Source: Arenicola marina (taxonomy: Eukaryota > Annelida > Polychaeta > Arenicolidae). Taken from it: a stretch of 64,000 bases of DNA. The stretch covers positions 5,783,935 to 5,847,934 of the forward strand of contig OZ025264.1 of the NCBI GenBank assembly GCA_964019135.1. Direction: 5' to 3'. A program made the position numbers and the translations under genes. The notes under the pieces were generated by a model. It saw only the letters and a program-made list of their open reading frames with translations. It was not told where the DNA came from and ran no database searches. Shown in pieces: positions 1-64,000 of this stretch (position 1 is the first letter of the stretch; each line of letters opens with the position of its first letter).

Positions 1-1995
1 GTCAAAGGCATGGTGGACAAAGGCACGGTGACCAAAGGCACGGTGACCAAAGGCACGGTGACCAAAGGCACGATGACCAAAGGCACGGTGACCAAAGACA
101 CGATGACCAAAGGCACGATGACCAAAGGCACGGTGACCAAAGACACGGTGACCAAAGGCACTGTGACCAAAGGCACGATGACCAAAGGCACGGTGACCAA
201 AGACACGATGACCAAAGGCACGATGACCAAAGGCACGGTGACCAAAGACACGGTGACCAAAGGCACTGTGACCAAAGGCACGATGACCAAAGACACGTGA
301 TCTAAAGGCACGGTGACCAAAGGCACGGTGACCAAAGACACGTGATCTAAAGGCACGGTGACCAAAGACACGATGACCAAAGACACGATGACCAAAGGCA
401 CGGTGACCAAAGGCACGGTGACCAAAGACAAGATGACCAAAGGCACGGTGACCAAAGGCCAGGTGACCAAAGGCACGGTGACCAAAGGCACGGTGACCAA
501 AGACACGATGACCAAAGGCACGATGACCAAAGGCACGGTGACCAAAGGCACGATGACCAAAGACACGATGACCAAAGGCACGGTGACCAAAGGCACGGTG
601 ACCAAAGACACGATGACCAAAGGCACGGTGACCAAAGGCACGATGACCAAAGGCACGATGACCAAAGACACGGTGACCAAAGGCACTGTGACCAAAGGCA
701 CGATGACCAAAGACACGTGATCTAAAGGCACGGTGACCAAAGGCACGGTGACCAAAGGCACGGTGACCAAAGGCACGGTGGTCAAAGGCACGGTGGTCAT
801 AGGCATTGTGGACAAAGGCACGGTGACCAAAGGCACGGTGACCAAAGGCACGGTGACCAAAGGCACGGTGACCAAAGGCACGGTGACCAAAGGCATGGTG
901 GACAAAGGCACGGTGACCAAAGGCACGGTGACCAAAGGCACGGTGACCAAAGGCATGGTGGACAAAGGCACGGTGACCAAAGGCACGGTGGTCAAAGGCA
1001 CGGTGACCAAAGACACGGTGACCAAAGGCACGGGGACCAAAGGCACGGTGACCAAAGGCATGGTGGACAAAGGCACGGTGACCAAAGGCGCGGTGACCAA
1101 AGGCACGGTGGTCAAAGGCACGGTGACCAAAGACACGATGACCAAAGGCACGGTGACCAAAGGCACGGTGACCAAAGGCATGGTGGACAAAGGCACGGTG
1201 ACCAAAGGCACGGTGACCAAAGGCACGGTGACCAAAGGCACGGTGACCAAAGGCACGGTGGTCAAAGGCACGGTGACCAAAGACACGATGACCAAAGGCA
1301 CGGTGACCAAAGGCACGGTGACCAAAGGCACGGTGACCAAAGGCACGGTGACCAAAGGCACGGTGACCAAAGGCATAGGGGACAAAGGCACGGTGACCAA
1401 AGGCACGGTGACCAAAGGCACGGTGACCAAAGGCAGGGTGACCAAAGGCACGGTGACCAAAGGCACGGTGACCAAAGGCACGGTGGTCAAAGGCAGGGTG
1501 AACAAAGGCACGTGATCTAAAGGCACGGTGACCAAACCACGATGACCAAAGGCACGGTGACCAAAGGCACGGTGACCAAAGACACGATGACCAAAGGCAC
1601 GGTGACCAAAGGCACGATGACCAAAGACACGATGACCAAAGGCACTGTGACCAAAGACACGTGATCTAAAGGCACGGTGACCAAAGACACGTGATCTAAA
1701 GGCACGGTGACCAAAGACACGTGATCTAAAGGCACGGTGACCAAAGACACGATGACCAAAGGCACGGTGACCAAAGGCACGGTGACCAAAGACACGTGAT
1801 CTAAAGGCACGGTGACCAAAGGCACGATGACCAAAGGCACGATGACCAAAGGTACTGTGACCAAAGACACGGTGACCAAAGGCACGGTGACCAAAGGCCC
1901 GGTGACCAAAGGCACGGTGACCAAAGACACGTGATCTAAAGGCACGGTGACCAAAGGCACGTGATCTAAAGGCACGGTGGTCAAAGGCAAAGTCT
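1..1995. repeat. 15-bp minisatellite, about 130 copies
   Basis: The unit is ACCAAAGGCACGGTG with frequent GGC/GAC, CGG/CGA and GTGATCTAA variants. The array runs from the left window edge to about 1995, so its true start is not seen. It lies in an intron of the mannosidase gene, upstream of the first exon visible here. Because 15 is a multiple of three, a Thr-Lys-Gly-Thr-Val reading stays open for up to 260 codons, and a Val-Pro-Leu-Val-Thr reading stays open on the other strand. The frames are interrupted repeatedly by the TGATCTAA variant, so this is not a gene. Confidence 0.97.
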
Positions 1996-2511
1996 CCTAA
2001 AGAGGCTATGTGTGGCGACGAATTTTGAATTGTTGTCGTAAATTAGTTGTTTAATCTTTGTTGTGATAATTGATAATGATGTCAACATGGTTACTAAGGT
2101 GAATAAAGTTATTGCTGCAAACTAATAATATGAAGTATTCCCTTTTAATGTTACGATACATTCTACTGTTACATAAATGAATTTTGAAAACGTGAAATGG
2201 TCTTAATAGAAGTAATCGATATTGTATCAACAGACCATTATTTGCAAGTGTAGACTGTTAAGTTACAATGGTGTTTGGATTATTGTTGATGTGCGATATA
2301 TTTTATAGATGAACCGTTTACAGTGACGCCCATACACACAAGAATTGGTCATCCAGCAATTATTCACATTCTATACTAATAATTATTTTCTCCCATGTTC
2401 CTTATCATCACACCCCTCCGCCTCTCACATCTCGGTCTCCCTAACCCCTGCCTCATTGCTCCTCCCCCGCCTCCCTGCCACCCCGCCCCCCCCCCCCCCG
2501 CCGGCCCGCAG
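1996..2511 (+). other. intron sequence upstream of mannosidase exon A
   Basis: AT-rich unique sequence followed by a C-rich pyrimidine tract (about 2395-2505) that ends in the AG acceptor at 2510-2511. No other feature is visible. Confidence 0.7.
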
Positions 2512-2688
2512 TTGGTGCTGGGGACCCGGCTCAACCCCTGCTTCACTGGCCCCACCAAGGTTCCGTGCAACCGCATCAACATGAAGCGCGGGAAGCCGAG
2601 CTTTATCGAGATCAGTACGGCCGAGGTGGGCACCATCCAGCTGGAGTTCCGCGACCTGGCGCGCTCCTCGGGTCAGAATCTCTTCGAG
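2512..2688 (+). CDS. MAN1B1: mannosidase exon A (alternative 1)
   Basis: 177 bp, 59 codons, phase 0 at both ends. The acceptor is the AG at 2510-2511 after a long C-tract, and the donor is GTAACC after 2688. It encodes the segment with [10 protein letters not shown] and [11 protein letters not shown]. It is GC-richer than its partner at 3595 and 61% identical to it in protein (36 of 59 residues, counted by eye). Confidence 0.88.
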
Positions 2689-5600
2689 GTAACCGGATAC
2701 CAGTCACCACGCACCACCCCGCGTAGCGCCACCTGGCGAATGCGGCACGAACCCACCCCCAAGCGAATCTCCCGCTCCCCCTCTCCCGCCTACTGCGCAT
2801 GCGCTTGTTTACTAATCTGTACCTCGTGCGTGTGCGTCCTTTATACATTTTTTTTATTGTTTTTTTTTTTCTTCATATATTTTTCTTGTGTGTATTCATT
2901 TAGCATATGTACAAATCACGACGCAGTGTACAGGGTGTTGTTCCATGGATGTGTCCAGCACCGGGAATTCCCTGCTGGTTCTGCGTGGGCAAACCCTCAT
3001 CTACAGCTTTCGTCGATTTTCTATATTCAAGGATTGTTTGACGCACTGTATGTGTTTTTTCTCCGTCGTTTTCGATATTTAGATGAGGATGTTTCATACG
3101 TTTTGTCCATCCTCTAGGTACCGGTTTAGTCGATGTCTTAGCGTCCCCCTAACTGTTGTTACTAATACCTGTGTGCATGCCCCACTCTCTGCCGTCGTCA
3201 ACGTCCGACAGGGGGCGCTTAACGGGAAATGGACATGCAAAAACCAAGATGGCCGACTGAACATATTGAGATAGTTATATATTGATATCTTTCGGTTTTT
3301 AGTTACATCTTCTTAGAGTACTTATGTTATAATTAAGAGTTCACATACTTTGATATATTTTGCATGTACGAACAGAGAACAGAGATCAGAACTACTCTCT
3401 CAGGTGACAGTTACAGTTGGCCATCTTGGTGATCATGTCTCATTGCCTTTAAAAACTGCACTTAAACTAGTTTCAGCGGAACATGCAGAGCGCCACCGGA
3501 GCGGAAAGCTTGGACATATACCATCTAAACTAAAAGACGGAATCAAATACAAAGCCCTGTTTGATGATCTCCCAACCTCCATTTGCATGTACAGTTGGAT
3601 CTTGGGGAGAGGCTGTTTCCTTGTTTCGGCGGGGTGACCAAGATTCCGTGCTATAGAGTCAACCTTAGAACAGGCATGGCTAAGTTTGACGATATCTCCA
3701 CGGCGGAAATCGGAACTATCCAGCTAGAGTTTACCGACTTGGCGCGATCACAAGCGGACGCCAAGTTTGAGGTAGACGACCGGCTACTGTATTAACAAGG
3801 GCAGGGGAGGAAAATCCAGTTCCAGGGGTCCTGCGGGGAGGTGGGAAGGGGGGTGGGGTGCCAATTTGTACGACTTGTCCGTAGGTCTTACGAATTTTGC
3901 TTCGTTTTCTATTGTCTTCCGATTAGCCGGATTATCCTACGATATTTCTTCCTCTAATTTTAATGTTCCCTAAACAGGCATCATAATGCGCCATGTGTGC
4001 ACAACTACTGTATATAGTTTACGAGCCAGATACCTTCGTACCCCCCTGTCATTGGTGACCTCTGATCGTCTTCGTGTTCGATGCTTTTATAACAATTCTG
4101 TGGTTGACATTCGGGGGGTGGGGGTAGGGGTAGAGTGGGTTGGGGGGAGGCGTTGCTTTTGTGCATGGAATGGCCAGGTGTAGTATCAGCCACGTGTCTA
4201 GGTCAGTTGATCCCTGAGAAGGCCTGGCGAAGGCATATGCCATGGACTCCATCTGGCGGTGTCACTGACATCCTCTTGCGCTGTCGTTACCCCTCGGGGG
4301 TTCGATCCCATACCTACTGGCCCACGTTGCCGTACTGCTAAATTCAGACCATTTAGGTTTACCATGTTGTGGCGCTTTGTAAATACTGCTCTTACCTATA
4401 TCATTATTACATTAAGATGCCGTGAAACTAATCGGCTTATTACTTATTAGAAGGGTAAAAATGGATGTGTGTACTCTAGTGTATTATCCTCGAGGGGTTC
4501 ATGGAGTAACGATTTTTATTTGTTATGGCACAGAAAAGTTCTACAGCTGCAATCGTCGCTAACCACTAAACCTGTCTATGCATTCGCTGCTTAGCCCCGT
4601 AGTTTTCAATCTGGGGCATGTTTCATTCCTTCATCCTTCATCGTCTCGGGAGGTTCCTTGGCCCAATTTAGCCTGTATGTGCACAAAAGTGGCCTAAAAC
4701 ACCAACATTCCATTCCATTCCCGTAGTTTTCACTGTTGTGTGCCACCATTATCCCGTTATCTAACCTTTCGGTGTGATCCTAAACATACGCGCAGTCTCT
4801 GTATACACGGTGTTCGGTGAGGTGTATTGATATGAACGCCTGAAATATCTATACCGACTGCACAACATAGCATGCGAAGTGCGCTTAATGTTGGTGGCCT
4901 ATCAGTTAGTAAAATACATTAACCTACGTGTAGCTTAGCATTTCTAGCTTTGAAGTAGTATTAACTATTTTTCTGATGTAAGAATCGCAGAATGTATATG
5001 TGACTAAATAATTCTGACTATATTTTAAGTGTTATCGAAGCACAAGTATTGTATACAAATGTCTTCGCTGGTAATGCTGGTATAACCGCAGTAATAAAAA
5101 CGAAAACTAGTAAATAGTTACTGATGTATAAGTGTAGATAGATGTCATGGTAGTAAAGTGTAGTGTGATAAGGTATTTTCTGCATTGCTGCGCTATACAC
5201 TGTTATACACAATGTAGTCATTTACAAGATATATGGACGGATATTATATCGGATGTTAAATCACTAACCAGTCCTAAGGGGTCTACACAGCGCCATCTTA
5301 TTGAATTACATATTCAAATAGAAAGAAATCCATGAAATATTATGTGACATACCCATCCCTAGGCTATCACAGAAAGCCTTGAAAAGTCACTTGCAACTCT
5401 GCAAGAACTGGTTACAATACCTACTTATTAAATTAGGTTGTGTGACTATCATAATAAATAATTAAAATAGAAAAAAAAAAATCCATGAAATATTACAATC
5501 TAATATACCCATGTCTTGGCCATCGCAGAAAGCCATGGACGACATATCTGACCACCTGCACAAGATGGAGAAGATGGATGGACTCGTGTCCTGCTTCATC

Positions 5601-8376
5601 AACCCACATACGGGCATGTTCCGGATGGCCTCCACCGTCTCGGTCGGCGCAAGCGCAGACAGCTACTACGAGTACCTCATCAAGCAGTGGATACAGACCG
5701 GAAAACAGAAAGACTGGTAAGGTCGCTTTGTCGGTGTTCGCCGAACTTTTTTGTTGGGGTTCATTTCCGGTGTCATATTAACGGTAGAGAAGGAGTATTT
5801 TGTGTGTATTTCCTCTTGCAAAGAGATAATTGTGGACTGACGCCGCCTGTTCAACAAGAAGTTAACTGAATTTTTCTTTTACTATAGCCTGTCATTTATA
5901 GTATTTTAATTGTAAGTGGTCGTATATGTAGTTTTACTATTCCCTGGACGGATTTGTCGTTTTTCGACATCGCGTTCTGTAATACTGAGGGTGGTATTAA
6001 TTTGGCACTGGCGGTCGCAATATCTCATCCTGAGCTACAAACAGAAGCTGAATATCCCATCATGCACCAGTTCAACTTCCGCGTTATTTAAGGTCCTCGA
6101 ATTCAATTGTTGTATTTCGTGGTCGCCGTGTGCCGTATGTGAGCTATGTGTTTTACTCTTAATATGATGGGAGTCCTCACTTGTGCTTAGTTGGCAGCCG
6201 TGCTGGTGCATAAGCCAATGGATAAGCAGCGTATTGTGTAGTAATTTAATTATTTCCATTGATTACGCGGCGTTGCCTGGACAAACCAATGTGAAACTGA
6301 CAGTGACACAGTCGTCGCATGTATGTCCTGTCCTTGGTCCTGACCATTGCTCGGTTCCCATGTCTGACCTGTGTTATGGGCCAGTTTTCGGAACTAAAGT
6401 CTTCCTGGAGGACAACCCATGTCAGACGAGACATGCGTACGGTTCCATAACCTCAAATTATGACGCCCATCCAGAAATGTTATTCCTAAAGTTCCTTCGC
6501 TGGTCGCCAACCTGAAATTGTAACGCCCGACCATTCTAACCAACAGATGTCTCCTTCCTCTTGACATGTCAGGCTGAAGAACGATTATCTGGACGCCGTG
6601 GAGGGCATCTGGAAGCATCTGTACCGCTTCACGGAGCCCGGACACCTGGCCTTCGTGGGATCCTACAATAGCGCCCGCTCGAAGAGCTTCAGGACCGATA
6701 TGGTGAGTGGCCGAGAAACGTTTTGGTGTGGCCTGGAGGGGAAGGGAGGGAGGGGTAAGAGCTTCAGGGCCAGCAAAAGGCTTTGCTATGGCCTGAAGTG
6801 GGGGGGGGGGGGTTAAGGGAGCATAAATTTCGCCTGGAGGGGAAGTGGTGGTGGGGGGATATGAGCTGTAGGGCCGATATTTGTTATGGTCACGATCTAT
6901 GAAATGCATGCAATATTTGTGAAATTGGAATACAGATTTACCCATAGAACAAATCACGCCAAAAATATATCTCGTCATGTGATTGATCTTTGATATAAAC
7001 ATGCTTATGGAATTGGAGTGCAGGGTAACCTATAGCAACTTGATCCAATGATATTACAACATCTAGTCATATATGAATCATGATCTCTGACATCAGAAAT
7101 ATATTATTGACGATGAAGGCCTAAGCTAGTCTACGTACAAGAAAAGGCCAGCATGCAAGTCGCGCCATCGTGTTGCGCGACAGCCAACGATGGTGGAAAT
7201 GTTGTATTTTGATATAGTAACGACTTCTAAGTTAAATATAGTAATAGTTGTTGTATTGTAAGATTTATATGTATGTATTAATATATTAGAAATAATAAAA
7301 AACAAAAGAAAAAAAAAATGATTGAAATGTTTATGTTGATACGCCGTTGCCTAGGAACACTTGGCGTGCTTCCTGCCCGGGACGCTGGCTCTGGGCTACA
7401 TGGCCGGCCTTGGCAACCAGCACCACCTGAAGATGGCGGAGAACCTGACGCGCACGTGCTACGAGATGTACCGCCGCATGCCCACTGGCCTCAGTCCCGA
7501 GGTCGCCCACATGAATATTCAAAACACCGGCACCGAGGATATTAGTACAGGAGTAAGTGTCTGCAAGGAGTTGGCTTCTTCTATTCAACATTATTCCACA
7601 TACTGTTTACATTTGTATTTTTTTCAGTTCGTTTCTATTTGATATTATTCCAGATTTTGTTACCTTGTATGTAAGGTTAGAAATCAAGGTTATTGTAATT
7701 TATTTCCTATTTGAAAGAAAAACTTATAACAGTAAAGCGGGTTCATTACATTTCGGATTAGCTGCAAAGTTGGCCTCTTTAATTGTGTTGAATTCGTATT
7801 TTTAATTAAGGAATAAGATAATTACAATAATAATAAATAAATAAGATCAATTACAAGCAATACAGGTGGGCCTAGTGTAGTAGATTGGTGGTGAAGATTG
7901 CTTTACGTTTCGGGCCATCTTTGTGTACAAAACCGGGCGAATGGGAATTAATATCCCCCACGGTATCCAATTAGACTTTAACATAATTTCGATCTCCTCA
8001 TCATGTCCAATAATTTATCTCCCTCTCTCTTTCGCGTTTACAGTACAGCTCGGTGTTCAACCTGCAGCGGCCGGAGACGGTTGAGAGCATCTTCTACCTG
8101 TACCGCGCCACGGGGGACCCCCAGTACCGGGAGTGGGGGTGGCAGATCTTCCAGGCCTTCGAGAAGCACACGCGGCTGGCGGACGGCGGCTACGCGTCCA
8201 TCGATAGCGTCAAGCGGCCGGACAACCCGGGCCACAGGGACAAGATGGAGACCTTCTACCTGGCCGAGACCCTCAAGTACCTCTACCTCCTCTTCAGCGA
8301 CGACCCCAACTTGATACCGCTCGACAAGTTCGTGATTAACACGGAGGCGCATCCACTGCCGGTGTACACCAGCTAA
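2512..8376 (+). CDS. MAN1B1: ER mannosyl-oligosaccharide alpha-1,2-mannosidase (GH47), C-terminal part
   Basis: Class I alpha-mannosidase of the ER. In the known family it trims Man9GlcNAc2 on glycoproteins to the Man8 B isomer and feeds ER-associated degradation. Exons seen: 2512-2688 or 3595-3771 (alternatives), 5529-5716, 6573-6702, 7355-7552 and 8044-8376. Phases agree throughout (0, 0, 2, 0, 0) and give about 341 C-terminal residues. Family landmarks include the SIQLEF-like TIQLEF segment, ADSYYEYL with the catalytic Asp, [17 protein letters not shown] with the catalytic Glu, [20 protein letters not shown], and the terminal NTEAHPLP, whose Thr binds calcium in characterised enzymes. The match is closer to human MAN1B1 than to Golgi MAN1A/C, for example in SDDPNL and in ending just after HPLP. 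The N-terminal half, including the membrane anchor and the first catalytic Glu, lies off the left edge. Confidence 0.92.
2689..3594 (+). other. intron between the two alternative exons
   Basis: About 0.9 kb. It contains T-rich runs near 2850-2885 and otherwise unremarkable AT-rich sequence. No third exon copy was found. Confidence 0.6.
3595..3771 (+). CDS. MAN1B1: mannosidase exon B (alternative 2)
   Basis: 177 bp, 59 codons, with the same phase and length as exon A. The acceptor is TACAG before 3595 and the donor is GTAGAC after 3771. It encodes [19 protein letters not shown] and [11 protein letters not shown]. Either exon joins in frame to the exon at 5529. Both are intact, so alternative use is more likely than one being a dead copy. 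Inclusion of both would keep the frame but duplicate part of the barrel. Confidence 0.88.
4250..4335 (+). mobile_element. possible tRNA-derived SINE head
   Basis: GGTTCGATCCC at 4299-4309 fits a pol III B box, and TGGCGGTGTCACTG about 45 bp upstream is a weak A box. No cloverleaf was established and no second copy was seen in the window. It could be a chance match. Confidence 0.3.
5329..5400 (+). pseudogene. decayed duplicate of the exon-5529 acceptor region
   Basis: Starting at about 5329, the sequence AAATCCATGAAATATTA, then TACCCAT, then GGCTATCACAGAAAGCC, matches the real acceptor region beginning about 157 bp downstream at 5486 (the same first block, then GGCCATCGCAGAAAGCC). After AAAGCC the copy diverges, and the reading frame drifts from the mannosidase sequence. 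It looks like a short tandem duplication of an intron-exon junction that has decayed. Confidence 0.6.
5529..5716 (+). CDS. MAN1B1: mannosidase exon with catalytic Asp
   Basis: 188 bp, phase 0 in and phase 2 out. It encodes [13 protein letters not shown] through [20 protein letters not shown]; the final Trp codon is split across the GTAAGG donor. The Asp in ASADSYYEY corresponds to the catalytic Asp of human MAN1B1 (D463). Confidence 0.9.
5717..6572 (+). other. intron, no feature seen
   Basis: About 0.86 kb of unremarkable sequence ending in the acceptor TGTCAG at 6567-6572. Confidence 0.6.
6573..6702 (+). CDS. MAN1B1: mannosidase exon, linker and HLAFVGS region
   Basis: 130 bp, phase 2 in and phase 0 out. 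It encodes [16 protein letters not shown], then [16 protein letters not shown] and TDM. It matches the human segment ending in KLTFVGEL and AKM. The donor is GTGAGT. Confidence 0.9.
6703..7354 (+). other. intron, no gene seen
   Basis: It begins with G-rich repeats (about 6735-6865, with variants of GGAGGGGAAG) and continues as AT-rich sequence to the acceptor CCTAG at 7350-7354. Confidence 0.6.
7355..7552 (+). CDS. MAN1B1: mannosidase exon with [10 protein letters not shown]
   Basis: 198 bp, 66 codons, phase 0. It encodes [20 protein letters not shown], then [20 protein letters not shown] and PEVAHMNI. The match to MAN1B1 is close ([25 protein letters not shown]). The donor is GTAAGT after 7552. 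Confidence 0.92.
7553..8043 (+). other. intron, no feature seen
   Basis: About 0.49 kb of AT-rich sequence ending in a pyrimidine tract and TTACAG at 8038-8043. Confidence 0.6.
8044..8376 (+). CDS. MAN1B1: mannosidase terminal exon
   Basis: Encodes 110 residues and a TAA stop. [17 protein letters not shown] carries the third catalytic Glu (E599 in human). [34 protein letters not shown] and [12 protein letters not shown] follow. The last residues line up with the C-terminus of human MAN1B1, so the stop is natural. Confidence 0.95.
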
Positions 8377-9010
8377 CGGCGGACGGCGGGTGGCCTCGTC
8401 ATTGGGATAGAGGGGGGAGAGAGGGAGAGGGGGGGGGGGGCGTAGATTAAAAAAAAAAAATTGTGTGTGCGGGGGGAGGGGGTAGTGTAGGGTGTATGTA
8501 TTTCGGGGTGAGGCGCGGAGCGTGGCGCAGCATTTGTATTTTTATTATTTTTTTGCGGGGGGGGGGGGGGCGTCTTAGTGTAGTGTACTAAGGGAGTAGA
8601 TTGTCTTGGATAGAGAGGTTTAGATAAATGTCGGGGTGGGGTGGTGGGGGGGGGCATCTCATACAGAGATGATGGTGGGTGGGGATGTCAATCTAGTGGC
8701 AGGGGTAGACGCGTGGAGTCGCCTCGGACCTTTATCAAAGAGGGTGACGCTGAAGTTGCTTGAAGCGTCTGTTACTCGTTATGTATCTGTGATTATTGCC
8801 AAGCCAGACTGACAATATTGTGTACATATTGTGTGTCGGGTGGCGTACGTGTGTCGGTGTGCGAGGCTGACGTGCTACATGATCCACTTCCCGTGCTAGG
8901 TACGTACGGCTGTGGGTAACCTTGGTAACCTAAGGGATCATCATTAATATACGCGTCTGTAGTCCTGAGTGGGGCTACCATAGGTCTATTGGTTAATGTA
9001 AACGTCATTA
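8377..9010 (+). other. mannosidase 3' flank
   Basis: Begins with G-rich and A-rich homopolymer tracts (8405-8660). An ATTAAA just before the A-run near 8450 is a weak polyadenylation candidate. Nothing else is recognised before the 21-bp array. Confidence 0.4.
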
Positions 9011-9021
9011 TACCGAAACCA

Positions 9022-10418
9022 CGCGTATCTCCATAGTAATCGCAGGTATCCCCATAGTAATCGCGCGTGTCTCCATAGTAATCGCGCGTATCTCCATAGT
9101 AATCGCGCGTATCTCCATAGTAATCGCAGGTATCCCCATAGTAATCGCGCGTATCTCCATAGTAATCGCGCGTATCTCCAAAGTAACCGCGCGTATCTCC
9201 ATAGTAATCGCGCGTATCTCCATAGTAATCGCAGGTATCCCGATAGTAATCGCAGGAATCCCCATAGTAATCGCGCGTATCTCCATAGTAAACGCGCGTA
9301 TCTCCATAGTAATCGCGCGTACCTCCATAGTAATCGCGCGTACCTCTATAGTAATCGCGCGTATCTCCATAGTAATCGCGCGTACCTCCATAGTAATCGC
9401 GCCTATCTCCATAGTAATCGCGCGTATCCCCATAGTAATCGCGCGTATCTCCATAGTAATCACGCGGATCTCCATAGTAATCGCGCGTATCTCCATAGTA
9501 ATCGCGCGTACCTCCATAGTAATCGCGCAGATCTCCATAGTAATCGCGCGTATCCGCATAGTAATCGCGCGTATCTCCATAGTAATCGCGCGTATCTCCA
9601 TAGTAATCGCGCGTACCTCCATAGTAATCGCGCGTACCTCCATAGTAATCGCGCGTACCTCCATAGTAATCGCGCGTATCCGCATAGTAATCGCGCGTAC
9701 CTCCATAGTAATCGCGCGTACCTCCATAGTAATCGCGCGTACCTCCATAGTAATCGCGCGTACCTCCATAGTAATCGCGCGTACCTCCATAGTAATCGAG
9801 CGGATCTCCATAGTAATCTCGCGTACCTCCATAGTAATCGCGCGTACCTCCATAGTAATCGCGCGTACCTCCATAGTAATCGCGCGTATCCCCATAGTAA
9901 TCGCGCGTACCTCCATAGTAATCACGCGTACCTCCATAGTAATCGCGCGTACCTCCATAGTAATCGCGCGTATCCCCATAGTAATCGCGCGTACCTCCAT
10001 AGTAATCGCGCGTATCTCTATAGTAATCGCGCGTATCTCCATAGTAATCGCGCGTATCTCCATAGTAATCGCGCGTATCTCCATAGTAATCGCGCGTATT
10101 TCCATAATAATCGCGCGTATCTCCATAGTAATCGCGCGTATCTCCATAGTAATCGCGCGTATCTCCATAGTAATCGCGCGTACCTCCATAGTAATCGCGC
10201 GTACCTCCATAGTAATCGCGCGTATCTCCATAGTAATCGCGCGTACCTCCATAGTAATCGCGCGTATCTCCATAGTAATCGCGCGTATCTCCATAGTAAT
10301 CGCGCGTACCTCCATAGTAATCGCGCATACCTCCATAGTAATCGCGCGTATCTCCATAGTAATCGCGCGTATCTCCATAGTAATCGCGCGTACCTCCATA
10401 GTAATCGCGCGTATCCCC
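9022..10418. repeat. 21-bp CpG-rich minisatellite, about 66 copies
   Basis: The core of the unit is CCATAGTAATCGCGCGTA with TCT/CCT/CCC variants. Each unit contains two or three CpGs. As 21 is a multiple of three, two minus-strand frames remain open for 470 and 561 codons (Asp-Thr-Arg-Asp-Tyr-Tyr-Gly and Ala-Ile-Thr-Met-Glu readings), which argues against either being selected as protein. The array sits 0.65 kb downstream of the mannosidase stop. Confidence 0.97.
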
Positions 10419-10847
10419 ATTTACGATCCCGTGGATCTCTATGATAATCGCGCGTATCAACACAACTGCGCATAACAATACATCGCGCGTGTCGCCATAC
10501 TACATTCGCGCATCTTCATTATGAACGCGGGTATCTTCATCATATAGGCATTATCCGTCTCTGAAGTAATGACGAATGAACCGTTTAACTTATAATGTCA
10601 GTAACGTTTGAACTAACGAAAGTAGGGGAAACTGCGCTTGATAAAAAAAAAGGTCTGCAAGGAATATTTCTGTCTATGCTGTGGCAGTTGCGATGGAGAT
10701 TCAAGTATGTCACTTCTTGCGATCAATCCCTTAGAGTGATATCACGTGCATCGAAGAGGCCTAGTGTATATAATGGTGAAGTAGTTAGTGATGACTGGAC
10801 TTCTATATCACCTGGATGGCGCAGTATCAAAGCGATCACAGGTATAG
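10419..10847. other. intergenic, degraded edge of the 21-bp array
   Basis: A few degenerate units (CGCGCGT spaced irregularly) continue to about 10530, then unique sequence follows. No gene is seen. Confidence 0.5.
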
Positions 10848-11375
10848 ACGGAGTGAATACGTGTAACCACTGATGGTGGGTTATACAGGCCAAGTGAATA
10901 CGTATAACCACTGATGGTGGGTTGTATAGACCGAGTGAATACGCATACCCACTGATGATGGGTTGTATAGACCGAGTGAATACGTATAACCACTGATGGT
11001 GGGTTGTATAGACCGAGTGAATACGTATAACCACTGATGGTGGGTTGTATAGACCGAGTGAATACGCATACCCACTGATGGTGGGTTGTATAGACCGAGT
11101 GAATACGTATAACCACTGAGGGTGGGTTGTATAGACCGAGTGAATACGTATAACCACTGATGGTGGGTTGTGTAGGCCGAGTGAATACGTATAACCACTG
11201 ATGGTGGGTTATACAGGCCAAGTGAATACGTATAACCACTGATGGTGGGTTGTATAGACCGAGTGAATACGTATAACCACTGATGGTGGGTTGTATAGAC
11301 CGAGTGAATACGTATAACCACTGATGGTGGGTTGTATAGACCGAGTGAATACGTATAACCACTGATGGTGGGTTG
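10848..11375. repeat. 41-bp minisatellite, about 13 copies
   Basis: The unit runs GTGAATACGTATAACCACTG, then ATGGTGGGTTGTATAGACCGA. Variants are few (GCATACCC, TACAGGCCAA). The unit has no stop in any minus-strand frame, so all three frames stay open and read as the same 41-residue cycle. Confidence 0.96.
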
Positions 11376-11935
11376 TTGGTGTGTAACCTGACGATGTGAT
11401 GAAAAGAGAGGGAACCTTGATGACAGTGTCACTCGGGTTAAACCCGAGATACAGGCGATAGGTCAGATTGCTTCTCAATCCTGCTCTTGGATATGTCCTT
11501 GGACCAAAACTGGATTTGTAATGGTAGCAGTTTTTCACAAATCGGCACTTTGCGATGAAATCTCGAAGGAATGATTTGTGAATGTTGCTTGTGTTTTATT
11601 AGTCATGGTGACTGGGGCGGTCGGAACAAGAGAAAGTTTAGCTACCAGGACTAATAACGTCTCCCAACGATCAACAGGACCATTAATATCAGACTCTCCT
11701 ATCCAACCAGAGATATATGGCTTTTCTACCTACTAGCAGTCCATTAAATAAATATCGGTCCTGGCTTGCAAATTGCCATATATTATTCCGCTCATACCTT
11801 ATAACTCACCATTAGAATACTGGTCCTACCTTGAAACTGACCCGGGAAGTATCCGCCCTGCCTAGCAACCAATCAAGCGTCGCCATCGCTCGCGATACCA
11901 CCGTGACTGTGACTCGTCTGTGTTGTCTGGGCAAT
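11376..11935. other. intergenic, nothing recognised
   Basis: Unique sequence with no supported gene. Confidence 0.5.
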
Positions 11936-12100
11936 TGACGTGCGTTTAACCGAGAAATGTACGTGCGTATAACCGAGAAATATACGTGCGTATAACCGAG
12001 AAATTTACGTGCGTATAACCGACAAAAAATGTACGTGCGTATAACCGAGAAATTTACGTGCGTATAACCGAGAAATGTACGTGTGTATAACCGAGAGAAA
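11936..12100. repeat. 23-bp minisatellite, about 7 copies
   Basis: The unit is ACGTGCGTATAACCGAGAAA plus a variable trinucleotide (TGT, TAT, TTT). One unit carries a small A-rich insertion. Confidence 0.93.
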
Positions 12101-13549
12101 TCGGTGGATAAATAGGTTTGCAATGCTGCTCTGCCGTTGTACGGTCACTTTCTATCGTTCACCAGCCGCAGCGCCACGTCTCTGTGATTATTTAACCCGG
12201 CTTCACAATTTGTACTCGTGTTTCGCCTTCACACGGTGGCATTTTGTTATTGCATGCAAATTATTCTAGGTTGTGATATGTATTTTTCTCGAAATGATTC
12301 TACACGACGTGTGGGGTCAACCAGAGGCGGCGCAAAATGGCTGAGGGGAGGGGGGGGGCACGGTGTGGGGGGGGGGGCATAGACCCTATTGCTAACAAGA
12401 ACTAATAGTAGGGAATATGGTTTCCGCCTCTCGCCTCTCTCGCCTTCTCTCTGTCGTTTTGCAGATCCTGTATAGTTTCCGTATAAATATGGAGATGTGT
12501 GTTTCTTTATTGACAATACTATATTGGTTGAGCGTGCGTGTTTGGGACACAAACGCATGTGTATTAACCCGAGGCAATGTTTGTATAACCATGTAAACGG
12601 TAATCGTGTTATCGAATTCCGTACTATAGTTTCAGGGACCACAAGCCGTTGACGCCTTCGTTGTGATTAGGTCGCTAAAGTGGTATCAGAACTAAAATAG
12701 GGATGGATCAGTTTCAGTTGTTGCGCGAGATCAGGAAAATATTCCTGGTATTACTTAAGTAAATTTATTTTTGTCGAAAAAAAGATTAGGTCGCTAAGGT
12801 AGACTTGCTTTCATTTGGATAAGGGTTCGCGCGTAGTATACTATACTTAATGTAACACGGAGGGTGGATGAACCACTTTGCACAAATATTTGTCTCGTAC
12901 GTACACGAGATCATCTTCAAAATACTCCCTTCAAGGATTTTACTTGACATAGGTAGCCTCTATCTCTTGTAGTTTGATACTTGCCGTGTACTTTTGGGGA
13001 TTTTTTCCTGTTTGTGTGGCATACTCATTTTCACCGAGCCCCACTAGGGAAGCGAAACAATTTATCTAAGCCATAGCTTTAGCTACAGAGTTTAGTGTCT
13101 CAAATTCCATGTTCCTGTTTTACCGTGTCTGACAACAGAATATCTAAGCAATTCGAGCTGATAGTGGTTTCCTTGTAAACCAGATGTTTAAATTGGGTAT
13201 TAAACGCAAGAAATATCCTGCACTTTGAAGTACATGTAGCGTTGAAAGAATGTGTGAGACTGTTTTCAATAGAAACACGATGACCTATTTGAAATGCTTG
13301 TCTTTAAAACATGGTGTACTATGTAATCAGTCGTGTCGGTGACGAGCGTGTGACAGCATATCGTGGGTGAGCCATGCCGTTCGATATAGTTGTTGGCTGA
13401 GTGGGTTCGTATGGATAGGGGCGCCACCTTTAGGAAGATTCCAGTAGAATGATGATCTGCACGATTTGCATGTCACGGTGGGTCAAGGTCAAGGCCGCAT
13501 TGTCTATGTATAACTGTGTAAACATGATAATCTGATCGAGATGGAGGTC

Positions 13550-13690
13550 ACTTCGTCAAAGAGGTGACTAATAGAGGTGACTTTAATAGACCTGACTCTA
13601 ATAGACGTGACTTTCTCATAGAGGTGACTCTTATAGAAGTCACCGTCTTATAGAGGTGACCCACCTATGACCTCTTAAAGAGGTAACCAT
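13550..13690. repeat. degenerate short tandem repeat
   Basis: About seven loose copies of a TAATAGAGGTGACTnn-type motif with variable spacing (about 15-22 bp). Divergence is high. Confidence 0.6.
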
Positions 13691-15010
13691 GTTGGCTGTA
13701 GTGGTCGTTTTATATGAGTGAAACTGATTCTTAAAGTATCTTTTCCTGAAGGTTATTATTCCCAGCATCTGCACACGGCCCTCTTCTCTCCTCCGTTCAT
13801 TCAGCGTCACTGGCGTTGTCGTCCAAGGGAGGATTTGCCTGAGTGTGCGTTTGTATGTGGGATAAACCTGTGTATGGTTGGGTGGCGATGTGTACGGGAG
13901 GGGAGGGGAGGGTAGGGTATGGGAGGGGAGGGGAGGGGAGGGGCTGTGAACCTATGGGATGTCACGTAATGCCAGTGCCTTACCGGTCACGTATCTGTAT
14001 ACTAACGTCGCGTAACGTCTCGTAACGTAGCCCGCCCATGTGTCCACCAACGCCGCTGTAGGTAGCTTCATGTGTCCATCCTATCGGATTTCTCTCCCTC
14101 TGTGGATATATTTCAAAGTATTGTGGAAAAATAGTGCAGGAAATAAGGGACTTCAATTGAACCTTCACTGTACACGAATTATGTGATTTTTTGGTTGAAG
14201 TGTTCGGAATATAGATTCCCTCGGTGGAAATATTGAAGATAAACTATTTTGCTCAGTATGAAGGACTATAGTAACTTCAATTCAATAAATAAAGTGTCCT
14301 CAATATTAATGGTACAATACCACCGTAAGTTGAGGTGGGTCGACAATAGATGTTAACGATAAAACCAGAATCGATTTTCGCAGTCAAAGTGAAATCTTCA
14401 GACATGTTGCCTGAGACATGGTTCAGCCGCTAAACCTTGTCATTATTCGCTCAGCGACTGGCCTTTCCTGCTTCCTATAATACTGACTTGGGTGGCGAAA
14501 AACCCTTACGCGTAAGATAATGTTTGTATTTTATTTTGTAATCGATGTAAAACGCCAGGCCTCTTTTTTTTTTTTTTTATAAAATCTTATTTAATTCCAT
14601 ATTATTTTAGGCGCTATTACTGTGTCGGCAATAGTTGTGAAGCATAAATATTATTAGTATTATATCTATGTAAAGTGTTTTATTCTGGTATTTAGGCCCC
14701 ATCACCATGTTGGCAATTCATGACATTATGAACTACAGACAGTTAGATATATAGATATAATATAAGTAGTTGAACGACGCTTCCGTCTTGGTTTTCTTAA
14801 CGTAAGCACACCATATGTGTGGTTTACATGCGTTGGCCCTGCGAGATTAAACTACATAGCATGTATCCCAATGTGTATCACTGTACTTTGGTCCACATCC
14901 GGGAACTGGTCGACTGTGACGTCATGGATATGATATGGAGCAGGAACGTGGCCTTACAATACACAGTATCAGTTCACCATGTACTTGATGTGGTCCATCT
15001 TCATTGTTAT

Positions 15011-15090
15011 AGCATATGGAATGTAATATTGTAGTAATGGTAGGTGTGAGTAATACGTGAGCTATGCTGAAACAGTGGAAGAACGACCTA
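15011..15090 (+). mobile_element. interspersed core element, copy 1
   Basis: Contains GTAGTAATGGTAGGTGTGAG, then TAATACGTGAGCTATGCTGA. It shares a core of about 55 bp with sites near 15847, 41511 and 63779. No coding potential is seen. It may be the conserved domain or tail of a SINE. Confidence 0.55.
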
Positions 15091-15824
15091 TATAATGTCG
15101 CTGGTTATCATAATAGATAAATGATATGGGTGTCACTTGGGCTAGTCCAAATCAAGTCATGGTAACGCTGGCTGTCGAGTAGAATCATATACTGAACCAC
15201 TCGTTATAGTTTGACACCCTATACTCTAAAAGTTAAGGCAGCCTGTTTACACGATGTTACCTTCAGACTCGTTTTTTTTCGAAATATCACGCTGGATTCT
15301 TGACTTACATTTGATTTTACTTTCAGGTGACAGTAAATTATTGACGTAATATCATATCATAATTTGTTATTATATATTTAACATTCCTTCATTGAGTTTG
15401 AAGTAAGTCTTCTCGAAAACTGGCTTGTGGCATTTATATGTAGTCGCCGACAAGTGCGTGTTCTCTGTTTGTAATGGTTAATCATCATATATGCAACTGA
15501 AATCTTCAGTCTATTTCCAACGGTTGAGGAAATTTATGTTGTTTTGGAGTGAAATTGTAATGAAGCCTCTTGCATGTGTTTAATATTTGTTATGGCGCAA
15601 TATCAAATTAAGCCAAATATCGATGAGTGGTTTGTTTACATACAAGACGACTATTTGTACTTTTGTGTCGATTACTTTGTATTGCTGTAAAACACTAATT
15701 GCTTCTGATGGGAATTTACGACATTACGGGATGGCCTAATATCATGGTATACATCGTGCTCTCTACTTAAGAACCTCATCACACCACGAAAGTAACTTCT
15801 TCCTTGTTAGAGCCCGCGATATAG

Positions 15825-15897
15825 ATTGTTGTAGTAAATGGTAGCTGTGAGTCATACGTGAGCTATGTTGGCGCAAGGTTTCGACCTGACATGGAAA
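15825..15897 (+). mobile_element. interspersed core element, copy 2
   Basis: Contains TTGTAGTAAATGGTAGCTGT, then GAGTCATACGTGAGCTATG, and later TCGACCTGACATGGA followed by an A-run. This is the most complete match to the consensus of the four copies. Confidence 0.6.
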
Positions 15898-16711
15898 AAA
15901 ACGAATCGGACTAGCTGTTGTTGGAGTATAATTTAGTTTGATCTCTCACCGTCCGTTTGGAAGTCTGACAGTGTATGCCCCTCCCAATGGCGGTGCATTC
16001 ATTTCAGTTCAAAAAATATTAAAAATTGTTATTTTGTCCCGACCTAGAGAGCAGCGCCCTCTAGTGTGGTTAGCAACAACGATTTCGTTACTAACCGGAA
16101 GTGCTCATCTCGACGCTGTAGCTTTTCTTAACGGGTTTGGGTTTGTGTATATAGAGGGTTTATATATATATAGATATAATATGTGTGCCTGTGTGTGTGT
16201 ATTTCGCACATAGAAAACTATTTTTCCTGTTTGTATGCTGTACGCACATGGATGAATGTCCCTTACGTGTGAAAAATGCGAGTAAACTGAAGCCCCCCCC
16301 CCCGACCCTCCCCACCCTCCACGACTCATTGCCTGGGACGTCAACACATCCGGGTCTCACTGTGTTCTTTATCCGTGTGATCTAGGTCGGTGGACGCATG
16401 CGCGTTAGTTTCAGAATGCCGTAGGACGTTGACTGATCTAGGAAAACAAAAGTGACTGCGTGTAAAGTTTGCTCCCCGTGTATGAGGAACTCAAATAAAT
16501 CAAAATGATATAGTTACTTTCGGGCTTGTCTTGTTCATATATATATCCAAGTCACGGATCATCTCAAGGACGTCAGTCATAAGGCCTAATAGGGGTCTCC
16601 CGTCGGGGGGGGGGGGGGGTCGTGTCAAACACGAACAGACCAGTTTTACCTCTATCGCCTAACATTATTGTTGAATTGATTGTAGTTTTTAGGCCCATTT
16701 TGCTCCTCACC

Positions 16712-19700
16712 CGAGGACTTAACTAGGTGAAGGAGCCTCCGAGGACCGAACTAGGTGAAGGGGCCTCCGAGGACTGAACTAGGTGAAGGAGCCTCCGAGG
16801 ACTGAACTAGGTGAAGGAGCCTCCGAGGACTGAACTAGGTGAAGGAGCCTCAGAGGACTGAACTGGGTGAAGGAGCCTCCGAGGACTGAACTAGGTGAAG
16901 GAGCCTCCGAGGACTGAACCAGGTGAAGGAGCCTCCGAGAACTGAACTAGGTGAAGGAGCCTCCGAGGACTGAACTAGGTGAAGGAGCCTCGCGAGGACT
17001 GAACTAGGTGAAGGAGCCTCGCGAGGACTGAACTAGGTGAAGGAGCCTCCGAGGACTGAACTAGGTGAAGGAGCCTCGCGAGGACTGAACTAGGTGAAGG
17101 AGCCTCCGAGGACTGAACTAGTTGAAGGAGCCTCCGAGGACGGAACTAGGTGAAGGAGCCTCCGAGGACTGAACTAGGTGAAGGAGCCTCCGAGGACTGA
17201 ACTAGGTGAAGGAGCCTCCGAGGACTGAGCTGGGTCAAGGAGCCTCCGAGGACTGAACTAGGTGAAGGACCCTCCGAGGACTGAACTATGTGAAGGAGCC
17301 TCCGAGGACTGAGCTGGGTGAAGGAGCCTCCGAGGACTGAACTAGGTGAAGGAGCCTCGCGAGGACTGAACTAGGTGAAGGAGCCTCCGAGGACTGAACT
17401 AGTTGAAGGAGCCTCCGAGGACTGAACTAGTTGAAGGAGCCTCCGAGGACTGAACTAGGTGAAGGAGCCTCCGAGGACTGAACTAGGTGAAGGAGCCTCC
17501 GAGGACTGAGCTGGGTCAAGGAGCCTCCGAGGACTGAACTAGGTGAAGGAGCCTCCGAGGACTGAACTATGTGAAGGAGCCTCCGAGGACTGAGCTGGGT
17601 GAAGGAGCCTCCGAGGACTGAACTAGGTGAAGGAGCCTCGCGAGGACTGAACTAGGTGAAGGAGCCTCCGAGGACTGAACTAGTTGAAGGAGCCTCCGAG
17701 GACTGAACTAGTTGAAGGAGCCTCCGAGGACTGAACTAGGTGAAGGAGCCTCCGAGGACTGAACTAGGTGAAGGAGCCTCCGAGGACTGAACTAGTTGAA
17801 GGAGCCTCCGAGGACTGAACTAGTTGAAGGAGCCTCCGAGGACTGAACTAGGTGAAGGAGCCTCCGAGGACTGAACTAGGTGAAGGAGCCTCGCGAGGAC
17901 TGAACTAGGTGAAGGAGCCTCCGAGGACTGAACTAGTTGAAGGAGCCTCCGAGGACTGAACTAGTTGAAGGAGCCTCCGAGGACTGAACTAGGTGAAGGA
18001 GCCTCCGAGGACTGAACTAGGTGAAGGAGCCTCCGAGGACTGAACTAGGTGAAGGAGCCTCCGAGGACTGAGCTGGGTCAAGGAGCCTCCGAGGACTGAA
18101 CTAGGTGAAGGAGCCTCCGAGGACTAAACTAGGTGAAGGAGCCTCAGAGGACTGAACTAGGTGAAGGAGCCTCCGAGGCCTGAACTAGGTGAAGGAGCCT
18201 CCGAGGACTGAACTAGGTGAAGGAGCCTCCGAGGACTGAACTAGGTGAAGGAGCTTCCGAGGACGGAACTAGGTGAAGGAGCCTCCGAGGACTGAACTAG
18301 GTGAAGGAGCCTCCGAGGACTGAACTAGGTGAAGGAGCCTCGCGAGGACTGAACTAGGTGAAGGAGCCTCCGAGGACTGAACTAGGTGAAGGAGCTTCCG
18401 AGGACTGAACTAGGTGAAGGAGCCTCCGAGGACTGAACTATGTGAAGGAGCCTCCGAGGACTAAACTAGGTGAAGGAGCCTCAGAGGACTGAACTAGGTG
18501 AAGGAGCCTCCGAGGCCTGAACTAGGTGAAGGAGCTTCCGAGGACTGAACTAGGTGAAGGAGCCTCCGAGGACTGAACTAGGTGAAGGAGCCTCCGAGGA
18601 CTAAACTAGGTGAAGGAGCCTCAGAGGACTGAACTAGGTGAAGGAGCCTCCGAGGACTGAACTAGGTGAAGGAGCCTCCGAGGACTAAACTAGGTGAAGG
18701 AGCTTCCGAGGACTGAACTAGGTGAAGGAGCCTCCGAGAACTAAACTAGGTGAAGGAGCATCCGAGGAATGAACTAGGTGAAGGAGCCTCCGAGGACTGA
18801 ACTAGGTGAAGGAGCCTCCGAGGAGTGAACTAGGTGAAGGAGCCTCAGAGGACTGAACTAGGTGAAGGAGCCTCCGAGGACTGAACTGGGTCAAGGAGCC
18901 TCCGAGGACTGAACTAGGTGAAGGAGCCTCTGAGGACTGAGCTGGGTGAAGGAGCCTCCGAGGACTGAACTAGGTGAACGAGCTTCCGAGGACTGAACTA
19001 GGTGAAGGAGCCTCAGAGGACTGAACTAGGTGAAGGAGCCTCCGAGGACTGAACTGGGTGAAGGAGCCTCCGAGGACTGAGCTGGGTGAAGGAGCCTCCG
19101 AGGACTGAACTAGGTGAAGGAGCATCTGAGGAATGAACTAGGTGAAGGAGCCTCCGAGGACTGAACTAGGTGAAGGAGCATCCGAGGACTGAACTAGGTG
19201 AAGGAGCCTCCGAGGCCTGAACTAGGTGAAGGAGCCTCCGAGGACTAAACTAGGTGAAGGAGCCTCCGAGGACTGAACTAGGTGAAGGAGCCTCCGAGGA
19301 CTGAACTAGGTGAAGGAGCCTCCGAGGACTGAACTAGGTGAAGGAGCCTCCGAGGACTGAACTAGGTGAAGGAGCCTCCGAGGACTGAACTAGGTGAAGG
19401 AGCCTCCGAGGACTAAACTAGGTGAAGGAGCCTCAGAGGACTGAACTAGGTGAAGGAGCCTCCGAGGACTGAACTAGGTGAAGGAGCCTCCGAGGACTAA
19501 ACTAGGTGAAGGAGCTTCCGAGGACTGAACTAGGTGAAGGAGCCTCCGAGAACTAAACTAGGTGAAGGAGCCTCAGAGGACTGAACTAGGTGAAGAAGCC
19601 TCCGAGGACTGAACTGGGTGAAGGAGCCTCCGAGGACTGAACTAGGTGAAGGAGCCTCCGAGGACTGAACTGGGTCAAGGAGCCTCCGAGGACTGAACTA

Positions 19701-20932
19701 GGTGAAGGAGCCTCCGAGGACTGAACTAGGTGAAGGAGCATCCGAGGAATGAACTAGGTGAAGGAGCCTCCGAGGACTGAACTAGGTGAAGGAGCCTCCG
19801 AGGACTGAACTAGGTGAAGGAGTCTCAGAGGACTGAACTAGGTGAAGGAGCCTCCGAGGACTGAACTGGGTCAAGGAGCCTCCGAGGACTGAACTAGGTG
19901 AAGGAGCCTCTGAGGACTGAGCTGGGTGAAGGAGCCTCCGAGGACTGAACTAGGTGAAGGAGCCTCCGAGAACTAAACTAGGTGAAGGAGCCTCAGAGGA
20001 CTGAACTAGGTGAAGGAGCCTCCGAGGACTGAACTGGGTGAAGGAGCCTCCGAGGACTGAGCTGGGTGAAGGAGCCTCCGAGGACTGAACTAGGTGAAGG
20101 AGCATCTGAGGAATGAACTAGGTGAAGGAGCCTCCGAGAACTGAACTAGGTGAAGGAGCCTCCGAGGACTGAACTAGGTGAAGGAGCCTCAGAGGACTGA
20201 ACTAGGTGAAGGAGCCTCCGAGGACTGAACTGGGTCAAGGAGCCTCCGAGGACTGAACTAGGTGAAGGAGCCTCTGAGGACTGAGCTGGGTAATGGAGCC
20301 TCCGAGGACTGAACTAGGTGAAGGAGCCTCCGAGGACTGAACTAGGTGAAGGAGCCTCCGAGGACTGAACTGGGTCAAGGAGCCTCCGAGGCCTGAACTA
20401 GGTGAAGGAGCCTCCGAGGACTGAACTAGGTGAAGGAGCCTCCGAGGACTGAACTAGGTGAAGGAGCCTCCGAGGACTGAACTAGGTGAAGGAGCCTCGC
20501 GAGGACTGAACTAGGTGAAGGAGCCTCCGAGGACTGAACTGGGTCAAGGAGCCTCCGAGGACTGAACTAGGTGAAGGAGCCTCCGAGGACTGAACTAGGT
20601 GAAGGAGCCTCCGAGGACTGAACTAGGTGAAGGAGCTTCCGAGGACTGAACTAGGTGAAGGAGCCTCCGAGGACTGAACTAGGTGAAGGAGCCTCCGAGG
20701 ACTGAACTAGGTGAAGGAGCCTCCGAGGACTGAACTGGGTCAAGGAGCCTCCGAGGACTGAACTAGGTGAAGGAGCCTCCGAGGACTGAACTAGGTGAAG
20801 GAGCCTCCGAGGACTGAACTAGGTGAAGGAGCCTCCGAGGACTAAACTAGGTGAAGGAGCCTCCGAGGACTGAACTAGGTGAAGGAGCCTCCGAGGACTG
20901 AACTAGGTGAAGGAGCCTCCGAGGACAATGAA
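16712..20932. repeat. 28-bp minisatellite, about 150 copies
   Basis: The unit is GGACTGAACTAGGTGAAGGA followed by GCCTCCGA; a 29-bp variant has GCCTCGCGA. Both strands are rich in stops, so no open frame exists. Blocks of variant units recur: the GAGCTGGGTCAAGG variant with its neighbours at about 17226 reappears about 281 bp later near 17507. This shows multi-unit duplication. It is the largest intergenic array in the window. Confidence 0.98.
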
Positions 20933-21035
20933 TGGCTTGGGATAGGACTGCCCAGATCGGGTTTCGAACCAGGCACGTTCAATCCGTCACTCGACTGAAC
21001 AGACACCGCAAGGTTCTAGTCGGGCCAGAATCATG
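20933..21035 (-). mobile_element. possible tRNA-derived SINE head
   Basis: On the minus strand GGTTCGAAACC (20970-20960) matches a B box, and about 35-40 bp upstream TGTTCAGTCGAGTGACGG is an acceptable A box. It directly abuts the end of the 28-bp array. No full tRNA fold was established. Confidence 0.45.
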
Positions 21036-21540
21036 ACTTGAGATGCATGGACCGTCTTGAACAGTTAAAACAAATGAATACATGGGCGGATACAGGGGGT
21101 CCCCGTCTGTCTCCCGTCGTGCTTCTGTTCAAACTACAATTTTAATAACATAGCTTAAGACACCGGAATTAAGGTTCGATGTATAATAGTTCTCCTGATA
21201 TAGAATAAAATATGAAAAATGGCGGCCATTTTTAAAATGGCCACCATGGCCAACAGAGAAATTTCCCAGACCGCCAACTTTTTTGTTGTTAACACGGGTC
21301 ATCTTAAGACCTCAAAATAGGTGGCATACTTTCATTATAAAAATCCCGCGGGATCCCCGATGCTCCCTGGCTGTAAGCAAAAATGGTGAGTTGCTAAAGA
21401 TTGATACAAGGTAGCTATATATATTATTATATTATACATATATATAATTATTATTATATTATATTATATATATATTATTATTATTATATCACTTTGGTAA
21501 CGTTACGTTATGATACAAGCTTGGTAGGCCTCAATCTAAT
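21036..21540. other. intergenic, AT dinucleotide tract
   Basis: Holds a short palindromic ATGGCGGCCAT followed by ATGGCCACCATGGCC (21220-21256) and an (AT)-rich microsatellite at about 21415-21490. No gene is seen. Confidence 0.5.
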
Positions 21541-22410
21541 TACGCTAATCTGCTAATCTACAGTGCGTGTGTTCTAAGTAGCCTGCTGTATGGCAGTGAA
21601 ACGTGGACCACATATTGTGGCCAAGAAAAAAAGTTAAATAACTTCCATCTTCGTTGCCTGCGAAACACTTTAGGCATTTCTTGGCAAGACAAGGTAACAA
21701 ATGCCGACGTGTTAGCCAGGGCCTACCTACCAAGCATTGTTGTTCTTGTGAAACAACGACGTCTTCGTTGGCTGGCTTGAAAACGTTCATTGAATGCAAG
21801 ATAAACGCATTCCAAAGGATGTGCTTTTGTGAGCTTGCCGATGGCCAAAGCTCAGGTTTAAGGATATTTGCAAGCGTGACATAAAGGCTTTCGGCATCAA
21901 TACAAATTTTTTGGGAAGACCTAGCATTCGAAAAGAGGGAATGGTTACGTGTCGTGCGTGAGGAATGGCCCACCACGACTAGGGCCCCAGAGGGGCTTTT
22001 TCGACACGGCGACACGGCGATTTTTAAAATCGACAACGCGACATTGGGGTTGTCTTAGAATCGACATGCGACCCTAAGACTTAGCGACACGCGACATGGA
22101 CCTTTTCTTAAAATCGACACGCGACATGGCTACCACCCCCCCCCCCCACCCCCTCAGGGGCCCTACGACTGGCTCTGATTTGAGAAACTGCACTCGAAAC
22201 GCTAATCTAGGCACCCAGTGAGTACAAACCAAGACCTATCAACAGGTCATCGATGCGACGACTGCGGGAAGCTCTGTCGGTCACAGATTGGCTTATTCAG
22301 TCATAAGCGCAAATGCCGCGACGCAAATCGTATCACTTGAATTCAAAGAAAGCTGCCAAATCCATCGTCTTTCGCAGACGGATGGATGCCAACAACGGGC
22401 CTTAATCTCA
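21541..22410 (+). mobile_element. LINE 3' fragment (reverse transcriptase C-terminus), decayed
   Basis: Translating the plus strand from about 21560 gives SLLYGSETWTTYCGQEKKLN, then FHLRCLRNTLGISWQDKVTN and VKQRRLRWLA. This is the typical end of RTE/jockey-like non-LTR reverse transcriptase ORFs. A TGA follows at about 21779, and the homologous reading (FKDICKRDIKAFGINTN) continues in another frame, so the copy is broken. After a MITE insertion (21981-22164), CDDCGKLCRSQIGLFSHKRK is the zinc-finger-like C-terminus typical of this LINE group. No 5' part is present. A 30-bp repeat follows at the 3' side. Confidence 0.85.
21981..22164. mobile_element. MITE-like element, copy 1 (inserted in LINE)
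   Basis: 184 bp, starting AGGGCCCCAGAGGGG and ending CCCCTCAGGGGCCCT, which form terminal inverted repeats. It is flanked by a perfect 6-bp duplication ACGACT (21975-21980 and 22165-22170) that interrupts the LINE sequence. The interior is made of CGACAC/CGACAT words. No ORF is seen. Confidence 0.75.
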
Positions 22411-22560
22411 CGCCCCGATGACGTCATGATGCAGTTTATACGCCCCGATGACGTCATGATGCAGTTTATACGCCACGATGACGTCATGATGCAGTTTATA
22501 CGCCCCGATGACGTCATGATGCAGTTTATACGCCACGATGACGTCATGATGCAGTTTATA
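22411..22560. repeat. 30-bp tandem repeat with CRE palindromes, 5 copies
   Basis: Five 30-bp units, identical except for CGCCCC/CGCCAC at the start. Each holds GATGACGTCATGATG, which includes the 8-bp palindrome TGACGTCA, the consensus cAMP-response element. It follows immediately after the LINE 3' end, so it may be the LINE's own 3' repeat and not a host enhancer. Confidence 0.95.
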
Positions 22561-22639
22561 AATTCGCTCTTCACCAGTGTCGTAATTTTGTAGGAGGAAT
22601 TTTTTTGCCTGCGTAGGTTTATATGAGTAGGCTATTACG

Positions 22640-23270
22640 TATCGTCGGTGCCCGTACATCCCATAATACGCACACCTGCAAACCTATGTTATAGGTATCC
22701 TCAAAACCTACATTATAGGTCCTCATAAATCCCATATTACGGACATCCGCAAACCTAGATTAGAGGAATCCGTAAATCCCATATTACTGACACCCGCAAA
22801 CGTATATTACATGTATCCGTAAATCCCATATTACGGACACCCGCAAACGTATATTACAAGTGCCCGTCAACCCCATATTGCGAACACCTGTAATGATATA
22901 GGCCTACTACAGGTACCCGTAAATGTTATATTATGATCAATTATGGATACCCAATTGGCACCATATTACGTCTACCCACAGAGCCATGTTACATCTTACA
23001 TGTAAACGGAATGTCACAAGTACCCATTAATCTATCTTACACACACCTTGAAATCAACGCCACAAATAGCTGTAAATCGATACAAAGCCTATAGCCACCT
23101 GTAAACTTAATATTGAGGTACCCGCGTATACCTCATATACCGAGTACATAAAAGCCCACATACGGCGGAGATGCCCTTAAACCCATATCTCAGTTACCTA
23201 TAAACCCATCTCAGTTACCCATAAACCCATATCTCAGTTACCCATAAAACGATATGACCTATGGGCCCAA
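22640..23270. repeat. degenerate ~47-bp repeat with ~23-bp half units
   Basis: Alternating motifs such as CCGTAAATCCCATATTACGG and CACCCGCAAACGTATATTAC recur with strong divergence. It appears to be an old array. Confidence 0.75.
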
Positions 23271-23680
23271 ATTAAATATACCCGTCAAGACGTGTTAGAT
23301 TATGTTAATTATGTAATGTAAACGCCGTGCTGTGAATATGTACTGCAATGGCATCTTACGTATATACGGGTAAGTTACATCGCACTGCCTTAGGGGCGAC
23401 ATGTTACGTGGCAGTACGTCCTAGGGCCTTCCGCTGTTTGTTTGCGTAAGCCCTAGCTGGTGGGGCTCTGGTGCGAACCTACTGTTTACACCTGACTGAA
23501 ACTCAGCTTTCCTTATCACTACATATGCCTATCATTGACACTGTCTGTAAATATAGATAATCGATAGTAATACTGCGAAAGTCATATGATGAAGTATATG
23601 TATATATATATACCACCTCTCTCTCTTTTTGTTCCTTTCTTTCTACTATGTCACTCTTCCCCTTTGCCCCCCTGTGTTTT

Positions 23681-23850
<170 letters not shown>

Positions 23851-24444
23851 CCAGTTTGGTGTATGTAACACCTCCGTGTGTTTATCGATCCATCCTGCCA
23901 TAACCACATAATCTAGGTAACCTTGACAACCGATTAACGCAGGGTCACCCCGTCCCGTATAATCGCCACAGGTTCAAAGGTCAAGATATAAGTAAAACCT
24001 AATATTCACTGCATTTTATATGAGCTCAATCAATGAAGCCCCCAAGAGGCATACTGACATAGCATATACTCCCTACTATAATAGACTTCTACGGGGAACT
24101 TCGTGTTGAGTATATATGGGCCTACACACAGCACTGAATGTAGAACGCATTGGCTTTGAGTGATGACTGATTTGGAGTTGATTTTCTCTCGAATCACGGA
24201 CATATTTATTAGGCACAGTCTGTTACGTCAGGATTCATGTAACCCACATTTAAGCAGTCGTTCAGTCGTTCGAACAGTGGACTTCTCTTGTACCTGGAAG
24301 TCGGCCATTAGCTGAATTTAGTAGGCCTATATTGTTGTGATACATATTAGTCATTTCAACTCGTGTTGGATTATAAATCGACCAGTTGAAAAAAAAAATC
24401 GGCGAATTGAACGGCGTACAACATATACATTGGACACGGCCACC
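23851..24444 (+). other. 5' flank of the CRAL-TRIO gene
   Basis: TATATATG at 24111-24118 is a possible TATA element 327 bp upstream of the ATG, but the transcription start was not located. No other gene is seen. Confidence 0.35.
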
Positions 24445-24664
24445 ATGACGACGTATGAGGAGCCACCGCCGCTCCCGGTGACGGACCCTAGTGACCGACG
24501 GTTCGAGCTGGTGATGCGTGACGAGGATTATGTGTGTGAGTTGGATGAGGGTAGCGTTACTAAGGCGAGGAAGGAGCTGGGGGAGGACCCCCGTGACCGA
24601 CTGAAGGCTGTGGAGGCCCTCAGAGACTGGATCCAGGCCCAGGGACACCTCAGGAGTCGCATAG
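24445..24664 (+). CDS. CRAL-TRIO gene exon 1 (start)
   Basis: Start codon to phase 1; the donor is GTGAGG. It encodes 73 residues beginning MTTYEEPPPLPVTDPSDRRF, an acidic/proline-rich leader, then the first N-domain helices. Confidence 0.9.
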
Positions 24665-27600
24665 GTGAGGTCGATGTATGTAGTCTGTTCTGTGTTCCAT
24701 ATAAGGTCAACGCAACGACCCTAATGTGTAGAATAATACATAAACAACGACCATAATGTGTAGAATAAGACCAAGATAACGACCGTAATGTGGGAAATAA
24801 GACTAACATAACGACCTTAATGTGTAGCATAAGGCCAAGATAACGATCGTAATGTGTAGAATAAGACCAAGATAACGACCGTAATGTGTAGAATAATACA
24901 TACATAACGACCGTAATTTGTAGAATAAGTCTAACATAACGACCGTAATGTGTAGAATAAGACCAAGATAACGACCTTAATTAACGACCGTAATGTGTGG
25001 AATAAGGCTAACATAACGACCGTACTGTGTAGAATAAGACCAAGATAACGACCTTAATGTGTGGAATAAGACCAACATAACGACCGTAATGTGTAGCATA
25101 AGACCAACGTAACGACCGTAATGTGTAGAATAAGGCCAAGATAACGACCGTAATGTGTGGAATAAGACCAAGATAACGACCTTAATGTGTGGAATAAGAC
25201 CAACATAACGACCGTACTGTGTAGAATAAGACCAAGATACCGACCTTAATGTGTGGAATAAGACCAACATAACGACCGTAATGTGTGGAATAAGACTAAC
25301 ATAACGACCGTAATGTGTAGAATAAGACTAACGTAACGATCGTAATGTGTGGAATAAGACTAACATAACGACCGTAATGTGTGGAATAAGACTAACGTAA
25401 CGACCGTAATGTGTAGCATAAGACTAACATAACGACCGTAATGTGTAGCATAAGACCAACATAACGACCGTAATGTGTGCAATAAGACTAACGTAACGAT
25501 CGTAATGTGTAGAATAAGACCAACATAACGACCTTAATGTGTAGCATAAGACCAACATAACGACCGTAATGTGTAGCATAAGACTAACATAACGACCTTA
25601 ATGTGTAGAATAAGGCTAACATAACGACCGTAATGTGTGCAATAAGACTAACGTAACGACCGTAATGTGTAGCATAAGACTAACGTAACGACCGTAATGT
25701 GTAGCATAAGACTAACATAACGACCTTAATGTGTAGCATAAGACCAACATAACGACCGTAATGTGTGCAATAAGACTAACGTAACGATCGTAATGTGTAG
25801 CATAAGACCAACATAGCGACCTTAATGTGTAGAATAAGACCAACATAACGACCGTAATGTGTAGAATAAGGCTAACATAACGACCGTAATGTGTGCAATA
25901 AGACTAACGTAACGATCGTAATGTGTAGCATAAGACCAACATAACGACCTTAATGTGTAGCATAAGACCAACATAACGACCGTAATGTGTAGAATAAGGC
26001 TAACATAACGACCGTACTGTGTAGAATAAGACCAAGAAAACGACCTTAATGTGTGGCATAAGACCAACATAACGACCGTAATGTGTAGCATAAGACTAAC
26101 ATAACGACCGTAATGTGTAGCATAAGACTAACATAACGACCTTAATGTGTGGCATAAGACTAACATAACGACCGTAATGTGTGGAATAAGACCAACATAA
26201 CGACCGTAATGTGTGGAATAAGACTAACATAACGACCGTAATGTGTGGAATAAGACTAACGTAACGACCGTAATGTGTAGCATAAGACTAACATAACGAC
26301 CGTAATGTGTGGAATAAGACTAACATAACGACCGTAATGTGTAGCATAAGACTAACATAACGACCTTAATGTGTGGCATAAGACTAACATAACGACCGTA
26401 ATGTGTGGAATAAGACCAACATAACGACCGTAATGTGTGGAATAAGACTAACATAACGACCGTAATGTGTGGAATAAGACTAACGTAACGACCGTAATGT
26501 GTAGCATAAGACTAACATAACGACCGTAATGTGTGGAATAAGACTAACATAACGACCGTAATGTGTAGCATAAGACTAACATAACGACCTTAATGTGTGG
26601 CATAAGACTAACATAACGACCGTAATGTGTGGAATAAGACCAACATAACGACCGTAATGTGTGGAATAAGACCAACATAACGACCGTAATGTGTGGAATA
26701 AGACTAACGTAACGATCGTAATGTGTGGAATAAGACTAACGTAACGACCGTAATGTATAGCATAAGACTAACATAACGACCTTAATGTGTGGCATAAGAC
26801 TAACATAACGACCGTAATGTGTGGAATAAGACCAACATAACGACCGTAATGTGTGGAATAAGACTAACATAACGACCGTAATGTGTAGCATAAGACCAAC
26901 ATAACGACCGTAATGTGTGGAATAAGACTAACGTAACGATCGTAATGTGTGGAATAAGACCAACATAACGACCGTAATGTGTGGAATAAGACCAACATAA
27001 CGACCGTAATGTGTGGAATAAGACTAACATAACGACCGTAATGTGTGGAATAAGACTAACGTAACGACCGTAATGTGTGGAATAAGACCAACATAACGAC
27101 CTTAATGTGTAGCATAAGACCAACATAACGACCGTAATGTGTGGAATGAGACTAACGTAACGACCGTACTGTGTAGAATAAGACCAAGATAACGACCTTA
27201 ATGTGTGGAATAAGACCAACATAACGACCGTAATGTGTAGCATAAGACCAACATAACGACCGTAATGTGTAGAATAAGGCTAACATAACGACCGTACTGT
27301 GTAGAATAAGACCAAGATAACGACCTTAATGTGTGGCATAAGACCAACATAACGACCGTAATGTGTAGAATAAGACTAACATAACTACCTTAATGTGTGG
27401 AATAAGACCAACCTAACGACTGTAATGTGTAGAATAAAACCAACATAACGACTGTAATATGTAGAATAAGACCAACATAACGACCGTGATGTGGTTGCCC
27501 AGTTTAACCCTTGTGTGTAGCAATGGGGCCTAAAACACTAATGATATCATGGCATTTGCTGACGCCACACCTGTCGCATGTACTGCAGACACCACCTTCC

Positions 27601-30600
27601 TGCTGCGGTACCTGCGAGGTGCCAAGTACAGCCAGCTCAGGGCCCGCGAGATGATCGAGGGACTGCTGACCATCAAGACCAAGTACCCGCAGTGGTTCTA
27701 CAACATCGACACCAGGGATGAGGGTCTCCTCACCATCGTCCGCAACGGGTGAGCAGGCAGCGCCATGCGCGTGAAACCCGCTGGCGACCACTGGTGGATT
27801 TTACATTAACGTTAACTGGGGTCTGGAAGGGGTAAATGGCGACACGCGACACAGACATATTTTATGATATCAAATCGACATTGACCCCCAAATTCCGACC
27901 CTGAGGATTTGAAAAAGAAACAGCGACACAGATTTTTGAAAAAAAGTGACACTGACACCGTCCGTCGTAAAAGATCGACATTTTACACTGAGAATTTTGA
28001 TACAAAAATCGGCAGTAGACAGTGGAGCTCCCCCCCCCCCCGCCCCCCCCCCCCCACTTGCCCTTTCAGACCCCTGTAAACGTCTTCTGAAAACGACATT
28101 ACTGTAGAATAATGGAGTCCGAGGGCGTGTTCCTTGGACATAAACTTACACATGATGACACGCTATATATATCCATGCCGATATCAATATCTATGTATGT
28201 AGTCTATGTGTCCAGTTATTTGTTATAACTTATATGCTATACCTAATCGGTAGCAAATTCTGACTTAGTACCAGGACAAAACACATTCAGAGCAAATTAC
28301 CTTATAGTTATCAGCGACCGCTTTGTCACGCCAAGCCACGTTATATCACCACATGTATTCATTATATTTTGTAACGTCAGATTTGGCCACGGAGACGTTA
28401 TGTCTAGAGACGTTATGCGGAAAGGTGACGTGGGAGACGTTATGCATATTTGACAAGCGGCGACAGGCCAGGGCCTTTCAAAGCAGCTAAACGTGTGACA
28501 TACTTCTTCTATAACTTATGGCGTTATCAGCCGCACTGAACCTGGTCATCTATATGGATGTAGCGAAAAGGTCTGAGGTATGAGCATGATGTACACGCTG
28601 AAAACAAGCCAGGTTGCCATCCACTGGTGACGTCAGCAGCTTGGTGTGACATGCAAGGTTCGTCGGGAAGCACCCAGATCACAGAACGAATGAATAGACG
28701 AGCCGCTTTCGGTTGGAAAGCTATAGTCACACTAGCGCCTATAGTCACTGTCGAACATCTTTATTACCCAGTTTAGTCACGATCACGTCGTCGCTGGCGG
28801 CCTCAATATTGCGGACGGTGGACAGTGCGAAGAGTAATTTGCGATTATATTTCCATCATCTCTCATATATGGGACGCGACGAAGAAGACTTGTCATATAA
28901 TCACATACCAACGAAATCCAAAGGTGGCAGCTTCATAGACTGAAATAATATTATTCCACAAGTTCGACAAAGGCCGGAGGGGGGAGGGGAGAGTTGACTT
29001 CCCTTCATCCTTGTTACATGTTGGTGCCGCGGTAAAGACTTGTTGTCAGAGCTGCTGTAATAGGTACTCGCTCCTCTGGTTCAATCACCCTAGAGAGGGC
29101 GCCACATGTTGCCATGTTCCATCACACCAGTTTGGATGGGCTACGATCGGTGCTCGCAGTCCAGGTAGTGCCTTCAAAATCAAAATGAAAATTGTGTACA
29201 TGCATTTTGGTTTCTATTCATTTCATTATTAAAGGTTATACGCATAATATATTACAGAAGGTTCCATGTTAAATGGCAGTCTGTTTCCGTTGTTGTAGGT
29301 ACCTCCTCCCTCTCCCCGGACGACTGGAGGATGGCAGCCGGGTCATGATCATCAGACCAGGTATGACGTCATGACCCGCTCACCACCATGGCTAGTAGAG
29401 GTCGTTCACTCGGTAATAGAAGAACAGTAGAACCTCACTAGACCGATCTCTGAGTAATTAAAACGGAAATAGTGTTCATATCCAACCTTTGTTGAGGTCC
29501 TGATTTCTTTTATTTCGTACTTGAGCCTTGTTAATCTGAAAACCTGGAGACTATAGAGGTTCGACTGTAACTTCTTTCTCTTTATTAATTCGATTTTAAT
29601 GTACGGCGGGTCATGAGATTTCACAGTCATGCGATGATACGTATCTACATAAATGCATATTCATACCAATATGAATGCATGCACACCGGTCAAAGATGCC
29701 GCGGCAATTACATGAACACACGCCAATTCATAGAAATGAAGTAAATTGGTAAAGCACGCTCAAGATTTTAGTGCCCGGGTCTGGCTTCGAAATAAACACC
29801 AATTTATCTGTGACCTGATGTTACAGTAGTGGTTTGATACGCAAATATCTACACCAGGGAGACCCCGGGGTGGACTAGATAGAAGATACAGAGATGATAT
29901 CTACATTCTCATCCTCATAGAAACATGCAGGGAATTTTGCATATATACAGCCTATACATGCTTCGTAGCATCATAATTATAACCGTTCCTCTCACCTCTC
30001 ATTGTATTTATCAAAAATAACATAATTCGTTTTTTATTATTATAGAAACACATTCACAAGCGTTTCTGTCATGTAATAATACTTGATATCTTATTTGCCT
30101 GTGTCCCTGAAGGTGCTAACGATCCCAACTCGAAGGAGTTCACCATTGTCGACGTCATCCACTGTCACATGGCCGTCGGACTGTATTTGACCTTCGACGA
30201 GGTCACGCAGATTAACGGCGCGCAGTTCATTGTGGACATGACGCGCACGTCCATCAAACACATGACCAAGTTCGCCATGGACGACATCCGGAAGTGGCAC
30301 AAGGGGTGGCAGGTGGGTGGGTCATAGGGGGTGTAGGTGTGGCAGGTGGGTGGGTCATAGGAGGTGTAGAGAGATGGGTGGGTATGGGGGTGGCAGGTGG
30401 GTGGGTCATACCGGGTGTAGTGGGGTGGGTATAGGGGTGGCAGGTGGGTGGGTCATAGGGGGTGTAGAGAGGTGGGTATAGAGGTGGCAGGTGGGTGGGT
30501 CATAGGGGGTGTAGAGAGGTGGGTATAGGGGTGGCAGGTGGGTGGGTCATAGGGGGTGTAGAGAGGTGGGTATAGAGGTGGCAGGTGGGTGGGTCATAGG

Positions 30601-32919
30601 GGGTGTAGAGAGGTGGGTATAGGGGTGGCAGGTGGGTGGGTCATAGGGGGTGTAGATAGGTGGGTGGGTATGGGGGTGGCAGGTGGGTGGGTCATAAGGG
30701 GTGTAGAGAGGTGGGTATGGGGGTGGCAGGTGGGTGGGTCATACCAGGTGTAGTGGGGTGGGTATAGGGGTGGCAGGTGGGTGGGTGGTACTGGGTGTAG
30801 TGGGGTGGGTATAAGGGTGGCAGGTGGGTGGGTCAAAGAGGGTGTAGTTGGTGGGTGTAGGAGTGGCAGGTGGGTGGGTCATACTGGGTGTAGTGGGGTG
30901 GGTGTAGGAGTGGCAGGTGGGTGGGTCAAAGAGGGTGTAGTTGGTGGGTGTAGGAGTGGCAGGTGGGTGGGTCATACTGGGTGTAGTGAGGTGAGTATAG
31001 GGGGGGGGGGGCAGGTGGGTGGGTCATACTGGGTGTAGTGGGGTGACTATAGGGGGGGGGGGGGCAGGTGGGTGGGTCATACTGGGTATAGAGAGGTGGG
31101 TGGGTTTGTGGGTCATACTAGCTGCAGAGAGGTGGGAGGGTGGATGGGTTGATACTGGGTGCACATAGGTGGGTGGCACAAGGGGTGGCAGGTGGGTGGG
31201 TCAAGCTGGGTGTTGTGAGATTATTAATATACAGTTTTGTCAGCTGTCTGTAGGGTGGAAGGGTTTGAGCTTTTCAATGAAGGATTGGATGGCCTAATCG
31301 AGTGAACACCTTTAAAAACAAGATATTCTTTATTTTCAGAACACTGTGGCTGGCCGGTTCAAACACTTCCACTTCGTAAACGCCGGGTTGCTGATAGAAT
31401 TCCTCTTCAACCTCGCCAAGCCATTGCTGTCCAAAAAGTTCATGGAAAGGGTATAGCGTCAATATCAAATAGTCTATCGATAACCTGTATGCATAAACTG
31501 ATAAACTAATGCACAGATTGGTGTCTGTAGCCATTTTGAGCTACTGGTTTATTGCTTTAAACGTATTGTCGTAGATGACTGTCAGCGGCTATGTACTGAA
31601 TGTACCTCAACGTACCAGAAGACCGGCAAGCCCATATATTCCGCCAGGAACGCGATGGCGTGGGTGGCGGATGTCTACGGTATTGGTTGAATGAATGGGA
31701 GATTCTGACGCCAGTAAATATAAAAAATTAATAATCTTTTCAAATAGCATGAAATTTGAATGTTCAGCATATCAATTGTAAGTCAGTTGACCAAGCTGCA
31801 CATATGTGGAGACTATTTGGAAGTGGCTGGTTTCAGATCAAGATGCATCATGGGGTTGAGAGTATATATGAGTATGTACCACGGGAACTTCTACCAATTG
31901 ACTACCTACCTGACGACTATGACGGACCAAGCCCAGGCACCATCAAGGACATCACAGGTAAATATCACCATTATTCATTACAGCTGTGATCCCATCAAGA
32001 AGAGCGCAGGCACATTTATCCATTACAATTTTGGCAACGATTATTAATCCCAAAGATACCTCCGTCATCGCAACAATTCCTATTCATGGGAGGGTACGGG
32101 AATCATGAGAGAAAACTGGAACTGTTCGGCCGGAAGGGAATGATCGACTGGGATGAGTTGTCGCTTGGTACATTTTTGCAACGACACCTCAGCAATGTTG
32201 TCAGGACCAATTAAGTGACAGAACATCTGGGTCATATCTAGGGTGAGCTCGGCCATCAGTAGAGTGGACGGAGAAGCCCCAGTTGACATATCGCGTTCGC
32301 ATAACTCTTTGCGGCGTGAGCTGATAGTCGATAGGTCATCCTTTTACTACAGAGGAAACTGTGTTACCTCTGTGGTGCGATTCATATGCATACGACACAC
32401 GTGCCCTAGCCAGGGAAGGTGGATTGGCTTTCTGCGAGACTTTTTGGTAGGTTGGCCAACACGGTTTAAAATGATTATATTTCTGCCACTTAAACAAATT
32501 GTATTGCAATACTTTTTCCATGTGGGCTCTCCTTCCTTGTAGACGTCATATAACACAATAAGGCGTCTGGAAGAGGTTAATGGCGACATACGACACAGCC
32601 ATTATAAAAAATCGACATTCGACATTTAACCCTAAATTCCGACACTGAGGATCTGAAAAAGCGACAATTCCGATGATATTGACACTGGACATCCTATTCC
32701 AGACCTCTATTATTAGAATTTAAAAGAAAAATGACAGGGCTTTTCATGCGGTTTCTCATCTTTGCAGACAAGTTGGTGGAAGACCTGACCCAACCGGCCT
32801 TTAGGGATATGTTTCTTTACGAAAGTAGCGAATACTTCGGCGTGGAAGAGAGCAAGAGACCTCCGCTCAAGAGAGACGATTCCACAACCACCTTCTTCCG
32901 CAAGTTAACAGTCGACTGA
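24445..32919 (+). CDS. CRAL-TRIO lipid-transfer protein (alpha-tocopherol transfer protein-like)
   Basis: Seven coding exons: 24445-24664, 27589-27748, 29299-29360, 30113-30312, 31340-31450, 31837-31957 and 32768-32919. Together they make 1026 nt, or 341 residues plus stop, and all junction phases agree. The ATG sits in GCCACCATG, an ideal Kozak context. Residues about 43-107 form the helical CRAL-TRIO N domain (AVEALRDWIQAQ, FLLRYLRGAKYS, AREMIEGLL). About 125-285 form the lipid pocket (RVMIIRPGANDPN, NGAQFIVDMT, FKHFHFVNAG). KKFMERIKMHHG aligns with KIKERIHMHG of TTPA, near its phosphoinositide-binding basic patch. The usual LPxEYGG is replaced by LPIDYLPDDYDG. There is no signal peptide or membrane segment, so a cytosolic carrier of a hydrophobic ligand is inferred. 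The ligand cannot be told; clavesin or RLBP1 relatives are alternatives. Confidence 0.92.
24705..27488. repeat. 32-bp minisatellite in intron 1, about 85 copies
   Basis: The unit is ACCGTAATGTGTGGAATAAG, then ACTAACATAACG, with GTAGCATAAG, GACCAAC, ACGTAACG and CCTTAATG variants. It starts about 40 bp after the exon 1 donor and ends about 100 bp before exon 2, filling nearly the whole intron. Multi-unit blocks recur, for example the run at about 26180-26400 and again at about 26400-26620. Confidence 0.97.
27589..27748 (+). CDS. CRAL-TRIO gene exon 2
   Basis: 160 bp, phase 1 in and phase 2 out. It encodes TTFLLRYLRGAKYSQLRARE, then MIEGLLTIKTKYPQWFYNID. The acceptor is CTGCAG and the donor is GTGAGC. 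Confidence 0.9.
27817..28075. mobile_element. MITE-like element, copy 2 (intron 2)
   Basis: Starts TGGGGTCTGGAAGGG and ends CCCTTTCAGACCCCT (inverted repeats with one or two mismatches). The 6-bp flanks are GTTAAC and GTAAAC, an imperfect duplication. The interior shares GGCGACACGCGACACAG and ATTCCGACnCTGAGGAT-type words with copy 3. It ends in long C-runs like copy 1. Confidence 0.7.
28076..29298 (+). other. rest of intron 2, no feature seen
   Basis: About 1.2 kb of mixed sequence ending in TTGTAG at 29293-29298. Confidence 0.55.
29299..29360 (+). CDS. CRAL-TRIO gene exon 3 (62 bp)
   Basis: A short exon with phase 2 in and phase 1 out. It encodes YLLPLPGRLEDGSRVMIIRP, the first strand of the lipid-binding domain. 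Confidence 0.88.
29361..30112 (+). other. intron 3, no feature seen
   Basis: About 0.75 kb of AT-rich unique sequence. The acceptor is CTGAAG. Confidence 0.55.
30113..30312 (+). CDS. CRAL-TRIO gene exon 4
   Basis: 200 bp, phase 1 in and phase 0 out. It encodes ANDPNSKEFTIVDVIHCHMA to FAMDDIRKWHKGWQ. The donor is CAG|GTGGGT, and the minisatellite starts at this donor. Confidence 0.9.
30302..31210 (+). repeat. ~46-bp minisatellite seeded on the exon 4 donor
   Basis: The unit contains GGGGTGGCAGGTGGGTGGGT, identical to the end of exon 4 plus its donor, followed by CATAGGGGGTGTAGAGAGG-type sequence. About 17 further copies of GGCAGGTGGGTGGGT occur through intron 4. The last unit, near 31175-31205, copies even more of the exon (TGGCACAAGGGGTGGCAG). 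The coding strand is G-rich with many GGG runs. Confidence 0.93.
31340..31450 (+). CDS. CRAL-TRIO gene exon 5
   Basis: 111 bp, phase 0. It encodes NTVAGRFKHFHFVNAGLLIE to SKKFMER, including the hydrophobic FLFNLAKPLL segment. Confidence 0.9.
31451..31836 (+). other. intron 5, no feature seen
   Basis: About 0.39 kb of unique sequence. The acceptor is TTTCAG. Confidence 0.55.
31837..31957 (+). CDS. CRAL-TRIO gene exon 6
   Basis: 121 bp, phase 0 in and phase 1 out. It encodes IKMHHGVESIYEYVPRELLP, then IDYLPDDYDGPSPGTIKDIT. Confidence 0.9.
31958..32560 (+). other. intron 6 before the MITE, no feature seen
   Basis: About 0.6 kb of unique sequence with no recognised gene. Confidence 0.5.
32561..32708. 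mobile_element. MITE-like element, copy 3 (intron 6)
   Basis: Starts AGGCGTCTGGAAGAGG and ends CCTATTCCAGACCTCT as inverted repeats (13 of 16 positions by eye). The interior shares GGCGACA, ATCGACATTCGACAT and CTGAGGATnTGAAAAAG with copy 2. A flanking duplication is not clear. It ends about 60 bp before the exon 7 acceptor. Confidence 0.65.
32768..32919 (+). CDS. CRAL-TRIO gene exon 7 (stop)
   Basis: Encodes KLVEDLTQPAFRDMFLYESS to FFRKLTVD, then TGA at 32917-32919. Confidence 0.9.
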
Positions 32920-35172
32920 CGGACGCTAAGAGAGACGTCTGACATCCGTTTTGAACGGTGGCCGATATTTCGCGATATCTAGAGTTTAAGTTTTCCATGC
33001 GTCGTAAAGCGGAACGATGTAGTTATAGATTTTATTTGATAAATGTTACAAAATACTGTGCAATACATAAAACGTTTGTTGGGAAAGAAACTTGTCGGCA
33101 TACTGAAGCATCTTTTATCGGAAAGTGCAAGTTGTTTGTCATCGTGAATAGTGCGGCTGTCATTTTTTCTTGCACTTTAACATGAAGACACATACATTTT
33201 AGAGCATAAAACGAGATCAAATGATGTGATAAATAGTCAGATGACGGTAAAATGTGTAAATTTACTAATGTAAGGTAAATTTAAAAACGATAAATTATGA
33301 GATGATAAAGTACACTTTTAAAAAAACGCTTTGAAATAGGATGAATTGTTGTATGAACAATTGTATCAAATAGCGCTGATTATGTATCTTTGTGGTAATA
33401 CATAAGGAAGAAACAGCGTGTATGAATTTAATGCGCAGTGTCAACTACTGTATGAAATAACATGTATAACATTAAATCACTCGTCGCCATATTATGCGGC
33501 ACCAATATATTCTAAAAACTGCACTTACCGGGTTGGTGCAGATGGCGCATTTTTAGTTATGTTAGCCTGTGACACAAAATGCGCGACCCGGCGTGAAACA
33601 ACGTGTAATATGAGTGTAGTTTATCACACGGTTGTAGCCTGTCAAGGGTATAGCACTGGATAAACATGTTACAAGAACTATGTGATTACAATAACTGTTG
33701 CATCACCCATCACTTGTACTAGTACTTTAAGTATCGTATCTTAATAGTTTCATCGAAAGAACTACGGAATTGTGTTCCATACTGAGTTAAGCATACTTCA
33801 AAAGCTAATTTAAGTTCTAGCTATTAACATATCAATAACAAATGACTGAAATCGTGAATAAATTGTTAAACACACCCTTTTCTGCTTTTCTTAATTATTT
33901 CTTTATGAACCTTTCCGGTTTGTAATGTAATACAATCAAGATTTTAAGAAATCAAGATATGTGAGACACAAGGGCAAATTCCCCATACATACGATTTATC
34001 AATGCACGTGTTTGAATGTGTATAAGTCTTGTTTACACACATCTTTCTCTTTGAAGTTCTTTTAGAGTTACAAGACGACTTGTCTTTAACAAGCAGGTGA
34101 CATATTGATATGGCAAATCCATTTGGTTTCAAAGCGAGTATTTATTCATTGTAAATAAAGGTAATGTTAATGACTATGACAAACATTTCATTTCCGCCAT
34201 TCCTACTTTGGTGATGATATCCTTTGAATCTTTCCCGTTGTTTTTCGTTCTAAATCGATATGCACGCACGCGTCCATGGAGATGCCGATGTCTTTCCTTT
34301 CCGTACGACAACAACGTTGAACGATGTTGTCATTTTAATGACTGGGCAGCCATTAAAAGCTCATCAACCACAGATATAGTTAGCCATCCCAGCACGCTAG
34401 ACACCCTTCCGCCCATTAAAAGCTCTTCGGCTGCAAATCTAGTTCAGACATCTCTCCCGCTTTCCAATGCCCAATAAGAACCTCTGTTGTGTGGCGTCTT
34501 TTGAACTTGCAGACACCGGTGTATGATGATGTCACGCACACGTCATCCAAAGTTAATCTCCAAATAGAGGCGCAGTCAGCCGTCCATAAAAGCAGCAAAG
34601 CAATTATAGTCCCGCCACAACGCCAGGTCACAGAGCTACATCAACTCGAGAATGGAGCACGAGTGGCAAATGCCCAGTGTTTTTGTTATAAATAGTCGCC
34701 TTACTAGAACTGAATAATAACATTTCTCGACTTTACATGATCGTTGTATTAATTATCCGGTTTTGGCTGTCCCATCCCCTTCATCTTTGCGATGTTTGAT
34801 CAGAAATAAGTCGGTTCTGTGTTAATCGTTGGCATCCATTCGGAGCTGTCTTTGTGCGACAAGGTTTGTTTTTTAGCCTACTGAATGCACACCATGAGCA
34901 AGCAGACGGCTGTGAATGGATCGACATCAGTGTCGTTCCTGCTCTTACGTTCCGACACCAAAACAGCGTACAACTTGCAAGGATATCAGACGACGAATCC
35001 TCATTTATACACGTCATGTCTTTGTTTCAATACCGCAGCCAATTAAACTATGACACTCCAGCAAATCGATCGACGGAAGTCAGATAGTAATATCAGTTTA
35101 GCCACACGAGACAATTATTATCATCCGCCACCGAGAGAGGAAACGACCGGTCGGCTGTCCCGGCCGCTGTCT
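32920..35172. other. convergent 3' region between CRAL-TRIO and channel genes
   Basis: 2.25 kb between the two stop codons. Plus-strand AATAAA occurs at 33857-33862 and 34154-34159. The minus strand has AATAAA at 34146-34141 and ATTAAA at about 34339-34334. The two mRNAs may end close together or overlap. No further gene is seen. Confidence 0.5.
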
Positions 35173-35646
35173 TTAGTTGATTGGCGAGCGAGGGAAGAGG
35201 AAGAGGAGCGAAGCCACGATGACCACGAGATACACAATGAAGAAGAGTCTGTCAAGGACCAAAGCCAGTTCCCGCCACTCCGCCTCGATGTGCAGCTGAC
35301 ACCTATTGTTCGATTCCCGCTCCTCTTGCCTCTGAATGATGCCCGACAGTAGGCCGTGTAGTGCCTTCAGCTGCCGCTCGAGGGCGCTAATCACGGCCGT
35401 GCTTCCACTTCCGCTTCCGCCACCGCCGCCGCCGCCGCCGACATTGGGCACGTGACTAGTCCCGTTGCAACATACGTCCTCGAGAAAATCACGCATGATC
35501 ACGCCGTCGTGGGTGTCCAGACGAGGTTTGGACGAGAGGTCAGCGGTGCCGGAGTAACGGTGACTCGACCGGTGGGACGCGAGGCAGCACCACGATCCCC
35601 TCGAGCCACGGATGCAGAGCAAACGCGCCAAACCGTGTAATATGGC
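35173..35646 (-). CDS. channel exon 8: cytoplasmic loop, MA helix, TM4, stop
   Basis: Encodes residues 369-525. It starts AILHGLARLLCIR, has a Gly8 run encoded by a GGC-type trinucleotide tract (about 35420-35440), then the MA helix and LFFIVYLVVIVASLLFLF as TM4, ending PRSPIN. The acceptor is TTTGCAG. Confidence 0.92.
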   Translation of the reverse strand, partial: AILHGLARLLCIRGSRGSWCCLASHRSSHRYSGTADLSSKPRLDTHDGVIMRDFLEDVCCNGTSHVPNVGGGGGGGGSGSGSTAVISALERQLKALHGLLSGIIQRQEERESNNRCQLHIEAEWRELALVLDRLFFIVYLVVIVASLLFLFPRSPIN

Positions 35647-38600
35647 CTGCAAAGAACAATGGGGCGATCTGTACCAGTGCCGTGACCAGGCATGCGACAT
35701 ACAATTCCTTTTTGAAAGCACCCATAAATCCAATATTTTGATGGTTAATCTGCTTTAAGAACTTAAAGCGGAAGTAACGGGTCATTACCAATAGCCCATG
35801 GTTACCCCACAATACATTAAATTATACCATTGTTGATCCCATGTAAAACTCAGTATGCAAATAATAAAAAACCATTTGCTACCCGCCTGTGATTTACAAA
35901 TTTAATTAACCATTTAGCCTTCAGACAGAAATATACGTCCTCTGCCTAGCATATAAGAAAACGGGATTCATTCTCTGCCCAGTATGTGTCCTCACCATCT
36001 TGGCCCAGCGTGGGACAGGGGTGCGGGGAGAACTTGGGGACCCAGTGGATCCCAGCTTGACCACCAGGGAGGACAGGAAGATGGACAGAATGACGATGAC
36101 GGTGGTGAAACAGTAATAAAGACCTGCCGAGGAATGAGACACGGAGTTACACAGTAGGATTCTACATATTGCCTGAAGTGGCCGTGACATGGAGCCATCG
36201 GGAGGCAGGTGGATTTATCAGGATGGCGACGTAGACATTTAAATAGGGTCGTAGTCTGTCCGATGAAGACGGTAAGCGATTGATGCGGAATAAAGCCTGG
36301 GTTGGCCGTTAAAGGGAGCTTGAATTAAGCCAATATGAAGAGCAGATGGGGTTTTAAGCAGACCGAAGTAAAAGGCAAATTGAGCTATAATTATACCAAT
36401 GTAGAGATACAAAAACGAAGATTTTATCGGGAGTAAAGGACTCATTAATCCCGGTTTAGAGGCATGTCTTCTACTCTGCTCTGTAGAGCTGATGACACGG
36501 GTCTAGAAATAAGCCGCTTGGCCCTATAGACAATAACCTGGGCCAGAATCAAATCGATGTTTACGGTCATACCCATTAATCTCAACGATTAAGATGTTTG
36601 ATAGCAAGTACAGCTCGTCTCCCATTTAACCCTCTGCCTCACAGAAGATGAATTATCCTGATATATGTATCTCGACTTAATTTGCCAGATTTAATATTGA
36701 CTTTGTATATACGTAACTGACCTAATATTAAAATATTAAAATAGCCAACTTTATTATAAAATATAAAAGTACGGTAGAGATAAACCTGTTTCTATGCATA
36801 ACACCTTCGTAATGAGAGAGAGGTCATTCATTATAATAAACTATATATATCCCCTTCTGAGACCAATGAGCCTAAACCCTCATAGCGATCTAAACAGCTT
36901 CATGTCATGTCCCTCTAGCTCACATTAGGCTTCGCCCCATGTAATCACATCTGTTACTTCTGCTTCCGTAAGCGCAATTGACAAGCCACGGGGAACCAGC
37001 CAGGTGACTGTAGCGCCCCCACCGGGAAGATTCTTACCCAGAAGAGGCACAGCGGAAGCGGTGGGGGGCGCAGCCTCCACCAGGATTAGAAGCAGCAACA
37101 ACAGACTGCCGAAGATGGTCAGACCTAGAGATGATGAACAGATACCGTCCAAAGATACACTGTAGGTGTGTTCCATTACATATACAATAGACAGGCTGCC
37201 GAAGATGGTCAGACCTAGGGATGCCATGAAGACTATTCAATAATACATTGTAGGTGTATTCTATTACATATGCCATAGACAGGCTGTCTACGATGGTCAG
37301 ACCTAGGGATGACATACTGTTCAATATTACATTGTAGTTCTGTTTCATTGCATATGCCATAGACAGGCTGTCTACGATGGTCAGACCTAGGGATGACATA
37401 CTGTTCAATATTACATTGTAGTTCTGTTTCATTGCATATGCCATAGACAGGCTGTCTACGATGGTCAGACCTAGGGATGACATACTGTTCAATATTACAT
37501 TGTAGTTCTGTTTCATTGCATATGCCATAGACAGGCTGTCTAAGATGGTCAGACCTAGGGATGACATACTGTTCAATATTACATTGTAGTTCTGTTTCAT
37601 TGCATATGCCATAGACAGGCTGTCTACGATGGTCAGACCTAGGGATGACATACTGTTCAATATTACATTGTAGTTCTGTTTCATTGCATATGCCATAGAC
37701 AGGCTGTCTACGATGGTCAGACCTAGGGATGACATACTGTTCAATATTACATTGTAGTTCTGTTTCATTGCATATGCCATAGACAGGCTGTCTACGATGG
37801 TCAGACCTAGGGATGACATACTGTTCAATATTACATTGTAGTTCTGTTTCATTGCATATGCCATAGACAGGCTGTCTAAGATGGTCAGACCTAGGGATGA
37901 CATACTGTTCAATATTACATTGTAGTTCTGTTTCATTGCATATGCCATAGACAGGCTGTCTACGATGGTCAGACCTAGGGATGACATGAAGATTTCAATA
38001 TTATTTTGGAGGGGTGTTTCATATTACATATACTATAGGCTACCGGTATATATTATAAGTAAATACAAGTACAAATATCACCTGTACGTTTAAGTACATA
38101 TATATTATGCAAATATATATTATGCACAGATATAATATGCATATTTATATATATTATGCATGTGTAGTGTATGTATATATATTTGGCTCGTACCCAAAAT
38201 CTACAATCAATATGAGCAACACGTTCGATTCTTTTTTGTCACAGGGTTCTTTCGTATTAATCAAAGAATCGCACAAACATGGTTTTAAAATAAGGAATTT
38301 GAAATACCGCAAAAGAGGAAGAAAACACGAAGCCTGAAGGAACAATAAAAAGAAAGAAAAAAAGAACAACAACCCGTTAGTTTTTATTTGAAGATTTCCA
38401 AATGAGCATAGATAACAAATCATATCAGTCTATGGGAAATGTGCGCTCCTAATCCCCAGATATTACCAGAGGGAAGGTAACGCCTGACTCAATTATCATG
38501 CTTACAGTTGGCATAAAGCTCCGCAGACTCGCTGGTGAAAAACCAGAGGGATTCCTAATCCGAGGATTTATTGCTACCTATTTTGCGGAGAAGCAAACAC

Positions 38601-41600
38601 GAGGAAAGAAAAAGATTGAGACCACATTTTTTAGACGCTGGGGTATAACAGCGACAACGACATGGAACGCAAAAGGTGAACAAGAAACCCACGCCAACCA
38701 AAAGAAATGGGCACTGTTCCTTGAAGCAGCGTTCGTTTGGGGAAATCTGTGAGATTAACTGAGTGGTTTCACGCCACAAAGGGTAATACATCACATTGCG
38801 AAGTGTGATTCCCATTGGGAAGTTCCCCGATCGTGCCCAAACTTACAATCAATAATGACCGTGGTGGGTCAAAGGACGGAGTTGTAACCAGGGCTCAGTC
38901 AACATGTGGCTGGATCAAATCCATTCCCGTCTCATAAATAAGCAAGGTTCAGTGCTCAACTTTGAAATAGTTCATTTTGTGAAGTTACCTTGTCAACAAA
39001 TATATTGTCAAATATATTGTCAAGGAAACAAACTTAAGCAGACATGGTCGGGGTGCGCTTGTGAGGGAAGACTGCCACATTAGTGGGTATTATCTCCAGA
39101 GACAGATCACATAGATTTATCTTCATTGGTAAAACAAGTGGTTCTTTAGTATGCGTGATATCTCCAAACCAGGCCGCCGATGCAATTCCGGCAAAATCTT
39201 TAATCAAAATTCCGGAGATAGGAAATTAAATCATGGCACACGAGGGCGAAAGCAACCACTTCCTGACATTTTACCTTTGTAGCTCCTCCTACTATAAATA
39301 AATACCAGGGCGTTTCGTGGCGAGCGCCACCGTTCGGGGGAAAAGCCGACATTACACTGTTAGACGCCTTCGCGGCGTTTTGCGTGCGTTGATCTATGAC
39401 GTCATTTCTAAGCGCCTAATTATACTCCAGAGATGATGATTAGCGATAACACGTGGCGAAAGGCGAGATTTGGGCGAAACCAGCGAGTCCGGGAGGAACC
39501 TACTGGTCGAGAGCACAATCGGCCGTAAATTAGTGGCCGCGCCTGATAGCTTGAGACTCCCGGTCTTAAGGGCGCACTCACTCAATACCAAGCGGGAGGA
39601 GGAGGCGGCCGAGGGTTTCTGGGGTTGGGGGAGTGGGGCAGAGCGGAGAGAGGGGTACATACGGGCATGGCGGCCGGCAGAATGGAAATGGGCGGAGGGG
39701 GGCTGGGGGTGGTCTAGCGTGAGCAAATACTATACTTCTTTACCGGAGTAAGCTTTTACTGCGACAAAAAAAGGTTGTCAATGAATGAAAATAAGCTGAA
39801 TATCCATATAAATGTCCCTCCGACTGGGAACTCTTATTTCATCTTTCACCTTCGGCTTAACCCTAAAAATACCAAGAAATGCTGCGTAGAACATTATTCC
39901 ATTTATCAATCTGTGATATCTCGGCCCAGGCCCGGTGGAGGAAAGACACCAAGCGCCTCGGGCCAAATGGGAAGTTCCCTTTGGCCTAATGTGTAAGGTG
40001 CTCGCTCTGGATGTGAAGGTTGATGGTTCGAATCCCGCCACGGGCGGGGGTAGAACTTTCGGCGTCCATTCAGGCCTGGGACCAGAAATACTACATTTGG
40101 CGCCGTGACCAGGATATGGCCAGCGTCCGGTTTGACGGCGTGGCGCATTGTGGCGGTCACTGCGAGGTCGCAGTCGATTGGGGAAAGGGTGGAGTGTGAT
40201 ATCTCGGCCCAGGCCCGGTGGATGAAAGACACCAAGCGCCTCGGGCCAAATGGGAAGTTCCCTTTGGCCTAATGCGTAAGGTGCTCGCTCTGGATGCGAA
40301 GGTTGATGGTTCGAATACTGCCAGGGGCGGGGGTAGAACTTTCGGCGTCCATTTGGGTCTGGGACCAGAAATACGACAAATCCACTGTCTCGAATCCCAT
40401 CTATAACTCTATTTAATGCCCTTGCCATTTCAAGTTTTATAAATTTTTAATAGTCAATTGGTTTGGAAACTCATCAGTATTGTTGGCATTTCTTCATAAA
40501 ACATGCCGCATTCAGATCTCCCGATGTGTCCAGGCACGGAAAAACGTGTATATATATTAATTTACACAGTATTTATCAAAAGTGTTCTTCCAGAGGCAAT
40601 TCTGTAACTATGCTTTAAACCTTGGAAAATAAAATTACATTAATTTAATATTGAATGAACACGGAACGCCTTTCTGGGAGCTGTGTCTCTCTCGAGTTAG
40701 GTGTGTTAGACGGTGTGGTTGACTCTCCCCCGGGGATCCGGGTAAGTTCCGGGAACATGACTGATGGTCCCTTGGTATGTGTCCCCGTCACGTCTCTCAT
40801 TGTAGCGCCGGCTAATGAAAAACGCACGCACTTCTCCGGTTTATTGTTGAAGCCTGCCTAGTGGGTGGATGGGTGGGCGGGGAGGAGGGGGGGAGCGGGG
40901 GGCCTGCCTCGCGGGTGGGTGGGTGGGCGGGGAGGGGGGGGGGAGTCTGCCTCGCGTGATACAGGAAAACACAAGGAAGGGAAGTGACAATAACACATGC
41001 TGACTTGTCCACCACGGCGCCCACGTACGGTACGGGCACAGGTAGGTACGGGCACCAGCACTGCACTCGGGTGCAAGCACCGAGAAAATATAAACAGTTA
41101 AAAATTACATAGTGCGGTCTACCGTACAGACTGCATGACGAATTTGATCATCGCCGTTTTCTGCCGCGTGTGTTGAATGTTGAATCCGGTTGCGCTATCA
41201 GGCGTGGGGAAGGGGGCAGAAAGCGATGCTTAAATACCCATTGTCTAGACCGGCCTAAAGGAAAGCTTAGATTCACAAGGCCAGGAAGGTCAGCCCATGT
41301 TACCGGCAGATGTCGTTCGTCTTGGTCCTGTTACCGTCCACCAAACCTTATCAGCTTAGCTGGCCACTGGCTTCGTCGTGAGCGTCCTCTCTCTGTCGCT
41401 ATCCGTCATGCAAAACCGGACTACGTCACCCGCTTAAACCGGTCCGGAGTCTATGCTGTGATCCGCAAGCGCCATAAAATGAAATTTTATCGTCGAAGTA
41501 AATGTCAGGCATGAGTTATACGTGAGCTTTGGGTTCGTACTGACATGGACAATGTATTCTGTCATTCAATATGTCTTTTTGTCCCCGGCAAAATGGAATT

Positions 41601-44600
41601 TATTTCGGTGCTTATTTGCATAAATGCAAATATAACATTTGCATAAATGCAGATCACGACGGTTTGGGCCACGCTATATAGTGCAGCTCGTGTGATGGGT
41701 TCGCGGTGTCATAAGACAGTATCATGCGAAAGTTCGGACATCGCTGCCGTTTCTTGTCTTCATCATGGTGACATGGATACGTTGGTTACATTTCCAAAAT
41801 AGTTAACATTACCAAGCCGGGCTATGTTACACTTGTTTGGACCATTTTGAAAAATGGAAAATTGCTTTAAGTGTCTCCGATTCGACTTCTATCCTTCTCG
41901 ATCCTGTCAACGTACATTTCTCACATCGTAATCACTCTCCGGGTCGGATTTTGTTCTGTCGCTATCAAGTGAAGACACGAAAACAAAAAGAAGAGTGAGT
42001 AAATGAGAGAGAAAAAAACAAAAAGGATTCCAAACACTTAAGGTGTAACAACGAAAGAAAGAGTAGGTGAGAGAGTATGCGAACCATCCTGCTTCCTATA
42101 TGTAAATGTTGCCACATGGGAACGAGGGCAGAAGCAGGGCACATGGCTAGAGATTGCCCAGAGCCCATGGGGGTAAATGAGAAAGGACTCGGTCGTTGAC
42201 AGCTAATTCACCTTGTCGTGACATGCTAAATGACCATCTTAACCACGTGTCTCATCCTCACCTCCCTCCCCCGTCCCCTCCTTCCCCTCCCCTCCCCTCT
42301 CATCTCTCGTCTCAACTCCCACCTACCCGCCCCTCCCACCTCCCGTCTCCTAACTACCCGCTCTCCCAACACCCACACACTCTCGCACTCCCATCATATA
42401 ACTCACACCAAACCCATATCCCATGTAGGCCATAAGAGTCACCCCCACCCCACCCCCACCTTCACCTCTACCCCCCTGCCCCCCACCGCACCCCTCACCT
42501 CCCACCGTTTCTGACCCCTTCCTGGCCGTCTAATGACCGTCCCTTAATCTCTTTGAGCGGTCCAAGCCCTCCCCAGAGAGGGCTGCTGGGGCGAGTCGGT
42601 GGATGGGTGGGCGGTGTGGGGGTGGAGGGCCAACAGATCAGCCACCCTCGTGGCCTGCCGGTCAAAGAGACAGCTAGGCGGGTCAGGGAGACAACCAACG
42701 GGGGTCAGGCGGCTGCCATGGCGACCGGAAAGTGTATCACCGCCCCCCCCCCTTTACCCCGTTCGCCACCTCTGGAGTGTATAGAACGGTCCAGTGATAT
42801 TATAACACAAACTGAACCCCGGAAGAACATTATATGACTGAAGGGTGCGTGGTGAATGGGCAACGACTGAAGCCCAGTTTCGTATTTTCGCTGTTTCGCG
42901 AAAATCTGACTTAGCCTACATCCTGCATGTAATTTGTCTTAAAAAGTACGCGAAATATGATGTATAATTATTTTGGTTGCAATACATAGTATATATGTAT
43001 TTGGTTATTTACAACACTTAATTTAAAAAAAAAGGTTATTTGCCTTACGTATATTTGTTTATTAGCAATACATTTATCGGAATATAGCGACCATTTTCAC
43101 AAAGACTAAATACATTATAATCTTTCGAATCGTTCGAACATTGATGCAAGTCGAATTTCGTTTGCTACTTTTTTGGCTTCGGTATCTAAAATTGTTATTC
43201 CAGAGTTCTACTGGTATCATATGAACTGAGTTGGTGTGACAGATGTCTGGATCCCAAAGAGGTAACATCACTGTCACTTGATGCTATCAATGCACAATTG
43301 ACCAGGAAAGATATTGCGACTTCCATTTTTATTTTGGTATCCAGGTCTGGACAAGCAATATGGTATATGAACTACTTTGACGCGTTAATTGCCCAAAGTG
43401 TTGCACTCTCCATTTGTGAACCCCCTTCCGCCACCACCCGAAGACAAAACATATAGATTTCCATGACTTTGTGTACAGTCATATAAATATGCGCTTGTGT
43501 ATAGGCCCTATATGTATATTCCAGAGCCCCCCCCCGCCCCCCCACCAACATGTTTTTTTATTTTGTGCAATGAATGGCGTTTAGTTCTTAAAAAATCCGA
43601 TTCCTCATACGTTCTTTCATAAAGTACCCTTTCATGCGTGATTTGTGTTATTTTATTATATTTTATTATTTTATTGTTGTGATTATTTGAGAAGATCTTG
43701 CATGATGGCAATCCATTTCAGGAATAAAAGAAAGAACTAAATAAAATTGACTAGTTAAATTATTGATGGTAATCTATAAATATTTTATCGCCATGATCTG
43801 ACGGGAATCTGCTTTCTTAGAAACCTTCGAAGGCACAAACCATTACTTACCTAGCGCACTTTTGTCTGCGTGCTCCGGCGGAAGCCAGAAGACGAGCAAG
43901 GTGAGAAAAGACAGGAAGATGGCTGGCATGGTGAGAATGTACGTGGAAAACATCATCTTCCGCTTCAAGTGCAAGGTCAAGGACACGATGGCGTACTGCG
44001 GGCTGCCCTCTGGCGGCTGAATCATTCTCTCGGCAGTACTGCGGGGAGATACAACACTCGGTGACACCGCGGAACCACCTCTCCGGTCTATGGAGAGGAT
44101 GAATGGGTTTATAGAATTCGCCACGTCCACTTCCTGCGGACTTTAATTGCATTTCCGGCCATGTATTTCCTGTTTCCGGTGGGTCAGAGGTAATATGAGT
44201 CAGGGGGATTATTCTGCTCAAATATAAAAAGCGTGGAGGGTCGCACTGACCGGGAAACAGGAATAGATTTTGCACAATGCCATATAATAGAGAAATGTGT
44301 ATAACCCAAAAGAAGGATTCAGTTACAAGGTCGGCTTGGTTAATATCAGGGCGGTAGATAGTTAGTCGTCGTGGACTGAAAATACGGCTATATTCTGCTT
44401 TCGAACTAATTATTATTTAGGGTTGTTTTTCAACCCACCGTAAACGTTAAGGTAATTAGATTAATCAAATATTGATGAACAAATCAAAGGCATTAAAAAA
44501 ATTAGTTCAAGACATTTCGGTAAATAAATGACGAACCTGTTAGCGATCTCCCACTCGCTTGCCTCCTTGTAGACCGACTGGAAGGTACTCAGGTCCAGGC

Positions 44601-47600
44601 CCCCGGGGAAAGCTAACTGGAGGTCGATCTCGTTAACGGAATGTGTCCAGGAGCCGAACCAGAGGTGACACGTCTGATTGTCAAAAGGGAAGTTGCGCAC
44701 ATCTATTGCGCAGCTGCTCTGGAATACTCGGTGGGGGAACCAGAGGACCGTGCCATCTGAATGGACCACGGCACGAACTTTGCGCTCTGCGTCATCGGTA
44801 CTGGCCCTGTGGACAAGAACACGTCTGAGTGGGTTGCGAGAACGTGTGAGGGGCCAATCAGTGGAAGTCTTCCAATCCTTGCCCAGAATGGGGCATGTTT
44901 GCTACCTCTTATTTCAAGGCCGATTCCCGCAGGCAATACCGTAAAGTAGAAGGTCCAGCAAATGTTCTTTTTCCGTGCCTAGAATGATTCGCTTCCTTCA
45001 TTTCAATGCCGAATTCCGTATCACGTTTAGTCCAAGGCCAAGCAATTATTCACTTCATTTCAGTGCCAATTGAGGCATACCGTATTGTTCTATGGTACCC
45101 GCTACTGGCCCAGCGATTCAAAGTCACCATTGGGTGCAGGGCCGAATGTGGTATTTGTCACAGATGGATGATTCGGTCACAAGATATTTCCATTATCCAT
45201 ATGCGGTTTCTACAGAACTTGGAACCGAAATAAAAATCCTGATCATTCCCCATATATAAGTAATCATGTCGTAGGGAAAAGTTGCACCATAACACATTTG
45301 ACAAAGGCATAATATATATATTTAGTGACATATATATATATATACAGCAATAACGTCATCTTTTATATAAATCCATAGATTCGTATGAACGAACGGAAGG
45401 TTTTCTGTAGATTCAGAAATATCTGTAGATTGGTAATGCGAGTCATTCAGCTCGCCAGTACATTCCAAGGACAGTGTTGAGGACGCTTTGGTTTAACAGA
45501 ACAGTGCATTGTACCGTATGGCCTCAGGCCCATATTACATTCAATAGTACATCATTATGAACATACACATACACAGACAATGTAGTAGAAACACATTTCT
45601 ATGTCGCATGGCTATGCTGTAGCTTAAGCAGGAGAATGGAATCAATAACGATTTATTCGAGTCTTCAGATTTTACGAATCTATCGAACCTCGTTCTGTCT
45701 CTGTGACATATATGCGCAACAGTTACAAGGAAAACAACATTCCATAGTCATTTGTTAATACCAAGTTACCACTCACTCACATCAAGATGCCTCAGCGGTT
45801 TAGCTCAGCCCATGATATGTGACCTTACTAATATGGTTTATTTCAGGAGCTTAAAGGCCTTTGCGCAGACTGTTGCTTGCATGACGTTATCCTGGCTTGA
45901 AATTGGTTTAGATCACGATTCAAATTTGAAATAAAAACATTTGAGCGAGGATATCCTTCTATAGTGCGCAACGGACTCAATCGTAATGGACCCCATCCTA
46001 ATGGACTCTATCCTAATAAACTTCATCCTAATGGACTCCATCCTAATGGACTCCATCCTAATGGACTCCATCCTAATGGACACCACCCTAATGAACTCCA
46101 CCCTAATGAACTCCACCCTAATGAACTCCATCCTAGTGGACTCCATCCTAATGGACTCCATCCTAGTGGACTCCATCCTAATGGACTCCATCCTAATGGA
46201 CACCACCCTAATGGACTCCACCCTAATGGACTCCATCCTAGTGGACTCCATCCTAATGGACTCCACCCTAATGGACTCCATCCTAATGGACTCTATCCTA
46301 ATGGACTCCATCCTAATGGACTCCATCCTAATGGACTCCATCCTAATGGACTCCATCCTAATGGACTCCATCCTAACGGACTCCATCCTAATGGACTCCA
46401 TCCTAATGGACTCAATCCCAATGGACTCCATCCTAATGGACTCCACCCTAGTGGACTCCCATTAGGTGGACTCTACCCTAATGGACTCCATCCTGATGGA
46501 CTCCACCCTAGTGGGCTCCACCCTAATGGACTCCATCCTAATGGTCTCCACCCTAGTGGACTCCCATTAGGCGGACTCCACCCTAATGGACTCCATCCTG
46601 ATGGACTCCACCCTAGTGGGCTCCACCCTAATTGACTCCATCCTAATGGACTCCACCCTAGTGGGCTCCACCCTAACGGACTCCATCCTAATGGACTCCA
46701 CCCTAATGGACCCCATCCTAATGGACTCCACCCTAGTGGACTCCCATTAAGTGGACTCCATCCTAACGGACTCCACCCTAGTAAACTCCCATTAGGTGGA
46801 CTCCACCCTAATGGACTCCATCCTGATGGACTCCACCCTAGTGGGCTCCACCCTAATGGACTCTATCCTAATGGACTCCACCCTAGTGGACTCCCATTAG
46901 GTGAACTACATCCTAATGGACTCCATCCTAATGGACTCCATCCTAATGGACTCCCATTAGGTGGAGTCCATCCTAATTGACTTCATTCTAATGGACTCCA
47001 CCCTAGTGGACTCCCATTAGGCGGACTCCACCCTAATGGACTCCATCCTAATGGACTCCACCCTGGCGGACTCCCATTAGGTGGACTCCATCCTAATGGA
47101 CTCCATCCTAATGGACTCCCATGAGGTGGACTCCATCCTATTGGACTCCATCCAAATGGACTCCCATTAGGTGGACTCCATTCTAATGGACTTCATCCTA
47201 ATGGACTCCACCATAACAGACTCCACCCTAATGGGCTCCATCCTAATGGACTCCATCCTAATGGACTCCCATTATGGGGACTCCACCCTAATGGACTCCA
47301 CCATAATGGACTCCACGCTAGTGGACTCCCATTAGGTGGACTCCATACTAATGGACTCCACCCTAGTGGACTCCTATTAGGTGGACTCCATCCTGATGGA
47401 CTCCACCATAATGGACTCCATCCTAATGGACTTCATCCTAATGAACTCCATCCTAATGGACTCCACGCTAGTGGACTCCCATTAGGTGGACTCCATCCTA
47501 ATGGACTCCATCCTAATGGACTCCACGCTAGTGGACTCCCATTAGGTGGACTCCACCCTAATGGACTCCATCCTAATGGACTCCACGCTAGTGGACTCCC

Positions 47601-50600
47601 ATTAGGTGGACTTCATACTAATGGACTCCACCCTAGTGGACTCCCATTAGGTGGACTCCATCCTAATGGACTCCATCCTAATGGACTCCATCCTAATGGA
47701 CTCCACCCTGATGGACTCCACCATAATGGACTCCACCCTAATGGACTCCACCCTAATGGACTCTATCCTATTGGACTCAAGTCTGTTTTGTGGACCCCGC
47801 ACAGGGGCAGATCTATTGGGGGAGTGGGGGTAGGGGGGTCGCATCTCCCCTTCCACCTGGGAACTTGAGCATACACTGTAATAGTAGAGTTCTCCAGCGA
47901 CCTACATCGCAGAGTGACATTGTATAGAAGCAAGCCCCGCAATAATAAAAGCTAGATACCCACCTCTATTTGTGTGGACCTCATCCTTTTTCGGTAGACC
48001 TTCGGTCGTAAAATGATCGTATAATTCACTTCGGACCTTCGTTTTGTTACAATTCCTGGGTGCTATGGTCTATGGACGAGGTACCTACGTGTTATACAGC
48101 ATGATATCCGGCACCCAGATCCTCATGTAGTCGATTTTAACCTGCGATACTCCGTCATATTGGTCCGGGTCCCACGTCAAGTACTCGTCTCTCCAACGCT
48201 GCAATCAATTATTAACGATCAATTTTTATGTGAGGTGACATCGTAGTGATAATGAAGGTTAATTGGCCTTTGCGAGGGGATGAAATAAGGTTTATTGGTG
48301 TACTTATTTGTTCAACAGTGTTTCAATAAATGCCTCAACCCAAGTTCACTTCAAAATTAACCGATATCAGCCAAATATTTCGTCTCAACCTTGACATTCA
48401 GTGAAAGATGCTTTCCGCCTTTCAATGGACCAGGGTATTGTGCCAATATAGCGATCGATTCCCGATGTGTCACAATACTTGATCCTAACTTTTTTGTATT
48501 TATCGCATAAGCTATAGGTATATGTAAAGCGGGAATTTCTATTTAAGTGACTGCTATAGACGAAAGAGGTCGGACGTATTCCAGCGCGAGTTATAAAGTA
48601 AATCCACATAAAGATTATTCTGGAGACCAGTTTGGGGCGCCCACTGAAAGGTCGGCGCCATTTTTTTCTCATTCCGGTTCCTGTTAGTGTGGGACATTCG
48701 TGAGGACGAGACCAACATGTGGGAAGCAATAGAATCGCGTGATAAAGGTTGTACACCCACATGTCTGACCTTCACGTAGTACACCAACGTACTGGTTAAT
48801 TCCGCCCCTGGCATATTGTCATGTCCTTACTTGTATTTGTCCTATTTTATTGCGACATAAAAAAATTGAATACATGCATTAATTATACACTACAATACTA
48901 TAAAAAATAAGATCTGCAAATGCTTGTAAGATCTGCAAGATCTGCAAATGCTTGTAAGATCTGCAAGATCTGCAATGCTTGTAAGATCTGCAAGATCTGC
49001 AAATGCCAAAGACGAGTAAAACTTGTCGGCAATGGGGGAGGGGGCGGGGGCCCAACTTATTTTTATTAGTGAAGTGAGCCGTCTGTGAATTGAGGGCATA
49101 GTTCAAACACCGTTTCACCCTTTCCAAAATTATGTTTAGAAGGAAAGATAACTATGATTGCACCACACCCTTGAACACGCCGCCGCACATCTGCAAGCCG
49201 TGGTGATTGATGAATTGACACGTCAGCACCGGAAACATCATTATCAGTCTAGACAAAAGTTGGTATTGACGGGGAAGTATGTTGCGGAGACGCCCATTTC
49301 TGTCTGTAACTCTCTTAATGCCAGCGCCACGGGTGCAGCAGCTGCCGTGGCGGCGTCAAATTAATTAAACCATTATCGAAATGTCGTCACCCCTCAGGCG
49401 AACCGCATCCTGTTTTCGACAGATGTTCCCCGTATTAGCCATTTGTGATTTCTTCAACAGCCTTGATTGAACGGCAAATGGGTAAAACATGGTCAGGATT
49501 TGTCAGCTGCAGCCGACGCCACGGCACGTGATTACTCTATCAACTGTTTTGCTCCGCTTGGGTTTTGTGACTGTAATCGTTACAAACGTGTTGACTATTC
49601 GCTTCCGCCAGATAATTATTTAAGTATCTGCCACATCTGTTACGATGCACATGCGGAGTGGGGTTGGTGGGGGCTCAATATACTGCTCATCCTTCTATGG
49701 GTGGGTGGGGGAGGGGGGGGGGGGGGAGGGTGCAAGGTGCAAGGGATCGCGAAGAATAAATCTGTTTATGCCCAAGTCACGATGAATTAAAAAGGATAAC
49801 TCCCAGTATACATAGAACGGGCGGACACATGATATAAATTAGCTATTTCCCGATTCACGGTTATTTAAAGGTAAAATTCCCAGTGCACGATTAATGAAAA
49901 TGATTGGTCACGGCGGTCGACTAATACCCCATTCCCAGTTCACGAAGAATTATTTGCCTCAATCCTAGTTTACGGTGAAATGAAAACTCCATTCCCGAGA
50001 AATGGAAATATCCATTGCCCCCCCCCCTTCCTATCGTGGCTTTCAATATAAGAGCAATTGTCCTATTGTCTGCTTTGCAAAGAAGGTGATTTGTGATTTG
50101 AGATAAGCAGGAAAACGAGAAAGGTCAAGGTAGACAGGAGCCATGTCTGCGGGAGTAACCCCGGCTTTACTCTTTGCGAAGAAAAACATGGGATTTTTAT
50201 CTAGCGCTAACATATACATAGGTAGGAATGGAAAGACACACCGGGCCCTAAGCTGGCCTTGCAAGCCACCTTGTCAAGGACTAATAGGTCACTCAGTCAC
50301 CATGCCCACTACCCACCGCCCCACAACCCTCTCTATCCTGTCCACCCACCCCGCCCCACAACCCCCTCCACCCTGTCCACCGACACCGCCCCACAACCCC
50401 CACCACCCTGTCCACCCACCCCGCCCCACAACCCTCTCCATCCTGTCCACCCACCCCGCCCCACAACCCTCTCCATCCTGTCCACCGACCCCGCCCCACA
50501 ACCCCCACCACCCTGTCCACCCGCCCCGCCCCACAACCCCCTGCATAGTGTCCACCCACCCCGCCCCACAACCCCCTCCAACCTGTCCACTCACCCCGCC

Positions 50601-53600
50601 CCACAATCCCTTCCACCCTGTCCACCCGCCCCGCCCCACAACCCTCTCCACCCTGTCCACCCACCCTGCCCCACAACCCTCTCCATCCTGTCCACCCACC
50701 CCGCCCTACAACCCCCTCCACCCTGTCCACTCACCCCGCCCCACAACCCCCTCCACCCTGTCTACCCGCCCCGCCCCACAACCCCCTGCATAGTGTCCAC
50801 CCACCCCGCCCCACAACCCCCTGCATCATATCCACCCACCCCGCCCCACAACCCCCTCCACCCTGTCCACCCGCCCCGCCCCACAACCCCCTGCATACTG
50901 TCCACCCACCTCGCCCCACAACCCCCTGCATCATATCCACCCACCCCGCCCCACAACCCTCTCCATCCTGTCCACTCACCCCGCCCCACAACCCCCTCCA
51001 TCCTGTCTACCAACCCTGCCCCACAACTCTCTCCACCCTGTCCACCCACCCCGCCCCACAACTCTCTCCACCCTGCCCACCCATCCCGCCCCACAACCCC
51101 CTCCACCCTGTACACCCACCCCGCCCCGCAACCCCCTCCACCCTGTCCACCCATCCCGCCCCACAACCCTTCCACCCTGTCCACCCACCCGCCCCACAAC
51201 CCCCTCCGTCCTGTCACCCCACCCTGCCCCACAACCCCCTCCACCCTGTCCACCCATCCCGCCCCAAAACCTTCTTTATCTTGTCCACCCACCCCGCCCT
51301 ACAACCCCCTCCATCCTATCCATCCACCCTGCCTCAAAACCCCCTCCATCCTGTCCACCCACCCCGCACCACAACCCCCTCCATCCTGTCCGCCCACCCC
51401 GCCTCACAACCCCCTCCACCCTGTCCACCCACCCCGCACCACACCCAACTCCATCCTGTCCGCCCACCCCGCCCCACAACCCTCTCCATCCTGTCCACCG
51501 ACCCCGCCCCACAACCCCCACCACCCTGTCCACCCGCCCCCGCCCCACAACCCCCACCACCATGTCCACCCGCCCCCGCCCCACAACCTCCTGCATAGTG
51601 TCCACCCACCCCGCCCCACAACCCCCTCCAACCTGTCCACTCACCCCGCCCCACAATCCCCTCCACCCTGTCCACCCACCCCGCCCCACAACCCCCCTCC
51701 ACCCTGTCCACCCACCCTGCCCCACAACCCTCTCCATCCTGTCCACCCACCCCGCCTACAACCCCCTCCACCCTGTCCACTCACCCCGCCCCACAACCCC
51801 CTCCACCCTGTCCACCCGCCCCGCCCCACAAACCCCCTGCATAGTGTCCACCCACCCCGCCCCACAACCCCCTGCATCATATCCATCCACCCCGCCCCAC
51901 AACCCCCTCCACCCTGTCCACCCGCCCCGCCCCACAACCCCCTGCATACTGTCCACCCACCTCGTCCCACAACCCCCTGCATCATATCCACCCACCCCGC
52001 CCCACAACCCTCTCCATCCTGTCCACCCACCCCGCTCCACAACCCCCTGCATACTGTCCACCCACCCCGCCCCACAACCCCCTGCATCATATCCACCCAC
52101 CCCGCCCCACAACCCCCTCCATCCTGTCCACCAACCCTGCCCCCCAACTATCTCCACCCTGTCCACCCACCCCCGCCCCACAACTCTCTCCACCCTGTCC
52201 ACCCACCCCGCCCCACAACTCTCTCCACCCTGTCCACCCATCCTGCCCCACAACCCCCTCCACCCTGTACACCCACCCCGCCCCGCAACCCCCTCCATCC
52301 TGTTCACCCACCCTGCCCCACAACCCCCTCCACCCTGTCCACCCACCCCGCACCACAACCCCCTCCATCCTGTCCGCCCACCCCGCCTCACAACCCCCTC
52401 CACCCTGTCCACCCACCCCGCACCACACCCAACTCCATCCTGTCCGCCCACCCCGCCCCACAACCCTCTCCATCCTGTCCACCGACCCCGCCCCACAACC
52501 CCCACCACCCTGTCCACCCGCCCCGCCCCACAACCCCCACCACCATGTCCACCCGCCCCGCCCCACAACCTCCTGCATAGTGTCCACCCACCCCGCCCCA
52601 CAACCCCCTCCAACCTGTCCACTCACCCCGCCCCACAATCCCTTCCACCCTGTCCACCCGCCCCGCCCCACAACCCCCTCCACCCTGTCCACCCACCCTG
52701 CCCCACAACCCTCTCCATCCTGTCCACCCACCCCGCCCTACAACCCCCTCCACCCTGTCCACTCACCCCGCCCCACAACCCCCTCCACCCTGTCCACCCG
52801 CCCCGCCCCACAACCCCCTGCATAGTGTCCACCCACCCCGCCCCACAACCCCCTGCATCATATCCACCCACCCCGCCCCACAACCCCCTCCACCCTGTCC
52901 ACCCGCCCCGCCCCACAACCCCCTGCATACTGTCCACCCACCTCGTCCCACAACCCCCTGCATCATATCCACCCACCACGCCCCACAACCCTCTCCATCC
53001 TGTCCACCCACCCCGCTCCACAACCCCCTGCATACTGTCCACCCACCCCGCCCCACAACCCCTGCATCATATCCACCCACCCCGCTCCACAACCCCCTCC
53101 ATCCTGTCCACCACCCTGCCCCCCAACTATCTCCACCCTGTCCACCCACCCCGCCCCACAACTCTCTCCACCCTGTCCACCCACCCCGCCCCACAACTCT
53201 CTCCACCCTGTCACCCATCCTGCCCCACAACCCCCTCCACCCTGTACACCTACCCCGCCCCGCAACCCCCTCCATCCTGTTCACCCACCCTGCCCACCCA
53301 CCCCGCCCCACAACCCCCGCCGTCCTGTCCACCCACCCCGCCCCACAACCCCCTCAACCCTGTCCACCCACCCCACCCCACAACCCCCTCCACCCTGTCC
53401 ACCCGCCCCGCCCCACAAACCCCTGCATACTGTCCACCCACCCCGCCCCACAACCCTCTGCATCATATCCACCCACCCCGACCCACAACCCCCTCCACCC
53501 TGTCCACCCACCCCGCCCCACAACCCCCTGCATCATATCCACCCACCCCGCCCCACAACCCCCTCCATCCTGTCCACCAACCCTGCCCCCCAACTATCTC

Positions 53601-56600
53601 CACCCTGTCCACCCACCCCGCCCCCACAACTCTCTCCCACCTGTCCACCCACCCCGCCCCACAACTCTCTCCACCCTGTCCACCCATCCTGCCCCACAAC
53701 CCCCTCCACCCTGTACACCCACCCCGCCCCGCAACCCCCTCCATCCTGTTCACCCACCCTGCCCACAACCCCCTCCACCCTGTCCACCCACCCCGCACCA
53801 CAACCCCCTCCATCCTGTCCGCCCACCCCGCCTCACAACCCCCTCCACCCTGTCCACCCACCCCGCACCACACCCAACTCCATCCTGTCCGCCCACCCCG
53901 CCCCACAACCCTCTCCATCCTGTCCACCGACCCCGCCCCACAACCCCACCACCCTGTCCACCCGCCCCGCCCCACAACCCCCACCACCATGTCCACCCGC
54001 CCCGCCCCCACAACCTCCTGCATAGTGTCCACCCACCCCGCCCACAACCCCCCTCCAACTGTCCACTCACCCGCCCCACACAATCCCTTCCACCCTGTCC
54101 ACCCGCCCCGCCCCACAACCCCCTCCACCCTGTCCACCCACCCTGCCCCACAACCCTCTCCATCCTGTCCACCCACCCCGCCCTACAACCCCCTCCACCC
54201 TGTCCACTCACCCCGCCCCACAACCCCCTCCACCCTGTCCACCCGCCCCGCCCCACAACCCCCTGCATAGTGTCCACCCACCCCGCCCCACAACCCCCTG
54301 CATCATATCCACCCACCCCGCCCCACAACCCCCTCCACCCTGTCCACCCGCCCCGCCCCACAACCCCCTGCATACTGTCCACCCACCTCGTCCCACAACC
54401 CCCTGCATCATATCCACCCACCACGCCCCACAACCCTCTCCATCCTGTCCACCCACCCCGCTCCACAACCCCCTGCATACTGTCCACCCACCCCGCCCCA
54501 CAACCCCCTGCATCATATCCACCCACCCCGCTCCACAACCCCCTCCATCCTGTCCACCAACCCTGCCCCCCAACTATCTCCACCCTGTCCACCCACCCCG
54601 CCCCACAACTCTCTCCCCCCTGTCCACCCACCCCGCCCCACAACTCTCTCCACCCTGTCCACCCATCCTGCCCCACAACCCCCTCCACCCTGTACACCTA
54701 CCCCGCCCCGCAACCCCCTCCATCCTGTTCACCCACCCTGCCCACCCACCCCGCCCCACAACCCCCGCCGTCCTGTCCACCCACCCCGCCCCACAACCCC
54801 CTCAACCCTGTCCACCCACCCCACCCCACAACCCCCTCCACCCTGTCCACCCGCCCCGCCCCACAAACCCCTGCATACTGTCCACCCACCCCGCCCCACA
54901 ACCCTCTGCATCATATCCACCCACCCCGACCCACAACCCCCTCCACCCTGTCCACCCACCCCGCCCCACAACCCCCTCCACCCTGTCCACCCATTCCGCC
55001 CCACAACCCCCTCCATCCTGTACACCCACCCCGCCCCGCAACCCCCTCCACCCTGTCCACCCAACCCGCCCCACAACCCCCTCCATCCTGTCCACCCACC
55101 CCGCACCACAACCCCCTCCACCCTGTCCGCCCACCCCGCCCCACAACCCCCTCCACCCACCCCGCCCCACATCCCTCTCCATCCTGTCCACCAACCCCGC
55201 ACCACAACCCCCTCCACCCTGTCCGCCCACCCCGCCCCACAACCCCCTCCACCCACCCCGCCCCACATCCCTCTCCATCCTGTCCACCAACCCCGCACCA
55301 CAACCCCCTCCACCCTGTCCACCCACCCCGCCCCACAACCCCCTCCACCCTGTCCACCCACCCCGCCCCACAACCCCCTCCACCCTGTCCACCCACCCTG
55401 CCCCACAACCCCCTCCACCCTGTCCACCCATCCCGCCCCACAACCCCCTGCCATCGGACCGGCTTGTCGCAGCGGTCGTTTTGCCACCCCGTTGAGCACC
55501 CAAGGACCTGCAGCGTCTGGGTAATAACAGTGCAACATGTCCAGTTAAAGCGCCTTTTAGCACGGATCCCCAATGACACCTCGAAGCAATTAGTGTAGGA
55601 AACTGTTCTACAGCGACCGATGGTAGCATCAAAAAAACATAGGGACCATAGGTTTCCTGGAATATAATATCGGAGTGAACTTCCCAGGGAAGGTTCAAGC
55701 CTTTTTTAGGCCCGAACTTGAGCAAAAAGCTAAGATAAACATTTAATTTAAATAGTAAAAGCAACAACGAAGTGCTCGATTTTTATCCATGAATAAATTC
55801 GAACCGACTCGCAAACACATGTTGTCAAGTGTTCATTTCGAGGATTTTATCCACGCATAAAAATTGTCACACCATCAACTGTGGAAAGCACAGCAAAATA
55901 TATGGCTGCCCCAGGCTCATACGGTCGATAAAAATACTGCAGTATTCAAAAAAGAAATTACCAAACAAGAAACCGTCAATTACGGGGCACCTGGTAATTG
56001 CTTCCCACGCTTCTCCCAGAGCTCTCAGTCTTTCTCCTTTAATTACCATTGCAGCACTTTACGGGCCCGAGCCATGCAATTATCGAACACGGCTACACCG
56101 GGCTGAAACATTACCTTATTCCCCGGGGAAAAAATAAAACAATTCAATCCCGACATTCGGGGCACATGAGTCAAAACTACAAAGCCGTAAGATCGTCGGA
56201 ATTTACCATTACCGGGGTAACACTGCGAATTAAAAGTGTCACCCGCAGGTGGCTGGTCTCGTGAAACCGACCGGCCTCTCCGGGGGTGAGACACAAGATT
56301 ACGGGGTTAGAGAGTTAACGGGGAGGCGAGAGAGTGTCTGAGGCGTGAGTGCAAGTGCAAAGGGTTCAGAGCAGTTCACCAGTTCTGGCAGGATGAGCTG
56401 CGAAAGGCGGGCGACGATTACAAGTTTCTTGTGTGTGAAAAGGTGGACACGTCATGGAACATCGAGTCAAGGGTCCCCAATGAGTAGTGGTGAGAGGACA
56501 GAATGAAACGGGCCAAGGGTCCCCAGTGAGTAGCGGTGAGATGACAGGATGAAACCGACCAAGGGTCCCCAATGAGTAGCGGTGAGATGACAGGATTAAA

Positions 56601-59600
56601 CGGGCCAAGGGTCCCAGTGAGTAGCGGTGAGAGGACAGGATGAAACGGGCAAAGGGTCCCCAATGAGTAGCGGTGAGATGACAGGATGAAACGGGCCAAG
56701 GGTCCCAGTGAGTAGCGGTGAGAGGACAGGATGAAACCGACCAAGGGTCCCCAATGAGTAGCGGTGAGATGACAGGATTAAACGGGCCAAGGGTCCCCAA
56801 TGAGTAGTGGTGAGAGGACAGGATAAAACGGGCAAAGGGTCCCCAATGAGTAGCGGTGAGATGACAGGATGAAACGGGCCAAGGGTCCCAGTGAGTAGCG
56901 GTGAGAGGACAGGATGAAACCGACCAAGGGTCCCCAATGAGTAGCGGTGAGATGACAGGATTAAACGGGCCAAGGTTCCCCAGTGAGTAGCGGTGAGAGG
57001 ACAGGATTAAACGGGCCAAGGGTCCCCAGTGAGTAGCGGTGAGATGACAGGATTAAACGGGCCAAGGGTCCCCAGTGAGTAGCGGTGAGAGGACAGGATT
57101 AAACGGGCCAAGGGTCCCCAATGAGTAGCGGTGAGATGACAGGATTAAGCGGGCCAAGGGTCCCCAGTGAGTAGCGGTGAGAGGACAGGATGAAACGGTC
57201 CAAGGGTCCCCAATGGGTAGCGGTGAGATAACAGGATGAAACGGGCCAAGGGTCCCCAATGAGTAGCGGTGAGATGACAGGATAAAACGGGCCAAGGGTC
57301 CCCAATGAGTAGCGGTGAGATGACAGGATGAAACGGGCCAAGGGTCCCCAATGAGTAGCGGTGAGATGACAGGATGAAACGGGCCAAGGGTCCCCAATGA
57401 GTAGCGGTGAGATGACAGGATGAAACAGGCCAGGGGTCCCCAGTGAGTAGCGGTGAGATAACAGGATGAAACGGGCCAAGGGTCCCCAATGAGTAGAGGT
57501 GAGATGACAGGATGAACGGGCCAAGGGTCCCCAATGAGTAGCGGTGAGATGACAGGATGAAACAGGCCAAGGGTCCCCAATGAGTAGCGGTGAGATGACA
57601 GGATGAAACGGCCCAAGGGTCCCAGTGAGTAGCGGTGAGATAACAGGATGAAACGGGCCAAGGGTCCCCAATGAGTAGCGGTGAAATGACAGGATGAAAC
57701 GGGCCAAGGGTCCCCAATGAGTAGTGGTGAGAGGACAGGATAAAACGGGCAAAGGGTCCCCAATGAGTAGCGGTGAGATGACAGGATGAAACGGGCCAAG
57801 GGTCCCAGTGAGTAGCGGTGAGAGGACAGGATGAAACCGACCAAGGGTCCCCAATGAGTAGCGGTGAGATGACAGGATTAAACGGGCCAAGGTTCCCCAG
57901 TGAGTAGCGGTGAGAGGACAGGATTAAACGGGCCAAGGGTCCCCAGTGAGTAGCGGTGAGATGACAGGATTAAACGGGCCAAGGGTCCCCAGTGAGTAGC
58001 GGTGAGAGGACAGGATGAAACGGGCCAAGGGTCCCCAATGAGTAGCGGTGAGATGACAGGATTAAACGGGCCAAGGGTCCCCAGTGAGTAGCGGTGAGAG
58101 GACAGGATGAAACGGGCCAAGGGTCCCCAATGGGTAGCGGTGAGATAACAGGATGAAACGGGCCAAGGGTCCCCAATGAGTAGCGGTGAGATGACAGGAT
58201 AAAACGGGCCAAGGGTCCCCAATGAGTAGCGGTGAGATGACAGGATGAAACGGGCCAAGGGTCCCCAATGAGTAGCGGTGAGATGACAGGATGAAACGGG
58301 CCAAGGGTCCCCAATGAGTAGCGGTGAGATGACAGGATGAAATAGGCCAGGGGTCCCCAGTGAGTAGTGGTGAGATAACAGGATGAAACGGGCCAAGGGT
58401 CCCCAATGAGTAGAGGTGAGATGACAGGATGAACGGGCCAAGGGTCCCCAATGAGTAGCGGTGAGATGACAGGATGAAACAGGCCAAGGGTCCCCAGTGA
58501 GTAGTGGTGAGATGACAGGATGAAACGGGCCAAGGGTCCCCAATGAGTAGCGGTGAGATAACAGGATGAAACGGGCCAAGGGTCCCCAATGAGTAGTGGT
58601 GAGAGGACAGGATAAAACGGGCCAAGGGTCCCCAATGAGTAGGGGTGAGATGACAGGATGAAACGGGCCAAGGGTCTCCAGTGAGTAGCGGTGAGATGAC
58701 AGGATGAAACGGGCCAAGGGTCCCCAATGAGTAGAGGTGAGATGACAGGATGAAACGGGCCAAGGGTCCCCAATGAGTAGCGGTGAGATGACAGGATAAA
58801 ACGGGCCAAGGGTCCCCAATGAGTAGCGGTGAGATGACAGGATGAAACGGGCCAAGGGTCCCCAATGGGTAGCGGTGAGATGACAGGATGAAACGGGCCA
58901 AGGGTCCCCAATGAGTAGCGGTGAGATGACAGGATGAAACGGGCCAAGGGTCCCCAATGAGTAGCGGTGAGATGACAGGATGAAACAGGCCAGGGGTCCC
59001 CAGTGAGTAGTGGTGAGATAACAGGATGAAACGGGCCAAGGGTCCCCAATGAGTAGAGGTGAGATGACAGGATGAACGGGCCAAGGGTCCCCAATGAGTA
59101 GCGGTGAGATGACAGGATGAAACAGGCCAAGGGTCCCCAGTGAGTAGTGGTGAGATGACAGGATGAAACGGGCCAAGGGTCCCCAATGAGTAGCGGTGAG
59201 ATAACAGGATGAAACGGGCCAAGGGTCCCCAATGAGTAGAGGTGAGATGACAGGATGAAACGGGCCAAGGGTCCCCAATGAGTAGTGGTGAGAGGACAGG
59301 GTAAAACGGGCCAAGGGTCCCCAATGAGTAGCGGTGAGATGACAGGATGAAACGGGCCAAGGGTCCCCAATGAGTAGCGGTGAGATGACAGGATGAAACG
59401 GGCCAAGGGTCCCCAATGAGTAGCGGTGAGATGACAGGATGAAACGGGCCAAGGGTCCCCAATGAGTAGCGGTGAGATGACAGGATAAAACGGGCCAAGG
59501 GTCCCCAATGAGTAGCGGTGAGATGACAGGATGAAACGGGCCAAGGGTCCCCAATGAGTAGCGGTAAGATGGCAGGATGAAACAGGCCAGGGGTCCCCAG

Positions 59601-62600
59601 TGAGTAGTGGGGAGATAACAGGATGAACGGGCCAAGGGTCCCCAATGAGTAGCGGTGAGATAACAGGATGAAACGGGCCAAGGGTCCCCAATGAGTAGAG
59701 GTGAGATGACAGGATAAAACGGGCCAAGGGTCCCCAATGAGTAGCGGTGAGATGACAGGATGAAACGGGCCAAGGGTCCCCAATGAGTAGCGGTGAGAGG
59801 ACAGGATGAAACGGGCCAAGGGTCCCCAGTGAGTAGCGGTGAGAGGACAGGATTAAACGGGCCAAGGGTCCCCAATGAGTAGCGGTGAGATGACAGGATG
59901 TCACATGACCATGGGAACGAGTTCTAAACGGAACCGGTTGGCGCCTAGTTATGCAGAACAGTCTGAATTTAATTTCGATTGATGCTATGATTGTCTACTG
60001 ATTTTTTTAAAAAAAAATCTTTTGTTGTAATTTTGGCAATAACTTGTGTTCAATGACAAAAATGTCGATTTTATATTCATAGGGGAAGAAGTAAAGCACT
60101 GTTTGACCAGTTTCTAAAACAGGAAAAACACACCCACACGTCAGGATAGAAATATTGTTTGGTGTGCTGAGGTGTCAGGGCAAAGCAAGTGTTGTTGCGG
60201 CCACATCAGGACAACCCATTTTGTCGTGGTATCGTCAGGACAGGGGCAATCTGTGGTGGTATATTCAGGAAAAGGAAGTACGGCTACTTAAGGTATGAGC
60301 AATGACATCTTGTCGCTGCGAGGTCAGAATAAATACATTCTTGTAGCGGTAAGATCAGGGCAAAGATCACCAAAACCTTTTGGTGTGCAAAGATCGGGAC
60401 AGAGGCAAAAACATGGCAAATATATTTCGGTGTGTCGGTGTCAGGAAATGTCGTTGTCGAGCTAACGACAGGAAAGGGGACATTTTCTTGCGGTAAGGTC
60501 ATTTCAATGACAGTTTGTGTTGTTGTGGCAAGGTATTGACTAGGACATTTGGTTGCGCTAAGGTCAGAATAATTTTTTTTGTAGCGGTAAGGTCATGTTA
60601 TATAGGCCTTGGCAAGAAAAAAAAATAACATCCAGCCCTTCATTTTCACCTGTTTGCGGGGATGTCGGTGCGACACCCTGGCTCATAATTAATTAAATTC
60701 CGCCTTAATGAATCAATGGTATCTTTCGACGGCCCGAACAAATAAAATATTGTATTGTCATGTAGCATAAACTCTCTTTTTCTTAAAAAAAAAGATTCTT
60801 TATAAGCGAACTCCATTTCACTAGCTATGGTAAATATCGATGACAAATGTGCGGCATAATCAATCTTATCACGATGGAAACTTAAAGTTAAAATAAAAAA
60901 AATAAATGTCCAGGGCATGCTATTTTACAAATCACAGATCTATCTGGAGCCTACGGGATGTTACTCACAAATCTGGACCATGCGCTCATGGACAGGACAT
61001 TCTCTTTCTCCTGAAGCTCCATCTGGATCAGCCCGAGTCCGAATTCAACCACCACTGGATGGGACGTGTTCTTGACGGGCCGGGATTCCTTTCCCAGCCG
61101 GTCGTACTTGTTCAGCAAATACCGGACGAGAAGCTTTTCCGACGAGATATCTTCTTCCGGAATCAGGCTGCCAGAAAAATCTACTTGAGGCAAGGGATTT
61201 TTTGCGAAATAAAATGAACGACTAGCTGTTATGTTGGCAGAATGTACATGAATATGATGTGAACACCGCGTGAAACGACCACATGTTGGCAACGACTATA
61301 AAGGAAAAATAAAAAGAAACACCGCCGATATCAACAATGTGAATGATCAGTATGTTTAATTCGTTGCCGAATGCCGCAGAATCTGCATGGAACCCCGGTT
61401 CCCTCTGGTGTCTCACTGATGAAGGAATCATACAAGCGGACAAGTCTGCCTTCTACGCATGTGTGAGAGTGGCCTCGCCAAGCAGATGCGGAATACGGAA
61501 GTCGGCAACGAAGCGAAGAGGTCGGTCGAAACGTTCTTTCCTGTGGATATATTCGCACTTGTTTAAGTAACCAATTGTGGAAATCGTTGATGTGTCATTG
61601 ATACCTTTCTTGTCGCCAGCAAATTGCCATTTTTGCTTTGGCTGACATGAAAATAATTCACACATAACTGTTTAAGTGTATTACTCAAGCCAGATATGCA
61701 TGATATGCATCTGCAGTAATAAGTACCAGTACTACGCCATTCCGAAACACCATGTTTAATCTGTAGATTCTGCTAAAATTTGTCTAAAAATTATATTAGT
61801 ATTTTCATTTCATTTCCAGTCTGAGCCTAAAGGTAAAGTAGTATTTTCTATGAAAAATAGTTTCAAACAAATATTGATTTCTTTTCTTGTGTGGATTCCT
61901 AGATTGTCGTATTGTTTATCTGATGTGATGCAAGGACCGGTTCAGAATTTAAAGAAGCCCCCATCCCCCAACTGATCGAAATGGGGCAGGGGGCGTGGGA
62001 TAACAAGAAAGTACACTTTGCGAATCGACTGGGAAGCTCCTGGACCCCGGAATCGATCATTGGATTGATGGGCCAAATTATATTTCATTATTACTCATAA
62101 TATCACGGTCTTCCGTAGTTGCTTAGCTTATTACGCAAACAATAGTCATGTACGATAACTTGCCCAATCCGTATCTAATTTCCATATTTCGTCAGATTAA
62201 TAATATAATTGTTTGAATATCAGATGCATTTAAGAAGGCATCCCATTCCTTTGTTTTCTAATTGCCGTTTCTCACTTTGAACTAATGAATGATAAAATAT
62301 GCGGTTCATTACACAATTAGTACTAATTAGAATACTCGATTAACGGGTAACGGAGTCTCTCGGCCACAAAGTATATTGTCATCAAGTTGAATGTGTATAT
62401 ACTGTTGCTAGCCATCAACCCCAAATACCTTTTATTTATCTAGTACATATTTAATAGGCAATTGGCATATTAGACACATGTCCACATTAGTTTATACATA
62501 ATAACAAACATTTCCCACCCATCTCCCACACACGATCTTTATTCCATCATTTTGCAGTTTATTTTGCCGCTATGCGTTTCCTTCACATCGATTTACAAAG

Positions 62601-62819
62601 AAACCTATATTAATTTTGTGCATACAAGCGAATTCAATCACCTTAGCTTTATCAATTCCTCCGACACATTTGAAATGAAAGCGTGCATTTCCCTTACCTG
62701 GATGTACTGTGTCCTGTTTTATTAATGTTGTTATCCTCCGCCATTTCCGCAGACGCCGCCGTGAAACATTTGAGGCACAGAAGCACCACCACTGCGGATA
62801 ATCCTTCGCTGAAATACAT
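35173..62819 (-). CDS. nicotinic acetylcholine receptor-type Cys-loop channel subunit (non-alpha)
   Basis: Eight coding exons on the minus strand: 62819-62698, 61167-60969, 48198-48089, 44806-44537, 44038-43851, 37124-37038, 36123-35996 and 35646-35173. They total 1578 nt, or 525 residues plus stop, and every phase agrees. Residues 1-24 form a signal peptide. The extracellular domain carries Trp109 (loop D), LYNT (loop A), the Cys176-Cys190 loop with exactly 13 residues between, and Trp197 (loop B). Loop C lacks the vicinal Cys pair of alpha subunits. TM1 is about 263-286, TM2 about 293-313, TM3 about 327-350, and TM4 near the C-terminus. PVPRWAKM after TM3 and EWRELALVLDRLFF before TM4 are family-typical. 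Exons of 110 and 87 bp match nAChR exon sizes known in vertebrates such as CHRNA7. Pore position -1' is Asp, which suggests cation selectivity, but 9' is Gly. Introns are inflated by minisatellites. Confidence 0.93.
35996..36123 (-). CDS. channel exon 7: TM3
   Basis: 128 bp, phase 1 in and phase 0 out. It encodes LYYCFTTVIVILSIFLSSLV as TM3 and ends PVPRWAKM. The acceptor is CGGCAG and the donor is GTGAGG. Confidence 0.9.
36124..37037 (-). other. channel intron 6, no feature seen
   Basis: 0.9 kb of mostly AT-rich unique sequence. Confidence 0.5.
37038..37124 (-). CDS. channel exon 6: TM2 pore helix (87 bp)
   Basis: Phase 1 in and out. It encodes LTIFGSLLLLLLILVEAAPP, then TASAVPLL. An ungapped alignment to alpha7 places Thr299 at 6', Gly302 at 9' and Glu313 at 20'. 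The acceptor is CTCTAG|GTCTGACC, and its first bases are repeated in the adjoining array. Confidence 0.92.
37100..38040 (-). repeat. 84-bp minisatellite seeded on the TM2-exon acceptor, about 11 units
   Basis: Every unit contains, on the minus strand, CCTAGGTCTGACCATC, then a sequence resembling the start of exon 6 (GTAGACAGCCTGTC against TTCGGCAGTCTGTT). The unit overlapping exon 6 is the most diverged and the next (about 37190) is intermediate. Nine units from about 37276 are nearly identical. An A/C difference in them follows a four-unit period (c c c a c c c a c), so a 336-bp block seems to have been duplicated. One minus frame stays open for 317 codons because 84 is a multiple of three. 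Confidence 0.95.
38041..39905. other. channel intron 5, no gene recognised
   Basis: AT-rich start with TATATTATGCA repeats (38095-38185), then unique sequence with short open frames but no recognisable protein. Confidence 0.5.
39913..40091 (+). mobile_element. tRNA-derived SINE, copy 1
   Basis: The A-box-like TGGCCTAATGTGTAAGG (39982-39998) and B box GGTTCGAATCC (40025-40035) are spaced as in tRNA promoters. A 3' part ending CTGGGACCAGAAATAC follows. It is repeated 283 bp downstream with few changes. Confidence 0.75.
40196..40374 (+). mobile_element. tRNA-derived SINE, copy 2 (tandem)
   Basis: About 179 bp, very close to copy 1 throughout (GTGATATCTCGGCCCAGGCC at the start). Its B box is degraded to GGTTCGAATACTGCC. 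The roughly 105 bp between the copies is GC-rich and unique here. The pair looks like a segmental duplication and not two insertions. Confidence 0.75.
40858..40955. repeat. G-rich tandem tract with G-quadruplex potential
   Basis: Two ~58-bp copies of GGGTGGGTGGGCGGGGAGG-type sequence separated by CTGCCTCGC. Many closely spaced GGG runs lie on the plus strand. Confidence 0.8.
41480..41560 (+). mobile_element. interspersed core element, copy 3
   Basis: GAAGTAAATGTCAGGCATGA, then GTTATACGTGAGCTTTG and CGTACTGACATGG, match the core seen at 15847. Confidence 0.5.
42235..42505. repeat. pyrimidine-rich tract
   Basis: About 270 bp almost purely C and T with some A (CTCCCCTCCC, CCCACCCCCACC). It is probably degenerate simple sequence. 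Open frames here are compositional. Confidence 0.75.
42506..43850. other. channel intron 5, remaining part
   Basis: Mixed, mostly AT-rich sequence. No gene is recognised. Confidence 0.5.
43851..44038 (-). CDS. channel exon 5: loop C region and TM1
   Basis: 188 bp, phase 2 in and phase 1 out. It encodes TAERMIQPPEGSPQYAIVSL, then a TM1 containing YILTMPAIFLSFLTLLVFWL. There is no YxCC motif before TM1. Confidence 0.92.
44039..44536 (-). other. channel intron 4, no feature seen
   Basis: About 0.5 kb of AT-rich sequence with no recognised feature. Confidence 0.5.
44537..44806 (-). CDS. channel exon 4: Cys-loop
   Basis: 270 bp, phase 2 in and out. It contains CAIDVRNFPFDNQTC, the 15-residue Cys-loop with its N-glycosylation sequon NQT, then FGSWTHSVNEIDL with the loop B Trp. 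Confidence 0.94.
44807..45974 (-). other. channel intron 3, non-repeat part
   Basis: About 1.2 kb with short TA-rich stretches near 45310-45350. No gene is seen. Confidence 0.5.
45975..47780. repeat. 15-bp minisatellite in channel intron 3, about 119 copies
   Basis: The unit is ACTCCATCCTAATGG with CACCC, TAGTGG and similar variants. From about 46445 on, the variant unit CTCCCATTAGGTGGA is interspersed every few copies, giving a higher-order pattern. Open frames of 159-223 codons on both strands are by-products. Confidence 0.97.
47781..48088 (-). other. channel intron 3, exon 3 side
   Basis: About 0.3 kb of unique sequence, nothing recognised. Confidence 0.5.
48089..48198 (-). CDS. channel exon 3: loop A region (110 bp)
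   Basis: Phase 0 in and phase 2 out. It encodes RWRDEYLTWDPDQYDGV, then IWVPDIMLYN. It is too short to stand out as an open frame but is unmistakable by family motif and phase. The donor is GTAGGT. Confidence 0.93.
48199..50319 (-). other. channel intron 2, exon 3 side
   Basis: About 2.1 kb. Apart from a small TGCAAATGCTTGTAAGATC repeat at 48905-49010 and a G-run near 49700, no feature is seen. Confidence 0.5.
48905..49010. repeat. ~28-bp tandem repeat, about 3.5 copies
   Basis: The unit resembles TGCTTGTAAGATCTGCAAGA, then TCTGCAAA, and contains nested AGATCTGCA words. Confidence 0.9.
50320..55452. repeat. 35-bp minisatellite in channel intron 2, about 147 copies
   Basis: The core of the unit is CCACCCACCCCGCCCCACAA, then CCCCCTCCACCCTGT. 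It has CTGCATCATA, CTGCATAGTG and CTCTCCATCC variants. Rare variants recur in long blocks. The CCCCCCAACTATCT variant lies near 52140, 53120, 53588 and 54572, and the CACACCCAACTCC variant near 51432, 52425 and 53870. Multi-kilobase blocks have therefore been duplicated, with offsets near 985 and 1443 bp. All plus frames lack stops for long stretches (up to 902 codons). Confidence 0.98.
55453..56464 (-). other. channel intron 2, between arrays
   Basis: About 1 kb of unique sequence. No gene is recognised. Confidence 0.5.
56465..59900. repeat. 46-bp minisatellite in channel intron 2, about 75 copies
   Basis: The unit is GGGTCCCCAATGAGTAGCGG, then TGAGATGACAGGATGAAACG and GGCCAA. Variants (CAATGAGTAGAGG, GATGAACGGG, GAAACAGGCCAGG) recur in the same order in blocks, for example about 57230-57600 and 58120-58500. 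On the minus strand the unit has no stop in any frame, so three overlapping frames of 585-665 codons remain open. Confidence 0.98.
59901..60968 (-). other. channel intron 2, exon 2 side
   Basis: About 1.07 kb. A loose TTGTGGTAAGGTCAGGACAA-like motif recurs with high divergence between 60150 and 60600 and may be an old repeat. No gene is seen. Confidence 0.5.
60969..61167 (-). CDS. channel exon 2: N-terminal extracellular domain
   Basis: 199 bp, phase 2 in and phase 0 out. It encodes LIPEEDISSEKLLVRYLLNK, then VVVEFGLGLIQMELQEKENV and LSMSAWSRF. The acceptor CTGGCAG was chosen because it joins the signal-peptide exon in frame. Confidence 0.9.
61168..62697 (-). other. channel intron 1
   Basis: 1.5 kb of AT-rich sequence with no feature seen. 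Confidence 0.5.
62698..62819 (-). CDS. channel exon 1: signal peptide
   Basis: 122 bp from the ATG at 62819 (minus), phase 2 out, donor GTAAGG. It encodes MYFSEGLSAVVVLLCLKC, a typical cleavable signal ending near TAASA, then a short linker with an NKT sequon. The upstream in-frame codon at 62903 is TTG, so 62819 is preferred. An A at -3 supports initiation. Confidence 0.85.
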
Positions 62820-64000
62820 GTTGCTTTTCGCCAGGTTATGAGGACTCAACCATATATTGCAAACAATATATAACAAACGATGACACCGATAGAATTCCAC
62901 CAACTACGAAGCCGGGCGGGTGGCAAGTCTGGTCAGCTCAGAGTGTATATCCTATATGGCAATAAACCCGCAAGCTACAGGATCGTACGCGGCGGTAATA
63001 TCCTTTTGTCCGCTGATGACGCGGTCATGACGTCGACATGAATAGTACGTAAACAATATATAACACTAATCAGTGTTTCCTGACATTTAACACGTTCATT
63101 GTGACTGCACTATTAGCGAAATTATTCCTTCATTAGTGCTGTTAAACACCTCGATCCAGAGTGGACACCCGGCTTAGAACAGTTGAACTGTTTACATGAT
63201 TTGCTTGGCGGCCTGAGTGTTAGTCGACAACGCCCAAGCTCCTTCTGCGTGCACCGGTTGTTTTCCTGTGACAGGCCTTCAACAGATTCGACGCCGGGCG
63301 CGGCCGTTACTGAACATGGCGGAGTCGGCTCCGCAGTGAAGGCCAAGGCGGCCGCTGATTGGTTGTACGAGCGCTGCGGCGTGGAATGAACGATTATACA
63401 ATGTGTAGGGAAGAGGGGAGGGATAGGGATTCCAGTCGGTTAATGATGCTGCAGTGTCACATGCAGGAGAGGACAACGTATGCCGTAATTTTAGATTTAA
63501 AGCTGTAAATTCGTTGCGAGGAACTATATTGAGCGGAGGGAATACCTTTTCCGATCTCCGCGATCTCTTGGCATTGTTGGCAATTGTTAGGGGTCGTCCT
63601 CCGTACAACTTCTGGTTAAACGCGAAGACCCTTTCTCTATTTACGGCGATCCATTACATCCGTTATATCTAATTCTTGAGAATCGCGATTCAGAGAGGGT
63701 ATGCCTCTCTTCCATCTTATATCAGCGCATCTTCCATGCGAGAGCCGACGAAATTGAATATTTTATTCCATGGTGGGCGTGAGTCATACATGAGCTATGC
63801 TGAAACAATGGGTCGCCTTAACATGGAAGAGCTATCAATATATCAGGCATATGGGTAGCAGCAATGCTGTTGCGCAACAAAACGAGTTTTGTCGTGTTTT
63901 TTCTGCCCCAATTTGATTTGTTTTTACCACTGTTTGTACCATAGAAGGCTACTAGCCAAATGCGTGTGGTGCACACACAAATAATAGTATCGGTTACCAT
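62820..64000 (-). other. 5' flank of the channel gene
   Basis: The minus strand has ATATATTG-type TA-rich words at about 62850-62880, and a plus-strand TGACGTCGAC lies near 63030. The promoter was not located. The region carries the fourth copy of the interspersed core (63755-63830). Confidence 0.4.
63755..63830 (+). mobile_element. interspersed core element, copy 4
   Basis: TGGTGGGCGTGAGTCATACA, then TGAGCTATGCTGAAACA, GGGTCGCCTTAACATGGAAG. It shares its 3' half with copy 1 (CTGAAACA) and copy 2 (TCG..CTnACATGGA). Confidence 0.55.

Follow-up and report, generated by a model that had tools for sequence, protein, structure and literature searches.

The window analyzed here, a stretch of 64,000 nucleotides, carries on its forward strand two neighbouring and homologous exons that match the same segment of a GH47 domain. 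Exon A (2512..2688, + strand) and exon B (3595..3771, + strand) are both 177 nt long, have phase 0-0, encode 59 residues each and are separated by an intron of 906 nt. Their peptides align without gaps and share 36 of 59 residues (61%), and the underlying DNA, likewise gap-free, is identical at 105 of 177 bases. These results reproduce an earlier note on this DNA, which had reported two exons of 177 bp and identical phase lying 0.9 kb apart, with open frames encoding 59 residues at 61% identity. Both exons have borders of the form cag/TTGG...GAG/gta, with an AG acceptor and a GT donor, and the same reading frame is open in both and is the sole open frame matching GH47; the third frame of A is also open and has no family match. 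Taken alone, the exon peptides match PF01532 with 34.5 bits (A) and 35.0 bits (B). The pair thus combines adjacency, identical phase and splice-compatible borders with homology and equal length (177 nt), as is characteristic of mutually exclusive exons. The internal status of A and B was judged from their borders and phase, as the upstream exons lie outside the window. No credible extra copy of the exon besides A and B was found in the 64-kb window, the next best matches having E values of 1.5-2.0.

Downstream of the pair lies a single set of four shared exons on the + strand: C (5529..5716, 188 nt), which contains ADSYYEYL at the position of human D463, D (6573..6702), E (7355..7552), and F (8044..8376), the last coding exon, which contains RPETVES, KMETF and NTEAHPL and carries the stop codon. 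The combinations A-C-D-E-F and B-C-D-E-F are each in frame and each encode 341 residues up to the same single stop. The window begins 2.5 kb upstream of A, and the N-terminal membrane anchor and the first half of the domain lie outside it. Using the N-terminal half of human MAN1B1 as a probe, we found no credible upstream GH47 exon within the window, the best match in this region (E 0.82) being located inside a minisatellite on the minus strand. The boundary between the B-C intron and exon C is itself duplicated in tandem (5295-5411 and 5448-5568), covering the last part of the intron and the first part of the exon, with a start-to-start distance of about 153 nt and about 75% likeness that fades within the first ~40 bases of exon C; as a result, a decoy acceptor precedes AAAGCCTTG at about 5373. 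Elsewhere, the minus strand contains parts of a ligand-gated ion-channel gene (43847-61295), with Neur_chan_LBD matches at 44461-44901 (7.8e-21) and 60951-61295 (5.9e-05, below the curated cut-off) and long minisatellites between them. Judged by its gene content, the DNA probably comes from an animal. Tandem repeats mask 24,104 of the 64,000 bases, including 1-2000, about 9000-10440, 50.1-55.5 kb and 56.4-60 kb (extents by eye).

The A form scores 373.4 bits against PF01532, and the top solved protein for both isoforms is human ER mannosidase I (MAN1B1, GH47; 380.7 and 383.4 bits), which is 52% identical over the 341 residues aligned. Golgi mannosidase IA scores well lower, at 218.9 and 214.8 bits for the two isoforms. 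The residues at the positions of D463, E599, E663, T688 and E397 are kept, whereas the gene differs from its human relative by the duplicated exon, by two additional cysteines (C10 and C19 of the exon peptide), by a four-residue gap in the exon region, and by a Ser at the position of Arg461, which is encoded by the shared exon C (5529-5716). Arg461 of the human enzyme is a residue tied to branch specificity. The identification of the gene as an ER mannosidase in the earlier note is sound as regards GH47 membership and the nearest solved protein, but with Ser instead of Arg at position 461 the label itself rests on overall similarity. The exon region corresponds to chain positions 196-257 of entry 1x9d, presumably residues 357-418 of human MAN1B1, based on an offset of 161 that places E, S and R at the expected E397, S409 and R461. 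Both A and B have Glu at the position of E397 and Ala at that of S409. MAN1B1 changes found in disease include E397K and S409P (PMC8260486), such that the exon region would include two disease positions. A fold model of the exon peptide built from the two sequences was poor (mean pLDDT of 55.9) and did not place the ends of the exon within helices.

To set the A/B match against chance, we collected every open AG..GT segment of 90-300 nt on both strands of the TRF-masked window and compared all pairs of the same length and phase within 10 kb (14,692 on the + strand and 16,059 on the - strand, 30,751 in total). At a threshold of at least 35% amino-acid identity, 10 rows were obtained on the + strand and 8 on the - strand. 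Three of these 18 rows are the A/B pair, whole and as two nested cuts, and the remaining 15 derive from one recent DNA repeat at ~39.9-40.4 kb. The A/B match is thus not a product of chance, since nothing besides A/B and this repeat reached 35%. The repeat itself (39930-40360) is a tandem array with a 283-nt step that is open on both strands.

Comparison with the human protein provides an indication of the age of the pair. Over the exon stretch, identity to the human sequence is about 43% for either exon, against 61% between A and B. Among 58 aligned columns, all three sequences agree in 19, A and B alone agree in 16, A and human in 4, B and human in 8, and all differ in 11. The 16 columns shared by A and B only include two cysteines, at positions 10 and 19, and both peptides have the same four-residue gap against human. 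This closeness, together with the shared cysteines and gap, points to an old tandem duplicate, and the duplication is most likely an event of this organism's lineage that followed its split from the human line, with the caveat that gene conversion could also draw copies together. The 72 nucleotide differences between A and B fall 21, 16 and 35 times on the first, second and third codon positions, respectively, leaving 17 codons identical, 19 changed synonymously and 23 non-synonymously. By the NG86 method, dN is 0.38 and dS is about 5, which is saturated. When the same 72 differences were placed at random, none of 20,000 trials reached 36 of 59 residues (the maximum was 30) and only 12% were free of stops. 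The flanks of the exons are alike at 16 of 60 and 18 of 60 nt, and because they are no longer alike, the similarity of the exons is not merely a sign of youth. With the protein preserved despite saturation at synonymous sites, neither copy has the look of a dead exon. As far as substitution patterns can tell, A and B are a true, old and constrained tandem pair, both copies of which have been kept as protein under selection. Third-position GC is 0.90 in A, 0.61 in B and 0.86 in the shared exons. Searching viral_contigs with the A form for a relative yielded no pattern match, and a 3-row alignment gave pattern matches in 95 viral_contigs and 34 genome_contigs stretches, none of which is a relative; both collections are viral, bacterial and archaeal, hold no animal genomes and say nothing on conservation.

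The splice sites of both exons had been described as good, which is right as far as the AG and GT borders are concerned but generous for the donors. These read gtaacc in A and gtagac in B, and both lack the G at +5 that C, D and E carry. By donor score, the B donor is the lowest-scoring of the five, with a score reached by 19% of the window's 3,922 GT sites, compared to 5.6% for the A donor and 5.2% for the E donor. As the A donor is about as strong as that of E, the idea that weak donors mark regulated exons holds only in part. Inclusion of both exons, or of neither, keeps the reading frame, so that exclusion cannot be imposed by degrading shifted transcripts and nothing in the code forces it; frame shift followed by NMD is thereby discarded as a cause. 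Such a device is optional and not required for mutually exclusive exons according to the human atlas (PMC5740500). Incompatibility between U2 and U12 sites is also discarded, given that gtaacc and gtagac are not U12-type donors. Steric hindrance in a short intron is dismissed as well: the A-B intron measures 906 nt and an AG lies only 40 nt before the B acceptor, which together make a branch point near the A donor unlikely. For most clusters devoid of these devices, the human atlas presumes control by regulators or RNA structure (PMC5740500).

Features that could serve such a role surround the pair. Two C-rich tracts flank exon A, one including its polypyrimidine tract (2455..2509, + strand) and the other downstream of its donor (2751..2805, + strand), and both are candidate pairing partners. 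A G-rich tract just downstream of the B donor (3798..3860, + strand) may act as their common partner or as a G-run enhancer, with seven GGG runs falling within the first 100 nt of the B-C intron, and a second G-rich tract in the same intron (4111..4151, + strand) is the strongest predicted partner of both C-rich tracts. We surveyed 4,324 hand-masked 100-nt windows using thresholds set post hoc, namely at least six CCC runs for C-rich and at least seven GGG runs for G-rich windows. C-rich windows form four clusters, two of which are at exon A, and G-rich windows form eight, with one at exon B, one after exon D and one after the stop codon. For the A-side tracts, pairing with the B-C intron is predicted at -65.6 and -55.0 kcal/mol, while the lowest of 60 dinucleotide shuffles gave -41.3 and -42.3 kcal/mol, yet pairing with the unrelated D-E intron is almost as strong (-55.5 and -46.0 kcal/mol). 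Moreover, with two G tracts, both C:G pairings can form nested at the same time, and pairings able to coexist in this way would not select one exon. Competitive pairing between C and G tracts could nonetheless provide a lead, as a hypothesis drawn from folding predictions. The A-B intron also contains a long imperfect hairpin 150 nt before exon B (3233..3443, + strand), with a folding energy of -67.4 kcal/mol (z -5.17; none of 200 shuffles as stable) and arms of 17 nt that are 94% complementary (3243-3259 and 3414-3430). No second copy of it was found in the 64-kb window, and it is possibly a mobile element.

Altogether, we consider that A and B are probably one-of-two alternative exons of an ER-mannosidase-I-like (GH47) gene that originated by tandem duplication, a reading based on sequence to which we assign a probability of about 0.75. 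One internal exon would have been duplicated in tandem to yield A and B, and the mRNA would carry either ...-A-C-D-E-F or ...-B-C-D-E-F. We infer single inclusion from the fact that these 59 residues of one GH47 domain are needed once. The proposal of mutually exclusive exons made in the earlier note thus gains from the existence of a duplicated and maintained pair, for which one-of-two use is the most economical account, but loses some of its force as strict exclusion because the frame is kept both ways. The candidate criteria published for the human atlas are vicinity, similarity, same frame and similar length, and A and B display all four; exons within a folded domain are typical of its validated cases. 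Nevertheless, validation succeeded for only 1,399 of 6,541 human candidates, and the atlas itself cautions that exclusivity is lacking in many pairs of similar adjacent exons (PMC5740500).

B may be an exon of infrequent use, considering that it has the weakest donor of the five and a third-position GC below that of A and the shared exons. One exon alone would then appear in normal transcripts and the other, probably B, would be a retained and rarely spliced duplicate, a scenario that we find unlikely because an unused copy should have lost what B still has: 36 of 59 residues kept at saturated synonymous change, the exact length, its splice borders, and a GH47 score matching that of A. Since double inclusion preserves the frame, A and B could instead behave as two cassette exons that are both included in at least some transcripts, producing a protein with a 59-residue repeat. 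This is very unlikely in view of the solved relatives aligned, in which the segment occurs once per GH47 domain, and of the published argument that a folded domain is unlikely to accommodate two similar exons in tandem (PMC5740500). Most improbable in our estimation is that A stems from a partly lost upstream tandem copy of the gene and B from the intact gene, or the reverse, as separate transcription units. The window starts only 2.5 kb upstream of A, which leaves room for such a copy, and the MAN1B1 N-terminal-half probe gave no credible upstream exon in the window; on the other hand, there is a single C-F set, and A is under protein constraint and has a usable donor.

If A and B are alternatives as we propose, both enzyme forms would keep the residue matching human E397, which makes modulation of activity likelier than its loss. 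The forms would differ mainly in the early segment, in the loop after it (KRGKPSFIE in A and RTGMAKFDD in B) and at the end of the long helix, and these differences may alter stability, interactions or substrate fit rather than switch activity on or off. Exclusion might be enforced by one of the remaining candidates, long-range RNA pairing between C and G tracts or regulators binding these tracts. We regard as unlikely the more specific proposal that ER mannosidase I has an old, maintained either/or switch in its catalytic domain and that competition between C-tract:G-tract pairings decides which exon is taken. Should the pair be used, the enzyme that initiates mannose trimming in glycoprotein quality control would be made by one gene in two forms differing in the catalytic domain, and such natural variants, provided that they keep the enzyme folded, would reveal which parts of the segment tolerate change.

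Arrangements of this kind are well known, but we found no report of one in this enzyme. Our literature search for alternative exons in a GH47 enzyme, carried out mostly by title, returned none, which does not establish their absence from print. Neither "mannosidase" nor "MAN1" occurs in the main text of the human atlas (PMC5740500), and databases record alternatively spliced human transcripts for MAN1B1, among other genes, with the kind left unstated (PMC3045797). Like the mutually exclusive pairs created by tandem exon duplication in human (PMC5740500) and in fly and human (PMC6071210), A and B are homologous neighbours of equal length and frame within one folded domain. They differ from those pairs in being predicted from sequence, in the hypothetical nature of the C-rich/G-rich pairing, and in having flanking introns without similarity beyond chance (60 nt compared per side). 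Compared to docking-site and selector switches of the Dscam type (PMC6071210), the partners here are low-complexity C and G runs for which an unrelated intron is almost as good a match, whereas the layout is similar, with two tracts near one exon that may compete for a common downstream partner.
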